A stretch of DNA of 64,000 nt, from positions 1,922,001 to 1,986,000 of the forward strand of contig NZ_CP058348.1 in NCBI RefSeq assembly GCF_013752535.1, given 5' to 3'. Within the stretch, counting starts at the first letter, position 1, and each line of letters opens with the position of its first letter. Below are positions 1 to 64,000 of the stretch, piece after piece. The position numbers and the translations under genes are program-made. This DNA comes from Bdellovibrio sp. KM01 (lineage in GTDB: Bacteria > Bdellovibrionota > Bdellovibrionia > Bdellovibrionales > Bdellovibrionaceae). The notes beneath the pieces were generated by a model. It did no database searches, had not been told where the DNA came from, and worked only from the letters and a program-made list of their open reading frames with translations.

Positions 1-754
1 TTCACTTGAGAAATATACTGATGGCCTAAAAGACCATTACATGAATGCTGCAAATTTCTGTACAGCGAACAAAGTTAAAGATCCAACAGATAGAGCTTCT
101 TGGGTAACGCGAACTGATCTTAAAAAGGACCAGATTGATGCCTGCGAAAACTTGAAAGATCGTTACTTTGACTTGGTAACTATCCTTGATCCTAAAACAG
201 GTATCGCGACGCCTCCACCAGTGCCAGCTGATCCATGTCCGCAGCAAACTGCAGGTACATACCAGGATTCAAATGGTCAGTGTGTATGTCAGTCTACTCA
301 AAAACCACCTGAAAAAAGCGAAGCAGTTGGTCCGGTTAAATTGACATGCCCTGCTGCCGTTATCCCAGGTGTTGGCGAGCCAACTGATAAAGCTCCTGAA
401 GAATGTACTGAGTGGAGCTGGTGTAAGAAAAAAGGCTTGTACATCGGTGCAGGTATCGCAACAGCAGCTTTGATTGCTTGGTTGTTGTTGAAGAAAAAGA
501 AAAAGGACAAAAAAGATCCAGTTTACGAAACGCCAGTAACAGTTGAGCCATCAGTTTCCCCAAGCCCAACTGCGACAACTCCGGGAACTGTGATTGAAAC
601 TCCAGATCCAGGTCCGACGACGCCTACTTGTGAAGTGCCGCCGAACTCAGTGATCAACGGTGTTTGTACTCCTCCGACGGTAGTAATCCCTGATCCTCCA
701 CCATCTGAAGGTGGTACGACAGAGGGCGCACCAACAAGCGGTGGCGTTCGCTAG
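1..754 (+). CDS. Membrane-anchored hypothetical protein, 5' end cut by window
   Basis: The reading frame is open from base 2, before the first visible ATG at 41, so the true start probably lies outside the window. The visible part has an N-terminal segment with several Cys residues, one membrane helix (around residues 131-150 from the ATG at 41) followed directly by a run of lysines, and a Pro/Thr-rich C-terminal tail. The lysine stop after the helix suggests the tail is cytoplasmic and the Cys-rich part is outside, although the topology is inferred. I recognise no family. The next gene starts 8 bases downstream, so the two may share a transcript. Confidence 0.75.
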   Translation, partial: SLEKYTDGLKDHYMNAANFCTANKVKDPTDRASWVTRTDLKKDQIDACENLKDRYFDLVTILDPKTGIATPPPVPADPCPQQTAGTYQDSNGQCVCQSTQKPPEKSEAVGPVKLTCPAAVIPGVGEPTDKAPEECTEWSWCKKKGLYIGAGIATAALIAWLLLKKKKKDKKDPVYETPVTVEPSVSPSPTATTPGTVIETPDPGPTTPTCEVPPNSVINGVCTPPTVVIPDPPPSEGGTTEGAPTSGGVR

Positions 755-762
755 AAAAAGCG

Positions 763-1356
763 ATGAGCAATACCGAAATTAATAAACAAGAAATTCCACA
801 GCGGGCTCCTCGGAAACGAGAAGCCCCTGTGCCGTTAAGGGGTCCATCAAAGGACCTTTTTAATTCGCGCAAAGACATGGATTTTTCGGTGGGCACCGGA
901 TTCCAGGGTGGTCCGTCACGTAAGCGCAAAGGTTATCGCCTGGCTTTATGGTCGTTGATGGCATCTTTCATTGATGGCTTGGTTCTGGTTGCGGTCAGCT
1001 GTGCTTTTTTGGTGCTGTTTTCGCTATTGATGAAGACCAACGCCAGTATCGTGATTAAAAACTATTTCCATACTGAATCGCAAATTATGTTACTGGCTGA
1101 AATCTACGCGGTGAGTGCATGGGTGTATCTGATCGCAACCCGTGTGCTGACGGGTTCTAGCATTGGCGAATGGGCCTGCAATATCCGATTGGGTCAACCC
1201 CATGAGCGATTAGAAACTCGTTATGTCTTGCGTGTATTAGCGCGCTCTACGCTGATCGTGGTGACTGGTGTTGTGACTCTGCCAGCACTGTCTTTGATTT
1301 TGGGTGGAGATTTGACCGGCAAGCTGTGCGGTCTTCGTTTATTTTCTTTGAAGTAA
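763..1356 (+). CDS. RDD-family-like membrane protein
   Basis: A 197-residue protein with a polar, basic N-terminal 60 residues, then a helix that begins with an F-I-D-G motif, followed by two or three further hydrophobic segments. The Asp at the start of the first helix and the later Arg/Gly-rich W-A-C-N-I-R-L motif fit the RDD family of small membrane proteins, whose function is poorly known. It starts 8 bases after the preceding gene and its 3' end overlaps the convergent methyltransferase gene by 18 bases. The family call is moderately sure; the role is unknown. Confidence 0.7.
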   Translation: MSNTEINKQEIPQRAPRKREAPVPLRGPSKDLFNSRKDMDFSVGTGFQGGPSRKRKGYRLALWSLMASFIDGLVLVAVSCAFLVLFSLLMKTNASIVIKNYFHTESQIMLLAEIYAVSAWVYLIATRVLTGSSIGEWACNIRLGQPHERLETRYVLRVLARSTLIVVTGVVTLPALSLILGGDLTGKLCGLRLFSLK

Positions 1357-2481
1357 GCCTAAAACTTCATAATGATTTGTTTGCGGAAACTGATCCAGTA
1401 TCACAAGCTCTTTGATTTCATATCCATACGACTGAAGACGTTGCATGTCTTTCGCCATCGACTCTGGAAAGCATGACATATAAATGAAAAATGGCGGTCG
1501 CTGGTCGTAACTGAGTTCTTCCAATGGATTTAAGAAGCCCATCAGGCCCGAGCGCGGAGGATTTGCCAAGACTCCATCAAATTGACTGAAATCCTGCAGA
1601 ATTTTCTTTTGAAAATCTCCCCGGTAAATTGTTAATTTCTGACTGTGGGGTTTTAATTCGGAAGGTAACATAAGAACTGTTTTTTCAAGTCCTTCCAATG
1701 AAAGTGCGTCGATCTCGCAGGCTAAAACTGATTTTGCCGCTGTCAGTGCTGGCAACGTTAAATTACCAATTCCTGAACCGAATTCAATAATGCGTGCCTG
1801 AGGAAATTGATTCACCCAGGATGAGATCTTATCTGCAATCAGTTTATTTGCCTTAAGGCTTGGCTGTGTAAAGCTCGCAACGTGGCAGTAAAGTTTCACT
1901 GCTAGTTCGCCCATCCATGTTGTGAACCAAACGTTCAATTCTGGATCTTTTAGTTTGAATTCATGTCCATTCCAGACGGGGATTTTACGGCGTTGGCCGA
2001 TCTCTACGAAGGCATGTTCCTGAAGATTTTTAAGAATGGATTGTTCATCCAAAAGGGCTTTGATGTCGACATTAGCGAAATCAAGCCAAACCCCACGTTG
2101 GCCTTCAGGTCCGACGCGCAGACGGATGGAGCCTTTGGTGAAAGGCCATTTGATTTTTCTGAATTCTGTATACCAAGTCTGAAGTTCTGGAGAAAGCTGA
2201 GCGCAAATTTCAATATCCACGATTTCACGAGCATTTTTACCATAAAGACCCAGGCGACCGTCTTGAAGACTGAAATCCAAGCGGTCTCGCAGATATCCCG
2301 CGCCAGCACTTAAGAACTCGATTTTTTCAGGAATTTGCAATTCATGACTTTGTAAAAGGCCACGCAACTCAGAAGTTTTACTTTGAACTTGCTTTCCATA
2401 GGGGTGATCCAGCAACTGGCAACCAGAGCAGGTATCTTTGTAAGGACATGGAATAAGAGTTTGTGGGTCAGTTACAGTCAT
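1339..2481 (-). CDS. 23S rRNA (uracil-5-)-methyltransferase, RumA/RlmD-like
   Basis: A 380-residue class I SAM-dependent RNA methyltransferase of the TrmA/RumA family, which methylates C5 of uridine in rRNA or tRNA. The N-terminus has Cys residues spaced like the family's [4Fe-4S] site (C-P-Y-K-D-T-C-S-G-C). The central SAM-binding motif is E-F-G-S-G-I-G-N-L-T, the N-P-P-R motif follows near residue 310, and the catalytic Cys sits in Y-M-S-C-F-P. It is shorter than E. coli RlmD (about 430) and lacks an obvious TRAM domain, so the exact target uridine cannot be stated. The start overlaps the stop of the upstream gene by ATGA, which implies translational coupling. Confidence 0.88.
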   Translation of the reverse strand: MTVTDPQTLIPCPYKDTCSGCQLLDHPYGKQVQSKTSELRGLLQSHELQIPEKIEFLSAGAGYLRDRLDFSLQDGRLGLYGKNAREIVDIEICAQLSPELQTWYTEFRKIKWPFTKGSIRLRVGPEGQRGVWLDFANVDIKALLDEQSILKNLQEHAFVEIGQRRKIPVWNGHEFKLKDPELNVWFTTWMGELAVKLYCHVASFTQPSLKANKLIADKISSWVNQFPQARIIEFGSGIGNLTLPALTAAKSVLACEIDALSLEGLEKTVLMLPSELKPHSQKLTIYRGDFQKKILQDFSQFDGVLANPPRSGLMGFLNPLEELSYDQRPPFFIYMSCFPESMAKDMQRLQSYGYEIKELVILDQFPQTNHYEVLGLLQRK

Positions 2482-3116
2482 TTAGAACGGGGCACGGGCT
2501 CCAGTTTGTATATGCAGCTGGCAGCGTCTTTTTTCACGCCATCTTCATAGTGTAGATCGCGTTCAGTATACCCCAGAGTCACGTGGGGGAAAAACAATTC
2601 CGGATTAAATTCACCAGATTTCCCACCCTTTTTGATATACAAAGCCTCAATGGCCTGACGAACCTTAAACAAGGCTTCGGATTCTACCACGATGAAATAC
2701 GTGCTTTCCTCTTTTCCTTGGATATTTAAGGCGCCTTTTCCCAGGCACAGCGGATGATAAGCGCTTTTTTGTAAGTTCATTTGCTCCGCCACCTGATGAA
2801 TGTCCTTCATTTTCAAATGACGGCTTAAGACTTTATCAAACTCCACCGGTGAGATCACCGTGATATGGGCTTCACCGCGGTTTTTTAAAGGGGACTTCAA
2901 AATCTCTTCGACTTGCTTCAAGAGAGGTTGAAAGCCCTTGTACTCCAAACTCATCGCCAGGTAATTTTTAAATGCACCGCTACCTTCGTGGGCAACAAAA
3001 GGGACAGGAGAGTAGATTTCGTCGGTGTATTTAATCTCAGGAAGTTTTGTTTCTGGTGGAGCGGTTACGCAAGAGCTTAGCACTAGCATAATGAAAACCC
3101 ATTGAATTGCGCGCAT
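2478..3116 (-). CDS. Exported lipoprotein with 2H phosphoesterase motifs
   Basis: The ATG at 3116 was chosen because GGGAGG lies six bases upstream; a longer form from 3152 is possible. The first 16 residues form a lipoprotein signal ending in L-S-S-C. The mature protein has two H-x-T motifs, A-H-I-T-V and P-H-V-T-L, about 100 residues apart, the signature of 2H phosphoesterases (2'-5' RNA ligase and cyclic phosphodiesterase superfamily). Those enzymes cleave 2',3'-cyclic or 2'-5' phosphates, usually in the cytoplasm, so an exported form is odd. It is followed by an RNA methyltransferase through an ATGA overlap. Substrate unknown; the family call rests on the two motifs only. Confidence 0.78.
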   Translation of the reverse strand: MRAIQWVFIMLVLSSCVTAPPETKLPEIKYTDEIYSPVPFVAHEGSGAFKNYLAMSLEYKGFQPLLKQVEEILKSPLKNRGEAHITVISPVEFDKVLSRHLKMKDIHQVAEQMNLQKSAYHPLCLGKGALNIQGKEESTYFIVVESEALFKVRQAIEALYIKKGGKSGEFNPELFFPHVTLGYTERDLHYEDGVKKDAASCIYKLEPVPRSK

Positions 3117-3174
3117 AAGCATCCTCCCAAGACAATTGACATAATTCCCCATGTACTTCTAGCCTACACAGACT

Positions 3175-6105
3175 ATGAATAAAGAGAAAGCGGTTCTTAC
3201 AAATCTTCTGTGTCTAATGGTCTTCGCAGGGGCCATTTCCTCCTGCCAAAGCAAAGAAATGAAATTAAACGTTCCCGAGTCTCATGGTGGAGCAGTCGCG
3301 GGTTCATTTGTAAATTCCCCGAACAATTTGCTCAGCGAAACACGTCAGTTGACCTTTGTTGGTCCTAAATCAGGCGAAGGATATTTCAGTCCTGACGGGC
3401 GCTATATGATCTTTCAAAGCGAAAGAGAGCCAGGAAATCCCTTCTATCAAATGTACGTGATGGATCTTAAAAATGGCGAAACACGCCGCGTGTCTCCGGG
3501 AGTGGGTAAAACCACTTGCGGGTGGATTCATCCTTCCATGAAAAAAGTGATGTTTTCTTCGACGCATACAGATCCTGATACGAAAAAGAAAATGGCAGAA
3601 GAGATCGAGAATCGCAAAAAAGCCGTGAAGGCCAAGTACTCCTGGAGCTTTGATGAAAACTACGACATTTGGACCTCGAATCTGGATGGTAAAGATCTTA
3701 AAAGACTGACGAAAGAAAAAGGTTACGACGCTGAGGGGGCCTATTCTCCTGATGGCAAATTCATTGTCTTTGCTTCAAACCGTGCGGGTTACTCCGAGAA
3801 GCTTTCGGCTGATGACCAAAAGCTGTTTGAGCAGGACCCTTCCTATATGATGGATATTTATATCATGAAGGCCGATGGCACTGGTGTGAAACGCCTGACA
3901 GACTTCAAAGGCTATGATGGCGGCCCGTTCTTTAGCACTGACGGCAAGAAGATCACGTGGCGTCGTTTCAATGCCGCAGGCACCACGGCTGAAATCTATA
4001 CCATGAATATCGATGGCTCTGAGCAAAAACCAGTCACTCATATGAAGGCTATGTCTTGGGCGCCATTTTTTCACCCATCGGGTGATTACATTGTCTTTGG
4101 GTCCAGTGTCTTAGGATTTACAAATTTTGAACTCTTCATCGTTGATACCGCTGGAAAATCCGATCCTGTGCGTGTGACGTTTGCAGATGATTTCGATGGT
4201 CTTCCTGTATTCACTCCGGATGGCAAACATCTGTCCTGGACCCATCGTAATCAAAAAGGGGATTCCCAAATCGTAATGGCGAAATGGGATGATGCTCAGG
4301 CGCGGCGCCTTTTAAAGCTTCCTTCGGTGGATCCAAGCAAAGCTTCCTTGTCTGCTGATATCAACGTTGAGGATCTGAAAACCTGGATCGCATATTTAAC
4401 ACAGAATGAATTCGCCGGTCGCAGTACGGGGGGCGCTCAGGAGAAGATTTATACTGACAAAATTGCTGAAGCCTTTAAGGCCTGGGGGTTAAAACCTGCT
4501 GGAGTTCATGGGACTTACTTCCAATCCTTCGAATTTACTTCAGGTGTGAGTCTGGGAGATAAGAACTTACTTGAACTGATTGGCAAAGGTCAGACATCTT
4601 ACAAGATTTCTAAGGATTATGAACCCCTGTCGTTCTCCAAAACCGGACCGATCAGTGGAGCGCCGATTGTGTTTGCAGGTTACGGGATTAAGGCACCAGC
4701 TTCTGATAAGGAAGCTGCCTATGATTCTTATAAAGGTCTCGATGTTAAAAACAAATGGGTTATGGTTCTAACGGATTTGCCTGCCAATTTGCCATCGACT
4801 CGTCGTCAGTATTTGAATCTGTATTCCAGAATGCAACATAAGGTGACGGTTGCAAAAAATGAGGGCGCTATCGGTTTGATAGCGGTTCATGGACCTTTAA
4901 GTGATTTGAAAGATCAGTTTGGTAAAATCAAATTCGAGGGGTCGCTGTCGGAATCCAGTATCGCAGTGATTCGCCTTTCTACGCCGGTGGCTTCTGGTTT
5001 ATTGCAAAACGCAGGAAAAGATCTTAAAGCCGAGCAAGCTCTTTTAGACAAGGGGGAGCCTCAACCTGGATTCGCAATTCCTTCCATGTACTTGAAGGGA
5101 AATATTGATCTGCAATTTCAAAAGTCCAAAGGGACAAATGTGATCGCAGAAATTCCAGCAAAAGGCGCGACGACATCTGTATTGATTGGGGCCCACGGGG
5201 ATCATTTAGGTCTAGGTATGGCGGGAAGTTCGCTGGCTAAAAAAGAAGAGGCCGGCCTTCCTCACGGGGGAGCTGATGATAATGCATCAGGAGTTGCGGG
5301 AGTCTTGGAGCTCGCTCATTCTTATGCAGGCTTGCAAAAAACATCTCCTGGAAAGCTTAAGAAGAACTTGATATTTGCAGTTTGGTCCGGTGAAGAGTTG
5401 GGGAATTTGGGGTCAACCCATTTCACAAAGACACTTCTGGGTAAAAAGATCGAAGCCTATTTGAATATGGATATGGTGGGGCGCCTGCGTGATCGCCTGT
5501 TTATTCAAGGATTGGGTTCGGGCGATACTTGGAGCGCGATAGCTGAACGCGTGGAGGCGCAAACGCGTCTGCCGTTGGTCGCTCAAGAAGACCCCTATTT
5601 ACCAACAGATTCCTTAGCTTTGTATATGGCAGGTATTCCCACGGCTCATTTTTTTACGGGGGCGCATTCTGAATACCACACACCACGAGACACGATGGAT
5701 CTGATTAACTTTGAAGGTCTAGTTAAAGTATTAGGTGTGGTTAAAGGCTTTAGTGACCAGATTGTGATGACTTCTAAGCCAAGCGTGAGATATGTGAAGG
5801 TTGCAAGCTCGCAAAACAATATGGAAGGTCGCAGTTTCCGTGTCTATGTGGGGACAATCCCAGACTATACACAGGAAGGCACGAAAGGCGTTTTGCTTTC
5901 AGGAGTTTCCAAAGACAGTCCAGCTGAAAAAGCTGGACTGCTTGAAAAGGATATCTTGATCGAGTTTGATAACACCAAAATCGACAATATCTATGATTAC
6001 GTTTACGCGTTACAAGCGGTGAAGCCTAACAAAGAAACCTCCATGAAAGTTCTAAGGCAGGGCAAAGTTGTGGAGTTAAAAGTCACGCCGAAACTAAAAG
6101 AATAA
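3175..6105 (+). CDS. Lipoprotein aminopeptidase: TolB-like propeller, M28 peptidase, PDZ domain
   Basis: A 976-residue exported protein. The signal ends in I-S-S-C (Cys24), so it is probably a lipoprotein. Residues about 55-390 hold repeated S-P-D-G-x-x-I-x-F blades typical of WD40-like TolB propellers. Residues about 390-640 include a PA-like insert. The M28 zinc peptidase core follows: A-H-G-D-H (about 673), A-D-D-N (about 700), G-E-E-L (about 740), N-M-D-M-V-G and a late Y-H-T-P. A PDZ domain closes the protein (about 905-975). The role is probably peptide or protein breakdown in the periplasm or at the surface. It is divergent from the 2H lipoprotein; a possible promoter (TTGACA at 3136, N18, TAGCCT) lies between the two. 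Confidence 0.92.
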   Translation: MNKEKAVLTNLLCLMVFAGAISSCQSKEMKLNVPESHGGAVAGSFVNSPNNLLSETRQLTFVGPKSGEGYFSPDGRYMIFQSEREPGNPFYQMYVMDLKNGETRRVSPGVGKTTCGWIHPSMKKVMFSSTHTDPDTKKKMAEEIENRKKAVKAKYSWSFDENYDIWTSNLDGKDLKRLTKEKGYDAEGAYSPDGKFIVFASNRAGYSEKLSADDQKLFEQDPSYMMDIYIMKADGTGVKRLTDFKGYDGGPFFSTDGKKITWRRFNAAGTTAEIYTMNIDGSEQKPVTHMKAMSWAPFFHPSGDYIVFGSSVLGFTNFELFIVDTAGKSDPVRVTFADDFDGLPVFTPDGKHLSWTHRNQKGDSQIVMAKWDDAQARRLLKLPSVDPSKASLSADINVEDLKTWIAYLTQNEFAGRSTGGAQEKIYTDKIAEAFKAWGLKPAGVHGTYFQSFEFTSGVSLGDKNLLELIGKGQTSYKISKDYEPLSFSKTGPISGAPIVFAGYGIKAPASDKEAAYDSYKGLDVKNKWVMVLTDLPANLPSTRRQYLNLYSRMQHKVTVAKNEGAIGLIAVHGPLSDLKDQFGKIKFEGSLSESSIAVIRLSTPVASGLLQNAGKDLKAEQALLDKGEPQPGFAIPSMYLKGNIDLQFQKSKGTNVIAEIPAKGATTSVLIGAHGDHLGLGMAGSSLAKKEEAGLPHGGADDNASGVAGVLELAHSYAGLQKTSPGKLKKNLIFAVWSGEELGNLGSTHFTKTLLGKKIEAYLNMDMVGRLRDRLFIQGLGSGDTWSAIAERVEAQTRLPLVAQEDPYLPTDSLALYMAGIPTAHFFTGAHSEYHTPRDTMDLINFEGLVKVLGVVKGFSDQIVMTSKPSVRYVKVASSQNNMEGRSFRVYVGTIPDYTQEGTKGVLLSGVSKDSPAEKAGLLEKDILIEFDNTKIDNIYDYVYALQAVKPNKETSMKVLRQGKVVELKVTPKLKE

Positions 6106-6153
6106 ACCACTCCCCCGAATGATTTTTTATTACAGCGGGGAGTCCAGTAAAAA

Positions 6154-6184
6154 CAAAAGGGGAGTGCGTAACTCCCCTTTTTTA
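6154..6184. terminator. Bidirectional intrinsic terminator
   Basis: A hairpin with stem AAAAGGGGAGT/ACTCCCCTTTT and a short loop, flanked by A and T runs, lies between two convergent genes and can end transcripts from both sides. Confidence 0.85.
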
Positions 6185-6192
6185 TTAGATTC

Positions 6193-6894
6193 CTACAAAG
6201 TCGGAAATTTTAATTTGGAACATTTCTTTTTCAGGTAGCTTGCCAGATTTTTATCGGAAAACTTCACGTAAGGATCACCATCTTCACGGTAACTAAATAT
6301 ATCTCCCACAGTCAGTTCACAAGTTTTACCCACTTCATCTGTGAACTTAACTTTACCGCGAGGGTTACTGGTTGGTGCTGAACCCATTTTAAATCCAGCA
6401 TCCAGGATCAGGCCTTTGTAGCCTTTAATTTCCACGCCGCCGGCATTGCCCTTGGCAACTTCCGGTGCAACATAGACCTCGGCCTTGCTTTGACCTTTCA
6501 GTTGAGCCGATTCGAAATCAAAATAATATTCGTCTCCTGTTGTGGAGATAACCTTAAGAACTCGCTGTTCTTGGTCCCAAGTAAATGACGGATACTTGAG
6601 ACGACGGGGGAACGTGTAGAATTCTCGAGCCCCTGTCGTTTCCGAAACTGGACCCGTGCCAAAGGAGTTAAAAACCATCAGGTTCCCATCCGCCGCGAAG
6701 ACATATCCACGGTAGAACATGGAATCCTTTTTGTAATCGCTAACGGATACAAAGCAATCTCCGTTCCCTGTGGGGCGCATTTGCACTTGAATGCTTCCTC
6801 CGCGCTCGACGCGATCTTGGCAGGTGGAATTATCCAGAGCTTGAATTGAAGCAAAGCTTGGCAGAGCCATGAACAAGGAAATCAAAAGTTGCAT
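6193..6894 (-). CDS. Hypothetical exported protein
   Basis: A 233-residue protein with a short signal peptide (cleavage likely after S-F-A near residue 15). The mature part is rich in beta-prone and aromatic residues, has Cys residues near both ends that could form disulfides, and ends in a lysine-rich tail. I recognise no family. It is a single gene, convergent with the M28 peptidase across a shared terminator. Periplasmic or secreted location is inferred from the signal peptide. Confidence 0.75.
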   Translation of the reverse strand: MQLLISLFMALPSFASIQALDNSTCQDRVERGGSIQVQMRPTGNGDCFVSVSDYKKDSMFYRGYVFAADGNLMVFNSFGTGPVSETTGAREFYTFPRRLKYPSFTWDQEQRVLKVISTTGDEYYFDFESAQLKGQSKAEVYVAPEVAKGNAGGVEIKGYKGLILDAGFKMGSAPTSNPRGKVKFTDEVGKTCELTVGDIFSYREDGDPYVKFSDKNLASYLKKKCSKLKFPTL

Positions 6895-7061
6895 AAAAAC
6901 CTCACTGAGTTATTTCAGGAGAACTCATCGAATTGCCACTGTCAGCAAGGGACACGGAGCGGCGAAATAAATCTTCAACAAAACTTTAACCATTTCTGGA
7001 CTCGATGATTCTTAACCTTTTGTGTTCTTATAAGAGTCTCTTTATCGAGAGGGATTTGTCT

Positions 7062-7463
7062 ATGTCTTCTACTTTTTCCGACGAATTTAGAAAGTATCAA
7101 AAACAGGAACGCCGCCTGACAGCTGCGATCGTTTTGGTGTCTGTATTGGCGCCAGTTTCTTTTACTTTGTTGTTGGAAAGAAAATTTCATTGGACCGTTT
7201 GTGGAACGACAGCTCTTTTGTTTTTGGTGGCAGCCGTGGCTTTGCATGTTTACCGTGCGCAGGTGTCACAAAAGCTTTTAAAGAAGTATGAAAACCTTGA
7301 GGTGGGATCTGTGTTGGCGAAAAAGATTTCTCCAAAAGCCCCAAGTCGTTTTGTGATCACTAACACTGGCTACAATCACTTTTATCTAAAATGCCTGAAT
7401 ACGGGCGAGCAAGTTCTCGTGTCTAAACACAGAGTTCGCGAAGATTTCGATATTGCAAATTGA
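7062..7463 (+). CDS. Small hypothetical membrane protein
   Basis: The ATG at 7062 was chosen because GAGAGGGA lies just upstream; an upstream ATG at 7005 has no good ribosome site. The 133-residue product has two adjacent membrane helices (residues about 22-65) and a soluble C-terminal half of about 65 residues with alternating beta-type sequence. No family is recognised. A gene for an exported esterase follows 32 bases downstream. Confidence 0.7.
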   Translation: MSSTFSDEFRKYQKQERRLTAAIVLVSVLAPVSFTLLLERKFHWTVCGTTALLFLVAAVALHVYRAQVSQKLLKKYENLEVGSVLAKKISPKAPSRFVITNTGYNHFYLKCLNTGEQVLVSKHRVREDFDIAN

Positions 7464-7495
7464 TTTCAACATTCTCATGACGGAGCCTATTTCAA

Positions 7496-8365
7496 ATGGA
7501 GGCTCCAGTGCGAAGACTTGCGTTTATTTCAGCGCTCTTCACTTTGCTATATCTAAAGATATCTGTCGCTGGTGTCTTGGATTATAGCTGCTCTTCGAAA
7601 ACTCTGAATGGCGTCAATTTCAAATATTGTATCAATCAGGTTGATCGCACTCGCAATCAAGACATCGTCTATTTCTTTCATGGGATTTCCGCCAATGCGG
7701 AATCCTGGTTTAATAAAGGCGACACACGATCCATTTCCAAACGTTGGCTGCTAAAGGGTTACGAACCCACCGTGATCACTATTTCTTTCGGTCCGGCCTG
7801 GATGTTAGTGGACAACAACAAAGCGAAAACTCTGCCTCTTTTTAGAGACCACATTCTGCCATTTCTGGAAAACGAAGTGGGCGGCTTGGGGCAAGGTCGA
7901 CGGATGTTGATTGGGCAATCCATGGGGGGTTTTAACGCTGCGGAAGCGACGTTAAGAATGCCCGGATATTTTTCTAAAGCACTTCTTTTGTGTCCAGCTC
8001 TGTCGGTGATTGGCCCGTATTCCAGCAACCAAGATATCGCCGATTATAAACGCCGGACTGGAGCTGAAAGCTTCCTGGTCGATTCCTTAATTGATATCTC
8101 TAAAAACTATATAGTTGATGCCGATGATTGGGATCATCACGATCCACTGAAGTTGCCAGCGTCTTATCCTCAGGGAATTTCTAAGCCACTCTATTATGTA
8201 TCAACGGGTCGGGGAGACAACTTTGGTTTCCAAGAGGGCTCTGAACTGTTCGTTAATATCACAAAAAAATATAGCTTCCAGGCACAGTGGGCTCCCGTTT
8301 TCGGGTATCACTGCAGTTTCAATCGGCAGGGAGCTTCCGATTTTATTAGAGGAGTCTCGAAATGA
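7496..8365 (+). CDS. Exported alpha/beta-hydrolase, esterase-like
   Basis: A 289-residue protein with an N-terminal signal peptide (hydrophobic to about residue 25). It has the oxyanion H-G motif F-F-H-G-I-S and the nucleophile elbow G-Q-S-M-G-G, with candidate catalytic His in G-Y-H-C near the C-terminus; the Asp is less clear. This matches the esterase D / putative esterase group of alpha/beta hydrolases. The substrate is unknown; an ester outside the cytoplasm is likely. The stop overlaps the start of the KH-protein gene by ATGA. Confidence 0.85.
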   Translation: MEAPVRRLAFISALFTLLYLKISVAGVLDYSCSSKTLNGVNFKYCINQVDRTRNQDIVYFFHGISANAESWFNKGDTRSISKRWLLKGYEPTVITISFGPAWMLVDNNKAKTLPLFRDHILPFLENEVGGLGQGRRMLIGQSMGGFNAAEATLRMPGYFSKALLLCPALSVIGPYSSNQDIADYKRRTGAESFLVDSLIDISKNYIVDADDWDHHDPLKLPASYPQGISKPLYYVSTGRGDNFGFQEGSELFVNITKKYSFQAQWAPVFGYHCSFNRQGASDFIRGVSK

Positions 8366-8679
8366 ACGATATGGAATCATATAAAGGGTTTAAAGAAGAA
8401 AATCGCATCAAGGGTGACGACATTAATGCAGATGAATACCGCGAGGAGATCCGGCAATTGATTGAAAAAGTCGTCCGCTTTTTAGTCGACCAGCCTGACA
8501 CGGTGACGGTCACAACCTATGTGGGACCTAAGACCACTGTTTATCGTGTGAATTGTGCGAAAGACAATTTAGGTCAGGTCATTGGAGCTCAAGGGAAAAC
8601 AATCATGGGCTTGCGGGCCGTTGTTCATGCCATGACAGCACGAAATGGAATCCGTTCTATTGTGGAGATTCCAGTATAG
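8362..8679 (+). CDS. KH-domain RNA-binding protein, KhpA-like
   Basis: A 105-residue protein. The C-terminal 75 residues form a single KH domain with the G-x-x-G loop in I-G-A-Q-G-K, followed by the R-x-x-V helix, as in KhpA (YlqC), a small RNA-binding protein that in Gram-positive bacteria pairs with KhpB and affects cell elongation. An extra N-terminal segment of about 30 charged residues is present. It overlaps the esterase gene by four bases (ATGA), an unusual neighbour for KhpA, which usually sits beside rpsP/rimM. Confidence 0.85.
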   Translation: MNDMESYKGFKEENRIKGDDINADEYREEIRQLIEKVVRFLVDQPDTVTVTTYVGPKTTVYRVNCAKDNLGQVIGAQGKTIMGLRAVVHAMTARNGIRSIVEIPV

Positions 8680-8688
8680 GCGGCAGGA

Positions 8689-9624
8689 GTGACAAGAAAT
8701 TCTTTGATCATTTTAGTGGTGGCCTTGGTGATCGGCTTTGGAGTCTGGTTTACCAAATTTGGCCAAGAACTAAAAAGAACACAAGAAATCGTCAACGAAA
8801 AGAATGACGACACTCAACGCCTTTTACGTCGTCGTACCGCAGCCGTGACGGAACAGCCGGCCGTCGATACTTCCCTTCGCAAAGCTCAGTTGCAAAAAGA
8901 GATTCAGGATCTTTCCACGCAGCTATATCAAGAGAACCAAAAACTCGATTCTCAACGCAAATATCTGGATGATATCAGAAATAAAACCAATCCGGATCGC
9001 GTTGAGTTGAACTATCGCAACCAAATCAGCACAGCAAATCAAGAGATCCAGTCTTTGACAGACTTACTTCGGGGAGATCAATTCGTTGAGGCGGAAATTC
9101 AGCGCGAGGTCCAGCGCATTTCTACGGAAACAAGTACCGCAGCAAAGTTTTACACTGACCAAATGGATAAAAATATCAAAGATCAAGAGGCTATCATTCG
9201 TAGAACTCAAGAGGATCTCGAGTATTGGACAGGTAATTTAAATTATATGACCTTGCGCGATCAAAATGTCAGGATCTTGCAGCAACAGCTCGCCGCCCAA
9301 AACCAACAATTGCAGGATATGAAGGTTCAAAGACTGCAAATTTCGGCACAAGCTTTGGAGCAAACCCAAAACGCCCAAGCTCAAGCCCGCCAAATTGCCT
9401 CTGAAAATGCAGAGGCCCGCGCTGATATTCAAGATCAAATAGACTCTTTGCGTGATCAGATTCAAAGACTGGAGTACGCCTATAGACAAACTCGGTATGG
9501 GCAAATGTCTGCGCAGTCCCAAGTCAATCAGGCGGAAAGAAACTTACAGGGCCAGCAGGAAGTGATTCGCTCCATCCAAGAGCTCTTGCGGGAAAAACAA
9601 AGCGAATTTAATCAGCTTCAGTAG
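8689..9624 (+). CDS. Membrane-anchored coiled-coil protein
   Basis: A 311-residue protein starting with GTG at 8689, or TTG at 8704; the AGGAG at 8685 overlaps the first and is 14 bases from the second, so the start is uncertain. One N-terminal membrane helix (about residues 4-21) is followed by almost 290 residues of Gln/Glu/Arg-rich heptads, a long coiled coil with no globular domain. It begins 9 bases after the KH gene, in the same direction. Function unknown; a structural or scaffold role on the envelope is inferred. Confidence 0.8.
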   Translation: MTRNSLIILVVALVIGFGVWFTKFGQELKRTQEIVNEKNDDTQRLLRRRTAAVTEQPAVDTSLRKAQLQKEIQDLSTQLYQENQKLDSQRKYLDDIRNKTNPDRVELNYRNQISTANQEIQSLTDLLRGDQFVEAEIQREVQRISTETSTAAKFYTDQMDKNIKDQEAIIRRTQEDLEYWTGNLNYMTLRDQNVRILQQQLAAQNQQLQDMKVQRLQISAQALEQTQNAQAQARQIASENAEARADIQDQIDSLRDQIQRLEYAYRQTRYGQMSAQSQVNQAERNLQGQQEVIRSIQELLREKQSEFNQLQ

Positions 9625-9656
9625 ACCTTGTACTAAAACTGGTACATCATGATTTC

Positions 9657-10418
9657 ATGAAAAATAAAAAAACAGCCATTATTCTTTTCGTGATTATCAT
9701 CATCGTGATTGTTCTCGCTGTCATTTTCTTTCCGAAAAAAACGGGGACTGAGGCGGGGGAGCCGGGTGCAACAGTTGATTCGATACAGCCGCCGGTTATA
9801 CCAGAAAATAGAGTCACCCGCGTTCAGCTGCCTCAGGGAACAGATCAAGTGATTTATCACGATGAGGCTCAACCCGAAAAACCAGTGATTACTTTGAATG
9901 CAGGTAATTTTGAAAGCTTTGTTCTGAAGTGCTTTAAAGGAGAAAATTGCGTTTTGGGCGATGATCCCATGAAGATGTATCAGGACTTTAAGGCGGCTGG
10001 AAATAATCGGGCGATCGATAGTTTGATCTCGTTTTTACGTTCTAAATTAAGAAAGCCTGAATTCAAAGATCAGTACAAAGATATCGTAAAAAAGATGATA
10101 GAAGACTTTTACCCACCCGAAGAAAAGCAATTCCAGGAAGCTGCCTATTACAATTACCTGGGTGATTTAAATAAGTCTTTGGAATTGTATTTGGATCTAA
10201 AAGAAAAAGCAAAATTGAATCCGAAGCTTCACGAGGGATCCAACCTGAATATCGCAAGTACGTACTATGATTTAAGAAGGTATTCCGAGGCGCAACCATA
10301 CTATGAGGCCGCATTGGTGGATTTTACCTCCGGCAAACTGAAGGCCGATCCAGATCCAACACCATTTATTGAAGAGCGTATCTCTGAAATTAAAGCGCGA
10401 CTTTATCACACGCAATAA
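9657..10418 (+). CDS. Membrane-anchored TPR-like hypothetical protein
   Basis: A 253-residue protein with a lysine-rich start, a single helix rich in Ile/Val (about residues 7-25) and a Pro-rich linker. The C-terminal half (from about residue 150) has helix pairs with A-x-Y-Y-N-Y-L-G-D and Y-S-E-A-Q-P-Y-Y patterns typical of tetratricopeptide repeats, which bind proteins. It lies 32 bases after the coiled-coil gene and may be in the same transcript. No specific partner can be named. Confidence 0.78.
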   Translation: MKNKKTAIILFVIIIIVIVLAVIFFPKKTGTEAGEPGATVDSIQPPVIPENRVTRVQLPQGTDQVIYHDEAQPEKPVITLNAGNFESFVLKCFKGENCVLGDDPMKMYQDFKAAGNNRAIDSLISFLRSKLRKPEFKDQYKDIVKKMIEDFYPPEEKQFQEAAYYNYLGDLNKSLELYLDLKEKAKLNPKLHEGSNLNIASTYYDLRRYSEAQPYYEAALVDFTSGKLKADPDPTPFIEERISEIKARLYHTQ

Positions 10419-10423
10419 TACCT

Positions 10424-11350
10424 TTATTTAAAAAGTAAGATATCCTGGCGCAAAGACTCTTGAAGTAAAGGTCGTAAAGTTTCCAAGGATTTGATTCCGG
10501 TAAAAACGACCTCGAATTCAAGATCGATTTTGCCGTGCCATAATTCATTGTGGGCAACCACATCGTAGGTATTGATCTCGACTTCACCACGGCGATAGGC
10601 ACTCAGAAGCTGTTCCTTGGAATAAGGAATCAAATACGGTTCCTGCTTCTGAAACTTAAAATAGTTAACCGCAAAGTGAGTCCTGGCGCCAAAAGGGCCT
10701 GTTTGAATGGGTTTGCCATCCACCCATTGCTCGCGCTCCGTCTGGTTCATGACTCGGGAAAGATGAATTTGATCGGGGAGACTGGAAATAAAAATCTCAC
10801 CTTGGTCCACTGTTTTAATCGCACCCGTTTCATCTATATAAGAGGCCTTGAATCTGCGAATGATGGGATCATTGGAAATCCCATCACGGAACTGAAAAGA
10901 TCTATCTATGAAAGCGGCATATCCATTCGAACGAATTTGTTCAAACTCGATATCTCCATCGTGTTTGTTAATAAGCTTAACGATAAAAAGACCATAGCCA
11001 TCGACTAAATTGCCTGGCATCAATTTAACGTCGGCAACGGTGAAATCAGTCATGTGAACTTTGTTGTAAGCGCGGCCTTTTTCAATGGTGCGGGAATTTT
11101 CATGTAAAACAACCTCGGCCAATTTGGCAATTTGCTGTTTGATTTGGGTGTTTTGTGCAGAGTTTTCAGAGAGGTTTTTACTGATCATGCGTTTATAAAA
11201 CACACGCGGAACGCTCGTAACTTCTTCAGCAAAGACGTATTCGCAGCTATGGGCGCCATGGGCATGGAACGGCAATACAGCCGTAAACAGTATGAACAGC
11301 CATAGCGAAGCTTTAAGGTTTAAACCATCATAAATCCGTCGAATACTCAT
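10424..11350 (-). CDS. Hypothetical secreted protein with post-signal Cys motif
   Basis: The ATG at 11350 is preferred over a TTG at 11368; neither has a strong ribosome site. A signal peptide runs to about residue 33 (A-H-G-A). The mature N-terminus reads H-S-C-E-Y-V-F, similar to the A-P-x-C-x-x-V-F motif found in three neighbouring secreted proteins. The rest (about 270 residues) is not recognised. It is convergent with the TPR-like gene, with only 5 bases between, and divergent from the next gene at 11502. Confidence 0.75.
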   Translation of the reverse strand: MSIRRIYDGLNLKASLWLFILFTAVLPFHAHGAHSCEYVFAEEVTSVPRVFYKRMISKNLSENSAQNTQIKQQIAKLAEVVLHENSRTIEKGRAYNKVHMTDFTVADVKLMPGNLVDGYGLFIVKLINKHDGDIEFEQIRSNGYAAFIDRSFQFRDGISNDPIIRRFKASYIDETGAIKTVDQGEIFISSLPDQIHLSRVMNQTEREQWVDGKPIQTGPFGARTHFAVNYFKFQKQEPYLIPYSKEQLLSAYRRGEVEINTYDVVAHNELWHGKIDLEFEVVFTGIKSLETLRPLLQESLRQDILLFK

Positions 11351-11501
11351 AGTAATGAAGTATTGCAATCAAAGGACCAAGCCTTAAAAACGTCATTTGT
11401 CGACAGTGTTGCCATTGAATTCATTTAAAAACCTTTATACTCAGTTTGAGGTCGGCCTGATTCTGGCATTTCGTGGAGCAATGGCATTTGCAGGACGTCG
11501 A

Positions 11502-11942
11502 ATGAAATATCTATTTCTTATTGCACTGGTTTTTACGACCTTTGTAAGCTCCATATCTCAGGCGCAATCGGCTCCGAAATGCCAAGCAGTCTTCAGTGAT
11601 TCTGTAATTGGCAAAGTCACATCTGTAGAAGCTATTTCAGAAACAGTTATCAATAACGTCTTGATTGAAACCATCGAAGGCCATGGAAATATCACCAGTC
11701 GCTATTCTGTGAATCAATCTGAAGCATTGGAACTAGGCGAGAGATGGATGGGGCAAAAGTATTCCCAAATTGGCAAAGCTGGCAGCGGAGTTTTCGTAAG
11801 CGCTGATGGCAAAAGACGTTTTAGAATCGATAACAATTCGCTCTTAGGAAATCTCAGCCCACATAAACCCCATGTTCATTTGGAACTTGTGAATCCAATC
11901 ACTCAGATCGTTATTTCAAATAACCATATCATGTTAAAGTAG
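11502..11942 (+). CDS. Small secreted protein with toxin-like C-terminal domain
   Basis: The ATG at 11502 is chosen because AGGA lies six bases upstream and a signal peptide begins there (cleavage near S-Q-A); longer forms from 11481 or 11397 are possible. The mature N-terminus reads S-A-P-K-C-Q-A-V-F. The last 60 residues contain D-G-K-R-R-F-R-I-D and P-H-V-H-L-E, a pattern that I associate with small nuclease-like domains at the ends of polymorphic toxins; this match is from memory and unproven. No immunity gene is obvious beside it. Confidence 0.65.
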   Translation: MKYLFLIALVFTTFVSSISQAQSAPKCQAVFSDSVIGKVTSVEAISETVINNVLIETIEGHGNITSRYSVNQSEALELGERWMGQKYSQIGKAGSGVFVSADGKRRFRIDNNSLLGNLSPHKPHVHLELVNPITQIVISNNHIMLK

Positions 11943-12742
11943 TTGATTTTCGAGGTTAAAGCGGGTCTGGAAGGATACCTATAAAAGCTTCTGATAAGTT
12001 ATATTATGTAACGTTATGTATGTATCTGGTTTGATTAGAGGGCTTCTTTAAGGATTAAATCGCATATATTTGATCTGATATTTGGTGGGATTTGGATTCA
12101 TTTCAGCGATCAGATCCATTGAAACTCCCCATTCTGGCTGATTTAATGAATCGATCTTCGCTGATTATTTAAGCCTATATTTCTGCTGTTTAAACTCAAT
12201 CTTTTAATAATTTTAAACCTTCAAGCTCGACCTAAAATCAACATCCCTGAATTCATCGTTTAAAAGACCACCTTTAAACAGTCCTTTTTAAGGGTCTATT
12301 GATATGCACTAATTCTTAATCGTTTAATTAAAGCCAAATACGCATCAAAAACCTTACTTATTTGATGGTCCTTTTGAAGGTTTTAAAACGAACCATTTAA
12401 ATGCATCAATTTAGGTAGATATTTCGATGTAAATTCGATGCATTTTAAAGCTTCTGAATTTGGATCAAAAATCGATATGCTTAAAACTTGGTTTAAACAC
12501 ATAAAATCGAATCTAAATTGAGATTCGAAATATAAAATCTGATTTCAAACATCCAAATCAAATTCAAAGAATAGATTTTACCGCAGATCAATTTCGAATC
12601 ATTTCTTTATTGAATCTGATTGGAATGAGGGAAAAATTAACGAGCAAAATCAGAGAGATTAAACTTGAAATCAGAGTCCTGATTTAAGGCCTGGACCCTG
12701 ATATAAAGACGTTTTAAAGAAAATATCATTATGTTTCAATGG
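11943..12742. other. 800-base gene-free AT-rich stretch with many TTTAAA sites
   Basis: I find no gene, tRNA or terminator here. The stretch is clearly richer in A+T than the flanking genes. Between about 12189 and 12717 the palindrome TTTAAA occurs nine times, several within TTTTAAA or GTTTAAAC, and GATT/AATC words are also frequent. It separates two secreted-protein transcription units and presumably includes the 3' ends of both. Confidence 0.6.
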
Positions 12743-14317
12743 TTATCTGAAAATACGTGAACACAATGGCGCAGATATTGGATTATTTGGCAGGAAATTT
12801 TCCATAAACTTATATCCATCGCGTTTAAAATAGAATTTAAACACGGATTTCTTGGCTGCGCGATCTGTCCAAATTGTCACATTGGTATTTGTCTTTTCTG
12901 CGACAGTTTCTAAAAAGGCTTCCATCGTGTCATTGTTTGTTTGTCCAATAAAAGGACCTTCTTTATAAGCAACAACCTCATCAGGAAAGATAACTAATGG
13001 TGCCAGCAATTCGATTTCACCAGGATATTCCGACATGATATTTGGGAATAAACGACGACTGTCAATTCTTACGGCCAAAGTCCCGCCGTTAGGAATGTGT
13101 TTCATCTTGCCCTTATCATCGAGAATCTTTTTTCTACCCACGAACTTTGTGGCCACCCAAGGATCATAGGTAAACGACAGGAAGCTTGAACTTCTTGGTT
13201 CATGCGCATGGTTCGTCATTTGATCTGAAATTCCGACTACGGTCGCACCCGATTTGTACTTTTCAACAGCGATATCGCCATTCTGTAAGCGATTCGCTGA
13301 AAGAGATCTTAAACGTCTGGTATAGCTGCCTTGGTTCTTGGTTAAAACCGTCGACATAAAAGCCACGCGACTTTCACCATCAGGCATGTTTATACGTTGA
13401 ATTTTATCAGTCGCATAATCAACACCGCGAAACGCCACTGTTGATTTTGTTAAATCAGGATGACGAATAGCTTCTAGCCACAAATTCCAGGCACTGGATT
13501 CTGATGGAGACATTGAAGCCCAAGGTAGGAAATCAGAAATCATTTGCGCGACGGCCGGGCGATCATTTTTCAAAATTAAATCATTCAACTTATCAGCTTG
13601 AGATTCCCATTGTTCCAAGGTCTTGGTCTCAGATCTCCAGGTATCCGTTGATTTTTTCTGTAAGCGTTCAGATTTCAAAGCCAATTGATCCAATTCTTGT
13701 GCTTGTTTTGCGGAATCCTGAATCAAGCTTGGCAAAAGCCTTTGAATTCGACCCGATGTCTTAGTGATTTGCTCCAAAAACTCCGCCGTGGGTTGAGCAA
13801 AGGACGACTTTAACAGATCATTTTCAATATGAGCCAGACGGGCACGAGCGGCCAGACTCCCCTTTTCACTATTAAACTGTAATTCAGCCCAGGTGTGTGG
13901 TGAATCGAAAATCAATTTATCAAATTCACGGTCTGCTACACGAATATCTGCGCCTAAATCAAAATGACTCAGACGCGTGAATAACAAAAGGTTTTTAAAT
14001 AGCAATTCAGGCTTTTTTTCGACTGTTTCATCGTATTGAAGACGAATGGTAATGCCATCAGAACCATAACTAGAAACGATTCGACTGTGGCTTTCATTAT
14101 CGATCAATGGAACTTTTTCGATAGCTGTGACAGCGGCTTCGCGAAGTTCCAGTTGATTTTCATATATGCCACCACCATGTTTTCGGCTCATATTATCGCC
14201 AATTAAGAATGCTAGCTTACGAATGCTTTCATCAAACGACAGTTCCTGCGGAGGACCTGCAAAAGTGAAATTATGTATCAAAAGGATCGCAAGGACTACA
14301 TAAACACGGATGAACAT
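12743..14317 (-). CDS. Secreted protein with ADP-ribosyltransferase-like (R-S-E) core
   Basis: A 524-residue protein with a signal peptide (cleavage near F-A-G, residue 21). Residues 1-280 are mostly helical and unrecognised. Residues about 290-440 show the three marks of R-S-E mono-ADP-ribosyltransferases in the right order: A-F-R-G (Arg297), F-L-S-F-T (Ser381) and G-E-I-E-L-L (Glu434 and Glu436, an E-x-E pair). Such enzymes move ADP-ribose from NAD+ to a target. The C-terminus ends in S-A-P-L-C-S-R-I-F-R, a motif shared with neighbours. Its start overlaps the end of the upstream phosphorylase-like gene by 22 bases. The fold call is an inference from motifs. Confidence 0.78.
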   Translation of the reverse strand: MFIRVYVVLAILLIHNFTFAGPPQELSFDESIRKLAFLIGDNMSRKHGGGIYENQLELREAAVTAIEKVPLIDNESHSRIVSSYGSDGITIRLQYDETVEKKPELLFKNLLLFTRLSHFDLGADIRVADREFDKLIFDSPHTWAELQFNSEKGSLAARARLAHIENDLLKSSFAQPTAEFLEQITKTSGRIQRLLPSLIQDSAKQAQELDQLALKSERLQKKSTDTWRSETKTLEQWESQADKLNDLILKNDRPAVAQMISDFLPWASMSPSESSAWNLWLEAIRHPDLTKSTVAFRGVDYATDKIQRINMPDGESRVAFMSTVLTKNQGSYTRRLRSLSANRLQNGDIAVEKYKSGATVVGISDQMTNHAHEPRSSSFLSFTYDPWVATKFVGRKKILDDKGKMKHIPNGGTLAVRIDSRRLFPNIMSEYPGEIELLAPLVIFPDEVVAYKEGPFIGQTNNDTMEAFLETVAEKTNTNVTIWTDRAAKKSVFKFYFKRDGYKFMENFLPNNPISAPLCSRIFR

Positions 14318-16635
14318 CTTGGTGCTCCCATAGATCCAGTAAGTTCTTTCAGTCGATAATTACCAGAGATATCTATCTCTAAGCCAAAGCCAGACTTGGC
14401 TAGAACATCACGATACACTTCAAATAGAACATCTGAACTCAAAGTCGAAACTGAACGGCCTATAGAAGCCGCGGGATCTTTTGCATCAACCACACGAATA
14501 TCAAAGTACTTTTTCATAAAGTCCAAACTGGTCGGATTGATGTAAGCTTTTAACTGTTCCGCGCTCATTCCATCTGGAGCAATCACGAAAACTGTAGATT
14601 TCACTTTGGGATTGAAAGTACCCTTCATTATGTCTTCGCTGAAAACTTTTAAAGACTGTCCGCGAGGCAAAGCCTTTTGTGTATTTGCCAGTAAACTTCC
14701 GAGACTCTTCATCGAGAAGTCAAAATCAGCTCGTTTGAAATTTGGTTGCTTCATGATTGCAGTTAAATCTGATTCCGCCGTGAATCCAGCACGCATAGCT
14801 GTTTGTGCCATTTGGAATACTGAGATCGCATCACGGCTTGGGCTTAGCTCTGTTAGCTTGCGGAACAAGGCCTTAAATCGTGCATTTTGTGGAATCGGTT
14901 CATAGTTAGAAACAGGGGCACGAATTCCATTTTGAACGAAAAGGTTTTCTAAAAGCTTCAATTGATTGCGCTTACGTCGTGAAGATGATTGCGCAGCATG
15001 AGCCAAAGTCTCGTTCTCAGACCCTACAACGTCTGAAATCAAAAAATAAGTTTCTAGTTTCGTTTGTTCACCCATGATCTCGCGCAAATAACCTGTTTCA
15101 ACCTCAACAATATCGAATCCAGCAGCCGTTTTTTTAAGCCAGGCCTCTGTTTCTTCAAAAGGTGTGTGAACTTGCCCCACAACTGCCACGCGGTCTTGGG
15201 GTGTTGGTGCAAGATGACCCTGAGTAAAAGCTAGTTTTTTTCCGGAATGAGTTTGCACGACTCCACCACGGATGACATCCCCGACCTTAATACCTTTATT
15301 GGCCATAGCACCGGCCGTACCAATATAGACGATGTCCTTATGACCTGTGTCTTTCAAAGCTTGAGCGATTGGAACGATTTCATCTCCCCAGACCGCAGAA
15401 AACACACGCCAACGTTTAATCTGACCGTTTGAATCTTCCAATAAATAGTCACTGAACTCGTGGCTGGCTTGTTCTGACGTAAACTGAGCATACGAACGTG
15501 AAATACTATCGCCGTATTTTTCATAGACGTTTTCAATTTTGATACCGCTATTGTTAATAGCATCTAATTGAAAAGAAGATTCCTTCATCGCTCGCTGAGC
15601 CATGCCATTAAACTTAGATACTTGTGATGGTTTATCAACACCCATCGTTTTAAGCAGCTCAGAAGACTGAGTTTTAACGATATCCAGCATCCCAGCATCT
15701 CTGATAGCCGTTTCAAAGGCGCCTTTTTGACCGATTAAAACCTTATCTGCAACAGGTAGATTTTTGAAAATGTCTTTTAAGATGGCAGTCTGTTTTTCAT
15801 GGAAACGATCCGCATCACCATAGACAGTGACCTGGCCTTTTTTTGAAGCAAATGTTTTACCATCAAACTTAAGGGCCTTGATTTGATCCACAAAGTGTAA
15901 AATACGATCAGCACCGGAGATCAAATTCACCATATAAAAGTGCTTTTGAGTCTTGGGATTAAAAGCCAAATAAATCTTATTATAGTTTCTTGCCATGGGT
16001 TTGATCTCTTTCACAATTTCAAAACCATTTCTTTCCACGGTTTCAGTGAAGTCGCGTTGATCACCAATAATGAATGAAATATTGCGCTCGTTAATGATCG
16101 CGTCCCAAACGAAAGCACGGGTTGTTTTTTCAGAAATGTATCTTTCAACGTCCATCAGGTATTTTGATTCAAGACGTTCTTCTGGAATATCATTTAGGGG
16201 AGCATCCGCAAAATCCAAAGCCAATGGCTTTACGCCTTTAAACGCTTTTGGAGAGTCAGAAACAAATTTGGTCGCAAGTTTGTTTTTAAAGAAATTATAA
16301 TCCCATTTAAAATCTGCCGCGGTGGCTTTAAGTCCTGGAGCTTTCGTATTTACGATAGATAAAATCAATCCATCCCAATGAGCCGGGGTATTTAAAACCT
16401 TTGCATCTGATGTCGCCTTATAGATGTCTTCAGGAGTGATTGAATAAAGAGCTTTCACCAAGCTTGGATCGCGCTTGTTACTTAAAAAATCAGCTAGATT
16501 TAAGATGTAGAACTGAAGGCGATCTACCGCTAACAATCTATCCACAGATTCAACGACGGCAGCATCTCGCGCTGAATCTGCAAAGGCCTGAACCCCGATA
16601 TTGAATATAAATAGCAATACGAATAAAAAGCGCAC
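14296..16635 (-). CDS. Secreted protein with nucleoside-phosphorylase/nucleosidase-like domain
   Basis: The GTG at 16635 is chosen because GAGG lies six bases upstream and a signal peptide starts there; an ATG at 16719 would put 28 polar residues before it. The 779-residue product has an unrecognised N-terminal half. Residues about 405-575 resemble the PNP/UDP phosphorylase superfamily: G-T-A-G-A near 440, V-E-V-E-T near 510 and S-D-V-V-G-S-E near 534, the usual base- and ribose-binding points. The C-terminal 200 residues are unrecognised and end in G-A-P-R-C-S-S-V-F-M. Members are normally cytoplasmic, so a signal peptide is unusual. Confidence 0.78.
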   Translation of the reverse strand: MRFLFVLLFIFNIGVQAFADSARDAAVVESVDRLLAVDRLQFYILNLADFLSNKRDPSLVKALYSITPEDIYKATSDAKVLNTPAHWDGLILSIVNTKAPGLKATAADFKWDYNFFKNKLATKFVSDSPKAFKGVKPLALDFADAPLNDIPEERLESKYLMDVERYISEKTTRAFVWDAIINERNISFIIGDQRDFTETVERNGFEIVKEIKPMARNYNKIYLAFNPKTQKHFYMVNLISGADRILHFVDQIKALKFDGKTFASKKGQVTVYGDADRFHEKQTAILKDIFKNLPVADKVLIGQKGAFETAIRDAGMLDIVKTQSSELLKTMGVDKPSQVSKFNGMAQRAMKESSFQLDAINNSGIKIENVYEKYGDSISRSYAQFTSEQASHEFSDYLLEDSNGQIKRWRVFSAVWGDEIVPIAQALKDTGHKDIVYIGTAGAMANKGIKVGDVIRGGVVQTHSGKKLAFTQGHLAPTPQDRVAVVGQVHTPFEETEAWLKKTAAGFDIVEVETGYLREIMGEQTKLETYFLISDVVGSENETLAHAAQSSSRRKRNQLKLLENLFVQNGIRAPVSNYEPIPQNARFKALFRKLTELSPSRDAISVFQMAQTAMRAGFTAESDLTAIMKQPNFKRADFDFSMKSLGSLLANTQKALPRGQSLKVFSEDIMKGTFNPKVKSTVFVIAPDGMSAEQLKAYINPTSLDFMKKYFDIRVVDAKDPAASIGRSVSTLSSDVLFEVYRDVLAKSGFGLEIDISGNYRLKELTGSMGAPRCSSVFM

Positions 16636-16758
16636 ACGACACCTCAACGTGTTCCAGGTGCAAAACAGATGCGCAGTTAAGTATTTGATTTCATGTGATT
16701 TACAGGGGGAACTGAACACTCCCCGCGTGGATTGTCATCTAGGCGTATACAGAGCGTA

Positions 16759-16790
16759 CGTCTCAGAATGAGACGGGGAGTCTATTCCCC
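16759..16790. promoter_or_regulatory. Adjacent palindromes upstream of the secreted-enzyme operon
   Basis: CGTCTC-AGAAT-GAGACG (16759-16775) abuts GGGGA-GTCTAT-TCCCC (16775-16790). Neither has a T-run, so they do not look like intrinsic terminators. They lie about 125 bases upstream of the GTG at 16635 and just after the stop of the gene at 16790. They could be an operator or an RNA structure at the end of the lipoprotein transcript. Confidence 0.4.
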
Positions 16791-17167
16791 TATTCTGCCG
16801 TCCACTCTTTAAAGCCAGCTTTTTGAGCGGTCGCTAGATCTTTGCGATCAATTTCATAAACGTTGCAGTTACCCGTAGGGCTACCGCAAAGTTGAATGCG
16901 CATCATGCCGTCATTTGCATTTTTGCTGGAGTAAACTTGAACCGAGCCCAAGTCTTTTTGCATGTCAGCCAAGGGAATACGCTTCCCCTGACCGCATTGC
17001 AAAGAGCCATCTGGCTTAAATACTTTCACGCGATCCGATGTATTCGAAGTTGTCACGGCAGCTCCTGGTTCGGCTTGAGTCTTTTTCATTTTCTCGCCAC
17101 GGCAGTCACCATGAGAGCAAGCTGCCAAAATAAGGACTGGAATAATTGCTGTTACCCATTTTCTCAT
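16790..17167 (-). CDS. Small hypothetical lipoprotein
   Basis: A 125-residue protein with a lipoprotein signal ending in L-A-A-C at residue 16. The mature part has four or five further Cys residues, including C-G-Q-G and C-N-V-Y segments that may form disulfides. No family is recognised. It lies 23 bases downstream of bamB on the same strand, so it may be the last gene of that transcript. Confidence 0.75.
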   Translation of the reverse strand: MRKWVTAIIPVLILAACSHGDCRGEKMKKTQAEPGAAVTTSNTSDRVKVFKPDGSLQCGQGKRIPLADMQKDLGSVQVYSSKNANDGMMRIQLCGSPTGNCNVYEIDRKDLATAQKAGFKEWTAE

Positions 17168-17190
17168 CGTCTCACTCCCCGACCTTAATA

Positions 17191-18348
17191 CTAGTTAATT
17201 GTACGAACCCATTGTGCATCAATCGCATACAGATTGGCTTCACCCGAGATAAAATACACACGGTCCATTTTTTCGTCTACTTGCGGAGCCGACAAGATAC
17301 CGCGTCCTGGCTCCATATCGCCCAATACTTGACCAGTTCCTGCATCCAAGAACTGCAGACGACCTTGAGATTCGCCAAACGTCAGAATGCCTTTAAAGAC
17401 TTTTACTTGCGTTGCGATACCGTCTTTAACCTTAAAGCTCCAAACCTTTTGGCCATTGGATTTATTTAAAGCTAAAACCTCACCCGTAGTCGTTGGATAA
17501 TACACACGGTCGCCAGCAACAGTGACCGAGCTATAGCCGCCCTGATCCACACGCCACAGGATTTCACCTTTGGCAGCCGAAACAGCATAAAGCTTGTCGT
17601 CATAGCCAGCGATATAGATCTGATCGCCATCCAAGATAGGGCTCGCATCGACATCACGGAAACGTTTGTTGCGGTTCAATTGCAATTCCCAAGTTACAGC
17701 ACCTGATTTCGCATTGAACGCGACCAAGGAACCATCAGAGAACCCGATATAAAGAATGCCGTTACGGATTGCAGGCTTGCTGCCACCACGAATCGAGAAC
17801 ACCGATGTGTCTTGACGAGAGTACAACCAAACTTGGCGGCCTGTTGCTGCATCTAATGCGTAAAGGACATTATTTCCCGCTAGGAAATACACAATACCTT
17901 CATCAAGCAAAGGCTCAGATAGGTTTTCTGATTTTGTTGGGAAGGTCCATTGCACGCGACCCGTACTGGCTTCGATGGAATAGAAATTACCATCGCTGGC
18001 ACCAACAAACAGACGATCGCGAATCAACGTCGCACTGGGCTCAACACCGTTTTTAACCGGCAAACGCCATTTCAACTGACCGTCTTCACGGCCATAAGCT
18101 GAAATACCGTCCATACCGTTACCCTGAATAACCAGGCTGCCAGCCAAAATCGGCGTCATACGATTGATTTTACGGAAGCCCAGATTATCTTTTTGAGTCG
18201 TTTGACGAACCCATGCAGTCTTAACTTCGAATGTTCTTTTGCTGTTATTGAGCGCACGCCATTGCTCCATAGTTTTATCTACGGACTGATCAATCGTCGT
18301 ACAACCCATCATAAAAAGAGCCAAAGCCCCAAAAATTAAAAACTTCAT
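17191..18348 (-). CDS. bamB: Outer-membrane assembly lipoprotein BamB
   Basis: A 385-residue lipoprotein (signal ending in M-M-G-C near residue 16). At least six PQQ-like propeller repeats with the G-x-x-x-W ending are visible, such as D-G-Q-L-K-W, T-G-R-V-Q-W, T-G-R-Q-V-W, S-G-A-V-T-W and K-G-E-I-L-W. This is the eight-bladed propeller of BamB, which helps BamA insert beta-barrel proteins into the outer membrane. Length is close to E. coli BamB (392). It follows a YfgM-like gene by 19 bases, the same order as yfgM-bamB in E. coli, which supports the call. Confidence 0.9.
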   Translation of the reverse strand: MKFLIFGALALFMMGCTTIDQSVDKTMEQWRALNNSKRTFEVKTAWVRQTTQKDNLGFRKINRMTPILAGSLVIQGNGMDGISAYGREDGQLKWRLPVKNGVEPSATLIRDRLFVGASDGNFYSIEASTGRVQWTFPTKSENLSEPLLDEGIVYFLAGNNVLYALDAATGRQVWLYSRQDTSVFSIRGGSKPAIRNGILYIGFSDGSLVAFNAKSGAVTWELQLNRNKRFRDVDASPILDGDQIYIAGYDDKLYAVSAAKGEILWRVDQGGYSSVTVAGDRVYYPTTTGEVLALNKSNGQKVWSFKVKDGIATQVKVFKGILTFGESQGRLQFLDAGTGQVLGDMEPGRGILSAPQVDEKMDRVYFISGEANLYAIDAQWVRTIN

Positions 18349-18367
18349 GGTCGCCCTTACTTAAAAA

Positions 18368-19174
18368 CTAAAGATTCTTTTTCGCTTTCAACAAACGAAG
18401 ATATTTCGCAGCTTCACGAGAAGAGATGGAATCTGTGTTTTGTGAATCAGCTGTGTTGGAAACTTCAGTGTAAAGTTGTTCCGCTTTCGCAGAGTCATTC
18501 AAAGTCTCATAGCACAGACCCTGGCGAAGCTTTGCTTCGTCATGAGCAAAACTAAAGGCCTTAGAAGCCGTCACCACGCTCCATTTTTCGATTGCGGCTT
18601 TACAGTCACCTTTGTCAGCCATAACGTTGCCCATTTGCATCCAAACCAGACCTGAAGTCAGATCAGACTTGTTCAAACCTGCTTCAACTTTGCTCAAAGT
18701 CGCCGCTGCTTCGTCGTATTTTTTGTAAGACAAATAAATGTCGCTCAAATTCAAAGCCGCCATTTGGCCAGCCACTGTTTTAGGAGCTTCATTGATCAAT
18801 GCTTCAAAACCCGTGATCAAAGTACCAAAATCTTTTTGCATGTCACCGCTAGCTTTTTTGCTTGGGTCAAATGCTGGAGCACCTTTTTTATCTTTTGCAG
18901 TGGCAGCCATCATTTCAGCGCGAGCTGCTTCTTCAAAGCCACGTTTTTTTTCAGTGTAGGATTTTTCCAAAGAGAAGTATTTTTCCTGAGTCGCAACTTC
19001 TTTTTTATTGGAAAGATAGCCCATCAAAGATGCGCCAGCCCCGATAACAACAAACGCGATAACTGCAGTGATCACAATTTTGGAGTGAGTTGTCGTCCAA
19101 ACAAAGCCTTGTCTCAATGTTTTTGTAACTTGGTCTGGGTTCTTCAAATCTTCTTTAGAAAACTTCGTGCTCAA
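18368..19174 (-). CDS. YfgM-like TPR membrane protein
   Basis: A 268-residue protein with a cytoplasmic N-terminus of about 35 residues, a single helix (residues about 34-55) and a periplasmic domain of helical repeats with A-A-L-N-L-S-D-I-Y and A-K-L-R-Q-G-L-C-Y patterns (TPR-type). The topology and the position directly upstream of bamB match YfgM, which in E. coli binds the SecYEG translocon and periplasmic chaperones. It is somewhat longer than E. coli YfgM (206). Confidence 0.82.
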   Translation of the reverse strand: MSTKFSKEDLKNPDQVTKTLRQGFVWTTTHSKIVITAVIAFVVIGAGASLMGYLSNKKEVATQEKYFSLEKSYTEKKRGFEEAARAEMMAATAKDKKGAPAFDPSKKASGDMQKDFGTLITGFEALINEAPKTVAGQMAALNLSDIYLSYKKYDEAAATLSKVEAGLNKSDLTSGLVWMQMGNVMADKGDCKAAIEKWSVVTASKAFSFAHDEAKLRQGLCYETLNDSAKAEQLYTEVSNTADSQNTDSISSREAAKYLRLLKAKKNL

Positions 19175-19280
19175 GATAATTCCTCGCTGTTAATAAATAC
19201 TTAGACCGAATAATTGTTAAACCCAGCCCCTCGAGAGTCAACCCTGAGCGTCCCGTAGTTCACTGCGTCGACTGAAAATA

Positions 19281-19311
19281 AAAAGGCCCGTTACCAAACG
19301 GCAACGAGCCT
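19281..19311 (-). terminator. Terminator after leucine dehydrogenase
   Basis: On the minus strand the hairpin AGGCTCGTTGCC-GTTT-GGTAACGGGCCT (two mismatched or G-U positions) is followed by TTTTTA. It lies 70 bases downstream of the gene that ends at 19383. Confidence 0.75.
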
Positions 19312-19337
19312 CGAATTTGCGTTCAAATAGCTGCTTC

Positions 19338-19365
19338 AGCCTGCGCGCCGACCGGCGCTTCGGCT
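19338..19365. repeat. GC-rich hairpin unit, REP-like
   Basis: An outer AGCC/GGCT pair encloses a perfect GCGCC-GACC-GGCGC stem. It sits between the stop of the leucine dehydrogenase gene and its terminator, a position typical of 3' stabilising hairpins. I see no second copy in this window. Confidence 0.4.
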
Positions 19366-19382
19366 CTGCTGGCTACCGCCGA

Positions 19383-20498
19383 TTAGCGGTTGTAAACTTC
19401 TTTCAACGTCGTGAATGAACGAGAAGATTTACCTGGGTGACGTTGTTTCAAGCGACCAATAGTTTTGATACGCTCTTCAGCCAAACGGTCTGCAGCAGTG
19501 TGCGTACCGATATTGTCACGTTTAGCAACTTCGTAAACTTTCGCGATATTGTCGTAAACGCGTTTAGTTTTTTCGAAAGCACGCTCTGGAGAGTAGCCTT
19601 CAAGCTCAACAAATACGTTCATCAAGCCACCCGCGTTGATAACATAGTCTGGAGCGTACAAGATGCCCAATTCTTTCAATTGGTCACCGTGACGAGCTTC
19701 AGCCAAAACGTTATTCGCGCCACCAGCAATTACTTTAGTCTTGAACTTAGTGATGGTTTGATCGTTCACGATCGCACCTAGTGCACATGGAGCCAAGATA
19801 TCGCACTCAGTGAAAAGGATTTCATCAGAGCTGACGGCTTTCGCGCCGTAAGTCTCAGAGATCTTTTTAGTGCGAGCCATGTCGATATCAGCAACGATGA
19901 TTTCAGCGCCTTCTTCTTTAAGGTACTTAACAAGGTTGGAACCTACGTTACCAAGACCTTGAACCGCTACGCGCATACCTTTCAAAGAATCTGTGCCGAA
20001 TTTCTCAGCTGCAGAAGCTTTGATACCCATCAAAACACCGTGTGCAGTGTATGGAGATGGATCGCCAGATCCACCGAAGTCTTTAGGGATACCAGTTACC
20101 CATGGAGTTTCCATGTAGATATGTTCCATATCTTGTACAGACGTACCCACGTCTTCAGCCGTGATGTATTTACCATTCAAAGAGTTCACGAATTGACCGA
20201 AAGCACGGAACAATCCTTCAGATTTTTGAGTTTTGGCATCACCGATGATAACCGCTTTACCACCACCCAAGTTCAAACCGGATGCAGCAGCTTTATAAGT
20301 CATACCTTTAGAAAGACGTAGAACGTCGATCAACGCTTCATCTTCATTTTTATAGTTCCACATACGAGTACCGCCCAAAGCAGGACCCAAAGATGTGTTA
20401 TGAATAGCGATGATAGCTTTAAGACCCACAGCCGGGTCGTTACAGAATACCACTTGTTCGTGGTCACCATGTTTAGAGATCAACTCAAACGTTCCCAT
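19383..20498 (-). CDS. ldh: Leucine dehydrogenase
   Basis: A 371-residue Glu/Leu/Phe/Val dehydrogenase. The N-terminal domain has G-P-A-L-G-G-T-R and K-G-M-T-Y-K-A-A with the substrate and catalytic lysines, then G-G-G-K-A-V-I. The NAD-binding fold begins with Q-G-L-G-N-V-G near residue 180. Length and motifs fit leucine dehydrogenase, which oxidatively deaminates branched-chain amino acids to 2-oxo acids, a useful first step for an amino-acid-consuming organism. Valine or phenylalanine preference cannot be excluded. Single gene with its own terminator. Confidence 0.88.
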   Translation of the reverse strand: MGTFELISKHGDHEQVVFCNDPAVGLKAIIAIHNTSLGPALGGTRMWNYKNEDEALIDVLRLSKGMTYKAAASGLNLGGGKAVIIGDAKTQKSEGLFRAFGQFVNSLNGKYITAEDVGTSVQDMEHIYMETPWVTGIPKDFGGSGDPSPYTAHGVLMGIKASAAEKFGTDSLKGMRVAVQGLGNVGSNLVKYLKEEGAEIIVADIDMARTKKISETYGAKAVSSDEILFTECDILAPCALGAIVNDQTITKFKTKVIAGGANNVLAEARHGDQLKELGILYAPDYVINAGGLMNVFVELEGYSPERAFEKTKRVYDNIAKVYEVAKRDNIGTHTAADRLAEERIKTIGRLKQRHPGKSSRSFTTLKEVYNR

Positions 20499-20670
20499 GG
20501 AAAATTCTCCTTAATTAGAATTGCCTAGGGATCATTGTTCCATTTGAGTAAAAAGACTAGCACTTACACTCAGCACTAGATGCACTGAGCTATGACTCAA
20601 GGCCACTCTACTTAATAAGCGCATGAGTTTCTGATTAATCTCGAGATAGAAAACACGTGGTTTTGTCCTC

Positions 20671-21132
20671 TTAAGGAAAAACCTTTTCGAATTCCTCGAA
20701 AACGATGGGCATCGATTCTTCGAAAGTGAGAGCTAACGGAGCAAACTGTCTTTTGTAAAATTCAATGTGAACTCGGCGCCAGTACTTCAGAGACTTATCA
20801 CCTTCGCCTTCTGTAAAAGCATTGTCCTCACTAATCTCATTAAAAGGGATAATGGACACCTTGGTAGTCTTGACGATGCAGACGGCTTCGCCTTTACCAT
20901 CAGTTACGACAAAGATCCCACCAACTGCAGGAATTTCGGTCGAATTTTTCTCGATAGACCAAAGAGCAGATGCCGTTGCCCGTTTGATACCTTGATCTAC
21001 GAGCACGGAAAGTTCAGTCGCTTCTTGTGGGTTATCAGAAAAAGAATCGGCGACGATTGCATCTGGCGCCAAAACTCCAAGGGCTTTGTGATACTCTTGC
21101 CACATTTTAGTTACCGATTCAGCGTGTGTCAT
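20671..21132 (-). CDS. ASCH-domain protein
   Basis: A 153-residue protein matching the ASCH domain (PUA-like fold): G-I-K-R-A-T-A-S near residue 48, a central beta region, and the E-G-E-G-D-K-S-L-x-Y-W-R motif near residues 108-119 followed by H-x-E-F-Y. ASCH proteins are thought to bind RNA or modified nucleosides, and some hydrolyse N4-acetylcytidine. No operon partner; it stands alone between leucine dehydrogenase and argS. Confidence 0.88.
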   Translation of the reverse strand: MTHAESVTKMWQEYHKALGVLAPDAIVADSFSDNPQEATELSVLVDQGIKRATASALWSIEKNSTEIPAVGGIFVVTDGKGEAVCIVKTTKVSIIPFNEISEDNAFTEGEGDKSLKYWRRVHIEFYKRQFAPLALTFEESMPIVFEEFEKVFP

Positions 21133-21232
21133 AGAGAAAGTCTATTTCAGGTGACGACCGCCTTCAATCACACTAACTTTGTGACATGTTGCGGAACCGC
21201 AGGGAAAATGAAAATAACCATATGCTAACCGC

Positions 21233-21262
21233 AAAAAAAAAGACGCTGGTAAAATCAGCGCC
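21233..21262 (-). terminator. Terminator after argS
   Basis: On the minus strand, GGCGCTG-ATTTTAC-CAGCGTC is followed by a run of nine T residues, about 35 bases after the argS stop. Confidence 0.85.
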
Positions 21263-21295
21263 TTTTTCATCCTTATTCATGCTTCTCAAGAAGCA

Positions 21296-23041
21296 CTACA
21301 TCTTATCAGGAGCCGGCATTCCAAGAACAGCCATACCTTGTTTTAAGGTCGCGCCTACAGCAGCGCTTAAGGCAAGACGAGCTTCGCGAATCGCTTCGTC
21401 TTTTTCTGTTCCGATAGCGCACTCGTGATAGAACACATTAAATTTCTTAGCAGTGTCATACAAATAAGTGCAGATCGCAGCCGGTTTATAATTTTCTGCC
21501 GCTTGCGCAACCGCGGAATTAAATCCAGACACAACCTGCATCATTTGTTTTTCTGCTGGATGAGTTAACAGCGCCCAATTTGGCGCGCTTTGGGTGCGTG
21601 GAAACTTACGCAACAAACTTTGAATACGTGCATGGGAGTACTGAATAAATGGACCTGACTCACCGTCGAGTTTCAACCATTCGTTCATATCAAACACGAT
21701 TTTCTTATTTGTATCCATACGAAGCATTCCATAGAAGATCGCGCCCTTCGCCACTTGCGCAGCGATCAGCTTGATATCTTCCTTGGACCACTCGTTTTCA
21801 TATCGAGTCAAGTAAGTCGTTTTAACGTGCTCTTCCATGTTGCGAACCAGATCATTCAACGGAACGATGTTGCCCTTACGCGAGCTCATCGCACCGTCCG
21901 GAAGCTCCACATAATTATATTGAAGATGGAAACAGTTTTTAGCTTGCTCAAAACCCAGCATTTCAAGAACGCGGAAAACCTGTTTAAAGTGCAAAGCCTG
22001 ACGCATATCCACGATATACACAGACTTTTCAATTTGAACGTCTTGGAATTTATGACGAGCCAAAAGTAAATCTTTGGTCGCATAAAGTCCCGTACCGTCG
22101 GATTTCAAAAGCATACAGAAGCCCAAGTTTTCAGCTTCTAGATTTTTACCAATCGCACCTTCTGATTTCTCAAGCTTGCCTTCAGCATAAAGTTCTTTAA
22201 CCCATGCCGCACTTGGTGCATCCATTTCAGACTCAAAATACCATTCATCGAATGTAACATCGGCCCATTTATAAACGGACTTCATCAATTCGATAGACCA
22301 CTCCCGAGTTTCTTTCCAAAGATCATAATAAGGACCGCTTTCAGCTTCCAATTGTTTTAGGATCGCTGTTAGCTCCTGGCGATTCAATTCCTCCTGGGGA
22401 GTTCCGTTTTGATCTTCCAAAAGCAAATTGGCTTTGGAATACATGCTTCCAAGCCATTCGCCTTTTCCAGTTGCAGGAACAGGCTCTTGATTGTGCTTAT
22501 TCATATACCAAAGGCATTTCGCCACGTGAGTTCCCATGTCACCCGGGAAAGTTGCAGAAACGATTTCACGTCCCGCATATCTAAGCATTCTTACGATAGA
22601 ATCACCCAGACAAAGGTTGCGCATGTGGCCCACGTGCAACTCTTTGTGGGTATTTGGCTGAGAGTATTCAATCATTGTTTTCGGAGCTTTTTCCACCAAG
22701 GCTTTCTTGAAGTGCGCGCCAGAAAGAATTGGATTCAGAACCTTTTCGCCAAATGCTTGCGGTGCAAAAGTCAGATTCAAATAAGGTCCCGCTGCTTGAG
22801 CCTTAATAAGATTGGAATCAAGTTCAATGTTAGCGGCCACTTCGCCAGAAATTTGCGGAGGACCTTTTTTCAACGTTTTTGCCAAAATAAAACAACCATA
22901 AGCCAGATCACCCAGTTCAGAGTTCGGAGGCTCAACAAGCGCCTTATAGATTTCGTCTTCAGATAAGGAATGCCCCATCTTTTGAATCGCAGCGGCGATT
23001 TTTTCTGTGGCTAAAAGGCGGATTGAATCGTGTTTAATCAT
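21296..23041 (-). CDS. argS: Arginyl-tRNA synthetase
   Basis: A 581-residue class I synthetase that charges tRNA-Arg. The start at 23041 is set by the ATGA overlap with the upstream stop and by the usual N-terminus. The HIGH motif appears as H-V-G-H in K-E-L-H-V-G-H-M-R. The C-terminal half shows M-S-S-R-K-G-N, which replaces the KMSKS loop in this group, and the anticodon-binding DALR-like domain follows. Length matches the family (about 560-580). It is translationally coupled to the HTH protein gene at 23038. Confidence 0.95.
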   Translation of the reverse strand: MIKHDSIRLLATEKIAAAIQKMGHSLSEDEIYKALVEPPNSELGDLAYGCFILAKTLKKGPPQISGEVAANIELDSNLIKAQAAGPYLNLTFAPQAFGEKVLNPILSGAHFKKALVEKAPKTMIEYSQPNTHKELHVGHMRNLCLGDSIVRMLRYAGREIVSATFPGDMGTHVAKCLWYMNKHNQEPVPATGKGEWLGSMYSKANLLLEDQNGTPQEELNRQELTAILKQLEAESGPYYDLWKETREWSIELMKSVYKWADVTFDEWYFESEMDAPSAAWVKELYAEGKLEKSEGAIGKNLEAENLGFCMLLKSDGTGLYATKDLLLARHKFQDVQIEKSVYIVDMRQALHFKQVFRVLEMLGFEQAKNCFHLQYNYVELPDGAMSSRKGNIVPLNDLVRNMEEHVKTTYLTRYENEWSKEDIKLIAAQVAKGAIFYGMLRMDTNKKIVFDMNEWLKLDGESGPFIQYSHARIQSLLRKFPRTQSAPNWALLTHPAEKQMMQVVSGFNSAVAQAAENYKPAAICTYLYDTAKKFNVFYHECAIGTEKDEAIREARLALSAAVGATLKQGMAVLGMPAPDKM

Positions 23042-23631
23042 ATAAATTTCCAAACTAAAAAGACTGCGGCCCAAACGAGCGATATCGAAAGAATGAATAT
23101 ACTGATTTTTCGATGAAATTTAAGGTCTTTTTTAAGCTTTGCGACTTCCGCGTTTAAAGCCTGCTTTTCAACCGAAAAACCATCCAATTTGCGCGATAAA
23201 ACTGACATTTCAGCCTGTCTTTCGGCTTTTTCCGATACCAATTCCTGCAAAGCCTTTTGATGAAGGACCTGAGGGCTTTGATTCATAAAATATTGCGGCG
23301 TCAAACCTGGGATTTTCTCGTTCAGAATGGAATACCACTGAAGCGCGCGCCAAACATGCGGAGGAGCCTCATCGCCTTGCTTTGTCCATCGAGTCCAACT
23401 GCTTGGATCGACCATCAGTAATTGGCTCATTTTACGTTGCGAAAGACCGAGTCCCAACCGAATCGATTCCAGATCCCCCATCTGACGACGAAGAACTGAA
23501 ACCTGAGCCTCGTAGTGCATCCTCAATGAAGTCTTAGATCGGGGAGTGTCCTCCCCGCCCTCAATAGACCCCTCGTTTGAAACGTCTTTTTCATGGGGGT
23601 CTAAGACTAGACCCTGGGTCTCCATATCCAT
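23038..23631 (-). CDS. Membrane-anchored HTH protein coupled to argS
   Basis: A 197-residue protein. Residues about 1-35 are polar; residues about 50-95 form an XRE-like helix-turn-helix (G-L-S-Q-R-K-M-S-Q-L-L with S-W-T-R-W in the recognition helix). A coiled-coil segment (about 130-170) follows, and the last 20 residues are a hydrophobic helix (I-F-I-L-S-I-S-L-V-W). The helix at the C-terminus suggests a DNA-binding protein fixed to the inner membrane. The stop overlaps the argS start by ATGA. Two inverted repeats lie just upstream. Regulatory targets unknown. Confidence 0.8.
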   Translation of the reverse strand: MDMETQGLVLDPHEKDVSNEGSIEGGEDTPRSKTSLRMHYEAQVSVLRRQMGDLESIRLGLGLSQRKMSQLLMVDPSSWTRWTKQGDEAPPHVWRALQWYSILNEKIPGLTPQYFMNQSPQVLHQKALQELVSEKAERQAEMSVLSRKLDGFSVEKQALNAEVAKLKKDLKFHRKISIFILSISLVWAAVFLVWKFI

Positions 23632-23657
23632 TTAAAGTCCCCCAGACTGTTGTGTTT

Positions 23658-23692
23658 CGCAATATTTGCGTTGTTAATCGCATTGAAATGCG
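23658..23692. promoter_or_regulatory. Paired inverted repeats, possible operator of the HTH gene
   Basis: CGCAA-TAT-TTGCG (23658-23670) and CGCAT-TGAA-ATGCG (23679-23692) are both perfect, share CGCA/TGCG half-sites and have centres about 21 bases apart, two turns of the helix. They end 27 bases before the HTH start at 23631, a plausible autoregulatory site. Confidence 0.5.
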
Positions 23693-23803
23693 TTGTGAAA
23701 TACATGTATACTTTAAAATGTCCCACCAGGGAGTCAAGCTAAGTCTTTGAAACCACAAAAGAATCCGCCCTGGGTACCCCTATAGACCCCTTTTTCAATT
23801 CAG

Positions 23804-23831
23804 ACTATAGCTTATAGCCATAAGCTATAGT
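23804..23831. repeat. Perfect 12-bp inverted repeat with 4-base spacer
   Basis: ACTATAGCTTAT and ATAAGCTATAGT are exact inverted copies separated by AGCC. There is no T-run, so a terminator is unlikely. The 28-base span and its place 172 bases before a tyrosine recombinase gene suggest a recombination or binding site, but the function is inferred. Confidence 0.55.
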
Positions 23832-24002
23832 GCTAAATATATGATAATACTGATTATTTTATACGGTTGTTTTTGTGTACGCCGCATCGACGCGTCTAGT
23901 CTAGTATCACTAAACAAATATTATTTACCTATCAACACTTTGGATGCAATGAGTTATGAGATATCGATTGCCAGACCCCATTTAACTTTTGAATGATGAA
24001 TC

Positions 24003-24536
24003 ATGGCTCCGGCACCTCGGTATCAACTCAACAAAAACAAATATCTCCTCGAACCCGAGGTTGAACGTTTGCGAAAAATTCTCACGGATTTTGAACTCAA
24101 AGATCCACGCAATTGTTTGATGTTTTGGGTGGGTTTGAAGACCGGCGCCAGGGCCCAGGAAATTCTTAATATTCAAAGGTCAGATCTGAACCCCTACGAC
24201 GAAAGCATCTTTATCAGGGGTCTTAAGAACTCAAATGACCGGGAAATCCCGATCCATTCAGCTATTTTTGAACGACTTCACAGATTCGCCGAACAGCAGG
24301 GTGGTCATCAAGTATTCCCAATCACCTACCCCCGACTTTATCAAATCTGGGAGATGTACCGCCCGGTTCCTAAAAAGTTCCACTCTTTAAGGCATACTTT
24401 TGCGATTGAACTGTATCGAAAAACCAAGGATTTACGCCTGGTGCAGGTCGCTTTGGGACACAGAAACATCGCGAATACGATGGTCTATGCTGACTATGTT
24501 TACTCTCAACAAGAGCTTCGTAAGTTGATTCTCTAA
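24003..24536 (+). CDS. Short tyrosine recombinase, catalytic domain only
   Basis: A 177-residue protein that contains the full catalytic set of the phage integrase/XerCD family: Arg50 (T-G-A-R), Lys75 (G-L-K-N), H-x-x-R at 127-130 (H-S-L-R), His153 (L-G-H) and nucleophile Tyr162 (M-V-Y-A-D). It lacks the N-terminal SAM-like core-binding domain, so it is about half the usual length (about 300). It could be a decayed integrase or a compact recombinase like the fimbrial switch enzymes FimB/FimE (about 200). No phage or transposon genes lie nearby. Confidence 0.85.
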   Translation: MAPAPRYQLNKNKYLLEPEVERLRKILTDFELKDPRNCLMFWVGLKTGARAQEILNIQRSDLNPYDESIFIRGLKNSNDREIPIHSAIFERLHRFAEQQGGHQVFPITYPRLYQIWEMYRPVPKKFHSLRHTFAIELYRKTKDLRLVQVALGHRNIANTMVYADYVYSQQELRKLIL

Positions 24537-24580
24537 TACTGCGGACCGGCCATCACAATGGGAATTGGTGCTCCAATAAA

Positions 24581-24609
24581 AAAAAGCGCCGGTCGGGAGA
24601 ACCAGCGCT
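24581..24609 (-). terminator. Terminator after small exported protein
   Basis: On the minus strand AGCGCTGGT-TCTCCCG-ACCGGCGCT is followed by a run of T residues. It lies about 45 bases beyond the gene ending at 24654. Confidence 0.8.
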
Positions 24610-24653
24610 TTAAGGAGTGCACAATTAGGAGGTTGGGGAATTGATTTTAAGTA

Positions 24654-24986
24654 CTATTGATCCATTGAGCGGATTTCATTCGCAAGACGGTCGAATTGTT
24701 TGTCTTGAGCTGGTTGCGCTGCAGATTTTTCTTTAGCGAAACGCATGAAATCTTTGTTCGTTGGTGAATTATAAGAAGTGCCAGATGCTTCTACGATCAC
24801 GATTTTCTCTCGAACTTCAGGCTTAGCAGCGATTTCGCGAGTTTCTTGAAGATTGCCGCGAACTGATTCGTGAAGCTGTTTTTGAGCTGCTGCATTTTCA
24901 GAGATCATTGAGCCGAAATCAGCAACTTTTGCGAAAGAAGTCATTGGGATCAAAGTCATCATTGCGATCATTACTTGCTTCTTCAT
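24654..24986 (-). CDS. Small hypothetical exported protein
   Basis: A 110-residue protein with a clear signal peptide (cleavage after S-F-A, residue 19). The mature part is highly charged and helical (Glu, Arg, Gln), suggesting a short coiled coil in the periplasm. GGAG lies about six bases before the ATG (CTCCTT on the plus strand). No family is recognised. Convergent with the recombinase gene and ended by its own terminator. Confidence 0.72.
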   Translation of the reverse strand: MKKQVMIAMMTLIPMTSFAKVADFGSMISENAAAQKQLHESVRGNLQETREIAAKPEVREKIVIVEASGTSYNSPTNKDFMRFAKEKSAAQPAQDKQFDRLANEIRSMDQ

Positions 24987-25026
24987 AATTCACTCCTTGG
25001 TTATACCAATCACTATTGCATCGGCG

Positions 25027-25062
25027 GTGCCAGCTGGAACGGCCTTAAAACCGACTTGGCAC
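25027..25062. other. Possible structured leader
   Basis: GTGCCA (25027-25032) pairs with TGGCAC (25057-25062), enclosing a CGG/CCG inner stem. It lies upstream of the oxygenase-importer operon. It does not match the TPP riboswitch consensus that might be expected before a ThiY-like gene. Confidence 0.25.
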
Positions 25063-25145
25063 AGTTGTGTGACCTTCCGCGCGCAGCGCCTGTAAAAGAA
25101 ATGAACACGGCATCTTGCACTGGGTGGGTTTTCAGCCTAAAGTCC

Positions 25146-25198
25146 CAATATTAGACAGGAATTTCGTCTCAATATTGGACAGAACTGGACAGGAATTA
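25146..25198 (+). promoter_or_regulatory. Direct repeats before the oxygenase gene
   Basis: CAATATTAGACAG at 25146 recurs as CAATATTGGACAG at 25170, exactly 24 bases later, and a third partial copy, TGGACAGGAATTA (25186-25198), runs into the ATG at 25199. The third copy contains the AGGA ribosome site. The arrangement suggests a regulator site or a local duplication. Confidence 0.5.
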
Positions 25199-25816
25199 AT
25201 GATCAAAGCCCTCTTTCCTACGTTTGTTTACTATTCCCCACTTCAAGAGAAAGCCAAAATGGCAGTTCTTAACAAGGATCTGAAACAAGAGGCCTATAAA
25301 ATCGCGGAAATCGATGAAGAGGGTCAGGCTTGGTCGCAAAAAAACTATAAGGGTGGTTACACATCTTATGGATCCATGTCTCAGCTTCATCAATTTTCCA
25401 GCACCTTTGGGGATCTGGAGAAAGCCATCAATAAACACGTTTATAAATTCGTGAAGCATCTGGAAATGGATATTAATCCCAAAGAACTTAAAATGAGTTC
25501 GTGCTGGGTGAATATCATGCCGACATCCGTAATCCACACCATGCACCTTCATCCGCTGTCTGTTATTAGCGGGACTTATTATTTACAAACACCGAAAAAT
25601 TGTTCAGCAATCAAGTTTGAAGATCCACGCATGGATTCCTTCATGGCGTCTCCGCCACGCAAACATAATGCAAAGACACACAATCAGCGCTATCACTCCG
25701 TTGAACCTCAGGAAGGCAATCTGGTGTTGTTTGAAAGCTGGCTTCGTCATGAAGTGCCAGCAAACGACGCAGCCAAAGAACGCATCAGCATTAGTTTTAA
25801 CTACGACTGGGTATAG
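25199..25816 (+). CDS. Putative 2OG-Fe(II) oxygenase family protein
   Basis: The ATG at 25199 is chosen because AGGA sits six bases upstream and the N-terminus (M-I-K-A-L-F-P-T) matches how this family starts. The 205-residue protein resembles the TIGR02466 group of putative 2-oxoglutarate/iron oxygenases: W-V-N-I-M, then H-x-H-P near residue 117, S-G-T-Y-Y-L, and W-L-R-H-E-V-P with a later R-I-S-I-S-F-N. The metal ligands are inferred from these. It is followed one base later by an ABC importer operon, so its substrate may be what that importer brings in. Confidence 0.8.
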   Translation: MIKALFPTFVYYSPLQEKAKMAVLNKDLKQEAYKIAEIDEEGQAWSQKNYKGGYTSYGSMSQLHQFSSTFGDLEKAINKHVYKFVKHLEMDINPKELKMSSCWVNIMPTSVIHTMHLHPLSVISGTYYLQTPKNCSAIKFEDPRMDSFMASPPRKHNAKTHNQRYHSVEPQEGNLVLFESWLRHEVPANDAAKERISISFNYDWV

Positions 25817-25817
25817 A

Positions 25818-26561
25818 ATGTCAGCGTTTGCAGGGATTCAGCTTCAAAATCTAAAGAAAAACTTCGGCCTGAAAGAGGTTTTGAAGAATTTCAATCTGCA
25901 GATTCCTGCTGGATCTTTTGTTTCGTTGGTCGGGCCTTCAGGCTGCGGAAAATCGACGGTGCTAAGATTGATCGCGGGCCTTGAATCCGCCACAGCCGGT
26001 AACGTTCAAAACTCCCAGGCAAATCATTTCGGTTTCGTATTTCAAGATGCGAATCTGCTGCCTTGGAAAACAGTTTTTGAAAACGTAGCCCTGCCATTTG
26101 AGATCAGTCCAGAACTTAAAGCAATTTCAAAAAATGAAATCAAATCCCGCGTTTTAGAAGCTTTAAGCAAAGTGAATCTTCAGGACAGCGAGAATCTATT
26201 TCCCCATCAATTGTCTGGCGGCATGAAAATGAGAGTCTCCATAGCCCGCGCATTGGTAACAAAGCCTCAGTTGCTTTTAATGGATGAACCCTTTGCCGCC
26301 TTGGATGAATTCACGCGCTATCAAATGCAAATTCAATTAAGAAACCTGTGGCAACAAGAAGGCATCACGGTTTTATTTGTGACACATTCATTGTCTGAAG
26401 CCGTTTTTATGTCTGAGCGAGTGGTTTTGATGAATACGGATGGTGGAGACATTGGTCTGGATCAAAAATTAGATCTACCGCAAGAGCGCAATGAAGAATT
26501 AAGAACTTCGCCAGGGTTCAATCAAATCATCCGCACACTGTCTGAAGGACTAAGACGATGA
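25818..26561 (+). CDS. ABC importer ATP-binding protein, nitrate/sulfonate/thiamine-precursor type
   Basis: The ATG at 25818 starts a 247-residue protein. It has Walker A (G-P-S-G-C-G-K-S-T), Q-loop (F-Q-D-A-N-L-L-P-W), signature (L-S-G-G-M), Walker B (L-L-L-M-D-E-P) and the H-loop (T-H-S-L). The F-Q-D-x-x-L-L-P-W form is typical of the SsuB/TauB/ThiZ importers. It starts one base after the oxygenase stop and overlaps the permease start by ATGA. Confidence 0.92.
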   Translation: MSAFAGIQLQNLKKNFGLKEVLKNFNLQIPAGSFVSLVGPSGCGKSTVLRLIAGLESATAGNVQNSQANHFGFVFQDANLLPWKTVFENVALPFEISPELKAISKNEIKSRVLEALSKVNLQDSENLFPHQLSGGMKMRVSIARALVTKPQLLLMDEPFAALDEFTRYQMQIQLRNLWQQEGITVLFVTHSLSEAVFMSERVVLMNTDGGDIGLDQKLDLPQERNEELRTSPGFNQIIRTLSEGLRR

Positions 26562-27310
26562 AACGGATGTTGCCAGCCCTTGGATTTTTTCTTTTAGTTA
26601 CCTGCATTTTACAAGTTTTAGTAAAGCAAAACATCATTACCGAAAGCTTAGTTCCATCACCGGAAACAGTCGTAAAAACTTTGATAGAGATGAAACTTGA
26701 TTATGTTACATCGTTTTTGCAGACTTTAAAAAATACTTTGGCCGGATGGATCTTGAGTATTTTCTTTGGAACCGCACTGGCTGTGATGTTTTCTCTATCT
26801 AGCTTTTTAAAACGCGCTATTTTGCCATTTGCCGTGTTTTTTCAGACCGTGCCGATCATTGCGGTGGCTCCGCTGTTGGTGATCTATTTCGGCTTTGGTG
26901 CGCCCACAGTGATTGCCTCAAGTTTTATCGTTTCGATCTTTCCAATCATCGCAAACACCTTGATGGGTCTTGAAAGTGTTCAATCTGCGCAACTGGACCT
27001 GTTTAAGATCTATCACGCAAATGCCTGGCAGATTTTATGGAAACTGAAACTCCCCACAGCTTATTCCTATATCTATTCAGGCTTAAAAATTTCCGCAGGT
27101 CTTTCCATTATCGGAGCGATCGCTGGGGAGTTTGTAGCTGGTGGCGGCTTGGGAGCGATGATTGATGCGGCCCGAACTCAACAACGAGTCGACATTGTCT
27201 TTGGGGCTTTGATTTTACTATCTTTGATGGGCTTAATGATGATCGGTGCGCTGACTTTAACTCACCGCTTGCTGCAAAAATACCGCCCGTATTCCACAGG
27301 AGATTTATGA
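26558..27310 (+). CDS. ABC importer permease
   Basis: A 250-residue inner-membrane protein with about six hydrophobic helices. The motif P-S-P-E-T-V-V-K-T near residue 33 and the EAA-type loop (D-L-F-K-I-Y-H-A-N-A-W-Q-I-L-W-K-L-K-L-P, about 147-166) are usual in the SsuC/ThiX permeases. It overlaps the genes on both sides by ATGA, so all three importer parts are coupled. Confidence 0.9.
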   Translation: MKRMLPALGFFLLVTCILQVLVKQNIITESLVPSPETVVKTLIEMKLDYVTSFLQTLKNTLAGWILSIFFGTALAVMFSLSSFLKRAILPFAVFFQTVPIIAVAPLLVIYFGFGAPTVIASSFIVSIFPIIANTLMGLESVQSAQLDLFKIYHANAWQILWKLKLPTAYSYIYSGLKISAGLSIIGAIAGEFVAGGGLGAMIDAARTQQRVDIVFGALILLSLMGLMMIGALTLTHRLLQKYRPYSTGDL

Positions 27311-28254
27311 AAACACTTCTTTTAACGACCCTTATTTTCTGGGGATCTGCGTCCTTGGCCACGGAACCAAAAAGCACAGCTGCGACGGACGTGACGCTCG
27401 CGTTGAATTGGAAGCCAGAACCGGAATTCGGCGGCTTTTATGAAGCTGCCACTCAAAGAATTTATATGAAGCATGGAATCAGCATTTCAATCCAGGAAGG
27501 TGGCTCTGGAACACCGACAGTGCAAATGCTGGCCAATGGAAAAGTTGATTTTGCAATTGTCAGTGCCGATGAAATCGTGATTTCCCAGGATCGCAATCCG
27601 AAAAACAAAGTCGTGGGTTTATTTGCGGTTTATCAAACGGCTCCCTACATCATCATGACTCACGCCGAGAATGATTTTAAATCTTTGAAAGACATTTACG
27701 GCCGTGAAGGGACGTTGGCGGTTCAGGCGGGCCTCCCCTATCATCAATATCTGGTCCAAAAGTTTGGAAAACCCAAAGCGACTGTCGTTCCGTATCTTGG
27801 GGGCGTTTCTAATTTCTTAAGCGACAAGAAATTTTCTCAGCAAGGATTTATCACCACGGAACCTTTGGCGGCAGAAAAAGGCGGCGCGAAAGTAAAAAGC
27901 TTCCTGGTTTCTGATGAAGGATTTAATCCTTACGTCGTCGTCCTTGCGGCCCGCGAAGAAACGATTAAGAAAAATCCGGAATTGGTGAAAAAGATGGTTG
28001 AAGCCACTCGCCAAGGTTGGGCGGCATATCTTAAGGATCCCGTTAAAACCAATCAGGTCATGGCTAAAATGAATAAAGCTTTGGATTTGGAGACTTTCAA
28101 TAAAGCGGCTCAGATTCAGCAGCCTTTAATTGAGGTCAAAGGACAAGTTCTGGGCTCTATGACCGTAGAACGCTGGGAAACTCTGGTAAAACAGATGAAG
28201 GAACTAAAGCAGATTAAGTCCACTCCAGCTGCAAAAGACCTGTTCAGACCGTAA
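27307..28254 (+). CDS. NMT1/THI5-like periplasmic substrate-binding protein
   Basis: A 315-residue protein with a signal peptide (cleavage near S-L-A, residue 18). The mature start L-A-L-N-W-K-P-E-P-E-F-G-G-F-Y matches the NMT1/THI5 group, which includes ThiY (formyl-aminopyrimidine, a thiamine precursor) and RibY (riboflavin). V-D-F-A-I-V-S-A-D and a later G-F-I-T-T-E-P agree. The ligand cannot be fixed by sequence alone; a pyrimidine or flavin-type compound is likely. No thiamine riboswitch is visible upstream. Confidence 0.87.
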   Translation: MKTLLLTTLIFWGSASLATEPKSTAATDVTLALNWKPEPEFGGFYEAATQRIYMKHGISISIQEGGSGTPTVQMLANGKVDFAIVSADEIVISQDRNPKNKVVGLFAVYQTAPYIIMTHAENDFKSLKDIYGREGTLAVQAGLPYHQYLVQKFGKPKATVVPYLGGVSNFLSDKKFSQQGFITTEPLAAEKGGAKVKSFLVSDEGFNPYVVVLAAREETIKKNPELVKKMVEATRQGWAAYLKDPVKTNQVMAKMNKALDLETFNKAAQIQQPLIEVKGQVLGSMTVERWETLVKQMKELKQIKSTPAAKDLFRP

Positions 28255-28281
28255 AAGGACTCCACTCTGCTCATTCTATTC

Positions 28282-28320
28282 TTGACCAAGCGCCCCATGT
28301 ATTCTAGAAAGGAGCGCTTG
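28282..28320 (+). promoter_or_regulatory. Candidate promoter with overlapping inverted repeat before yceD
   Basis: TTGACC (28282-28287), 17 bases, then TAGAAA (28305-28310) resembles a sigma-70 promoter. The arms CAAGCGCCCC (28287-28296) and GGAGCGCTTG (28311-28320) pair at nine of ten bases and bracket the -10 region, so a repressor site or leader hairpin is possible. Confidence 0.4.
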
Positions 28321-28334
28321 CCGGAGTACTTATT

Positions 28335-28889
28335 ATGAAAATCAATCTTGCTGAAATTCCTGAAGATGGCCGCACTTATGTTTGGACGAACCAAACAGGT
28401 GAAGTTAATGCCATTTTGGCCGATTTAATCGCTAAAGAAGCCTACACAGCCGAATTCACAATCCGTCCGTTGAACTCCAAAGACTTTGATATGACTGGCA
28501 AAATCGTCACAGATCAGCCTTGCCAGTGCTCTCGCTGCGGCAATGACATGAAGTTGCACATGACGGAGAAATTCCACGAAATCCTGATTCCTAAACAGGA
28601 TCAGCCCCGTGGCGGCAAATACGCGAAAGTAAACCATGTGAGTGATATTCCAGAAGGTGAAACAGATTTCTGTGAATACGAAGGCCAACATTTCGATATG
28701 GGTGAATACCTGCATGAAGTGATTGCCCTAGGGACGCCATTTAACCCGGTATGCCCTAAAGAAGATAATCCTGAGTGCTCAATTTACACAAATCCTGAGC
28801 CAGAACACGGTTTTATCTATAATGAGGAAATGCCGGCAGAAAAGCAGGAAAGCCCGTTTGCCGCTTTAAAGAATTTAAAGCTTAATTAA
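28335..28889 (+). CDS. yceD: YceD/DUF177 family protein
   Basis: A 184-residue protein of the DUF177 family, found next to rpmF in most bacteria and linked to 23S rRNA accumulation in E. coli and plants. A conserved C-Q-C-S-R-C cluster near residues 62-67 may bind metal. The rpmF gene follows 77 bases later, which confirms the context. It appears to be the first gene of the fatty-acid operon. Confidence 0.88.
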   Translation: MKINLAEIPEDGRTYVWTNQTGEVNAILADLIAKEAYTAEFTIRPLNSKDFDMTGKIVTDQPCQCSRCGNDMKLHMTEKFHEILIPKQDQPRGGKYAKVNHVSDIPEGETDFCEYEGQHFDMGEYLHEVIALGTPFNPVCPKEDNPECSIYTNPEPEHGFIYNEEMPAEKQESPFAALKNLKLN

Positions 28890-28966
28890 AGACTTGATTT
28901 TTATTGTAGTTTATATAAATTACCGTACTTCTGATTCCATATTGTTAGATTTAAAAGAGGTTTGAA

Positions 28967-29152
28967 ATGCCAACTCCTAAGAAGAAAACATCCCGTTCTA
29001 AACGTGATATGCGCCGCTCTCATGACGGTTTGTCTGCTCCAGCAGTAGCTGTTAACAAAAAAACTGGTGAGCTTGTTCGTCCACACCGTGCAACTAAAGG
29101 TGCTGACGGCGCTTTGTACTACAAAGGCAAACAAATCAGCGCAGCTAAGTAA
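28967..29152 (+). CDS. rpmF: 50S ribosomal protein L32
   Basis: A 61-residue basic protein with the standard L32 start ([17 protein letters not shown]). The C-terminal half lacks the paired CxxC zinc motif of zinc-type L32 and ends in G-K-Q-I; this is the zinc-free form. Located between yceD and fabH as usual, but without plsX after it. Confidence 0.95.
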
Positions 29153-29176
29153 TAACTTAGAGTTAGGTTGATATCC

Positions 29177-30172
29177 ATGGCAGGAATTTATCGATCTCGT
29201 GTAGCAGGGATTGGCTCTTATCTACCGGAAAAAATTCTTTCAAATTTCGATTTGGAGAAAATGGTAGAGACGTCCGATCAATGGATCGTTGAACGTACCG
29301 GGATCGAACGCCGCCATATCGCTGCCGAGGGTGAAGGCACATCTGACCTTTGCCTTCGTGCCGCACAAAGAGCTCTTGCAGACGCAAATCTTACCGCACA
29401 AGACATTGATATGATCATCGTCGGCACCGTTACTGGTGACCGTCAGATGCCTTCCACAGCTTGTTACGTACAAAGTAAACTAGGCTGCCGCAATATCGTG
29501 GCCTTTGACTTGAATGCCGCTTGCTCGGGTTTTCTTTATTCAGTTTCTATCGCTGACCAATTCATTCGCACAGGTATGTACAAAAACGTTCTGGTTCTTG
29601 GAGCCGAGGTTTTATCTCGCTTTGTGAACTTTAAAGACCGTGAAACATGCATCCTATTCGGTGACGGTGCTGGTGCTTGGGTTCTTTCCCGCGCAGCAGA
29701 TGGTGATAAAAACGTCATCGCCTCTTCGCACCTGCATGCTGATGGTGATTTGGCTGAGCTTCTGACACTTCCAGGTGGCGGAAGTTTGATGCCGCAATCT
29801 CAATATGTTCTCGACAACAATTTGCACTACGTTACTATGAAGGGTCGCGAGATCTTTAAGAACGCGGTTCGCACGATGGCTCTTTGCTGTAAAGAGGCTT
29901 TGGAAGCGAATGAAATGTCTGCCGATCAGGTGGACTGGATCGTTCCGCACCAAGCGAACAAACGCATTGTTGAGGCTGTTGCAGATCAATTTAAATTCCC
30001 AATGGAGCGCGTGATCCTTTACTTGCACGAAACAGGTAATACATCTTCCGCTTCAATCCCGTTGGCCTTTGACTGGGCCGTTCAAAATGGAAAAATCAAA
30101 CGTGGTCAAACGATCTTGCTTACTGCATTCGGTGCAGGCCTGACGTCTGGTTCCGTTCTCTTGAGGTACTAA
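29177..30172 (+). CDS. fabH: 3-oxoacyl-ACP synthase III (FabH)
   Basis: The ATG at 29177 is preferred to a TTG at 29168 because TAGG lies nine bases upstream. The 331-residue enzyme condenses acetyl-CoA with malonyl-ACP, the first step of type II fatty-acid synthesis. The catalytic triad is visible: Cys in A-A-C-S-G-F, His in P-H-Q-A-N-K-R and Asn in G-N-T-S-S-A-S. Second in the cluster after rpmF and four bases before fabD. Confidence 0.96.
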   Translation: MAGIYRSRVAGIGSYLPEKILSNFDLEKMVETSDQWIVERTGIERRHIAAEGEGTSDLCLRAAQRALADANLTAQDIDMIIVGTVTGDRQMPSTACYVQSKLGCRNIVAFDLNAACSGFLYSVSIADQFIRTGMYKNVLVLGAEVLSRFVNFKDRETCILFGDGAGAWVLSRAADGDKNVIASSHLHADGDLAELLTLPGGGSLMPQSQYVLDNNLHYVTMKGREIFKNAVRTMALCCKEALEANEMSADQVDWIVPHQANKRIVEAVADQFKFPMERVILYLHETGNTSSASIPLAFDWAVQNGKIKRGQTILLTAFGAGLTSGSVLLRY

Positions 30173-30176
30173 AATT

Positions 30177-31151
30177 ATGTTCACTCTGGTATTTCCCGGA
30201 CAAGGCAGCCAACAACCTGGCATGGGCCGTTTTTTATTCGATAACTTCAAAATTGCTCAAGAAACTTTCGAAGAAGGTTCTGAAGCTCTAAAACAAGATA
30301 TGAAGAAACTGTGCTTCGAAGGCACGGAAGCTGATCTTGCTTTGACTGAAAATACTCAACCGGCTTTGTTGTTGGTTTCCACAGCGACTCAAAGAGTTTT
30401 GCGCTCTGAGTTCGGCTTGAAAGTTCAATCTGCTGCAGGTCACTCGATTGGTGAGTATGCTGCATTGGTTGCCGCTGATGTGATTCGCTTTGAACAAGGT
30501 ATGCAAGCCGTTCGTACTCGTGGACAAGCTATGCAGTCAGCTGTTCCAGTGGGACAAGGTGGCATGGTTGCCGTTCTTGGTCTTGAGCCAGAACAAGTTG
30601 AAACACTTTGCCAATGGACAGTTAAAAACTCTGGATTTGGTCCATTGTCTCCAGCGAACTTCAACTCCCCGGGCCAGATCGTTATTTCTGGTTCCATGAA
30701 GGCTATCAACTGGTTGAAAGATAATTTTAAACCGGAAGCTATCTGGGCGGAAGCTCCGAAACGCGCGAAATTGATTCCTTTGGTTGTGTCCGCACCATTC
30801 CACTGTGAAATGATGAAACCTGCCGAAGACACTATGCGTTTAGTTTTGACCGCGATGGAGTTCAAAACCGCAGCATTCCCAATCGTTCAAAACTTCCATG
30901 CGAAGTTCGAAACTGACGGCGCGATCCTTCGTGAAAATCTGATCCGCCAAGTTTCAGCTCCCGTGCGCTGGATGCAAAGCATGGATACTTTAAAGGCTTC
31001 TGGCCACTCTCAAGTGGTGGAATGCGGCGCTGGAAAAGTTATCCAAGGGTTGCTAAAGAAAATTGATGGCGAATTCTTTAAAGTAATGACCACAACAAGC
31101 ATGGAAGATCTCAAAACTATTGAGGATTTTTTGAAAGCTACGAGTCATTGA
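30177..31151 (+). CDS. fabD: Malonyl-CoA:ACP transacylase (FabD)
   Basis: A 324-residue enzyme that moves malonyl from CoA to ACP. The N-terminus reads F-P-G-Q-G-S-Q, and the active serine is in G-H-S-I-G-E-Y-A. The C-terminal V-S-A-P-V-R-W and E-C-G-A-G-K motifs are typical. Only four bases separate it from fabH. Confidence 0.95.
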   Translation: MFTLVFPGQGSQQPGMGRFLFDNFKIAQETFEEGSEALKQDMKKLCFEGTEADLALTENTQPALLLVSTATQRVLRSEFGLKVQSAAGHSIGEYAALVAADVIRFEQGMQAVRTRGQAMQSAVPVGQGGMVAVLGLEPEQVETLCQWTVKNSGFGPLSPANFNSPGQIVISGSMKAINWLKDNFKPEAIWAEAPKRAKLIPLVVSAPFHCEMMKPAEDTMRLVLTAMEFKTAAFPIVQNFHAKFETDGAILRENLIRQVSAPVRWMQSMDTLKASGHSQVVECGAGKVIQGLLKKIDGEFFKVMTTTSMEDLKTIEDFLKATSH

Positions 31152-31244
31152 AATTTCTTGAGCTTTATTTCGAGTTCAGACACAGTGGACTCGCATAAAA
31201 ATCGGTGAGCTTTTACCCTAGTTTTTTAAGCTGCATCGATGGCA

Positions 31245-31262
31245 CTTCGACACTTGTCGAAG
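31245..31262 (+). promoter_or_regulatory. Perfect hairpin in the fabG leader
   Basis: CTTCGAC-ACTT-GTCGAAG is an exact 7-base inverted repeat 22 bases before the fabG ATG. It lacks a T-run, so it could be an operator or an RNA element that sets fabG expression within the operon. Confidence 0.45.
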
Positions 31263-31283
31263 CTGGAAGTTAAGGAAAGATTC

Positions 31284-32033
31284 ATGAGCGGAAATTCACT
31301 TCAAGGTAAGAAAATCGTCGTCACTGGTGGCAGCCGTGGTATCGGTGCTGCTATCGTAAAACTTCTTGCTGATGAAGGCGCTCAAATCGCTTTCACTTAC
31401 TCTTCTCGCGAAGAATCCGCACAACAAGTTGCTCACACTCTTAAAGGTGATGGTCACTTCTATATCAAGATGGACGTGGCTTCCGAACAGTCTGTCAATG
31501 AAGCGGTCGAACACATTCTTGAAAAATGGTCTGACGTTGATGGTGTTGTTAACAATGCTGGCATCACTAAAGATCAATTGTTGTTGCGTATGAAAGCAGA
31601 AGATTTTGATTCTGTTATTGCTACAAATCTGCGCGGCACTTTCTTGGTTACCAAGGCTTTCACTAAATCGATGATGAAAGCTCGCAAAGGTTCTATCGTT
31701 AATATCACTTCCGTGATCGGCCAAACAGGCAATGCAGGACAAGCTAACTATGCAGCTTCAAAAGCTGGTACAGTGGCGTTCGCAAAGTCTGTGGCGTTGG
31801 AACTTGCTTCCAGAAATGTGCGCGTGAACAACGTAGCACCTGGCTATATCGCTACTGAAATGACAGACGTTTTACCTGAAGAAGTAAAAGCGAAGATTTT
31901 AGAAAAAGTACCTTTGAACAAAATTGGCGAAGGCACTGACGTTGCTCAGGCGGTGAGATTCTTGTTGAGTGATGAATCAAAATACATCACTGGACAAACT
32001 CTAAGCGTGAACGGCGGAATGTTCATGGAATAA
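31284..32033 (+). CDS. fabG: 3-oxoacyl-ACP reductase (FabG)
   Basis: The ATG at 31284 is chosen because AGGAAAG precedes it; an upstream ATG at 31239 would add 15 residues. The 249-residue short-chain dehydrogenase has the NADPH motif G-G-S-R-G-I-G, the N-N-A-G motif and the catalytic Y-A-A-S-K. It reduces 3-oxoacyl-ACP in each elongation round. A hairpin lies in its leader. Confidence 0.95.
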   Translation: MSGNSLQGKKIVVTGGSRGIGAAIVKLLADEGAQIAFTYSSREESAQQVAHTLKGDGHFYIKMDVASEQSVNEAVEHILEKWSDVDGVVNNAGITKDQLLLRMKAEDFDSVIATNLRGTFLVTKAFTKSMMKARKGSIVNITSVIGQTGNAGQANYAASKAGTVAFAKSVALELASRNVRVNNVAPGYIATEMTDVLPEEVKAKILEKVPLNKIGEGTDVAQAVRFLLSDESKYITGQTLSVNGGMFME

Positions 32034-32154
32034 GTCACATTAGTGACGGCGGATGTAAGTATACTCACCTAAGGCTCGACTGAAGTGAGGTTATGAAATT
32101 GTTTTTGATAAATTTGAATAATACTTAATGGGATTAATGTACTAGGAGGATTAA

Positions 32155-32391
32155 ATGGCATTGCATCCAAAAGTTAAAGACATCATCGTAGAACAACTTG
32201 GCGTAGATCCAGATAAAGTTAAGCCTGAGGCTTCTTTTATCGACGATCTTGGTGCAGACAGCTTGGATATCGTTGAGCTAGTAATGGCTATGGAAGAAGA
32301 ATTCGATCTTGAAATTCCAGACGAAGACGCTGAAAAGCTTAAAACAGTTCAAGACGTTGCTTCTTACCTAGAAAAAAAAGGTAAAGCGTAG
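32155..32391 (+). CDS. acpP: Acyl carrier protein
   Basis: A 78-residue acidic protein with the D-S-L-D phosphopantetheine site in [16 protein letters not shown] is placed just ahead of the ATG, the strongest ribosome site in this cluster, which suits the high demand for ACP. The 120-base gap before it may hold its own promoter. Confidence 0.97.
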
Positions 32392-32397
32392 GTCTTT

Positions 32398-33669
32398 ATG
32401 ACATCCCGATTTGAACGCCCATCTATTTCACAAAGAAGAGTCGTTGTAACAGGCGTTGGTGCTGTTACTCCCCTTGGTAATACCATTGAGGAGAGCTGGT
32501 CTAATGCTAAAAAAGGTGTATCTGGCATCGCTCCGATCACTAAATTTGATACAACAGGCTTCGATGTGACTTTTGCCGGTGAAGTGAAAGGCTTTAATGC
32601 TGATCAATACATCGAGAAAAAAGAACAGAAAAAGATGGATGAGTTCATTCACTATTCAATCGCCGCCTCAAAAATGGCGATTGAAATGGCGAAATTGGAG
32701 CTTTCTGAAAAAGAGAAAGCGACAACGGGAGTGATCATTGGTGTTGGTATCGGCGGGCTTCAAAACCTGGAAGAGACTTCCATCAAAATGAAAGAGAAAG
32801 GACCAGGACGTGTGAGTCCTTTCTTTATCCCAAGCGTGATCACGAACTTGGCTGCAGGTCAGGTTTCGATCGCATTGGGTCTTAAAGGTCCAAATTATTC
32901 TGTTACATCGGCTTGTGCTTCAGGTGTTCACTCCATCGGAGATGCAGTTCGCTATATCCGTGACGGTGTTGCTGATGTGATGCTTGCGGGTGGCGCAGAA
33001 GCGACTATCTGCCGTTTGGCGGTGGGTGGTTTCGCTGCGATGAGAGCTCTTTCAACTCGCAACGATGCTCCAGAAAAAGCTAGCCGTCCTTGGGATAAAG
33101 ACCGTGATGGTTTTGTTCTGGGTGAAGGTTCTGCGATGTTGTGTATTGAATCTTTAGAACACGCTGAAAAACGTGGTGCTAAAATTCTATGCGAGATCAC
33201 AGGTTATGGCGTTTCTTCTGATGCTTACCACATGACTTCCCCAGCTCCTGAAGGTGCTGGTGGTTATGCGGCGATGGCGATGGCTTTGAAAGACTCCGGT
33301 CTGAAACCGACAGACATCCAATACATCAATGCACACGGAACTTCGACTCCGGTGGGTGATGGCTTGGAAACGGCTGCGATCAAACACCTTTTGGGTGATC
33401 ACGCGAAAAACGTGATGGTATCCAGCACGAAATCTATGACGGGTCATGCGTTAGGCGCAGCTGGTGCGATTGAATCTGCTTTCTGTGTGATGGCGATTCG
33501 CGACCAGATTGCTCCGCCAACTTTGAACTTGGAAAACCCAAGTGAAGATTGCGACCTGGACTATGTACCTCACAAAGCACGTGAGGCGAAGATCGACAAT
33601 GTTCTGAACAACAGCTTTGGCTTTGGCGGAACAAATGCTTGTATGATCTTCTCTAAATTTAAAAACTAA
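32398..33669 (+). CDS. fabF: 3-oxoacyl-ACP synthase II (FabF)
   Basis: A 423-residue condensing enzyme that elongates acyl-ACP. It has the active Cys in S-A-C-A-S-G, the two His residues in N-A-H-G-T-S-T and T-G-H-A-L-G-A-A-G, and G-F-G-G-T-N near the end. It starts six bases after acpP and ends the fatty-acid operon at a terminator. Confidence 0.96.
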   Translation: MTSRFERPSISQRRVVVTGVGAVTPLGNTIEESWSNAKKGVSGIAPITKFDTTGFDVTFAGEVKGFNADQYIEKKEQKKMDEFIHYSIAASKMAIEMAKLELSEKEKATTGVIIGVGIGGLQNLEETSIKMKEKGPGRVSPFFIPSVITNLAAGQVSIALGLKGPNYSVTSACASGVHSIGDAVRYIRDGVADVMLAGGAEATICRLAVGGFAAMRALSTRNDAPEKASRPWDKDRDGFVLGEGSAMLCIESLEHAEKRGAKILCEITGYGVSSDAYHMTSPAPEGAGGYAAMAMALKDSGLKPTDIQYINAHGTSTPVGDGLETAAIKHLLGDHAKNVMVSSTKSMTGHALGAAGAIESAFCVMAIRDQIAPPTLNLENPSEDCDLDYVPHKAREAKIDNVLNNSFGFGGTNACMIFSKFKN

Positions 33670-33671
33670 TT

Positions 33672-33698
33672 AAAAGCCCTGGGAAATCAGGGCTTTTT
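33672..33698 (+). terminator. Terminator after fabF
   Basis: AAAAGCCCTG-GGAAAT-CAGGGCTTTTT is a strong hairpin with a T-run directly after the fabF stop. Confidence 0.9.
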
Positions 33699-33725
33699 AC
33701 TTTGTACGACTTCAAGGAATTTATC

Positions 33726-34202
33726 ATGATTATTTATATCGGCTGCGACCATGCTGGTTTGGATTTAAAACTTAAAGTGATGTCTGCATTTCCGGAAATT
33801 GAATGGAAAGATCAAGGCACATTCAATGGCGACTCTGTCGATTATCCTGATTACGCGGATAAGGTTTGCAAAGAACTGACAAAGGTCGAAATTCTGAATC
33901 AAAAATCTGGAATCACCGATCCCACGTTTGGGCCTGCCATGGGAGTTTTAGTTTGTGGTTCAGGACAAGGCATGGCCATTCGTGCAAATCGCTATCCTCA
34001 TATTCGCGCAGCACTTTGCTGGAATGAAGATATCGCCCGCCTTTCCCGTGAACATAATAATGCGAACGTCATCGCCTTGAGCGCCCGTTTTACAGCACCC
34101 GATCTTGCCATCAAAATGGTGAAGGCATTCTTAAGCACAAAATTCGAGGGTGGGCGCCACCAAAAACGCGTGGACAAATTGGCGACCGACACTGGTTGTT
34201 GA
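33726..34202 (+). CDS. rpiB: RpiB/LacAB-family sugar-phosphate isomerase
   Basis: The ATG at 33726 follows AAGGAA at good spacing. The 158-residue protein has the family marks: I-G-C-D-H-A-G at the start, C-G-S-G-Q-G-M near residue 77 (the active Cys), then N-R-Y-P-H-I-R-A-A and H-N-N-A-N-V. RpiB interconverts ribose 5-phosphate and ribulose 5-phosphate. It is slightly longer than typical (about 145). An insert of about 10 residues lies around residues 58-68. Confidence 0.92.
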   Translation: MIIYIGCDHAGLDLKLKVMSAFPEIEWKDQGTFNGDSVDYPDYADKVCKELTKVEILNQKSGITDPTFGPAMGVLVCGSGQGMAIRANRYPHIRAALCWNEDIARLSREHNNANVIALSARFTAPDLAIKMVKAFLSTKFEGGRHQKRVDKLATDTGC

Positions 34203-34218
34203 GACTTTTAAATTCCCT

Positions 34219-34259
34219 CGGCTCAGTTAATAATTTCTCAGTGCGCTGGCAATGAGCCG
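34219..34259 (+). other. Long-range inverted repeat in the glyA leader
   Basis: CGGCTCA (34219-34225) and TGAGCCG (34253-34259) are exact inverted copies with 27 bases between, directly upstream of the glyA ribosome site. A structured leader is possible; it does not match a riboswitch consensus I know. Confidence 0.3.
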
Positions 34260-34284
34260 GCACTTTTTACATCTGGAGTTTTCT

Positions 34285-35532
34285 ATGAATTCGACGTCTC
34301 TAACTTTAAACCAAGTTGATCCCGAAGTATTTGCGGTGATTCAAAAAGAATCTGAACGTCAACAGTTCGGTCTTGAGATGATCGCTTCTGAAAACTACAC
34401 ATCAAAAGCTGTGATGGAAGCCCAAGGCTCCATCCTGACAAACAAATACGCTGAGGGTTACCCGGGCAAACGTTATTACGGCGGTTGTGTCAATGTCGAC
34501 ACGATTGAGTCACTTGCGATTGAACGTGCGAAAAAACTTTTCGGTATGAACTTTGCGAACGTACAACCACATTCGGGTTCACAAGCTAACATGGGTGTTT
34601 ACCTGGCAGCGTGTAAAGCTGGCGACACAATCCTGGGGATGGATTTGTCTCATGGTGGTCATTTGACTCACGGATCTCCCGTGAATTTCTCTGGGATGCT
34701 TTTCAAAGCGGCTTCTTACAAATTGGATCCAGAAACAGGTCGTATCAATTACGATACAATTCGTTCCGTGGCTAAAGAAACAAAACCTCGCTTGATTATC
34801 GCGGGTTATTCAGCTTACCCACGTGTTTTGGATTTCGCTAAATTTAAAGAAATCGCCGTTGAAGTGGGCGCAGATCTTTTGGTGGATATGGCACACTTTG
34901 CAGGATTGGTTGCAACAGGCCACCACCCGTCTCCGGCTGAATACGCAGATTATGTAACCACGACGACTCACAAAACTTTGCGCGGACCTCGTGGCGGTAT
35001 GATTCTGACGAACTCTGAAGAAAAAGCGAAGATCATGAACTCTCGCATCTTCCCAGGCATTCAAGGTGGTCCATTGGAACACGTGATTGCGGGTAAAGCT
35101 GTGGCATTCGGTGAAGCTTTGAAACCTGAATTCAAAGACTACAGCGGCAAAGTTATTCAGAATGCAAAAACACTGTCTGAAGAGCTTTTGTCCCAAGGTT
35201 TCAAACTTGTGACTGGCGGTACGGACAATCACTTGATGTTGATTGATCTTTCCGATCGTGAAATCACAGGTAAAGTTGCAGAGATTGCTTTGGATGAAGC
35301 TGGTATCACTGTGAATAAAAACACGGTACCGAATGAAAAGCGTTCTCCATTCGTGACAAGTGGCATTCGCATTGGAACACCTGCTTTGACAACACGTGGA
35401 ATGGGCACTTCAGAAATGAAGAAGATCGGTCAATGGATTGCGCAGGTTTTGAACAATGCTGACAATGCAGATGTGAAAAACAAAGTGCACGCCGAGGTTA
35501 AAGAAATGTGTAAGCACTTTCCTATCTACTAA
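34285..35532 (+). CDS. glyA: Serine hydroxymethyltransferase
   Basis: The ATG at 34285 follows TCTGGAG; an ATG at 34252 would add 11 residues without support. The 415-residue PLP enzyme converts serine and tetrahydrofolate to glycine and methylene-THF. The PLP lysine is in [14 protein letters not shown], and the folate and substrate regions ([19 protein letters not shown]) are intact. Confidence 0.96.
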
Positions 35533-35561
35533 CTCGACTTCTCCCTCGAGAGTATTGAATG

Positions 35562-35588
35562 AAGGCGTGCTTTCGAGTGCGCCTTTTC
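35562..35588 (+). terminator. Probable terminator after glyA
   Basis: AAGGCG and CGCCTTTT pair across a 12-base loop about 30 bases after the stop, with a short T-run. Confidence 0.6.
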
Positions 35589-35784
35589 TGTTTCTGAAAC
35601 TCTCATTTTTATACAGACTTTAAGCCTGAAAGATTACTCTAAAACTGTCATCGACTTCCGGGGTTATCCGCTCGAAATGATTGAAAAATAGGCAGTTAAC
35701 AATTGATAATTTTGCGTCATTTTTTATGCCTTTTTTGGGCAAAAAATCCTTTGGATACGAGCCCTTGTACGTTATAGTCAAAAC

Positions 35785-36357
35785 ATGACACCAGGATGGA
35801 AACAGCTAGTTAACTTTGCAGGATGCATTATCGCGACAGGAACTTTGGGTTCTTGTACGACTTTTCATACACCCCTTTCCCGAGAAATCATGAACGGCTC
35901 CTCCCAATCACGTGGAGTGGCTTCAGATCAACCGATGACCATCGAACAACAGGATAAGTCGTTTGATTGGCCGGTGGATGCTGCCCGCATGACTCGTGGA
36001 TTCTTACCTAATAAACGCCGCCCCCATTTGGGTATCGATTTAGCCGCACCTAAAGGAACGCCTATATTGGCTGCCCAAGGCGGCACAATCATCTATGCAG
36101 GTCGTGAGTTTAAAGGGTACGGAAAAATGGTTCTAATCGAGTCTGGCGACGGTTGGGCAACATTGTATGCTCACTTTGATAAGATCCTGGTTTCCGAAGG
36201 CCAAAAGGTTCGCAAAGGCGAAGTGATTGGGGCCATGGGAAGAACTGGACGCGCAACGGGAGTCCATCTGCACTTTGAAATTCGCAAAAACCGCGGACCG
36301 ATCGATCCCCTGCCACTTCTTCCGGAAACAGCGGCGACCTCAACAGCACAACTTTAA
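35785..36357 (+). CDS. M23-family murein peptidase lipoprotein
   Basis: A 190-residue protein with a lipoprotein signal ending in L-G-S-C near residue 25. The C-terminal 120 residues form a LytM/M23 domain with all zinc ligands: H-L-G-I-D (His and Asp), Y-A-H-F-D and H-L-H-F-E. A complete set predicts an active endopeptidase that cuts peptidoglycan cross-links, unlike the inactive EnvC-type members. A single gene with its own terminator. Confidence 0.9.
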   Translation: MTPGWKQLVNFAGCIIATGTLGSCTTFHTPLSREIMNGSSQSRGVASDQPMTIEQQDKSFDWPVDAARMTRGFLPNKRRPHLGIDLAAPKGTPILAAQGGTIIYAGREFKGYGKMVLIESGDGWATLYAHFDKILVSEGQKVRKGEVIGAMGRTGRATGVHLHFEIRKNRGPIDPLPLLPETAATSTAQL

Positions 36358-36362
36358 AACTT

Positions 36363-36391
36363 AAAAGGCTCCCACAAGGAGCCTTTTTTAT
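36363..36391 (+). terminator. Terminator after M23 gene
   Basis: AAAAGGCTCC-CACAA-GGAGCCTTTTTT hairpin with T-run. Confidence 0.9.
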
Positions 36392-36446
36392 TTACGCCGC
36401 ACCCCCGCTACCAAAAACCGGCAGGCACCTTTTCGTCTTTTCGTAT

Positions 36447-36482
36447 AAAAAAAGGCAGCCGTTTTATGGGGCTGCCTTTTTA
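36447..36482 (-). terminator. Terminator after outer-membrane barrel gene
   Basis: On the minus strand AAAAAGGCAGCC and GGCTGCCTTTTTTT form a stem with a nine-base loop; both sides have T-runs, so it can work in both directions. Confidence 0.85.
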
Positions 36483-36503
36483 AGTTCAACTGTTTATCTA
36501 AGA

Positions 36504-37505
36504 TTAGAATACGTTGATTGTCGCTGACATACCTACGTTTGTTTTATCAGCCGTGAAGTACTCAGGAGCGAACTGCATGTTCGGGTAAAGATAGATGTCA
36601 CGAGTAACCGCGATACCGATACCAACTGATTGCGTGTACAAGCTTCTCAACCACTCTGAACCGTCATCAGATCTGAAGTGAGAGAAGATAAATGGACGGA
36701 ATACAGTTCTGAACGAGAACATGTCGTTGAATGCATACTCAACGAATGGATAGAAGCCAAGAACCCAGTCCGTACGACCACCACCGTGAACATCAGTTCC
36801 GCGGTTTTGGATAGTATCAACGTTGTCAGCGCCTTCAGTGTAACCGTTGTAAGTTACGTCAAAGGCAACACCTGGTTGCCAGTTAGAGTTCGGGATTTCG
36901 AAAAGCAAAGTGTGACCAACGCTCAACGAACCCAATAGTTTCAATGTGTCTACATCGTAAGCGTCTGTCGCATAAGAAGCGCTAGAGCTGAATGCTTGTT
37001 GGATGCCCATCGCTCTGAATGAACGAGAGTAACCCAAAGATGGGGTTGCGATAGAGAACTGTCTGTTACCATTTTGGTTAGAAGTCTCTTCCCAGTTATT
37101 TTGGAATGGAGTGTACAAAGAAAGACCTGTAGAGAAATTCAATGCAGAGTTTTTATCCAAACGGTAGTTGATACCAACAGATCCTACCAGGTTAGTTGCT
37201 GGTTGCGTTCCAGCTTCGCCAGCATAGTTTGGACGTTCAGCACCAAATGGTTTTTCAAGGTTACCACCGTTGTAAGCCCATGAAGTTGATACGGACCAAA
37301 TAGATTTAGAACCAGAATCCGCACGCATTTTCGCGTTCGTGATTTCGTTATCCAAGTCACCGTTTGTTTGCTCGTCCTTTTTTTGAACGTCAGTTACTTT
37401 AACTGTGCTTGTGTTAGCGCTTTGGTTTTTTTCTTCAGCGTGAGCAGAAACTGCCACAACCAAAGAACCTGCCAAAATAAGTGATGAAAGAATTTGTTTT
37501 TTCAC
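36504..37505 (-). CDS. Outer-membrane beta-barrel protein
   Basis: A 333-residue protein starting with GTG. The signal peptide ends near A-H-A (residue 23). After a polar linker of about 45 residues, alternating hydrophobic and polar strands with many Tyr, Trp and Asn continue to the end, which finishes in T-I-N-V-F with a C-terminal Phe, the usual BamA-recognition signal. This indicates a barrel of roughly 10-14 strands. Channel or other function unknown. It is followed by a strong terminator. Confidence 0.8.
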   Translation of the reverse strand: MKKQILSSLILAGSLVVAVSAHAEEKNQSANTSTVKVTDVQKKDEQTNGDLDNEITNAKMRADSGSKSIWSVSTSWAYNGGNLEKPFGAERPNYAGEAGTQPATNLVGSVGINYRLDKNSALNFSTGLSLYTPFQNNWEETSNQNGNRQFSIATPSLGYSRSFRAMGIQQAFSSSASYATDAYDVDTLKLLGSLSVGHTLLFEIPNSNWQPGVAFDVTYNGYTEGADNVDTIQNRGTDVHGGGRTDWVLGFYPFVEYAFNDMFSFRTVFRPFIFSHFRSDDGSEWLRSLYTQSVGIGIAVTRDIYLYPNMQFAPEYFTADKTNVGMSATINVF

Positions 37506-37957
37506 CTGTGTGGTCCCCTTTTTTTGTTAGAACTTTGTTAATCGTTAATAGTTTTAAGTAAGTTTAGTTTCTTAATTCTTATTCAAGTCGCTTGCAGATG
37601 TTTGTCGTTTCACATTCACTACGATTTCATCTGCTCACTTCAAGTGGTCCCAAAATGGAGCCAACTTGGCTGTCATTTTTTATTAAGCAATGAAAGTGCC
37701 AGCACTTTGGTCCTATTTCAACACCAAATCCTGACAATAACCTAATATTTACGGGCAGTAGACGCACTGAAGCCTAAAAATTAAGCAGGTTCGATTTCAC
37801 ACTTGTTACTAAAACTAAGCTCATTTTGACTCCAGTAGCGGGTTATAAATTCTTCACGCGAAGCATTAAACAGAGAGCAAGTACTGTAATGCTACATGTT
37901 GAGCACGCGCGTTCTCGCCCGGATAATTCATCCAGGAAGTATTCTGAAGGGAGCTGT
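37506..37957. other. 452-base intergenic stretch
   Basis: Upstream region of two divergent genes. The first 60 bases are AT-rich and likely hold the promoter of the barrel gene. An in-frame ATG at 37826 would extend the next gene but has no ribosome site. I see no RNA gene or repeat. Confidence 0.4.
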
Positions 37958-38239
37958 ATGGTTGAGCGCGAGCTGTATGAAGAAACCGAATTTCTGCACG
38001 ATGTGGGCGTTAATCTTAACGCTGCTCTCTTTATAATAGATAGATTGATTGAAGAAATTAAAGGCGAGGAAGGTCGACTGGAAACAGATTCGCAAACCGA
38101 AAAGCTGTTTCATCACCTGGCGACGTACTTAAATCAAATCGATCGCACGGTTAAAAACCGCCGCACTCATTTATCAGAACTTTTAGAATCTCAACGCCGG
38201 GCGGAACAGGAAGCGTACCGTAATTCACGATCGCCTTAG
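37958..38239 (+). CDS. Small hypothetical protein with HisKA-like helix
   Basis: The ATG at 37958 is chosen because GAAGGGAG lies upstream; the frame is open back to 37826 but without a start signal. The 93-residue product is all helical and highly charged. The segment E-F-L-H-D-V-G-V-N-L-N near residues 10-20 resembles the phosphoacceptor helix of histidine kinases (F-x-H-D/E), but no kinase domain follows. It may be a phosphotransfer or kinase-binding helical hairpin; this is a weak inference. Confidence 0.65.
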   Translation: MVERELYEETEFLHDVGVNLNAALFIIDRLIEEIKGEEGRLETDSQTEKLFHHLATYLNQIDRTVKNRRTHLSELLESQRRAEQEAYRNSRSP

Positions 38240-38248
38240 ACAAAAAAG

Positions 38249-38269
38249 AAGGGCGCCGTCGGCGCCCTT
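38249..38269 (-). terminator. Strong hairpin whose T-run is on the minus strand
   Basis: AAGGGCGCC-GTC-GGCGCCCTT is perfect (9+3+9). On the plus strand it is followed by AGCGAG rather than T, while on the minus strand it is followed by CTTTTTTG. It may therefore stop antisense transcription, or simply protect the 3' end of the plus-strand transcript. Confidence 0.55.
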
Positions 38270-38392
38270 AGCGAGGTCAATTTGCTCTTTCAATGGAGCG
38301 GATAAAAATCGTAATTCTTATCTCGACCTCGTCTTCGCTTACAGTTTCTCAAAGTTCAATCTCCCCCACAAGTCCAAAAGGAGTCTTGTTAT

Positions 38393-39565
38393 ATGTCGAA
38401 CTTAGGCCTGGTTCTCTCTGGTGGAGGCGCACGAGGTGCGTATCAGGTCGGCGTATTGGCGGCTGTGGCAGAAATATGCAAAGAACTTTCAATCAACAAT
38501 CCCTTTGATATTTACACGGGCGTCAGTGCGGGCGCGATCAATGTTTGCGCCTTAACAGCACATCCCGGAAGCTTCACGGAATCCTCCGAAACTTTGCAAA
38601 GAATTTGGGGAGGACTGAAAAGTCAGGATGTCTTTGTATCCGATCCCGTGTCCATGACAGGAGTGGCTTTGCATTGGATTATGGATTTAGCGAGCGGCGG
38701 TATGAAACCCACTCCCGGAAAATCACTTTTAAATACAAAACCATTACGCGAACTGATTGCCAAAAACTGTCCCTTTGAAAACATTCAAAAGAAAATTGAT
38801 TCAGGCCTCATTCGTGGCGTGGGAATTTCTGCATTGGATTTTCATTCCTCATCAACAGTCACTTTCATTCAAGGTGTTACGGAGATACCATTATGGGAAA
38901 GAGTCAGAAGACAAGCAGCGAGATCAGAACTCAACGTGGATCACGTTATGGCCTCGGCCGCCATCCCGGTTTTATTCCCGCCGATTGCAGTGGGTTCCAA
39001 CTATTTCGGGGATGGGTCGATTCGGAACTTCAGCCCTTGCGGTCCCGCCATTTACATGGGAGCCGAGCGCCTGCTTGCCATCGGTGTCAGACGCCGGGAG
39101 GAAATTTGCTTCAGACCTCGTCAAGTTGCGCCTACAGAGATGCCCAGTGTGGCACGTGTTGCGAGTGTTCTTCTTCACGCTCTTATGAGCGATGGGATCG
39201 AATTTGATATCGAAAGAATTGAGCGCATAAATCTGGCCTTATCAAAGCTGGGGCGCTCACAACGTAAATATCTGACGGTGAAACATATCGACGCCCTATG
39301 GATCTCCCCGTCCCGTGATTTTTCAGAGATCGCTTCTCAACATGCGCACGAGTTGCCGCGAATGATTCGCTATCTTTTGCGGGGTTTAGGTGGTCTGGAA
39401 GAATCAGCTGAGCTTTCGAGCTTTCTGTTGTTTGAAAAAGAATATGTGCAGACTTTAATGGAGATCGGCTATGAAGATGGGTTGCGTGCCAAAGATGAAC
39501 TCACTCAGCTGCTCACAGGTCAAGCAATGAAAGACACTATGGCAGCCGAATTAAGGGAAAATTAA
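38393..39565 (+). CDS. Patatin-like phospholipase
   Basis: A 390-residue protein with the patatin fold: the oxyanion loop G-G-G-A-R-G-A-Y at residues about 10-17, the nucleophile in G-V-S-A-G near residue 45 and the Asp of the dyad in D-G-S-I near residue 208. No signal peptide is seen, so it may act in the cytoplasm or be secreted by another route. Patatin A2-type phospholipases cleave acyl chains from membrane lipids. It converges with kup, overlapping by four bases. Confidence 0.9.
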   Translation: MSNLGLVLSGGGARGAYQVGVLAAVAEICKELSINNPFDIYTGVSAGAINVCALTAHPGSFTESSETLQRIWGGLKSQDVFVSDPVSMTGVALHWIMDLASGGMKPTPGKSLLNTKPLRELIAKNCPFENIQKKIDSGLIRGVGISALDFHSSSTVTFIQGVTEIPLWERVRRQAARSELNVDHVMASAAIPVLFPPIAVGSNYFGDGSIRNFSPCGPAIYMGAERLLAIGVRRREEICFRPRQVAPTEMPSVARVASVLLHALMSDGIEFDIERIERINLALSKLGRSQRKYLTVKHIDALWISPSRDFSEIASQHAHELPRMIRYLLRGLGGLEESAELSSFLLFEKEYVQTLMEIGYEDGLRAKDELTQLLTGQAMKDTMAAELREN

Positions 39566-41565
39566 ATCTCGACCTGGATTCCCACTTCGATGACCTGGTT
39601 GGGAGGAATACGGAAGAACGCTGTTGGACGTTGCGCATTTTTCGACATCACCGCAAACAGACGTTCACGCCAGTGAGACATATGAAGCTCGTCAACTTTC
39701 GCAGGCCCCTTCGTCGCAATAATCGTTTCACGGCCTAGTACGAACGTGGTCTCGTTCACATTAAAGTTGATGTTTTTATTACGGCAGGCTTCCAGGATGT
39801 GCTTCATCTTGGGCGTTTCCATAAAGCCGTAATAAGCCAGGATACGATAAAAATTTGGAACGATCTCTTGGATCGAAATGTTATCTTTCTTGGAAACAAA
39901 AGGAACCTCGCGCGTTTGGATCGTTAAGATCGCCACACGCTGATGCAGAACTTTATTGTGTTTTAGATTATGTAACAAAGGCGCCGGCACACCCCATGGA
40001 TCACCCGACATGTAAATCGCTGTCCCTGGAACACGAATGGGCGGTTCACGCAAAAGCTTCAACATGAAATCTTCTGTTGGCATCGAACGCTCTTTTAAAC
40101 GACGGAATAAAACCTGACGGCCTTTTTGCCATGTCGTCATCAACAGATAAATCACCGCACCAATCACCAAAGGCACCCAACCACCGTGTGGGATTTTGTG
40201 GAAGTTTGCTGCAAAGAAAGCCGCATCGATGATAAGGAAAACACCGAAAATCCCCGCTGCCTTAAAAAAACTCCAATTCCATTTTTGGCGAGCCACTTCG
40301 TAAGCAAGAATTGTCGTGATCACCATCGTTCCCGTAACTGCGATACCATAAGCAGCAGCCAGGTTGCTGGAAGTTTTAAATGTTAGCACCAACCACACAA
40401 CACCCACGAACAACGCCCAATTGATCGCCGGGATGTAGATCTGCCCGATCTCTTGCGAAGACGTGTGCACGATGTTGATACGCGGACAGAAACCCAACTG
40501 AATCGCCTGACGAGTGATAGAGAATACGCCCGAAATCAAAGCTTGGGATGCAATCACCGCCGACGTCGTACTTAAACACACCAGAGGAATGACCGCCCAT
40601 TTCGGCGCCAGCATGTAAAACGGATTTGAAATCGCATCAGAGTTCGTCAAAAGCAAAGCGCCCTGACCAAAGTAATTTAAAAGTAAAGCTGGCAAAGCAA
40701 CAAAAAACCACGCCATGCGAATCGGTGTCTTACCGAAGTGCCCCATGTCGGCGTAAAGAGCTTCACCACCGGTTACAACCAGGACAACAGATCCCAAAAC
40801 CAAGAAACCATGCACACCATTTCTAAAGAAAAACTCGATCGCGTGATGTGGCCACATCGCTTCAAGAATCGAGGGATTGTTCAGAAGACTATTTAGGCCC
40901 AGCACTCCCAAAGTTGTAAACCACAACAAAAGAATTGGTCCAAAGATGACACCGATTCTTCCGGTTCCATATCGCTGCATTAAGAACAAAGCATTGATGA
41001 TAAAGATCGTGATCGGAATGATGTAGGGGTCAAATTGATCAGTGACGATCTTTAAACCTTCCATCGCAGACAAGACCGAGATCGCCGGCGTAATCACACC
41101 ATCGCCATACAATAGTGCCGCACCGAAAAGTCCCAGGATTGTCATAACCCAACGACGATGGGTGATGTCTTTTGTATGTTGCGAACGGACTGCCAGCGCC
41201 ATCAATGATAAGATACCGCCTTCACCTTTATTATCTGCGCGCATGACGTATGCCATGTACTTTACGCAAATCGTAGCGATCATTGTCCACACGATTAAAG
41301 AAAGAATGCCGACAACATTTTCCGGTGATACGGCAAGTCCGTACTCGCCACCAAAACATTCGCGCAAGGCGTACAAGGGGCTGGTTCCGATATCCCCAAA
41401 GACAATGCCCAAAGCAGCTAATGATAGCATTGCTAGATTGGTGTTCTTATGACCATGGTCTTGGTGTTCGATGTCGCAACTCCATTTTAATTTTGAATCC
41501 CAAGTGTATGGAATCGCGAAGCTCTTGTCAGCAGCTGGACCACATATTATAACGCAGCACTTCAC
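39562..41565 (-). CDS. kup: Kup-type potassium uptake protein
   Basis: A large inner-membrane K+/H+ symporter with about 12 helices and a soluble C-terminal domain (about 180 residues). The family mark G-I-V-F-G-D-I-G-T-S-P-L-Y-A lies at the start of the first helix. The start is uncertain: the ATG at 41565 adds about 30 unusual residues, and the homologous N-terminus seems to begin near E-H-Q-D-H-G-H-K. There GGAG precedes an ATC codon by seven bases, but no ATG, GTG or TTG is in frame. The next ATG (41430) falls in the first helix. Confidence 0.9.
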   Translation of the reverse strand: MKCCVIICGPAADKSFAIPYTWDSKLKWSCDIEHQDHGHKNTNLAMLSLAALGIVFGDIGTSPLYALRECFGGEYGLAVSPENVVGILSLIVWTMIATICVKYMAYVMRADNKGEGGILSLMALAVRSQHTKDITHRRWVMTILGLFGAALLYGDGVITPAISVLSAMEGLKIVTDQFDPYIIPITIFIINALFLMQRYGTGRIGVIFGPILLLWFTTLGVLGLNSLLNNPSILEAMWPHHAIEFFFRNGVHGFLVLGSVVLVVTGGEALYADMGHFGKTPIRMAWFFVALPALLLNYFGQGALLLTNSDAISNPFYMLAPKWAVIPLVCLSTTSAVIASQALISGVFSITRQAIQLGFCPRINIVHTSSQEIGQIYIPAINWALFVGVVWLVLTFKTSSNLAAAYGIAVTGTMVITTILAYEVARQKWNWSFFKAAGIFGVFLIIDAAFFAANFHKIPHGGWVPLVIGAVIYLLMTTWQKGRQVLFRRLKERSMPTEDFMLKLLREPPIRVPGTAIYMSGDPWGVPAPLLHNLKHNKVLHQRVAILTIQTREVPFVSKKDNISIQEIVPNFYRILAYYGFMETPKMKHILEACRNKNINFNVNETTFVLGRETIIATKGPAKVDELHMSHWRERLFAVMSKNAQRPTAFFRIPPNQVIEVGIQVEI

Positions 41566-41632
41566 ATTACCTGATAGTCAGTTGCCATCTTTTTAGGCCT
41601 TGGGGGAAAATAAGGACTCAGGGAGTAAACTT

Positions 41633-41809
41633 ATGTTTCGATCTGGTGATCTTAAAAACTCTGTTCTTCGTACCGTAGCCCACTCTAAATGGGCATTGGC
41701 AGTATTGATCTTGATTGGATTGGTATATTTTGAAACTCGATTGAGCGATAAAAGTGTGGCTGACAACCGCCAGCCCACTTCGTTGACGACTACTTCTTTG
41801 ACGCAATAA
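41633..41809 (+). CDS. Small single-pass membrane protein
   Basis: The ATG at 41633 follows CAGGGAG. The 58-residue product has one helix (A-L-A-V-L-I-L-I-G-L-V-Y) and a Thr/Ser-rich tail. It overlaps the convergent FMN reductase gene by 20 bases. No family is recognised; the good ribosome site and the helix support a real gene, but it is short. Confidence 0.5.
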   Translation: MFRSGDLKNSVLRTVAHSKWALAVLILIGLVYFETRLSDKSVADNRQPTSLTTTSLTQ

Positions 41810-42365
41810 CTGAGTTTGCGTCGAGATTGAAGGCCGATAGAGCCGAAACAAAGTTTCGGAAGCCGGTCGCTTGCTTCACTAACAACTTTTTCAACCCCTC
41901 ATCTTGAGGCTCCCCTTGCTCATTCAAAACTTTTGGAGCGTTGGTGATGAAGATGCGCTCTGGATAAATAAAGGCGTTTCTGTATCCAAACACCTGTTGC
42001 AAATGCTCAACGGGACGAAGCCCCCCAAACATCCAACCCAAGCCAATGAAACACACAGGACGATACTCAAATGTTTCAGGGAACTTCATGTGATCGATGA
42101 AGTACTTCAAAGCACCTGGCATAGATCCATTGTACTCAGGGCAAATCACAATCAAACCTTCCGACGCCACAAGCTTGTCCAGGTATGGCTGCAATCCCGA
42201 ATGCTCTTTTCCATAGTGCGGACCGGTGTGGAGATGCTCTTTCACTTCGACCAGATCAATGATCTCGACTGTTTCCCCTTGGGCTTTGTAGATCCCTTGG
42301 ATATAGTTGGCAAGCTTCAGAGTGTTGGAACCTGGGCGATCAGTGCCCGCGATAATGTACTTCAT
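41790..42365 (-). CDS. NAD(P)H-dependent FMN reductase family protein
   Basis: The ATG at 42365 follows AGGAG. The 191-residue flavodoxin-fold protein has the FMN phosphate loop (T-D-R-P-G-S-N-T, residues 7-14) and the P-E-Y-N-G-S-M-P-G motif of NADPH-dependent FMN/quinone or chromate reductases. The natural substrate is unknown. It is divergent from the GYF-PilZ gene with a 77-base gap. Confidence 0.87.
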   Translation of the reverse strand: MKYIIAGTDRPGSNTLKLANYIQGIYKAQGETVEIIDLVEVKEHLHTGPHYGKEHSGLQPYLDKLVASEGLIVICPEYNGSMPGALKYFIDHMKFPETFEYRPVCFIGLGWMFGGLRPVEHLQQVFGYRNAFIYPERIFITNAPKVLNEQGEPQDEGLKKLLVKQATGFRNFVSALSAFNLDANSVIASKK

Positions 42366-42442
42366 TCGTAAATCTCCTAGACAAAGTGATATACCTTTCG
42401 TTGTAATAAAGGCAATACAGTTTTCAGAAGGGTGTCTTCGCA

Positions 42443-43132
42443 ATGTCGAAAATTTGGTTTATCTTAAACGAGGGACAAGTTACAGGACCGTTTGAACCAG
42501 AAGAAGTTGAATCACAAGTTGCATCCTTCAAAGAACCTCTGGTGTGGGGACGTGGCCAAGGCGAATGGGATACTCCTGCCAAATGGCGTACTAAGATCAA
42601 AGACCTCCCACCGACTGCGCCCGCCGGTGATCAAAACAAAGTCTGGATGACTCGCATCGAAGGCAAAATCAACAAAGAACCGATGAAGTACGCTGACATG
42701 ATTGTCGCGCTAAAAAAGCTGACCGATCTTTCACAAGTCGACATCTCCACAGACGGCGGAAAAACCTGGAAAGAAGTTTACGCCCTTCAACAGGTCGTGG
42801 ATGATTTGGGCATCAGCCGCAGATCGCACCCTCGCGTTCCGATCGTTGGCACTCTGGAATTTGAACCTAGTGAAATGGCACCGCCACTTAAATGCCGTGT
42901 GATTTCTATCAGTGAAGGCGGCTTGGGTATTAACGATGCTGAAGGTCTGCAGATTGGCCAAAAGTTTTTTGCGACTTTGACCAGTCCCAACCTTTATCAA
43001 ACGATCACGACGACATGTGAAGTGGTTTACATGGGAAATGATGGTTACGCGGGACTGCGCTTCGTTGGTCTGCCTGAAGAATTTAAATCTTCGGTCATTG
43101 AATACGTGCGAAAGTTTGCGACAGTTTCCTAA
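42443..43132 (+). CDS. GYF_2-PilZ protein, possible c-di-GMP sensor
   Basis: A 229-residue protein. Residues 1-50 match a GYF_2 domain (W-F-I-L-N-E-G-Q-V-T-G-P-F), which binds proline-rich peptides. A second related segment begins near residue 68 (V-W-M-T-R-I-E-G). Residues about 125-225 form a PilZ domain with R-R-S-H-P-R and I-S-E-G-G-L-G, close to the RxxxR and D/NxSxxG c-di-GMP contact motifs, with E in place of the usual D/N. Probably a cytoplasmic adaptor; its partner is unknown. Confidence 0.82.
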   Translation: MSKIWFILNEGQVTGPFEPEEVESQVASFKEPLVWGRGQGEWDTPAKWRTKIKDLPPTAPAGDQNKVWMTRIEGKINKEPMKYADMIVALKKLTDLSQVDISTDGGKTWKEVYALQQVVDDLGISRRSHPRVPIVGTLEFEPSEMAPPLKCRVISISEGGLGINDAEGLQIGQKFFATLTSPNLYQTITTTCEVVYMGNDGYAGLRFVGLPEEFKSSVIEYVRKFATVS

Positions 43133-43223
43133 AGTTCGCCCAACGTATCATTCACAGCTCTAAGTCCAGTTTCAAATTGGAGCCACCTTAGTCTTTTGAC
43201 AAGTCTGGTCTGTATTCTTCATC

Positions 43224-44102
43224 GTGATATGCATGCTAGAACTATTATTCTCTCTTTTAGTGTCCCCTTCGAATGCGCCCGTGAATAACTACGCAACAGT
43301 CGTTCAGACTTTGCAACAGATCCAGGCTGCGAATCCATCAACAACAGAACTGATTGATCTGGGCCCAAATGATTCCGGGCAAAATATCATCGCCATTAAA
43401 ATTGGCGATGGTCCAACAGCAGATCTTATTGTGGGAACTCACCATGGCAATGAATATGGTTCTACGGCCGTGGCAATGGGCGCGGCTGATGCCTTTGCGA
43501 AAAATCCAATCAAGGGTCATACGGTTTACATCGTTCCGGTTTTGAATATTCCCGGCTTTAACTCTCGCTCTCGTTATGAGCGCCTAAGTGGTATGGGTTC
43601 TGTTGACCAGAATCGTGACTACCCAGGACCTTGCATCCCGGGACAACCTTTTAAATCCAAGTCTACTAAAGCTTTAGCGAACTTTATTGATCAAAAAAAC
43701 ATCATCAGCTCTGCCACTCTTCACACTCACTGGCCTGCTGTTCTTTACCCATGGGGTTTTTCAACTCGCGATGTGATGACGAAAGACGATGCCACGTTCA
43801 TTCAGTTAAGCAAAGATGCGGCTGTTGAAAGTGGTTATGATGTTGGAAACTCAAAAGACATGCTTTACGCAGCTGATGGTGCTTTTGAAGATTACGCGTA
43901 CTGGAAACATGGCATCTGGTCATTATTGTTTGAAATGGGTGAAACTCACACACCATCCGAGGCGCAAATGGCACAAATGGTTTCCGTGAATGTTCCTGGT
44001 ATTCGTCGCTTCTTTGAGAATGCACCTAAAGAACGCGCGAAAGATCACGCCTTTACTGGAAAATGTGATCGCAGCATCATGCAAAGAACTCACTTAGAGT
44101 AG
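43224..44102 (+). CDS. M14-family zinc carboxypeptidase
   Basis: A 292-residue protein whose first 16 residues are hydrophobic, perhaps a weak signal peptide; a second ATG lies nine bases further. Zinc ligands are seen as H-H-G-N-E (H-x-x-E) near residue 75 and His in L-H-T-H near 172, with the catalytic Glu in F-E-M-G-E-T near 238. M14 peptidases remove C-terminal residues, including meso-DAP from cell-wall peptides in some predatory bacteria. A strong terminator follows. Confidence 0.87.
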   Translation: MICMLELLFSLLVSPSNAPVNNYATVVQTLQQIQAANPSTTELIDLGPNDSGQNIIAIKIGDGPTADLIVGTHHGNEYGSTAVAMGAADAFAKNPIKGHTVYIVPVLNIPGFNSRSRYERLSGMGSVDQNRDYPGPCIPGQPFKSKSTKALANFIDQKNIISSATLHTHWPAVLYPWGFSTRDVMTKDDATFIQLSKDAAVESGYDVGNSKDMLYAADGAFEDYAYWKHGIWSLLFEMGETHTPSEAQMAQMVSVNVPGIRRFFENAPKERAKDHAFTGKCDRSIMQRTHLE

Positions 44103-44135
44103 TCGGCTTCATCGATCCACATAAATTCAGATTTA

Positions 44136-44166
44136 AACCCGATCCCACAAAGATCGGGTTTTTTAT
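44136..44166 (+). terminator. Terminator after M14 peptidase
   Basis: AACCCGATC-CCACAAA-GATCGGGTTTTTT hairpin with T-run. Confidence 0.9.
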
Positions 44167-44297
44167 TTTCCAAAGCGCCTTCTTTACGGCCCAAACTTTG
44201 TATCAATCTGAGACCGCGCCTGACTTTCATTTTGACGATTTCAACGTCGCTTTTAGCAAAAAAACAGTCCTTTCCGAATCTTATGGAGCACCACCCA

Positions 44298-44337
44298 GTG
44301 ACGACAATTTTTGTCACGAAGTGACGTTTTAGTCGTC
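44298..44337. promoter_or_regulatory. Nested inverted repeats upstream of the Agl/Glt-like cluster
   Basis: Outer arms GACGAC (44300-44305) and GTCGTC (44332-44337) and inner arms GTCAC (44313-44317) and GTGAC (44321-44325) share nearly the same centre (about 44319). They lie about 100 bases before the first motor gene, in a 331-base gap with no other gene. A repressor or activator site is inferred. The remaining gap holds only the M14 terminator. Confidence 0.45.
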
Positions 44338-44433
44338 TCTAATTGAGCCAAGTACCTGTTACCTGGATGTTTTTTTATGGCACTGGCCTTGCTCATAAGG
44401 CTTCGGGAAAACTTTTAACCCCGGAGGATATAC

Positions 44434-45114
44434 ATGGAATTTCTAATGTCACTTGGTCGCGGTTTCACTTCAGGAGATGCAATTTGGATGTGGACTATCT
44501 TGGCTGCTCAAATCGTTTCCGTTGCTATTATTGCTGAGCGCTCTGTAGCACTTTTCTTGAACCGTAAAGTAAATCAAAAGGATATCTCTAAAACGATCGC
44601 AGACGACATTAAAGCCGGCAAATTGGACCAGGCACTACGTCGCTCTATGCAGATCGGTTTGACTCAACCATTGGGCGTTGTGGCCTCTGCAGGCATCCAA
44701 GCCGCGATGGATTTGGGTGGCAAAGAAGAGATCCAACTTAAAATGGACGAAATCCTTCTTGAAGAATCCAGCCGTGTTGAAAAACGCATCGGCTTCCTGG
44801 CAATGTTCGCCAACGTCGCGACTTTGTTGGGTCTTTTGGGTACGATCACAGGTCTAATCCACTCTTTCGCCGGTATCGCAAATGCCAACCCAGCTGAAAA
44901 AGCAGCGATCTTGTCTCAAGGTATCTCTCTTGCGATGAATACAACAGCTTACGGTCTGGTAGTCGCAGTTCCAGCGTTGATAATGTACGCGGTTCTACAA
45001 AACAGAGCGACTCGTTTGACGGAAGATTTGAACAAAGCAGCTTTGAATTTGTTCATCCAACTTGGTTACCACTACGCTCCAGTTTCAGACAAAAAAGAAA
45101 AAGCACTTAAATAG
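44434..45114 (+). CDS. TolQ/ExbB/AglR-like proton-channel protein
   Basis: A 226-residue protein with three membrane helices in the MotA/TolQ/ExbB arrangement: one near residues 15-30, then two near 125-145 and 165-195 with the conserved T-L-L-G-L-L-G-T-I-T-G-L and A-L-x-T-T-A-x-G-L-x-V-A-x-P pattern. It is one half of a proton-driven motor. GGAGG lies just upstream of the start. Because two TolR-type genes follow, the set matches AglR-AglQ-AglS of myxobacterial gliding. Confidence 0.9.
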   Translation: MEFLMSLGRGFTSGDAIWMWTILAAQIVSVAIIAERSVALFLNRKVNQKDISKTIADDIKAGKLDQALRRSMQIGLTQPLGVVASAGIQAAMDLGGKEEIQLKMDEILLEESSRVEKRIGFLAMFANVATLLGLLGTITGLIHSFAGIANANPAEKAAILSQGISLAMNTTAYGLVVAVPALIMYAVLQNRATRLTEDLNKAALNLFIQLGYHYAPVSDKKEKALK

Positions 45115-45146
45115 TACGAACCAAGACATCTAACTGAGAGGGCTTT

Positions 45147-45608
45147 ATGAGCGCATCAGGTAACGGTAACGACAAATTAAACTTCGAAATCAATATCCTG
45201 CCGATTCTGGATATCCTTTCTGTACTCATCTGCTTTTTGCTTTTGACTGCAGTATGGGTGCAAATCGGTACTCTTGATACGAAGCAAGCTATTGGTGACA
45301 ACTCCACAACAGGAGCCGTAAACCCACCGTCCCTTTGGGTGACGATGGAGGCTGACGGCAGCATGCAACTATCTTTGCGTGACGTTCCGAAAGCGAAAAC
45401 TTTGGAAGAGCGTATCGCAAGATCAACTGAAGGTGTGGATTTGCAACGTCTTGAAGCGCGTTTGCAAGCTTACAAGGCACAATGGCCTGATCTTAAAACA
45501 AGTGTGGTTCGTCCCGGCGCACAGACTAATTATGGTGATGTGATCCGCGTGATGGATAAATTGAAGCAGAACTCATTCGAAGGCGTGGGCTTGTCCCCAC
45601 TAGGGTAA
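45147..45608 (+). CDS. First ExbD/TolR-like motor protein
   Basis: A 153-residue protein with one N-terminal helix (residues about 15-38) carrying the proton-path Asp in L-P-I-L-D-I-L-S, as in TolR. The periplasmic domain follows. A four-base gap separates it from the second TolR-type gene. It would pair with the TolQ-like protein; AglQ or AglS is the likely myxobacterial equivalent. Confidence 0.88.
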   Translation: MSASGNGNDKLNFEINILPILDILSVLICFLLLTAVWVQIGTLDTKQAIGDNSTTGAVNPPSLWVTMEADGSMQLSLRDVPKAKTLEERIARSTEGVDLQRLEARLQAYKAQWPDLKTSVVRPGAQTNYGDVIRVMDKLKQNSFEGVGLSPLG

Positions 45609-45612
45609 TTAT

Positions 45613-46098
45613 ATGAGAACTTCATTTGTAAACGCTAACAAACAACGTTCTCCATTGATGGAAGCTCAAACGCTAAAACCAGGCGGCAAGAAGAAATCTT
45701 CGGGTGCTCGCGGCCTGGCGTTGGCGCTTCCGCTGACATCATTGATCGACGCTTTCTCTATCATCGTGATTTATCTTTTGATCGGTACGCAATCGAACGG
45801 TATCGAAGTCAAAAGCGGACAGATGAATCTGCCAATCGCAGAACACTCTCAAGGTGTTGATAAAGAAATGGCGATTTTGAGAATCGAAAAAGGCAACTAC
45901 TTCATCAACGACGAACGCGTTGTCGGCAGCCAGTTGGGATCAAAATTGGAATCCTTGAAAAAGGACTCTAAAGAAGACGTAGAGCTTATGATCCAAGCCG
46001 ACACCGAGATGAAATACGCTGACCTGGATCCAATCATCAAGGCTGGTTCTTTGGCAGGTATTGAAAAACTTAAATTTGCGGTGGTACCAAAACAATGA
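45613..46098 (+). CDS. Second ExbD/TolR-like motor protein
   Basis: A 161-residue protein. About 35 basic residues precede a single helix with the conserved Asp in S-L-I-D-A-F-S. The periplasmic part resembles ExbD/TolR (E-D-V-E-L-M-I-Q-A-D). Its stop overlaps the next start by ATGA. Having two different TolR-type subunits with one TolQ type is what is seen in the AglRQS gliding motor. Confidence 0.88.
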   Translation: MRTSFVNANKQRSPLMEAQTLKPGGKKKSSGARGLALALPLTSLIDAFSIIVIYLLIGTQSNGIEVKSGQMNLPIAEHSQGVDKEMAILRIEKGNYFINDERVVGSQLGSKLESLKKDSKEDVELMIQADTEMKYADLDPIIKAGSLAGIEKLKFAVVPKQ

Positions 46099-49052
46099 GA
46101 ACACTAAAACGCCTCCTCATTATCAGTCCGATTCTGGCCGGTGCTCTGTTTACACAGATCGCTCGCGCAGAAAAGATGAACTCCGACACGCAAGATCTTG
46201 TCGTCGGCAAGATGGAGCGCGTTTTAAAGGCGATGGATGTTAAAGATCCATCATGGGTACCAACGCAGCAACGTTTGGCTGATACACTGGCGGAAAGAGC
46301 GCGTACCCGTTTCATGCAAGAAGTTGAAGCTAACTGTGACGGCTGTAAAGGCTCTAAAGCCGATCGTCAAAAAGCGATCGAGATCTATGAGAATATTTTA
46401 GCGAAAATTGAGCTGAATGAACATGGTCCGATCCTGTTCCAATTGGGTCACTTGTACGAAATGGCTGGTCAAAATGACAAGTCCATCGAACTTTTCCAAA
46501 GTATCGTAAAAGACGCTAAGAAAAAATCCATCTCTGCTGATATCGTTTCCCGTTCCCATGCAGAGCTGGGCGATTTGCTTTTCCAAAAAGGCAAATTCAA
46601 AGAGGCGAAAGCTCACTATGTCATCGCCCTTAAAGATAAAAAACTTCAAAACCGTGCTTTGGCGACTTACAACATGGCATGGAGTGATTTCAATGACGAT
46701 AAACTAGCGTCAGCAATCTCCATTATGGAAGGCTTGCTTTCTAAGCCTGAACTGATCACTCGCGATACTGAAACAGGAGCTTCTTATGACCCTGTTTTCC
46801 ATGCGGATATCGTGCGTGACCTTGGTACTTTCTATGCGCGCAGAAATATCTCTGTGAAAGAAATTGCCCGCTATGAAGTCCTTTCCCCTAAAGAAAAACG
46901 TAAAGAATTACTTTTAAACTTTGCTCAAGAAGCGGACCGTGTTGGTCAAAAACAAGCAGCCGCTGATATCTTAAGCCGTTATATGGATCAAGAAGGTTTG
47001 ACAGATGCCGAGACTCTGGAAGCTTTCGTTCGTATGGCGAAAATCAACTATGACCGTGGTCAAACGGGCAAATCAACTCAAGACTTTGCTAAAGCTGCCA
47101 AGTCTTTCAAAAACACATGCAAAGACGCTTCGAAATGTGAAGAGTTGAAAAAAACGATGAAGACCTATGTAACGGAACTTCACCGCTCTAAAAAATTGAA
47201 ACCTGACCAGGATCTTTTAAACTCTTACGTGATCTATTCAAACACATTCCCAGAAGACACTGAGATGACGACTCGTGGTGCTCAGGTTGCAATGGATATG
47301 GGGAAACCCGCTATTGCGGCTCAATTGTACCGCGCGATCAGCGACAACTCGGATTTGTCTGAAAAAGAACGTCAAAATGCTCTTTTGAATGAAGTGGCGG
47401 CTGGTGAAAAATCCAACGACGCTAACATTCAAAAAGCGGCTTACATCAACTTCCTTAAAAAAGGTAAAGATGAAGGCAAGTCCTTTGAAGTTCGTTACCA
47501 AATGGCTTACCTAAGCTATCAACAAAAACAATTGAAAGAAGCGGCAGTTGCTTTCAATGACTTGGCGACAGACAAAAAAGGCAATCCGGAACTTCGTAAG
47601 AAATCTGCAGACCTGGCGCTGGACAGCTTGGCGCAACTTAAAAATGACGAGCAAATCCAGGAATTGGCTGCTAATTATGCTGCCATCTTCCCTGCTCACA
47701 AGGCAGAGTTTGAATCCACAAGCCGTAAAGCTTTGATGAATCAAGCAGCGGCTTTAGCGAATAATCCAAATTCCAGCAAATCTGATATGCGCACGGTTTT
47801 GAAGCGCATTACGAACACAAACCTTTCTTCTGCTAAGTCTGAAGAAAAAGTTTTGTTCTATACAAATGAAAGCATCCTGGCGCAAAAACTGGGCGAAGAA
47901 GAAATCTATGTTCAGGCCCTGAACAAATTGATCGCTGCTGACGTTACCGTTGCAAAAAAAGAAGCTTACCTTGAGCAATTGACGGGTTATTACGAAAAGA
48001 AACTGGATTTCGCAAACGCTTATAAAACTGCTCTTCGCTTGAAAATGCCTAAAGTTTCTGAAAAAGACCGTGAGTTCCGTCTGGGCACATTGGCTGACCT
48101 GGCTAATATGAATCCACAACGTCACTACCGTGCAGCTTTGAAATTGGGCATCAAAGGCGATCGCGCTATGATCATGCGCACCCGCTTGGTGCTTATGTCT
48201 GGCAACCCGGCTTCAGAGCTGAAAGCTCAATCTTCAGAATTACGTCGCAGTCCTTCTCTTTTGAATGACACGGCTTTGCTGGTGTACGCTCGCAATGGTA
48301 TGAGCGGCAGCCTTAAATCCGTATTGGACATGAAAGAGATCCGCAACCGTTCGGCGGCTCAATTCATTCAAAAACAGCCATTCTATAACAAAGCATTGAG
48401 CTTTAAAAATCAGATCGCGGCCCACATGATCGTGACGAAATCTGATAAACAAATGCAAAGAGATATCACGGAGCGTATGAAGCTTTTGGCTAAGGCCGAT
48501 AACCTGCTTCAAGAGGCGAATCGTACTCGCGATATCACGGCTCAATTAATGGCACTTGAAATCGTGTCTATTGAAAATGACAGAATGGTTCGCGATTTGG
48601 TGAATTTGCCTATGCCTAAAGGTCTGACTCCACAGGAGCAGGCTCAATACGTGGGTATCTTGAAGGCCAAATCCAAACCCTACCTGATGAAGGCGAAATT
48701 CGCGGAACAACGCGAACAAGACCTTCTAAACAACTCTCAGGCCCTAGCGCAAATGGCTCAGGATTACAAAACAGCCCGTCCTGAAATCCAAAATATCCTG
48801 AAACGCGAGATGACTTTGATCACTCAATTGCAAGCGAGTGGCAAAATGAAGTCAGCTGTTTCCGATGCGCTAAATTCGTCACAGGCAACAGCGTCTGATT
48901 TGGCCTCCGCGCGCAAATCAGTGGCAGCTGAGCCCAACAACGCAGGTGAGATTGTAAAACTTAAAACTCTAGAGACAAAAATGGGCCATCCCCTTATGGC
49001 TTCGTACCTGGAAGCCCGTTTAAATCAATTACAGAGAGGAAAAAGCCTATGA
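46095..49052 (+). CDS. Large exported TPR protein
   Basis: A 985-residue protein with a signal peptide (cleavage near A-R-A, residue 25). Almost the whole length is helical repeats of TPR type, for example G-P-I-L-F-Q-L-G-H-L-Y-E and Y-Q-M-A-Y-L-S-Y-Q. A C-D-G-C motif lies near residue 80. It is probably a periplasmic scaffold, comparable in position to the TPR proteins (GltD/GltE) of the myxobacterial gliding complex, but assignment to one of them is inferred. Both ends overlap neighbours by ATGA. Confidence 0.85.
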   Translation: MRTLKRLLIISPILAGALFTQIARAEKMNSDTQDLVVGKMERVLKAMDVKDPSWVPTQQRLADTLAERARTRFMQEVEANCDGCKGSKADRQKAIEIYENILAKIELNEHGPILFQLGHLYEMAGQNDKSIELFQSIVKDAKKKSISADIVSRSHAELGDLLFQKGKFKEAKAHYVIALKDKKLQNRALATYNMAWSDFNDDKLASAISIMEGLLSKPELITRDTETGASYDPVFHADIVRDLGTFYARRNISVKEIARYEVLSPKEKRKELLLNFAQEADRVGQKQAAADILSRYMDQEGLTDAETLEAFVRMAKINYDRGQTGKSTQDFAKAAKSFKNTCKDASKCEELKKTMKTYVTELHRSKKLKPDQDLLNSYVIYSNTFPEDTEMTTRGAQVAMDMGKPAIAAQLYRAISDNSDLSEKERQNALLNEVAAGEKSNDANIQKAAYINFLKKGKDEGKSFEVRYQMAYLSYQQKQLKEAAVAFNDLATDKKGNPELRKKSADLALDSLAQLKNDEQIQELAANYAAIFPAHKAEFESTSRKALMNQAAALANNPNSSKSDMRTVLKRITNTNLSSAKSEEKVLFYTNESILAQKLGEEEIYVQALNKLIAADVTVAKKEAYLEQLTGYYEKKLDFANAYKTALRLKMPKVSEKDREFRLGTLADLANMNPQRHYRAALKLGIKGDRAMIMRTRLVLMSGNPASELKAQSSELRRSPSLLNDTALLVYARNGMSGSLKSVLDMKEIRNRSAAQFIQKQPFYNKALSFKNQIAAHMIVTKSDKQMQRDITERMKLLAKADNLLQEANRTRDITAQLMALEIVSIENDRMVRDLVNLPMPKGLTPQEQAQYVGILKAKSKPYLMKAKFAEQREQDLLNNSQALAQMAQDYKTARPEIQNILKREMTLITQLQASGKMKSAVSDALNSSQATASDLASARKSVAAEPNNAGEIVKLKTLETKMGHPLMASYLEARLNQLQRGKSL

Positions 49053-49315
49053 AAACGCTCATTCTATTGGCGCCCTTCTTGCTTAGTATGATGGGTGCCC
49101 CCGGCGCCTTAGCAGCAAATAAAGCTAAGAAGGCCGAAGGGAACAAACCGCAACTAGGCACCTCCTTTAAGTTTGATGGAAGTGCTCTTCGCGGGAAATA
49201 CCAAAGCTCTCTGAATACGAAAGCCACGGTAGAAAACGATAAATTATTGGAAGATCTTTTGGCTGGAAGAAAAGAATTTAACGACAGAATCCAAGACGAT
49301 CTAAAAAGAAACTAG
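49049..49315 (+). CDS. Small exported protein of the Agl/Glt-like cluster
   Basis: An 88-residue protein with a signal peptide (cleavage near A-L-A, residue 23), followed by a charged, mostly helical region. It overlaps the TPR gene by ATGA and precedes the TonB/AgmX-type gene by eight bases. No family is recognised; its place within the operon suggests a small periplasmic part of the machine. Confidence 0.72.
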   Translation: MKTLILLAPFLLSMMGAPGALAANKAKKAEGNKPQLGTSFKFDGSALRGKYQSSLNTKATVENDKLLEDLLAGRKEFNDRIQDDLKRN

Positions 49316-49323
49316 GACGTAAC

Positions 49324-50553
49324 ATGAACGCAGCAAAACTAATCATTCTAGAAAACATCGCGGGACAAAAAGTCCGCACGTTTGCGGTTGATTCAGAGTC
49401 CTTGAACATCGTGTACCTTAAGGATCAACGCCGCGTTGAAGCCTTGGCAGACTTGAAAGTTCTTAAAGACAATGACATCGACTACAACCTTCTTAAAAAG
49501 ATCGATCTTTCTAAGTTGAGCTCTAAAGGTGAAACACTTGCGGGCTTGGGGCGCATTCGCCTGGCAAGTCACGATGACGTTACAAGCCCTCAATACTCGT
49601 TGCATGAAGAGCAAGATGAAGAGCAACTAAAGACAATGTTGACTCGCACGGCACTGACTCACTTGGTAGTTGTCGGCATCATCATGATGGGTACTTTCAT
49701 TGCCGCTAAATACTTTACGAAAAAAGACGAAGCTCCTTTGGTAACTATCGTTATCCCTAAAGAAGCTCCTAAAGTTGTTGAAAACAAACCGGTTCCACAC
49801 GTGAAGATGTCTGAAAAGAAAATCAAACCATCTAACAAAGTGTATAAACCAGTCGTTAAGAAACAACCTATCAAAGTTAAAAAATACACCGTGAACACCA
49901 ACAAAGCGAAAAACGTACAACGCGTGGGTGCTTTGGCAGCTTTGGGTGGAACTCCGAAAGGCACTCGTGGTTACGAGGGTCTTGATAACAACTCTATGAA
50001 AGCTATCCGTTCTGCTGGTATCGGCAATGGCGGTGGCGGCGTCGGCTCTGCTGGTCGCGGTGGTGTTAAAGGTTACCTTCCCGGCAATGGCTTGATCGCT
50101 GGTTCTGCAGGTGAAGGTGGTCGCGCTGAAAGCGCTGGCGGTTACGGCACTCGTGGTGTTGGTGGCGGTCGTGCGGGTTACGGCAAGATGAATATGGTTG
50201 GTGGTACGGCTGCCTCTAGTCTTCCCCTTGATGCGGAAGCAACTGTTGAAGGCGGTTTGGATCGTGACCAAATCATCGCGGTTATCAACCGTAACAAAGG
50301 TCAAATCGTATATTGTTATGAAAAAGGTCTGCAAGCCCAGCCAGCTATCGGTGGTCGTGTGGCAGTTGACTTCGTGATCGGTCCAAATGGTCGTATCACA
50401 ACAGCAAAAGTGGCTCAAAGTTCTCTGGGTTCGGCAATGGTTGAAAACTGCATGATCGCTAAAATGAAATCATGGCAGTTCCCGAAACCAGTTGGAAAAG
50501 TAAACGTAGATGTTCTTTACCCATTCGAATTAATGCGCGTTTCGGCTCGCTAA
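49324..50553 (+). CDS. AgmX/PglI C-terminal domain (TonB-like) protein, GltG/GltJ-like
   Basis: A 409-residue protein. Residues 1-105 are cytoplasmic and could be a degenerate FHA-like domain. A helix at about 113-131 is followed by a Lys/Pro-rich stretch (about 140-200) that could span the periplasm, then a Gly-rich segment (about 230-300). The last 95 residues match the AgmX/PglI C-terminal domain, a TonB-like fold, with paired Cys in Y-C-Y-E and E-N-C-M. In Myxococcus such proteins (GltG/GltJ) link the inner-membrane motor to the outer membrane. Confidence 0.88.
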   Translation: MNAAKLIILENIAGQKVRTFAVDSESLNIVYLKDQRRVEALADLKVLKDNDIDYNLLKKIDLSKLSSKGETLAGLGRIRLASHDDVTSPQYSLHEEQDEEQLKTMLTRTALTHLVVVGIIMMGTFIAAKYFTKKDEAPLVTIVIPKEAPKVVENKPVPHVKMSEKKIKPSNKVYKPVVKKQPIKVKKYTVNTNKAKNVQRVGALAALGGTPKGTRGYEGLDNNSMKAIRSAGIGNGGGGVGSAGRGGVKGYLPGNGLIAGSAGEGGRAESAGGYGTRGVGGGRAGYGKMNMVGGTAASSLPLDAEATVEGGLDRDQIIAVINRNKGQIVYCYEKGLQAQPAIGGRVAVDFVIGPNGRITTAKVAQSSLGSAMVENCMIAKMKSWQFPKPVGKVNVDVLYPFELMRVSAR

Positions 50554-50581
50554 GAATTGAACGAGTATTAAAGAGGTTAAT

Positions 50582-52012
50582 ATGAAGACGGTAAAAAGTT
50601 TGATGATCGCAATCCCGGCAGCAATGGCCCTCACAGCATGTGATGGCTGGCAGAAGAGTCCTTCATCGGACCTTCAAGAAATGCGCGCTCAAGCAAAAAC
50701 TATCACTGAGATGGGGCCTGATAAACCTCAGACAATCACTGAGACCGTCGTAGTGACGCAACCTTCTCCAGTGGAAGTAACTAAGACTGTTGTCGTTGAA
50801 AAACAAGTCGAAGTTAAAGTTAAAGAAACAGACATCACTCGTTCAATGATCCTTTTGACGGCTGATTCTGAAATGACTTTCTCTGAAGGCGTTTCTTCTT
50901 CATATAAAATCCGCGCTTCCCTTCCGGTTCCAGGCGCCGCTGTTACTTTGACAGCTTCGAACCTGCCTGAAGGTGCTTCATTGAAACCTTCTTCTGAAAA
51001 AGACGTTTACGTTCTGACTTGGAATCCTCCAATGTACACAGTGGACGCTGGTAAATCTTTGAAATCTATCCCTGTGAAATTCACAGCAACTGTTACCAAT
51101 GCTGGGACATCTAAAAATGCCGAAGCGGTTAAAGGCATGATCAACGAACTGGATAAAACTTTGTTCGTGACTAAAAACCAAGTGGCTCCAAGTGCGTTGT
51201 CGGTTTCTGGTATCGCTGCTGAGGTTTCTGAAGATCAACTAACACCGTTCTCTGTAACAGTCACTGTTCCAGGTATCGATGGTAAATCTTCTCAAAAACC
51301 ACGTATCGTAATCAGCTACGATGCAAACGCTATCACGGCAGGTAACGACTTTCTGGAACTTGATGGTTCTCGTTATGTGATCGCTGACCTTAACAAAAAA
51401 GACGCTGAATACCTTGGCGATTCTAAATGGAAAATCAACTTGATCTTCGATACTAAAAATATCGCAGTTCAACCGCAATTGGCTAAAGATGGCACTATTA
51501 TGTTGCAAGCTAACGGCACACGCGTTCGTTTCAGCGTGAAAGCTTTCAGCCCGAATGGTCTTTCAACTGCTGAATCGGTTGTTCAAACTAAGATCGTTTA
51601 CACAAAAACTATCTCCGCTCCCCGTTTCGACGTTTCCGGTCTTGGTAAACAAGGTTTGGAAGTTTCCCCGGGCGAAAAAGTAACTCTTCGTTTCTCAGCT
51701 TCATCAAGCAGCAAAAACGCAGTGGTAGCAGTTGAATCTAAAAACTCTGCCTTGCCAGGAAACCCACAAATTTCTTGTGAAGCTTCTGCTACTGGCAGCA
51801 ACAAACAAGAATGTACTTTGACTTGGGAAGTTCCTTGCGATGCAACTTCAAAAACTTTGAAGGGTGCAATCGAAATGTCGGCAACGGGTTCATTGAATGG
51901 TCAAATCTCTAATGTGACTGAATATGCTTTGAAAACGGTCAAAGCAGCTAAAGACAAAAAACTTTGCGCTGCTCCTGCTACAGCAGCTGCTAAAGCTGCG
52001 GAGGCTAAATAG
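50582..52012 (+). CDS. Lipoprotein with Ig-like domains
   Basis: A 476-residue lipoprotein (signal ending in L-T-A-C at residue 20). A short linker with Thr/Val repeats (about 50-85) is followed by three or four beta-rich domains that resemble Ig-like folds, each with alternating hydrophobic and Thr/Ser residues. A C-terminal Ala/Lys tail closes it. Probably attached to the outer membrane and part of the machine's envelope-spanning or surface portion. No named family. Confidence 0.8.
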   Translation: MKTVKSLMIAIPAAMALTACDGWQKSPSSDLQEMRAQAKTITEMGPDKPQTITETVVVTQPSPVEVTKTVVVEKQVEVKVKETDITRSMILLTADSEMTFSEGVSSSYKIRASLPVPGAAVTLTASNLPEGASLKPSSEKDVYVLTWNPPMYTVDAGKSLKSIPVKFTATVTNAGTSKNAEAVKGMINELDKTLFVTKNQVAPSALSVSGIAAEVSEDQLTPFSVTVTVPGIDGKSSQKPRIVISYDANAITAGNDFLELDGSRYVIADLNKKDAEYLGDSKWKINLIFDTKNIAVQPQLAKDGTIMLQANGTRVRFSVKAFSPNGLSTAESVVQTKIVYTKTISAPRFDVSGLGKQGLEVSPGEKVTLRFSASSSSKNAVVAVESKNSALPGNPQISCEASATGSNKQECTLTWEVPCDATSKTLKGAIEMSATGSLNGQISNVTEYALKTVKAAKDKKLCAAPATAAAKAAEAK

Positions 52013-52014
52013 TT

Positions 52015-52800
52015 ATGAAAAACTTTAAACTTCTTTCTGCAACTGTTTTGTTAATCGCGCTAAGCTCACAAAATGTTTTCGCAGCTCCGGCTAAAAAAGC
52101 TGTGAAAAAAGCAACCACAACATCTTCTCAACCGGCTCGTATTAACGACAATAGCGATGTCACTAGTGACATCGACTCTTTGGGTGGCAACGAACAGTTG
52201 ATGAACATGGCGCAAAATATCAAATCTGAAAGCCGTTCTCGTATCGTTCAAGAGCGTATCGTTGACAGACGCAACCGCCTTGAAGTGGGTGTTAACTACG
52301 GAATGAACTTCGGTGGTGATGCTTACACGAAAACTCAAGCTATGGGCGCAACTCTTGATTTCCACATCACGCCTCGCTGGTCCATCGGTGCAAGATACTT
52401 TGACTACGGAAATTCTTTGTCTCCAGAAGGTAAACGTATTTTCGACCAAGCGAAAGCGAACTACCAAGCTGGTGGCCGCGCATATGCCGTGGACATCGAC
52501 TACCCGGAAAGTTCTGTCATGGCAGTTTTAAACTGGTATCCAATCTATGGTAAAACAAGCTTTATGGATGTTGGTGTGACTCAGTTCGATATGTACTTAC
52601 TTGGCGGTGGTGGTCAAATCACTTTGTCCAGCGGTTCAACTGCAGTTTATACAGCAGGTCTTGGTATCGGTGCCTGGATCACAAAACATCTGACTGCAAG
52701 AGCTGAAGTTCGTTACATGAATTACAACGACAAACCCGTAACAGGTGAACGTAACTTGAACGTTGTCACGGGTAACCTTGGTCTTGGATGGATGTTATGA
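52015..52800 (+). CDS. Outer-membrane beta-barrel of the Agl/Glt-like cluster
   Basis: A 261-residue protein with a signal peptide (cleavage near V-F-A, residue 23), a Lys/Thr/Ser-rich linker, and about 170 residues of alternating strands with G-V-N-Y-G-M-N-F, W-S-I-G-A-R-Y-F and A-R-A-E-V-R-Y-M-N-Y patterns. This fits an OmpA-type eight-strand barrel. In the myxobacterial system comparable barrels (GltA/GltB/GltH) form the outer-membrane part. It starts two bases after the lipoprotein stop and overlaps the next gene by ATGA. Confidence 0.83.
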   Translation: MKNFKLLSATVLLIALSSQNVFAAPAKKAVKKATTTSSQPARINDNSDVTSDIDSLGGNEQLMNMAQNIKSESRSRIVQERIVDRRNRLEVGVNYGMNFGGDAYTKTQAMGATLDFHITPRWSIGARYFDYGNSLSPEGKRIFDQAKANYQAGGRAYAVDIDYPESSVMAVLNWYPIYGKTSFMDVGVTQFDMYLLGGGGQITLSSGSTAVYTAGLGIGAWITKHLTARAEVRYMNYNDKPVTGERNLNVVTGNLGLGWML

Positions 52801-53864
52801 TTTCCAAAAAGGCTTTTGTATCTCAACTTCTAATGGTCACGGCTTTAAGTGTTGGTCACAATGCTTTGGCTGCTGAGCGTTTTTCAGTGAAGGACTGGGG
52901 GAATTCCCTAGAAACTTCTTTGTCTGAAAAAAGCGGCAAGACCACTTTGAATTTGTTGGACTTCAACAAACTTGAAGGCAAAGTGATTGGTTCTGCTTCG
53001 AACAGCAAAATCAAACAAACAATCCAAAAAGCCCGTGAGTTGTTCGCTGCAGGAAAATACTCTCAGTCTTTGGCTCTATACAATGAAGTTCCCCGTGGTT
53101 CAGACTACTGGTTCCAAATCGTAGAGGAAAAAGGTTGGGCTTACTTCCGTCAAAATGACTCCGAAAAAGCGTTAGCTCAATCTAAAACATTGTTGAGCCC
53201 GCAATTCGCGGAAGTAGTTAACTCTGAAGCTTACCTGCTTCAGTCCTTGGCTGAACTAAAAATCTGTGATTACAAATCTGTTTTCAAAACGACTCAGATG
53301 TTCAAAGAAAAACAACGCGATCGTATCGCTTCTGTTCAAGCTTTGACCAAAGAAGGTTTCAACGACGCGTTCCTAACAGTTTTGAAAAAAGTTGATAAGT
53401 TCCCATTGCAAGCAACTGAAGTGGGTGAATCGTTATTGAAACTTCCGGTTCTTTACTACAAAGACTTGGAACTTCAAAAACAGATGTTGCGCTTTAAATT
53501 AAGCCAAAAAGGTATGGAAGTTTTGGCAGCTAAAAACGTGCAACGTACTTTGCAAACTCAACTGGACCAAATCAACAAGGAAGCCTTCATTAAAATGAAA
53601 GTGCGACTTCAGGAATTGGCTAACAACGAGACCGCTGACAACAAACGCGTAATCGGCAAATTGAACCTGGTGGAGGTTGAAGCGATTCAACGCGTTCACA
53701 CGGATCAAAAACTTGCGGATGCGGCTTACACGAAAAATGATTTCAAAGACACAAATGTGGACCAGTTGGTATTTAAAGACGACGGCCGCCCTTGGATCGA
53801 CGAATTGGACAAGTACGACGTAGTTACGAAGTCTTGTGCTCAAAATGTTAGGAGAAAAATGTGA
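52797..53864 (+). CDS. Exported TPR-like protein of the Agl/Glt-like cluster
   Basis: The ATG at 52797 is chosen because of the ATGA overlap with the upstream stop. The 355-residue product has a signal peptide (cleavage near A-L-A, residue 26) and a TPR-like region (about 80-160) with A-R-E-L-F-A-A-G-K-Y-S-Q-S-L-A-L-Y. The C-terminal part is a long helical region. It resembles the periplasmic TPR proteins of gliding complexes (GltE-like by position). It is coupled by ATGA to the VWA lipoprotein gene. Confidence 0.8.
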   Translation: MISKKAFVSQLLMVTALSVGHNALAAERFSVKDWGNSLETSLSEKSGKTTLNLLDFNKLEGKVIGSASNSKIKQTIQKARELFAAGKYSQSLALYNEVPRGSDYWFQIVEEKGWAYFRQNDSEKALAQSKTLLSPQFAEVVNSEAYLLQSLAELKICDYKSVFKTTQMFKEKQRDRIASVQALTKEGFNDAFLTVLKKVDKFPLQATEVGESLLKLPVLYYKDLELQKQMLRFKLSQKGMEVLAAKNVQRTLQTQLDQINKEAFIKMKVRLQELANNETADNKRVIGKLNLVEVEAIQRVHTDQKLADAAYTKNDFKDTNVDQLVFKDDGRPWIDELDKYDVVTKSCAQNVRRKM

Positions 53865-55159
53865 AACCACTTATAGCTCTTTGCATTTACGTTTCAGCAT
53901 TTTTATTGCTATCGGCGTGCGCCCAGGAATCTGGAACCATCATCGCGCAAAAAACTCTGGAGCAACCAAAAGTTGAGCTTCCGGTTTACCCGGACGTTGT
54001 TCAACCGGAACAACCAGAAATTCCAGTTTATCCGACTGTGAAACAACCAGAAATCGTTTGGATCACAGAGGACGGCGGTCAAAGTCAGCTTGATTTCAAC
54101 CCACGTGTTGACATCCTGTTTGTAACTGACAACTCGGACTCTATGAAATCGGCTCAAGCAAACTTGATCAAGAACTTGAATCGTTTTACAAATGGTATCA
54201 CGAACAACAAGATGATTGACTATCATATCGGTGTTATCTCTACTTGGGACAGTTCCGAGCGTTTTGCGACAAAGAAAAAAGATACTTACCAAATTGGTGA
54301 GCTTCGCAATGTTAAAACAATTGCTGGCACTGAATCTAAAGAACGTTTCGTAACTAAAAAAGATTCAGCTGGTATTTTGGCGAACACATTGAAAATCGGT
54401 GTTGCTCCTTATGCGGAAGGTGGGCCTGAGGTTGAAGAGTTCTTCTCTCCCCTTGCGGCAGCGTTGGATAAAAGCGGCCACGCGGCAGTGAATGAAGGTT
54501 TCTTCCGTGACGATGCCCAGCTTGTGGTGATCTTCATGACGGATGCTGACGATTCTTCATCTCGCATCACTCCAGAACAAATGGCGCAAACTTTGATCGA
54601 TTTCAAAGGTGGCCGCCAGGATAAAGTTTCTGTTTATGGTGTGTTGGTTAATGCCAAAGATCCAGATTCAGTTAAAGACTGGGATTTGCGCGTTCACCCT
54701 AAATACCACCCTGAGTGTTTTACTGGTCAAAAGAACAACGGTAAATGTACTGGCTTCGGTCCAGAGCGTTTGGAAGAAATGATTGTGGCTGCCAATAACG
54801 GTGCCGGCAATCCAAAACAAATCCGTGAACAGTATATCATGAGCATCACGTCCCCTATCTTCGGTACGGAGTTGGGTCGCATGGGCGACTCCATCACGGT
54901 TAAGACTTTGGAAAAACAAATTTTCCTAAGCCAAATCCCACGTGTGGATGACTCCGGCAAGCTGATGTTGCGTGTTCGTTATGGTACGGCTGATGTTTTG
55001 GCTCAAGGCAAGGGTCAGTTGATTCCGAACAAAGCGAACGGTGGTTGGACTTACAACCCAAGTTCAAACTCTGTGAAACTTTCTGGTAACGTAAAGTACG
55101 AATACAAAGAAGGCGCTAGATTCGCAGTGGACCTGGTTCCAGTTCCACTGGCGAACTAA
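53861..55159 (+). CDS. VWA-domain lipoprotein, CglB-like adhesin candidate
   Basis: A 432-residue lipoprotein (signal ending in L-S-A-C at residue 20). A Pro/Val/Glu-rich linker follows (about 33-65). The von Willebrand A domain begins near residue 82 with D-I-L-F-V-T-D-N-S-D-S-M, which contains the intact D-x-S-x-S MIDAS metal site, and a second acidic site is F-M-T-D-A-D-D. Two Cys residues near 285 may form a disulfide. CglB of Myxococcus is an outer-membrane VWA lipoprotein that acts as the gliding adhesin; the last place in this operon fits that role. The link to CglB is inferred. Confidence 0.85.
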   Translation: MKPLIALCIYVSAFLLLSACAQESGTIIAQKTLEQPKVELPVYPDVVQPEQPEIPVYPTVKQPEIVWITEDGGQSQLDFNPRVDILFVTDNSDSMKSAQANLIKNLNRFTNGITNNKMIDYHIGVISTWDSSERFATKKKDTYQIGELRNVKTIAGTESKERFVTKKDSAGILANTLKIGVAPYAEGGPEVEEFFSPLAAALDKSGHAAVNEGFFRDDAQLVVIFMTDADDSSSRITPEQMAQTLIDFKGGRQDKVSVYGVLVNAKDPDSVKDWDLRVHPKYHPECFTGQKNNGKCTGFGPERLEEMIVAANNGAGNPKQIREQYIMSITSPIFGTELGRMGDSITVKTLEKQIFLSQIPRVDDSGKLMLRVRYGTADVLAQGKGQLIPNKANGGWTYNPSSNSVKLSGNVKYEYKEGARFAVDLVPVPLAN

Positions 55160-55881
55160 AGATTCGATTTCATCACAGAAGGTTCTGTTAATTTCAGAAC
55201 CTTCTGCAGACTTCCATCCGATTTCATTTGCTCCAGAACCGCATTGAATTCCTTTAGCAGATTCTGCCCCTCTTCATCATTACGAAAAGCAAAATAACAA
55301 TCCTGATTTGATACCGGATTTTCACGGCTATAGTTGATACCTTGAACTTTACTTAACTCTAAGGCGCGAAGCCCTGACCGCTCTTCAACAATAAAGGCAT
55401 CAATGGTGCCATCAGCTAAGCGGCGCATGTTGGCCACGTCATCATCGGCATAGATGAATTTAACTTTACTGTTTTCCTGAATCTCCGCCGGATAGTGATA
55501 ACGGAACGTTAAGCCTACGTTTTTTCCGTAAAGCTCTTTGAAAGTCTTAAAAGGACGTTTTTCACGATAAAAAATAAAATTGGTACGAATATAAAAGGGT
55601 GTGGATTTCAACGCGTCTTTCGGTACGGAATTATCCATTCCAGGAAAGAACCCTTCGGCTTTTCCATTGGAAAAAGCCAGCTTTGCTTTATTGGAAGTCA
55701 GAACATCGACCTTGAACTTACTTTTAGAGCGAGAGGCAATTTCATTAGCGAGCTTTAGAAACGATCCTTTGTCTTTGCTTTCCACAAATAAAGGAATAGG
55801 AAAAGTCACCAGGCGTGCCACCTTGGCTTCCACAGAACCAGCAATACAAAATAAGGGAAGAACCAAATATTTGAATTTCAT
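55156..55881 (-). CDS. Periplasmic solute-binding protein, family 3 type
   Basis: A 241-residue protein with a signal peptide (cleavage near V-E-A, residue 19). Its F-x-P-G-M-D, G-K-N-V-G-L and D-G-T-I-D-A-F-I-V-E motifs match the amino-acid-type (SBP_bac_3) binding proteins. No ABC permease or ATPase is next to it. It may serve a distant importer or act as a sensor. It converges with the VWA gene, overlapping by four bases. Confidence 0.8.
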   Translation of the reverse strand: MKFKYLVLPLFCIAGSVEAKVARLVTFPIPLFVESKDKGSFLKLANEIASRSKSKFKVDVLTSNKAKLAFSNGKAEGFFPGMDNSVPKDALKSTPFYIRTNFIFYREKRPFKTFKELYGKNVGLTFRYHYPAEIQENSKVKFIYADDDVANMRRLADGTIDAFIVEERSGLRALELSKVQGINYSRENPVSNQDCYFAFRNDEEGQNLLKEFNAVLEQMKSDGSLQKVLKLTEPSVMKSNL

Positions 55882-55930
55882 GCTTAGATAGCTTGCATGG
55901 ACTCACGGTCATTTAGCAAACAATTTATGT

Positions 55931-56710
55931 TTACTGATCAACAATTGGCAACTCCTTCACTCCCAATGTCGAACCACGTTTAGAAAAAAATCCGGGACGT
56001 TCAGTTACGACGAATCCTTGCATTCGCAGAGCCCGCTTCATATTGCTTTTGCACGCATATGTTGTAAGGACACTTTGCTCAGCAGCAGATTCCAACAGCA
56101 GACGATTTAAGAATTCCTCGCCCCATAAGTGCGGATGAGTTTTAGAACTGAAAGCATCATAGAAAAAACCGTGATAGCGCGAAACGAATTTTATGTCTTC
56201 ATGAAGAGAACCATGAATATCCGTGAGATTTACGAAATGCTGCCTCAAGAAAGACTTTAACTCTCTGTTTGCAATGTCGGTCCCTTTCAAAACGTGCATC
56301 AAAGCATCATCATAAACAGCGGCAACTTCTGGCAAAAGACTTAAATATTGATCATGCAGCCACAAGTAAAAGAACTCACGCAGCTCAGGAATGCTTTCGT
56401 AACTGGTGATAAGGCCCACGGATTTTTTTTGTTTAAGGGCCTCGCGGGCAATATTCATCTCGATGTAGCCCAACCCCAGTCCCACCACCATAAAATGAGG
56501 ATTATCGACTTTCTTTAAAACATCGGCCGCTACATTTCCGTAAAGATGGGTAGTTTCAGTGCTTGCACCACCGGAGTGATGCATGGACTCGCCATAGGGT
56601 TTTGCGGGATCTAAGGATTCTAATAGACGCAAAGTGGGGCTTTGATCCTTGGTAATTTCGATCTCAAACCCTAGATCACCCCATGATTTCAGTGGTTTTG
56701 GCTCAATCAT
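55931..56710 (-). CDS. MnmC-like methyltransferase (methyltransferase domain only)
   Basis: A 259-residue protein with the MnmC methyltransferase signs: E-S-M-H-H-S-G-G near residue 40, the SAM loop G-L-G-L-G-Y, then Y-D-A-F-S-S-K-T-H-P-H-L-W near 190 and T-Y-A-C-K-S-N-M-K-R near 225. MnmC makes the last step of mnm5s2U in tRNA; here the FAD oxidase domain is absent, as in single-domain forms. The exact substrate is not proven. It is divergent from the radical SAM gene with 34 bases between. Confidence 0.85.
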   Translation of the reverse strand: MIEPKPLKSWGDLGFEIEITKDQSPTLRLLESLDPAKPYGESMHHSGGASTETTHLYGNVAADVLKKVDNPHFMVVGLGLGYIEMNIAREALKQKKSVGLITSYESIPELREFFYLWLHDQYLSLLPEVAAVYDDALMHVLKGTDIANRELKSFLRQHFVNLTDIHGSLHEDIKFVSRYHGFFYDAFSSKTHPHLWGEEFLNRLLLESAAEQSVLTTYACKSNMKRALRMQGFVVTERPGFFSKRGSTLGVKELPIVDQ

Positions 56711-56744
56711 TGACTTCCCGCAAAATAAAACCCATAAACGCCCT

Positions 56745-57752
56745 ATGGAAAAAGGCTGGTTGGGACTTCCCTATCACACTATCAGTGAGCACTACAATCA
56801 TCTCTTTGGCGAGAAGGTCTATAAGATCCCCGTCACCGTGGTTGATAATTGTCCAAACCGGATGGGGTTAAAGGGCATGCAAACCTGTGTGTTTTGTGAC
56901 GTGTGGGGATCTGCTGCAAATGCGGAAGCCATGACCATGGAACTTCGCGAACAGATCGAAAAATATCATGCCCACATCGCTGATCGTTACAATGCCAAGG
57001 CTTTTTTGATTTACTTTCAAGCCTATACCAACACTTTCACCAAAGTGTCGGCTCTTCGTAATAACTTTGATATCGCGCTTTCTTATCCCTGGGTGAAGGG
57101 CTTTACCTTGGGAACTCGTCCAGATTGCCTTTCTAAGTCCGTGATGGATCTGTGGAACGAGTATCATGAGAAGTCCTTTGTGGCGGTCGAGATGGGCGTG
57201 CAAAGCTTCTTTAATGATGAATTGGAATTCATGCGCCGGGGTCACTCCGCAGAAGCAGCTGTCGAAGCCATCCATAAGATTGCGGATAACACCAAAGTGG
57301 ACCTAGGCATTCATTTGATCTTTGGAAGCCCGGGTGAAACGGATGAGCGCATTATTAAGACGGCAGAGATCGTAAACACTCTGCCTATTACCAATGTGAA
57401 ACTTCATAATCTGCATGTTCTTAAAAACACTCCTCTGGAAGGGATGTACCGCGCCGGGGAGTTTTCTCCGATTGATCAGGTCACCTATACTCGCCGAGTG
57501 GAACTATTCCTGCAGCACTTATCACCGCGCTTTGCTTTGCACCGTTTGGCGGCATATTCGTCTCGTTGGGATGAGTTGGTGGCGCCGGATTGGACGAAAA
57601 ATAAAATGGGCACACACCAGGCGATCATCGATCACTTGCGCGCCAATGGATCCTATCAATCTCAATATTTTCACGCGAATTCTGAGTTGGAACTTTCCGC
57701 TCAAGCAGTTTTGCTAAAAAAATCTCGCCGCGTGGACGCATCTCCGTGCTGA
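56745..57752 (+). CDS. Radical SAM protein, TIGR01212 (YhcC) family
   Basis: The start at 56745 fits the family's N-terminus (an earlier in-frame ATG at 56649 would run back through the divergent gene). The 335-residue protein has C-P-N-R with C-V-F-C, the arrangement of Fe-S Cys residues in the YhcC/YtqA group, and F-Q-A-Y-T-N-T. The N-terminal H-Y-N-H-L-F-G also matches. The family's reaction is not well established; a role in tRNA or protein modification has been considered. Confidence 0.87.
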   Translation: MEKGWLGLPYHTISEHYNHLFGEKVYKIPVTVVDNCPNRMGLKGMQTCVFCDVWGSAANAEAMTMELREQIEKYHAHIADRYNAKAFLIYFQAYTNTFTKVSALRNNFDIALSYPWVKGFTLGTRPDCLSKSVMDLWNEYHEKSFVAVEMGVQSFFNDELEFMRRGHSAEAAVEAIHKIADNTKVDLGIHLIFGSPGETDERIIKTAEIVNTLPITNVKLHNLHVLKNTPLEGMYRAGEFSPIDQVTYTRRVELFLQHLSPRFALHRLAAYSSRWDELVAPDWTKNKMGTHQAIIDHLRANGSYQSQYFHANSELELSAQAVLLKKSRRVDASPC

Positions 57753-58263
57753 ATTTCTGCACAATTTAAGTTTCTGTAAGATCACGACAGGTAAATTTCA
57801 GGCTGAGGAACGAAAAATCGAGCATTTAGCGCTAGACCTTGGTTTTACCCTCGGGGAACAGGAGTCACCTGCACTCTTTTTTCGCAGGACAGACGTGTCA
57901 ATCGCTAGGATATATCTGCTTAAATGATGAGCAACGTCACAAAAAAATCAGCGTTATTTCAAAAAATACTCTTGCAACTTTCCGGAAAGAATTACACAGT
58001 TGGAATTGAGATCGATACCCGCCTTATTGACGAGGCACCCGGGACCAACCCCTAGATATAGGGGTTCACACAGGGAGGTACTAGACGTTTTTGATGAAGC
58101 AAAACTTATGTTTCAGCGACTTCAAAACTTAAAGCTAATGGATTAGCGCTCAGTCTCAACCAATCTACATCATTATATTTAACGGCGGCGGATTTTGCGA
58201 GGGGCAGAATACGACGGCGGGATTTTTTTGCCCAAAAGGAACTGGGCAGAGGGGATTTGCACC
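57753..58263. other. 511-base leader region of nrdA
   Basis: Apart from the NrdR-like box listed separately, I see no gene here; a 12-codon ATG frame at about 58094 lacks a good ribosome site. CCTGC and GCAGG pair near 57870-57890, but the hairpin is weak. The long gap suggests a regulated promoter for nrdA. Confidence 0.45.
58047..58066. promoter_or_regulatory. NrdR-like box before nrdA
   Basis: AACCCCTA-GATA-TAGGGGTT is a perfect 8-base inverted repeat. Its core CTAGATATAG agrees at nine of ten places with the known NrdR box core CwAtATaTwG. NrdR boxes normally come in pairs about 31 bases apart; a second, weaker match (CTAGACGTTT near 58081) is at 29 bases, so the pair is doubtful. Confidence 0.6.
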
Positions 58264-60687
58264 ATGTTGGAAACAACAGCTCACATCATGAGAGTTAAAA
58301 AGAGAGATGGAACTCTTGAACCAGTCGACGTAACGAAGATCGTTGAACGTGTGACTCGTAACTGCCAAGGCTTGACTCAAGTCGACCCACTTCGCGTTGC
58401 TACAAAAGCAATCAGCGGTCTTTATGATGGCGCAACAACAAATGAGTTGGATAATCTTTGTATCCAAACGGCTTCTTTGTTGATCGGTGAAGAACCAGAA
58501 TACTCTCGTTTGGCGGCCCGTCTTTTGGGTATCTATATTGATGAAGAAGTTCGCTCTCAAAAAATCCAGTCTTTCGCTGACTCTGTAAACTATGGTTTCC
58601 AAGCCGGTTTGTTGTCTGAGGCGACTAAAAACTTCGTAGAAGCAAATAAAGCAGCTCTTTGCGCGGCTATCGAACCTTACCGCACAGACCGTTTTGAATA
58701 CTTTGGCTTGAGAACTGTCTACGATCGTTATTTGCTAAAAAATCCAACTTCACGTCAGGTGTTTGAAACACCTCAATACTTCTTTATGCGTGTGGCTTGT
58801 GGCTTGGCTCAAACGGTTGATGAAGCTATCGAGTTCTATCGCTTGATCTCTTCTCATGACTACATGGCTTCTACGCCGACATTGTTCAATTCTGGTACTT
58901 TGCGCCCTCAAATGTCTTCTTGCTATCTTTTGGATTCTCCAACAGATGACTTGGAAGCTATCTACAAAAAGTACACAGACATCGCTTTGCTATCTAAATT
59001 TGCTGGCGGCATCGGTGTTGCTTACTCTCGCATCCGTTCCCGTGGTTCTTTGATCAAAGGAACAAACGGTCACTCTAACGGCATCATTCCTTGGTTGAAA
59101 ACTATGGACTCTTCTGTGTCTGCAGTTAACCAAGGTGGTAAACGTAAAGGTGCTGCATGTGTGTACTTGGAAACTTGGCATGCTGATATCGAGGAGTTCC
59201 TTGAACTTCGCGATAACACCGGTGACGAAGCTAAACGTACTCACAATTTGAACTTGGCAAACTGGGTTCCAGATTTGTTCATGAAACGCGTTGAAGCGGA
59301 CGGCATGTGGTCTTTGTTTGACCCACGCGTAGTGCCTCATTTCGTAGACATTTACGGCCCAGAATTCGAAGCGGCTTACGAACAAGCTGAAGCGGAGAAA
59401 AAATATTCCAAGCAAATCAAAGCTCGCGACCTTTACTCTCGCATGATGAAAACTCTTGCACAGACTGGTAACGGCTGGATGACATTTAAAGACGCTTCCA
59501 ACATGAAAGCCAACCAAACTGGTGAAGCTGGCAATGTGATCCATCTTTCAAATCTTTGCACAGAGATCCTTGAAGTGACTTCAAACTCTGAAACAGCGGT
59601 TTGTAACCTGGGCTCTGTGAACCTTGGCAGACACGTAGAAAACGGTCAGTTTAACTTCGACAAACTGGCGAAATCTGTTCGCACAGCTGTAAAGTACTTG
59701 GACCGCGTTGTTGATATTAACTTCTACCCTATTTCAACAGCTCAGGATTCCAATCACAAATGGCGTCCAGTTGGTTTGGGTGTGATGGGCCTTCAAGATG
59801 CTTTCTTCCAATTGAAGTTGCCTTTTGATTCCCAAGCAGCTCGTGATTTGTCAGCGAAAATCCAAGAAGAGATCTACTACAATGCTCTTTTAACTTCTTG
59901 TGAATTGGCTGAAAAATACGGACCTCACGGTGCATACGAACAAACAAAAGCTGCTAAAGGCTTGTTGCAATACGACCTTTGGAATGTGACGCCATCTCAA
60001 CCAGAGCGCTTCACAGCTTTGAAAGCGAAAATCAAACAACACGGCTTGCGTAACTCTTTGATGATCGCGATTGCGCCAACAGCAACTATCGCTTCTATCG
60101 TAGGTTGCTACGAAGCGATCGAGCCTCAAGTATCCAACTTGTTCAAACGTGAAACACTTTCTGGTGAGTTCATGCAGATCAATAAATACTTGGTGCAAGA
60201 TCTTAAAGCGATCGGCCTTTGGACTGAAGACATGCGTAATGAAATCAAATTGAACGATGGTTCAATTGATGAAATCGCGATGATCCCACCTCAGATCAAA
60301 GAACTTTACCGTACTGTTTGGGAAATCCCAATGAAGTCATTGATCGAAATGGCTGCAGACCGTGGCGCTTACATCGACCAAGCTCAATCTTTGAACTTGT
60401 TCATGGAAAGCCCGACTATCGGTAAAGTTTCTTCTATGTACATGTATGCATGGAAAAAAGGTGTGAAAACGACTTATTACTTGCGCTCTCGTCCAGCGAC
60501 TAAAATCGCAAAAACGACTGTGAAGTCTTCTAACAACGGTATGGGTATGACAACAGCTGCTGCAAACACTATGGATGCGGCTCCTCAAGCTCCTGCTCAA
60601 GATGACGCTCCTAAGAAAACTTACACAGATTCAGAAGTGATTGCTTGTTCTTTGGAAAATCCAGAGGCTTGCGAAGCTTGTCAATAA
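58264..60687 (+). CDS. nrdA: Ribonucleotide reductase class I, large subunit
   Basis: The ATG at 58264 follows GAGGGG; an earlier ATG at 58195 is less likely. The 807-residue enzyme makes deoxyribonucleotides. The N-terminus carries an ATP-cone (V-K-K-R-D-G-T-L-E-P), then the active-site Cys motifs S-N-L-C-T-E and C-N-L-G-S-V-N-L, and a C-terminal redox pair in C-E-A-C-Q. The paired nrdB gene lies downstream. An NrdR-like box is about 200 bases upstream. Confidence 0.95.
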   Translation: MLETTAHIMRVKKRDGTLEPVDVTKIVERVTRNCQGLTQVDPLRVATKAISGLYDGATTNELDNLCIQTASLLIGEEPEYSRLAARLLGIYIDEEVRSQKIQSFADSVNYGFQAGLLSEATKNFVEANKAALCAAIEPYRTDRFEYFGLRTVYDRYLLKNPTSRQVFETPQYFFMRVACGLAQTVDEAIEFYRLISSHDYMASTPTLFNSGTLRPQMSSCYLLDSPTDDLEAIYKKYTDIALLSKFAGGIGVAYSRIRSRGSLIKGTNGHSNGIIPWLKTMDSSVSAVNQGGKRKGAACVYLETWHADIEEFLELRDNTGDEAKRTHNLNLANWVPDLFMKRVEADGMWSLFDPRVVPHFVDIYGPEFEAAYEQAEAEKKYSKQIKARDLYSRMMKTLAQTGNGWMTFKDASNMKANQTGEAGNVIHLSNLCTEILEVTSNSETAVCNLGSVNLGRHVENGQFNFDKLAKSVRTAVKYLDRVVDINFYPISTAQDSNHKWRPVGLGVMGLQDAFFQLKLPFDSQAARDLSAKIQEEIYYNALLTSCELAEKYGPHGAYEQTKAAKGLLQYDLWNVTPSQPERFTALKAKIKQHGLRNSLMIAIAPTATIASIVGCYEAIEPQVSNLFKRETLSGEFMQINKYLVQDLKAIGLWTEDMRNEIKLNDGSIDEIAMIPPQIKELYRTVWEIPMKSLIEMAADRGAYIDQAQSLNLFMESPTIGKVSSMYMYAWKKGVKTTYYLRSRPATKIAKTTVKSSNNGMGMTTAAANTMDAAPQAPAQDDAPKKTYTDSEVIACSLENPEACEACQ

Positions 60688-60705
60688 TCCAGCGAAAGCT
60701 GGTCA

Positions 60706-60736
60706 GAGCTGAAGGTCCGAGGGGGACTTTCAGCTC
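60706..60736 (+). other. Stable hairpin between nrdA and nrdB
   Basis: GAGCTGAAGGTCC and GGACTTTCAGCTC pair at 12 of 13 places around a five-base loop. An A-run rather than a T-run follows, so it is not a standard terminator. It may protect or process the mRNA between the two subunit genes. Confidence 0.55.
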
Positions 60737-60785
60737 AAAAAAGAGCGCCGGTGCCTTTCGCCGGAAAAACTTTTAGGGACTTTTT

Positions 60786-61784
60786 ATGATTTTAGATCCA
60801 GGCTTTAACTTAACTCTTCGTCCGATGAAATACCCAACTATGTACGAAATGTACAAAAACGGTATCAAGAACACTTGGACAGTGGATGAAATTGATTTCT
60901 CTACAGACCTTGTGGACCTTCATTCAAAAATGACAGCAGCTGAAAGACATTTGATCTCTCGCCTGGTGGCATTCTTTGCGACGGGTGACTCTATCGTCGG
61001 AAACAATCTTGTATTGAATCTTTACAAGCACGTGAACGCGCCGGAAGGCCGTATGTACTTGTCTCGTCAGCTTTACGAAGAAGCTTTGCACGTTCAGTTC
61101 TATCTGACTTTGCTGGATACTTACATCCCAAATCCAGATGAGCGCGCGGAAGCTTTCGCTGCGATCGACAATATTCCTTCTATCAAAAAGAAAGCAGATT
61201 TCTGCTTTAAATGGATCGATTCAATCAACGAATTGGATCAATTGAACACGAAAGAAGACCGCCGTCGCTTCTTGATGAACTTGATCTGCTTCGCAACTTG
61301 CGTGGAAGGTCTATTCTTCTATGCAGCTTTCGCTTACGTTTATTTCTTGCGTTCAAAAGGTTTGCTGCAAGGTCTTGCATCTGGCACAAACTGGGTTTTC
61401 CGCGACGAATCCATGCACATGGCTTTCGCTATCGAAGTTATCAAGACAGCACGCAAAGAAGAACCAGATCTTTTCAACTCTCAAATGGAAGATATGGTCA
61501 CACAAATGCTTGAAGACGCTATCGAGTGTGAGATGGACTTTGCAAACGATGTATTGCAATTGGGTGTTGCCGGTCTTTCTCCAAAAGACATGCGCCAATA
61601 TCTTGAATACTGCGCTGACCAACGCCTTGAAAGCTTGAACATCGCTCCACGCTACAACGTGAAAAATCCATTTGGCTTCATGGAACTTCAAGACATGCAA
61701 GAACTTGCAAACTTCTTTGAAAGACGTGTTTCTGCTTACCAAACTGGTATCAGTGGCTCGGTAGCCTTCGATGAGGCGTTCTAA
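60786..61784 (+). CDS. nrdB: Ribonucleotide reductase class I, small subunit
   Basis: A 332-residue protein of the R2 family. The metal-site pattern E-E-A-L-H (E-x-x-H) is followed four residues after the His by Tyr (H-V-Q-F-Y), the position of the radical tyrosine in class Ia enzymes. A second E-x-x-H lies in R-D-E-S-M-H. It supplies the radical for NrdA. Its 3' end overlaps the next gene by 14 bases. Confidence 0.94.
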   Translation: MILDPGFNLTLRPMKYPTMYEMYKNGIKNTWTVDEIDFSTDLVDLHSKMTAAERHLISRLVAFFATGDSIVGNNLVLNLYKHVNAPEGRMYLSRQLYEEALHVQFYLTLLDTYIPNPDERAEAFAAIDNIPSIKKKADFCFKWIDSINELDQLNTKEDRRRFLMNLICFATCVEGLFFYAAFAYVYFLRSKGLLQGLASGTNWVFRDESMHMAFAIEVIKTARKEEPDLFNSQMEDMVTQMLEDAIECEMDFANDVLQLGVAGLSPKDMRQYLEYCADQRLESLNIAPRYNVKNPFGFMELQDMQELANFFERRVSAYQTGISGSVAFDEAF

Positions 61785-62739
61785 TTTACTTTGGGTTTTA
61801 CTATTCATAGTCTGCATGGGGGTGGGTTTCCTGCACGGGTACCTGCCCCAAGGCATTTCTAGGGACTATGTCTTACGTCCCACCAAAGTTCGCATCCTGG
61901 TAACGGATGAATCTCTTTTTCCAAAAAGTATTCAGGAAGAACTGGAAAACGATCTTCGCATTAAATTCGAAGTCACAGTCACTCGCGACTGGAATTCCAT
62001 TCAAGCAAAAGTGATCGCATCCCCTTCGCAAGACATTTTGCTTTTGCCATCCTACTGGGCGCACACGATGAACAGACAGAATCTTTTGTTTGTGACATCA
62101 GAAAATGCTTTGTCGCTAAAGATTGCACCGGACTTTCTGGATCCCGTTATCACAAAGCGCAGTCTTTATTTTTATCCTCTTTACTGGATGAAGACGGGCT
62201 TTAAAACTTCCGGCAACAACAGCTTTGAGGAATTTCTTAAAGACAAAAAAGCCACGACATTGTTTTTATTGAACGACGAAGACTTGTTGCTTAATCACTT
62301 CCAGATTTGGCAGGACAAAGGCTGGCTCGCTTTAGTTCAACAAAAAAAGATTCTCACTTTGCCACTGGATCAGTTGGTCTTGAATGATAAAGCCGAAGGC
62401 GCAAGAGAACTTCCCTTGAATGAATCAAATCCCGATCTAACAGTTCAGGATGACCTGAGTGCCCTTTTGGTGTGGGGAGCAGCTATCCCAGCCGCCTCTG
62501 ATAAAAAAGAGCTGGCAATCGAGATTCTGACCGCCTTAACGGCAAACTCCATTCAGGAACAAAACCTGATGAAGACACCGTTTAACAGCACTCTTCATGA
62601 ATTAACCACGCCGGTACTTCCACCACAAAGAAGAGCTACGCATATTCGTGAATTGAAATTAAAAGGCACAATCTTGATTGGCACTAAGAATTTGGAAGCA
62701 CCCAAAAAATTAAGAGATGAGTTTAATCTGATCTTATAA
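61771..62739 (+). CDS. Exported solute-binding-like protein
   Basis: A 322-residue protein with an N-terminal hydrophobic segment (residues 5-22), a signal peptide or anchor. The pattern I-L-L-L-P-S-Y-W near residue 90 and the two-lobe layout resemble spermidine/iron-type extracellular binding proteins, but identity is weak. It starts inside the nrdB gene (14-base overlap), so the two are probably co-transcribed, which is an unexpected partnership. Function unknown. Confidence 0.7.
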   Translation: MRRSNLLWVLLFIVCMGVGFLHGYLPQGISRDYVLRPTKVRILVTDESLFPKSIQEELENDLRIKFEVTVTRDWNSIQAKVIASPSQDILLLPSYWAHTMNRQNLLFVTSENALSLKIAPDFLDPVITKRSLYFYPLYWMKTGFKTSGNNSFEEFLKDKKATTLFLLNDEDLLLNHFQIWQDKGWLALVQQKKILTLPLDQLVLNDKAEGARELPLNESNPDLTVQDDLSALLVWGAAIPAASDKKELAIEILTALTANSIQEQNLMKTPFNSTLHELTTPVLPPQRRATHIRELKLKGTILIGTKNLEAPKKLRDEFNLIL

Positions 62740-63214
62740 CTGTATAGCGAGTCACAGCATTCCCACTCGTAGAAGGCGTGCTGTTCGCATCATATCCCGT
62801 CAACGTCAAAACAATCGCATTCGTACCGTTTCTTAAAGCGGAACCTTTAAGAACAATATTGAAGCGGCCATTGCGGCAAGTTCCGTAACCCGTCGCTGTA
62901 GAACCGGACATATCGTAAACCGCCGAAGCTGTTGCTGCCGCCCCATTCACTGTCACCGTGATTCGGTGAGTGGGAAAAGTCGAAGCATAACAAGCACCAC
63001 TCATCTCCACATAGCGTGCTGCCACGATAGAACCCAAGCTGTAAGCGTCAGCTACAAGCTGCAGTTCAGTCGAAGAAGGATCAGTATTCAATGTATGTGA
63101 ATTTGGATTCGAAGGATCATCCGTCAAAAGAGAATTATCTGACGTCGGTGCACAAGACACCAGAAGCGCCATCATCGCGAAACTGGTCGCGAATTTAGAT
63201 AAATCGGATTTCAT
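62723..63214 (-). CDS. Hypothetical lipoprotein
   Basis: A 163-residue protein with a lipoprotein signal ending in L-V-S-C at residue 21. A Ser/Thr/Asn-rich linker is followed by a beta-rich domain with Cys in G-A-C-Y-A-S and G-T-C-R-N-G that could pair. No family is recognised. It converges with the solute-binding-like gene, overlapping by 17 bases. Confidence 0.75.
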   Translation of the reverse strand: MKSDLSKFATSFAMMALLVSCAPTSDNSLLTDDPSNPNSHTLNTDPSSTELQLVADAYSLGSIVAARYVEMSGACYASTFPTHRITVTVNGAAATASAVYDMSGSTATGYGTCRNGRFNIVLKGSALRNGTNAIVLTLTGYDANSTPSTSGNAVTRYTVIRSD

Positions 63215-63264
63215 AGAAAGTCCCCCGTTCCTTTAGAATAAACGAGGGAGCGACCAGAACTGAA

Positions 63265-64000
63265 TCAATTTTTAGAAAAGTCCAGTTTTGAGACAATTTT
63301 CTGCTCGAGAGCAATGGGACTTAGGAATAAGAAGTATGTGGAAAGCATTATAGTCGCAAACGGCATAAGGCCCATAAAGATCCCGATTCCCAAGTGCATT
63401 CCCACTCCTATAAGCAACCAGATATGGCGGCTCTTATTCCAGATCACCATGGGCGGGAAATAGACTTCAAAAATGATCGTCATATACCCCAACACTGGAA
63501 TCACCCACGGGATCTGCCGTAAGAAACTAAAATCCACCGTCGTCATTTGGGGATTTGCTAGCACCGACCATAAAGCAGTTCCATCCCACCAACTATAACC
63601 TTTTAGTTTTTCCCAGCCGGTATAGGCATAGATCGCCATGATTTGAACCTGCATCATGCGAATCATCATGCTGGAAACCATGTCCGAAGGCCTAAAGGTT
63701 TTCTTTTTACGAATCAGATTCAGAACACTCAATCGTTCGCAGGAGTTCGTAAAGATCAGATAAAATAAGAATAGCGAACCAATCACATCGGCACCAAAGT
63801 GCGCGGGATAATTACGATTCAAAAATCCAATATTTATAATCCACGCGAGCGCCGTAAAAACCCGCCCACCAATACCCAGAGTTAACAGTGCAAACAAAAG
63901 CACAACCAGAATATTGATTTGCAGATTCATGGAATCAGGCCAAAAGTTCCAAGAAAACATCGGTCTGCCAAACTCTGGCAGAATCAAAAGAGCTTTTTCT
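63265..64000 (-). CDS. HTTM-like membrane protein, 5' end cut by window
   Basis: The frame stays open from 63265 to the window end; an internal TTG at 63987 is not a convincing start, so the true start is outside. The visible 240 residues hold about five or six helices and the W-E-K-L-K-G-Y-S-W-W-D-G-T-A-L motif, followed by M-H-L-G-I-G, which fit the HTTM (horizontally transferred transmembrane) domain related to vitamin K-dependent gamma-carboxylase. The usual reaction for bacterial members is unknown. Confidence 0.75.
   Translation of the reverse strand, partial: EKALLILPEFGRPMFSWNFWPDSMNLQINILVVLLFALLTLGIGGRVFTALAWIINIGFLNRNYPAHFGADVIGSLFLFYLIFTNSCERLSVLNLIRKKKTFRPSDMVSSMMIRMMQVQIMAIYAYTGWEKLKGYSWWDGTALWSVLANPQMTTVDFSFLRQIPWVIPVLGYMTIIFEVYFPPMVIWNKSRHIWLLIGVGMHLGIGIFMGLMPFATIMLSTYFLFLSPIALEQKIVSKLDFSKN

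What the first reader, a model, noticed from the sequence alone, without database searches (positions are those of the whole stretch)
12743..16635. Overlapping pair of secreted NAD/nucleoside-active enzymes
A signal-peptide protein with an R-S-E ADP-ribosyltransferase-like core is encoded in a 22-base overlap with a signal-peptide protein holding a nucleoside-phosphorylase-like domain. Both families bind nucleosides or NAD and both normally occur inside cells. Export of the two together suggests an effector pair that acts in prey, in a competitor or in the periplasm, for example one modifying a target with ADP-ribose and the other breaking down nucleosides or the released product.
Basis: partly seen in the sequence, partly recalled or inferred. 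Interest (0 to 1): 0.72.

Follow-up and report, generated by a model that had tools for sequence, protein, structure and literature searches.

The report
Cys-tagged secreted ADP-ribosyltransferase–nucleosidase pair
A predatory bacterium of the Bdellovibrio group exports two linked enzymes, one built like toxins that attach ADP-ribose to targets and one built like enzymes that split nucleosides, and both end in a short cysteine tag shared by about twenty mostly unrelated exported proteins, which looks like an undescribed sorting signal for proteins used on prey.

Summary
Two minus-strand genes (14296-16635, 12743-14317) overlap by 22 bp; both products have signal peptides. The downstream protein's AlphaFold2 model matches ADP-ribosyltransferases (ARTs) best (Z up to 6.9); the upstream one holds a full nucleoside-phosphorylase-type (NP-I) domain (Z 17.8) with catalytic Asp and ribose-binding Glu, but Tyr replaces the phosphate-site Arg, so it may be a nucleosidase. 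The genes are linked in 15 of 16 genomes holding both; in more distant Bdellovibrionota they are fused into one exported ~1,280-aa protein, so they work together. New here: each mature protein has one Cys, in a disordered C-terminal tail, C-x-x-[VI]-F-(x)-COOH. In 52% of this genome nine exported proteins end this way (0.09 expected); a similar motif follows the signal peptide of about eleven others, including both neighbours. They form about 18 families. A secreted ABC1-like kinase keeps the tag in all 21 orthologues with an intact C-terminus, behind divergent linkers. Most likely: a prey-directed effector pair carrying a shared sorting or anchoring tag. Activity, target and tag function are untested; a 400-kb sample of a second genome held no C-terminal tag.

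The parts
12743..14317 (-). Exported ART-like protein, 524 aa
14258..14317 (-). Signal peptide of the ART-like protein (about residues 1-20, by eye)
12953..13450 (-). ART-fold domain (residues 290-455)
   Evidence: AlphaFold2 model pLDDT 78.5, pTM 0.80; top VIA-align matches all ARTs
13427..13429 (-). Arg297, first residue of the R-S-E triad
   Evidence: invariant in A1 and A3
13175..13177 (-). Ser381 of the S-x-[ST] motif (S-T-S in some fused homologues)
   Evidence: invariant in A1 and A3
13010..13018 (-). Glu434-x-Glu436 (E-x-E)
   Evidence: E436 invariant; E434 invariant in A1, at least 90% in A3
12749..12763 (-). C-terminal tag C519-S-R-I-F523, only Cys of the protein, in a disordered tail (512-524)
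   Evidence: C519 and F523 invariant in A1; pLDDT under 50; statistics
14296..16635 (-). Exported NP-I-like protein, 779 aa (GTG start)
16579..16635 (-). Signal peptide of the NP-I-like protein (about residues 1-19, by eye)
14923..15792 (-). NP-I (nucleoside phosphorylase/nucleosidase) fold, residues 282-571
   Evidence: Foldseek E 1e-6, 374 PDB matches at E<=0.001; VIA Z 17.8, rmsd 2.7 over 202
15031..15033 (-). Asp535, aligned to the catalytic Asp of Bacillus PNP
   Evidence: invariant; profile alignment
15097..15105 (-). Glu511-x-Glu513, ribose-binding Glu motif
   Evidence: invariant; aligned to VEMET of PNP
14302..14316 (-). C-terminal tag C774-S-S-V-F778, single Cys of the mature protein; lies inside the gene overlap
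   Evidence: C774 invariant in A2; tail 769-779 disordered
14296..14317 (-). 22-bp overlap; the ART start ATG overlaps the Arg773-Cys774 codons
11397..11942 (+). Neighbouring exported protein with the motif just after the signal peptide (KCQAVF)
   Evidence: motif kept in orthologues L204-L206, the last as CDTALF
10424..11350 (-). Neighbouring exported protein with the motif just after the signal peptide (SCEYVF)
   Evidence: motif kept in L209-L211, CGTVLF in L212

Best explanation
The two genes form a translationally overlapping unit encoding the halves of one effector function of predatory Bdellovibrionota. Both halves are exported by Sec (shown by signal peptides only). The downstream half is an R-S-E type ADP-ribosyltransferase that would use NAD+ from the prey to modify a prey macromolecule, or simply hydrolyse NAD+ (fold and residues shown; activity inferred). 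The upstream half carries an NP-I N-glycosidase domain, probably a nucleosidase rather than a phosphorylase, that would split a nucleoside or nucleotide, possibly one made from NAD+ by its partner (fold and catalytic residues shown; substrate inferred). Each carries one Cys in a floppy C-terminal C-x-x-[VI]-F tag. I infer that this tag, used at either end by some twenty mostly unrelated exported proteins, is a sorting or attachment signal (for example thiol acylation or receptor recognition) that brings them to the surface or delivery route used against prey.
For: ART fold: the top 27 VIA-align rows are ARTs, best Z 6.9 (TreX: rmsd 2.8 over 105); R297, S381, E436 invariant in split and fused forms. 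NP-I fold Z 17.8, 374 PDB matches, 12 of 15 members hit Pfam PNP_UDP_1, best E 9.6e-9. Functional coupling: linkage in 15 of 16 genomes with both, 22-bp overlap in 13; ten complete single proteins carrying both parts; split forms separated from fused ones by one 100/100 branch in the NP-I tree. Tag: 9 of 818 signal-peptide proteins end C..[VI]F.? against 0.09 in shuffles; no other residue at the Cys position gives more than 2; about 18 families by BLAST; present in all 21 secreted ABC1-kinase orthologues whose C-terminus is held; tails disordered in both models. Cofactor logic: tagged families include an ABC1 kinase-like domain (Pfam E 2e-29) and an IucA/IucC-like protein (2e-11), whose known relatives use ATP (own knowledge).
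Against: No activity, expression or localisation data. Foldseek alone found no ART match, no member hits an ART family in Pfam, and the VIA Z values are under 8. Conservation of C774 is partly confounded by the overlapping ATG, although G040 without overlap still has it. The N-terminal motif is weaker: 9 observed, 1.2 expected, shuffle maximum 6. A 400-kb sample of G005 had no C-terminal tag and one N-terminal one (about 1.7 C-terminal expected from this genome's density). Clustering of tagged genes is modest once homologues are removed (4 against 1.5, 916 of 20,000 draws as high).
Confidence: 0.58

Rival explanations
1. Digestive rather than toxic: the pair degrades prey NAD+ and nucleosides for salvage, the ART-like part acting as an NAD glycohydrolase and the NP-I part releasing bases and ribose.
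For: The R-S-E pocket also supports NAD hydrolysis, and ART-fold NAD(P) glycohydrolase effectors exist (title and abstract of PMC13285283). Tagged proteins also include a PLD-like and a papain-like protein, which suits digestion.
Against: E-x-E is typical of Arg-modifying transferases (own knowledge). A secreted ABC1-like kinase and an IucA-like protein in the same tagged set do not look digestive.
Confidence: 0.22
2. The single cysteines join the two proteins in a disulfide-linked heterodimer that replaces the fusion seen in relatives; there is no general tag.
For: Each mature protein has one Cys, at the end, and relatives are fused.
Against: ART paralogues without an NP-I partner keep the motif (L005, L006), about 16 other exported families carry it too, and fused proteins keep a Cys near the ART end in nearly all cases.
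Confidence: 0.08
3. The proteins act in the predator's own envelope, modifying its periplasmic components, and the tag is a lipid or other anchor to its own membrane.
For: Export signals alone do not show transfer to prey; several fused homologues look like lipoproteins; the pair lies beside a BamB-like gene cluster.
Against: NAD+, ATP and nucleosides are cytosolic; the predator's periplasm should hold little of them (own knowledge).
Confidence: 0.15

Closest known systems
Rhs/T6SS ART toxins of the TreX/TreTu type and other R-S-E mono-ARTs (for example Scabin)
   Same: ART fold over residues 290-455, R-S-ExE residues
   Different: Sec-exported and Cys-tagged, with a large N-terminal helical part and an NP-I partner; no Rhs/VgrG/PAAR context seen beside it
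NP-I nucleoside phosphorylases and nucleosidases (DeoD, MTA phosphorylase, MTAN; Pfam PF01048)
   Same: Complete fold, catalytic Asp, ribose Glu pair
   Different: Exported; about 280 extra residues before and 200 after; DeoD phosphate-site Arg replaced by Tyr437
NP-I/PNP-like effector domains of prokaryotic conflict systems (eLife 2020 e52696, PMC7159879; found, text not read)
   Same: A nucleoside-phosphorylase domain treated as a possible weapon (own knowledge of that literature)
   Different: Those are intracellular defence effectors; this one is exported
MYXO-CTERM and other CTERM sorting signals (PMC11980579)
   Same: Short C-terminal signature with an invariant Cys on dozens of exported proteins
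   Different: Here the Cys is 5-6 residues from the end with no following transmembrane helix or Arg cluster, and a version also occurs at the mature N-terminus

Membership tests
R-S-E ADP-ribosyltransferases | ART fold | tested here: met
   AlphaFold2 model; top 27 VIA rows are ARTs, Z up to 6.9; moderate Z, Foldseek alone silent
R-S-E ADP-ribosyltransferases | Arg on the first strand, [ST]-x-[ST], E-x-E | tested here: met
   R297, S381, E436 invariant over 20 split and fused homologues; R297 lies in strand 292-300
R-S-E ADP-ribosyltransferases | Triad residues meet in one NAD pocket | tested here: inconclusive
R-S-E ADP-ribosyltransferases | NAD+-dependent transferase or NADase activity | not testable with these tools
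   needs purified protein
NP-I nucleoside phosphorylase superfamily (PNP_UDP_1) | NP-I fold | tested here: met
   12 of 15 members hit PF01048, though the window protein alone is below the curated cutoff (14.4 against 25.1 bits)
NP-I nucleoside phosphorylase superfamily (PNP_UDP_1) | Catalytic Asp and ribose-binding Glu | tested here: met
   D535 and E513 invariant and aligned to the PNP residues
DeoD-type phosphorylase | Phosphate-binding Arg before the G-[ST]-x-G loop | tested here: not met
   Aligned position is Tyr437, nearly invariant; hence 'phosphorylase' is not claimed
Bacterial lipoprotein | Lipobox Cys at the signal peptide cleavage site | tested here: not met
   No Cys in either N-terminus; several fused homologues do have one
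[quoted passage not shown]
   The chain ends one residue after the Phe; no CTERM model hit in NCBIfam for either protein

The most novel reading that the evidence does not exclude
C-x-x-[VI]-F with a single Cys, at the extreme C-terminus or just after the signal peptide, is an undescribed sorting signal that marks a whole effector repertoire (about 20 proteins in half of this genome) of Bdellovibrio predators for a dedicated modification and delivery route into prey.
Probability: 0.4. Interest if true: 0.92.

Novelty: new variant of a known kind. Interest (0 to 1): 0.74.

Why it matters
How Bdellovibrio gets proteins into prey, and which ones, is largely open: a 2025 paper calls its secretion 'largely unexplored' (PMC12622784). 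A readable tag would turn that into a testable list of candidate effectors, with the ART/NP-I pair as a first case with defined catalytic residues. The enzyme combination itself is unreported as far as the held literature shows.

Tried and rejected
Single-sequence Pfam, NCBIfam and PDB sequence searches gave nothing for the ART-like protein; profiles did not either, apart from TreX at E=2. Foldseek alone missed the ART fold; the VIA second look recovered it. Papers on Bdellovibrio with ADP-ribosyltransferase, C-terminal cysteine, sorting signals or prey effectors described neither the pair nor the tag, judged from titles, abstracts and the passages read; the Bdellovibrionota comparative genomics paper has none of the terms. 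Subscription papers are not held, so absence is not proof. Disulfide heterodimer considered and set aside (see rivals).

Full report
What is there. On the minus strand, a 779-aa ORF with a GTG start (14296-16635) is followed by a 524-aa ORF (12743-14317) that starts inside its last codons; the overlap is 22 bp. Both have signal peptides and neither has a lipobox. The genome (G000, 3.96 Mb, one contig) holds two further ART-like paralogues (L005, L006) and no second NP-I-like copy.

Distribution and linkage. Each protein is found in 18 of 147 related genomes, 16 of which hold both. In 15 of these 16 the genes are adjacent; the overlap is exactly 22 bp in 13, 25 bp in G033, and G040 has a 36-bp gap; in G004 the genes are on different contigs. 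In more distant Bdellovibrionota, including Bacteriovoracaceae, the profiles find both parts in one chain of 1,261-1,309 aa with a signal peptide or lipobox: ten complete fusions, plus L102, where an ART part runs off a contig end. In the NP-I tree split and fused forms are separated by one fully supported branch; in the ART tree the split forms group together (96/91) except for one very long branch, L111. Fusion in one lineage and overlapping genes in another is good evidence for joint function.

ART-like protein. Sequence searches alone were silent. R297, S322, S377, S381, E434, E436, C519 and F523 are invariant in 19 homologues; R297, S381 and E436 remain invariant when fused forms are added, some of which show a plain S-T-S. 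The AlphaFold2 model (pLDDT 78.5, pTM 0.80) gave no Foldseek match of note, but the VIA-align second look ranks ARTs in its first 27 rows (Z 5.2 to 6.9). These Z values are moderate, so the assignment rests on fold match and motif together. I did not measure pocket geometry.

NP-I-like protein. The model (pLDDT 80.9, pTM 0.82) holds a complete NP-I domain at 282-571 (Z 17.8, rmsd 2.7 over 202 residues; 374 Foldseek matches at E<=0.001). A profile alignment places D535 on the catalytic Asp of Bacillus PNP and E511-x-E513 on its V-E-M-E-T motif, and puts Y437 where DeoD enzymes have the phosphate-binding Arg (the role of that Arg is from my own knowledge). I therefore prefer nucleosidase to phosphorylase. 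The parts before 282 and after 571 were not assigned a fold.

The terminal Cys motif. Both mature proteins have one Cys, in the last six residues, in tails that the models leave disordered. In a census of 52% of the genome, nine of 818 signal-peptide proteins of at least 100 aa end in C-x-x-[VI]-F plus at most one residue; shuffling gives 0.09, and no other amino acid at the Cys position exceeds two. Two proteins scored as lacking a signal peptide also match, one of which has its N-terminus cut off. A similar motif lies just after the signal peptide in about eleven proteins (9 under the strict rule, 1.2 expected, shuffle maximum 6), including both neighbours of the pair (10424-11350 and 11397-11942). 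The 21 listed proteins form about 18 families by BLAST. Recognisable ones are an ABC1/UbiB-like kinase (E 2e-29), a PLD-like protein (8e-39), an IucA/IucC-like protein (2e-11), a papain-like peptidase (2e-16) and a HEAT-repeat protein. The kinase is the cleanest test: in its 22 secreted orthologues the linker before the end diverges freely, yet all 21 whose C-terminus is held end in a Cys motif of this kind (mostly CxxVF or CxxIF; CEAVLL in L176, CEKVYR in L194); the remaining one, L179, runs off its contig end. Cytosolic UbiB paralogues end in transmembrane-like segments without it. Counter-evidence: 400 kb of G005 held no C-terminal tag (about 1.7 expected), although G005's own ART, NP-I and kinase proteins carry it or a close form. 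Tagged genes lie near each other more than random exported genes (7 neighbouring pairs against 2.07, 36 of 20,000 draws as high), but largely through homologues (4 against 1.5 without them). In fused proteins a Cys near the ART end is kept in nearly all cases, while the NP-I-end motif is lost, which fits one tag per chain better than a disulfide between the partners. The fused forms' Cys lies farther from the end and the residues after it differ, so they are not counted as bearing the tag.

Reading. Exported enzymes whose folds use NAD+, nucleosides or ATP, in a bacterium that lives by consuming other bacteria, are most simply proteins for use on prey. That step is inference. What the tag does is also inference; MYXO-CTERM is the nearest precedent for a Cys-bearing sorting signature (PMC11980579), but its transmembrane helix and basic cluster are absent here. 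No paper found in the held library describes the pair or the tag; most subscription journals are not covered.

Noticed in passing
G000:C1:2532097-2534169 (L138:12094-14169, minus): Signal-peptide-bearing ABC1/UbiB-like kinase ending in CSQVFN, conserved across the genus and separate from the cytosolic UbiB homologues.
   Followed up: partly
L005 (G000:C1:2982736-2985119) and L006 (G000:C1:366741-370054): Two further ART-like paralogues, each next to another motif-bearing exported protein; the L005 neighbour contains an HEYGH stretch like a zinc metallopeptidase, read by eye.
   Followed up: partly
window 11397-11942 (+): Small exported protein with a conserved ...GERW...GSGVF...PHVHLEL... region that resembles toxin nuclease domains from memory; no significant Pfam or NCBIfam hit.
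   Followed up: partly
L103:5622-7385 and L106:5582-7354: A second, lipoprotein-like ART-family protein (about 590 aa) directly upstream of the fused gene (E 3e-42 and 4e-46 to the ART profile).
   Followed up: no
G000:C1:3522491-3523615 (L148:2491-3615, minus): Exported protein ending LCQEVFQ whose N-terminal half reads by eye like another ART; not tested.
   Followed up: no
G000:C1:1994470-1997469 (L172): Divergent pair: exported IucA/IucC-like protein (C-terminal motif) and papain-like peptidase (N-terminal motif).
   Followed up: partly
L104:4807-10097: Tandem ART-like genes flanking another motif-bearing gene in a Bdellovibrio MAG; all three end in CxxVF or CxxIF plus one residue.
   Followed up: no
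window 16790-18348 (minus): BamB-like gene and a small lipoprotein gene precede the pair; a similar order is seen in L093.
   Followed up: no

Follow-up and report, generated by a model that had tools for sequence, protein, structure and literature searches.

A Bdellovibrio gene cluster of the Agl/Glt family with a predicted integrin-like surface adhesin and a conserved sigma-54-type promoter

The closest described relatives of the machine examined here are the AglRQS–Glt focal-adhesion machine of Myxococcus and the Agl/Glt-type clusters of Bdellovibrio bacteriovorus HD100. In a 3,782,950-bp genome that we take to be HD100 we located four AgmX clusters, at 0.39, 0.79, 1.40 and 2.28 Mb, whose gene contents fit published Bd numbers (PMC2277423, PMC9140294, PMC6561027, PMC11003981). 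The window, the whole 64,000-nucleotide stretch of Bdellovibrio sp. KM01 DNA that was analysed, carries a cluster that matches the one at 0.39 Mb. By sequence comparison, with HD100 recognized from gene content, the window cluster has its orthologue in Bd0411-Bd0421 (Bd0412-Bd0420 in PMC2797640). That cluster, from a different species, agrees with it in all ten genes and in their order, at 49–84% identity, and carries the promoter element as well, at −50.

The other HD100 clusters differ from it in various ways. The exit-phase cluster Bd2368-Bd2377 has the same ten-gene order with the VWA lipoprotein last, and in the tree its motor joins that of the window type (99/99), but the copy is distant (the GltD-like proteins share about 29% identity), no sigma-54 site was found upstream, and its type was not detected in the window's genome. 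Bd1473-Bd1483 shares the Agl/Glt core and a VWA lipoprotein, Bd1483, already published as part of that cluster (PMC11003981, PMC2277423); unlike in the window cluster, the VWA gene comes first, a GYF_2+PilZ gene second and no Ig lipoprotein was found, and in the trees the motor falls with a second motor of Myxococcus. A cluster of the Bd0828-Bd0838 type, which lacks a VWA gene, is also present in the window's genome, and it is with this type, not with the window type, that Myxococcus AglR groups (support 85–94 on long branches, which we read as moderate). The trees thus make the Bd0828-type cluster the AglR co-orthologue of this genome, and not the window cluster, in which a sequence-only reading of this DNA had seen the composition of the AglRQS–Glt machine. 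That reading had also treated a compact layout with a built-in VWA adhesin as special and possibly ancestral. A VWA gene is present in three of the four clusters of HD100 and the Bd2368-Bd2377 type has the same order, so the layout is not special; the ancestral form was not borne out. Both the machine type and the adhesin are already known rather than new.

Gene content and conservation

An open reading frame check placed ten genes, all on the + strand, at 44434-55159, and these frames, their domains and their conserved order confirm the collinear ten-gene cluster that had been read from the letters:

44434..45114, +, AglR-type (TolQ/ExbB-family) motor subunit; PF01618 (MotA/ExbB) above the Pfam cut-off
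45147..45608, +, AglQ-type (ExbD/TolR-family) subunit; PF02472 above the Pfam cut-off, transmembrane Asp aligned
45613..46098, +, AglS-type (ExbD/TolR-family) subunit; PF02472 above the Pfam cut-off, transmembrane Asp aligned
46095..49052, +, GltD-like exported TPR protein; TPR models, hhalign
49049..49315, +, small exported protein occupying the place of GltF (CglF); conserved in orthologues, weak GltF profile match
49324..50553, +, GltG-like transducer of TonB type, ending in an AgmX/PglI domain and lacking FHA; NF033768, NF033760, hhalign
50582..52012, +, tandem Ig-like lipoprotein; lipobox LTAC, AlphaFold fold matches
52015..52800, +, outer-membrane β-barrel of GltA/GltB type; TIGR04565 (OMP_myx_plus), hhalign to GltB
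52788..53864, +, GltC-like exported TPR protein (C-terminal part); NF033756 below cut-off, hhalign to GltC
53861..55159, +, VWA/MIDAS lipoprotein, predicted at the surface, starting with GTG, an integrin I-domain fold inside a small β domain; motif and model

Successive spacings are +32, +4, −4, −4, +8, +28, +2, −13 and −4. The repeated ATGA overlaps proposed earlier were slightly generous: two are true (second TolR-type gene/TPR gene and TPR gene/small gene), alongside one GTGA overlap (GltC-like/VWA) and one of 13 nt. Synteny comparison found identical content and order in about 25 Bdellovibrio-type genomes, and the order is preserved in about 29 loci whose flanks vary except in the closest relatives; we conclude that the cluster is not a chance arrangement and that the VWA lipoprotein belongs to the conserved unit. 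Upstream lie GYF_2+PilZ and M14 peptidase genes, which we do not count as members because their linkage is confined to the four closest relatives. As the earlier reading stated, the counterparts in Myxococcus are dispersed, the same parts occupying three loci. No riboswitch or other RNA was found by an Rfam search of 43000-56500.

Family of the motor and its Glt components

We compared the proteins with Myxococcus Agl and Glt profiles by hhalign. The AglR-type subunit matched AglR at 9.5e-39 with 40% identity. The two ExbD-type subunits, in both of which the transmembrane Asp is aligned, were told apart: 45147..45608 matched AglQ at 2.5e-17 versus AglS at 4e-4, and 45613..46098 matched AglS at 2.1e-10 versus AglQ at 4e-4. 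In trees, a branch with 100/100 support parts Agl-type from Tol/Exb-type subunits. An ordinary Tol-Pal or Exb-Ton system might be suspected from the best NCBIfam matches of the motor subunits, which bear Tol/Exb names, and no AglR model matched any of them. These matches lie far below cut-off, however, the AglR-type subunit reaching 82.9 bits against 221 for the TolQ model. Best matches to Tol profiles are also uninformative for telling Agl from Tol, because the TolQ model is likewise the best match of genuine Myxococcus AglR (76 bits). A PDB sequence search returned ExbB/TolQ and TonB only and no Agl or Glt structure. The unit lacks TolA, TolB and Pal. Tree and profiles together rule out a Tol-Pal or Exb-Ton identity, to which we attach next to no probability. 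We conclude from them that the motor belongs to the Agl/Glt family and stands clearly apart from Tol-Pal and Exb-Ton, as the sequence-only reading had held.

Its claim of a Myxococcus-like Glt composition stood in part. The GltD-like protein matched Myxococcus GltD at 6.8e-18 over 791 columns and the Bd0828-type GltD at 1.6e-26. The GltG-like protein exceeds the NCBIfam cut-off for NF033768 (myxo_SS_tail, AgmX/PglI), scores 131.6 bits with NF033760 (GltG) and matched GltG at 1.6e-27. The barrel exceeds the cut-off of TIGR04565 (107 bits) and matched GltB at 2.2e-12. GltC similarity is confined to the C-terminal part (8e-14 over 158 columns), NF033756 giving 42.6 bits, below its equivalog cut-off, and the small exported protein matched GltF weakly (probability 69%). 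The window cluster thus has relatives of AglR, AglQ, AglS, GltD, GltG, GltC and the outer-membrane proteins, with GltD-, GltC- (C-terminal part only) and GltA/B-type genes linked. Unlike in Myxococcus, GltE gave no model match and no significant hhalign match in the cluster, GltH, GltI, GltJ and GltK were not found within it (the barrel has no hhalign match to GltH), and no FHA domain was matched on its GltG, this domain occurring only in Myxococcus and Bd0828-type GltG. GltH, GltI, GltJ and GltK are all reported absent from HD100 (PMC3169522). A weak GltE match was seen in the Bd0828-type cluster. Since GltE is missing, we class the window cluster as a divergent Agl/Glt-family cluster rather than a full Glt set.

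Lipoproteins and promoter region

The VWA domain, weak by sequence, stands out clearly in the AlphaFold model (pLDDT 84.9), which matches the integrin I-domain with a Z of about 15. Its MIDAS residues, D90-x-S92-x-S94 and D228, and its lipobox Cys20 are invariant across 26 homologues, so that lipobox, DxSxS MIDAS and integrin I-domain fold occur together in one protein, which is predicted from this model to be an integrin-like surface adhesin. In its lipobox and its VWA/MIDAS domain within a small β domain it resembles the MIDAS adhesins Bd0875 and Bd1483 (PMC11003981), but the NCBIfam Bdellovibrio MIDAS-adhesin model gives it 32 bits against a cut-off of 700. The sole gliding-adhesin model to match was CglD (25.8 bits, cut-off 400), and a PDB sequence search found no match. 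The Ig lipoprotein has a lipobox, LTAC, with Cys20 invariant in 24 homologues, and an all-β model (AlphaFold pLDDT 80.7) with tandem Ig/cadherin-like matches.

Two elements lie upstream of the first gene:

44378..44393, +, sigma-54-type −24/−12 promoter TGGCACtggccTTGCT; consensus match, 56 nt before the AglR-type gene
44298..44325, +, candidate activator (enhancer) site, a GTGAC-N10-GTCAC inverted repeat followed by a third GTGAC; recurs in orthologues

The promoter-like element matches 10–11 of 11 consensus positions in 21 of 21 genus-level orthologues, at −42 to −59; the 919,624 strand-bases scanned as background hold 47 sites of this kind, orthologue sites included. The inverted-repeat pair recurs in a 15-nt register about 77–80 nt upstream of the −24 element at loci L035, L037, L038, L039 and L047 (HD100), and the 20 upstream regions hold 33 half-sites, compared with a mean of 8.8 and a maximum of 17 in shuffles. 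A sigma-70 promoter scan gave no more than chance. As judged from sequence, the unit thus has both a −24/−12 element and an upstream activator-like site, and HD100 is predicted to have an RpoN-like gene (PMC3464611); its RpoN is bd0843. The other three cluster types showed no sigma-54-type element upstream, a difference that could explain a separate timing of the window type. As far as we found in the literature, this putative promoter with its inverted repeat appears to be new.

Timing and possible roles

Timing is taken from papers on the HD100 orthologue. Bd0412-Bd0420 are induced 4–7-fold at 30 min of predation and not in prey-independent growth (PMC2797640), and the proteins of the orthologous cluster reach their maximum between 45 min and 1 h (PMC12546842). 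These outside expression data are all that favours the earlier notion of a predation-specific form. Presence in predators was dropped as a marker, GltD-like relatives occurring in 95 of 119 genomes searched. A 2,657,893-bp genome taken as epibiotic B. exovorus has the Bd0828-type cluster only, which counts in favour of the in-prey role set out next.

We lean slightly towards a complete Agl/Glt-family trans-envelope motor, sigma-54-timed to just after prey entry, that moves or anchors the predator inside its prey; movement or anchoring within prey would be the most likely role. Proton flow through the AglR/AglQ/AglS-type stator, for which the aligned transmembrane Asp of both ExbD-type subunits speaks, would drive the TonB-like GltG protein. 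Periplasmic proteins resembling GltD, GltF and GltC would hand the force on, in a presumed order, by way of the Ig lipoprotein and the barrel in the outer membrane, until it reaches the VWA lipoprotein, which may bind a putative surface ligand via a metal at its MIDAS site. Transcription would start from the presumed sigma-54 promoter with an activator bound about 70 nt upstream, an arrangement by which the machine would be made at one stage only, just after prey entry, and it might then move or anchor the predator against the inner side of the prey envelope. The authors of the HD100 protein study themselves call motility in prey speculation (PMC12546842), and so do we, because we found no mutant of Bd0411-Bd0421 reported in the accessible literature. 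Against an in-prey role count the lack of a predation defect on deletion of the sister-cluster VWA gene Bd1483 (PMC11003981) and the spread of distant relatives of the cluster across the order.

A different possibility, rather unlikely in our judgement, is a non-motility envelope machine for outer-membrane transport or remodelling like Nfs, or one that powers uptake or secretion inside prey; the VWA protein would then sense the substrate or act as an anchor. Nfs, which handles a spore coat polymer, is a precedent (PMC3858216, PMC3169522), non-gliders also have core complexes (PMC3169522), and transport or secretion was the first proposal of the HD100 authors (PMC2797640). The unit, however, has no transporter, receptor or enzyme gene, and the conserved protein predicted to be an integrin-like surface adhesin suits traction or anchoring better than transport. 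Still less probable to us is a surface-gliding motor that serves the predator outside prey, in scouting or in attaching to prey, like Myxococcus focal adhesions and with the VWA protein in the CglB role. Bdellovibrio does glide (PMC3169522, PMC13104615), and family, overall composition and the VWA adhesin would fit, but the grouping of Myxococcus AglR points to the Bd0828-type cluster, whose AglS mutant lost attachment (PMC6561027). The reported surface-induced genes, bd1480 and bd3099, are located elsewhere (PMC9140294), the orthologue peaks after entry (PMC12546842), and the cluster lacks GltE and an FHA domain on GltG.

The Bdellovibrio gliding motor and its adhesins were described in a 2026 review as unidentified and a major open challenge (PMC13104615). 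Our results tell the candidates apart. AglR has its relative in the Bd0828-type cluster; the window type is another machine, apparently under separate regulation and with a predicted adhesin of its own. We tentatively suggest that Bdellovibrio has several stage-bound Agl/Glt motor copies, of which the window copy would be sigma-54-switched, carry its own integrin-like adhesin and act on the prey envelope from within the periplasm, as a motor for gliding or anchoring. Since its orthologue is switched on just after prey entry, the cluster is a good lead on how the predator may grip or move inside its prey, and the conserved sigma-54-type promoter offers a direct handle, predicting an activator that would respond to prey entry.

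The ten-gene unit and its family

The ten genes at 44434-55159 all lie on the forward strand with intergenic spacings of -13 to +32 nt, in a genome that is a single contig of 3,961,288 bp (window, 1922001-1986000).

Gene 1 (+), ExbB/TolQ-family protein
Genes 2 and 3 (+), two ExbD/TolR-family proteins
Gene 4 (+), exported TPR protein, 985 aa
Gene 5 (+), exported protein, 88 aa
Gene 6 (+), 409 aa, one membrane segment and an AgmX/PglI C-terminal domain
Gene 7 (+), lipoprotein, 476 aa
Gene 8 (+), outer-membrane barrel, 261 aa
Gene 9 (+), exported TPR protein, 358 aa
Gene 10 (+), VWA lipoprotein, 432 aa

A terminator-like hairpin (44135-44161) stands 3' of the gene preceding the cluster, and the 3' end of the VWA gene abuts a convergent gene. 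The set recurs in unchanged order in 24 loci (99-32% protein identity), and most of its genes were detected in five more distant loci (23-54% identity), two of which had no detected motor genes. The window's flanking genes accompany it in the four closest relatives only. We conclude that the ten genes form one unit, and that the cluster proposed by the sequence-only reading is real and well conserved.

We compared the cluster proteins with one Myxococcus genome (8,973,512 bp) by profile-profile comparison. Gene 1 matched AglR (9.5e-39) and the ExbD-type proteins matched AglQ (2.5e-17) and AglS (2.1e-10), in the order of Myxococcus aglR-aglQ-aglS. Further matches linked the AgmX/PglI protein to GltG (1.6e-27), the 985-aa TPR protein to GltD (6.8e-18, 791 columns), the 358-aa TPR protein to GltC (8e-14, 158 columns), the barrel to GltB (2.2e-12) and, weakly, the 88-aa protein to GltF. 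Both ExbD-type proteins keep a transmembrane Asp that aligns with the Asp of TolR and ExbD. In the ExbB/TolQ-family tree, a 100/100 branch sets the Agl type apart from the Tol/Exb type; with the profile matches, it upholds the earlier placement in the Agl/Glt family. The Myxococcus counterparts are indeed scattered, over three places (8.15, 6.0 and 2.95 Mb), whereas the window holds one operon.

Other genes in the window include one for a GYF_2 and PilZ protein (42443-43132, +), 1.3 kb upstream of the cluster; its linkage to window-type clusters is confined to the four closest relatives. The Bd1473-type cluster has a gene with these domains between VWA and aglR (L061:12835-13455, same genome). 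An M14 zinc carboxypeptidase-like gene (43224-44102, +) separates the PilZ gene from the cluster. Two large adjoining ORFs at 12743-16719 (-), of 524 and 807 aa with a 22-nt overlap, had no Pfam match.

Relation to the HD100 clusters

The related genome that we take to be B. bacteriovorus HD100 carries four strong AgmX clusters, at 0.392, 0.786, 1.396 and 2.277 Mb. They match the published clusters Bd0412-0420, Bd0828-0838, Bd1473-1483 and Bd2368-2377 (PMC2797640). At 1.396 Mb the order VWA, one further gene, AglR, AglQ fits Bd1483, Bd1482, Bd1481 (aglR; PMC2277423) and bd1480 (aglQ; PMC9140294); at 0.786 Mb AglS closes the run of motor genes, which agrees with Bd0838 (PMC6561027). Of the four, the cluster at 0.392 Mb, Bd0411-Bd0421, is orthologous to the window cluster, and this counterpart is already published.

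In the tree, the window and Bd2368 types form a sister pair with 99/99 support. Myxococcus AglR, to whose gliding motor the cluster had been likened, groups instead with the Bd0828 type (support 85-94), and the Bd1473 type is joined by a second Myxococcus motor (94-96), the deeper branching order being unsure because of long branches. We do not regard the window cluster as the AglR-type gliding motor. Three cluster types, namely the window type, the Bd1473 type (L061) and the Bd0828 type (L099), occur in the window's own genome, where no Bd2368-type cluster was found. L099 (3138001-3158000) encodes two OMPs, GltC, GltD, GltE-like and CglF-like proteins and an FHA-GltG, and is the closest in this genome to the Myxococcus gliding set.

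The lipobox Cys20, D90-x-S92-x-S94 and D228 of the VWA lipoprotein do not vary among 26 homologues. Its model (pLDDT 84.9) places a VWA domain (~81-350) within a small beta domain to which both ends contribute. The model matches integrin I-domains (Z ~15) and, across most of its length, integrin beta headpieces. Bd0875 and Bd1483 have been described with this same architecture (PMC11003981). Three of the four HD100 clusters contain a VWA gene, and none was found in the Bd0828-type cluster; a built-in VWA gene is thus not the unusual feature it had seemed.

Proposed role and promoter

By likeness to the force path proposed in Myxococcus, a proton-driven stator probably pulls on GltG, and the pull would reach the VWA adhesin, which may bind a ligand, by way of the periplasmic and outer-membrane components. 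One compared genome, presumably that of the epibiotic B. exovorus, had a Bd0828-type cluster and no window-type cluster; this single comparison favours a role inside prey. The GltD-like protein has relatives in 95 of the 119 genomes searched, which argues against a simple predation marker.

Ahead of the first cluster gene lies a sigma-54-type -24/-12 element (TGGCAC-N5-TTGCT, 44378-44393). All 21 genus-level orthologues have such an element 42-59 nt before the first gene with 10-11 of 11 consensus positions, and three family- or order-level orthologues have 9-11, against a background of 47 sites with at least 10 positions in 919,624 strand-bases (cluster promoters included); any probability for this conservation is inflated by common descent, although the surrounding upstream sequence has widely diverged among orthologues. 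A GTGAC-N10-GTCAC motif ~77-80 nt upstream of the element is kept in several of them, including HD100. The upstream regions of the other three cluster types yielded no sigma-54-type element. In the loci compared, every perfect match is a window-type cluster promoter except L067:14549-14564 (~3.2405 Mb in the window's own genome). The window has another perfect site at 37686-37701 (-), which precedes a 333-aa ORF (36504-37505, -) with no Pfam match by 181 nt.

Transcription of the window cluster may depend on sigma-54. An RpoN-like factor, bd0843, is predicted in HD100 (PMC3464611); in the literature searched, none of these clusters was described as controlled by sigma-54. Timing comes from papers on the HD100 orthologue, which rises 4-7-fold at 30 min of predation and not in prey-independent growth (PMC2797640), and whose protein is most abundant at 45 min to 1 h (PMC12546842). 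The conserved promoter, the useful addition of this analysis, fits this known separate timing of the cluster.
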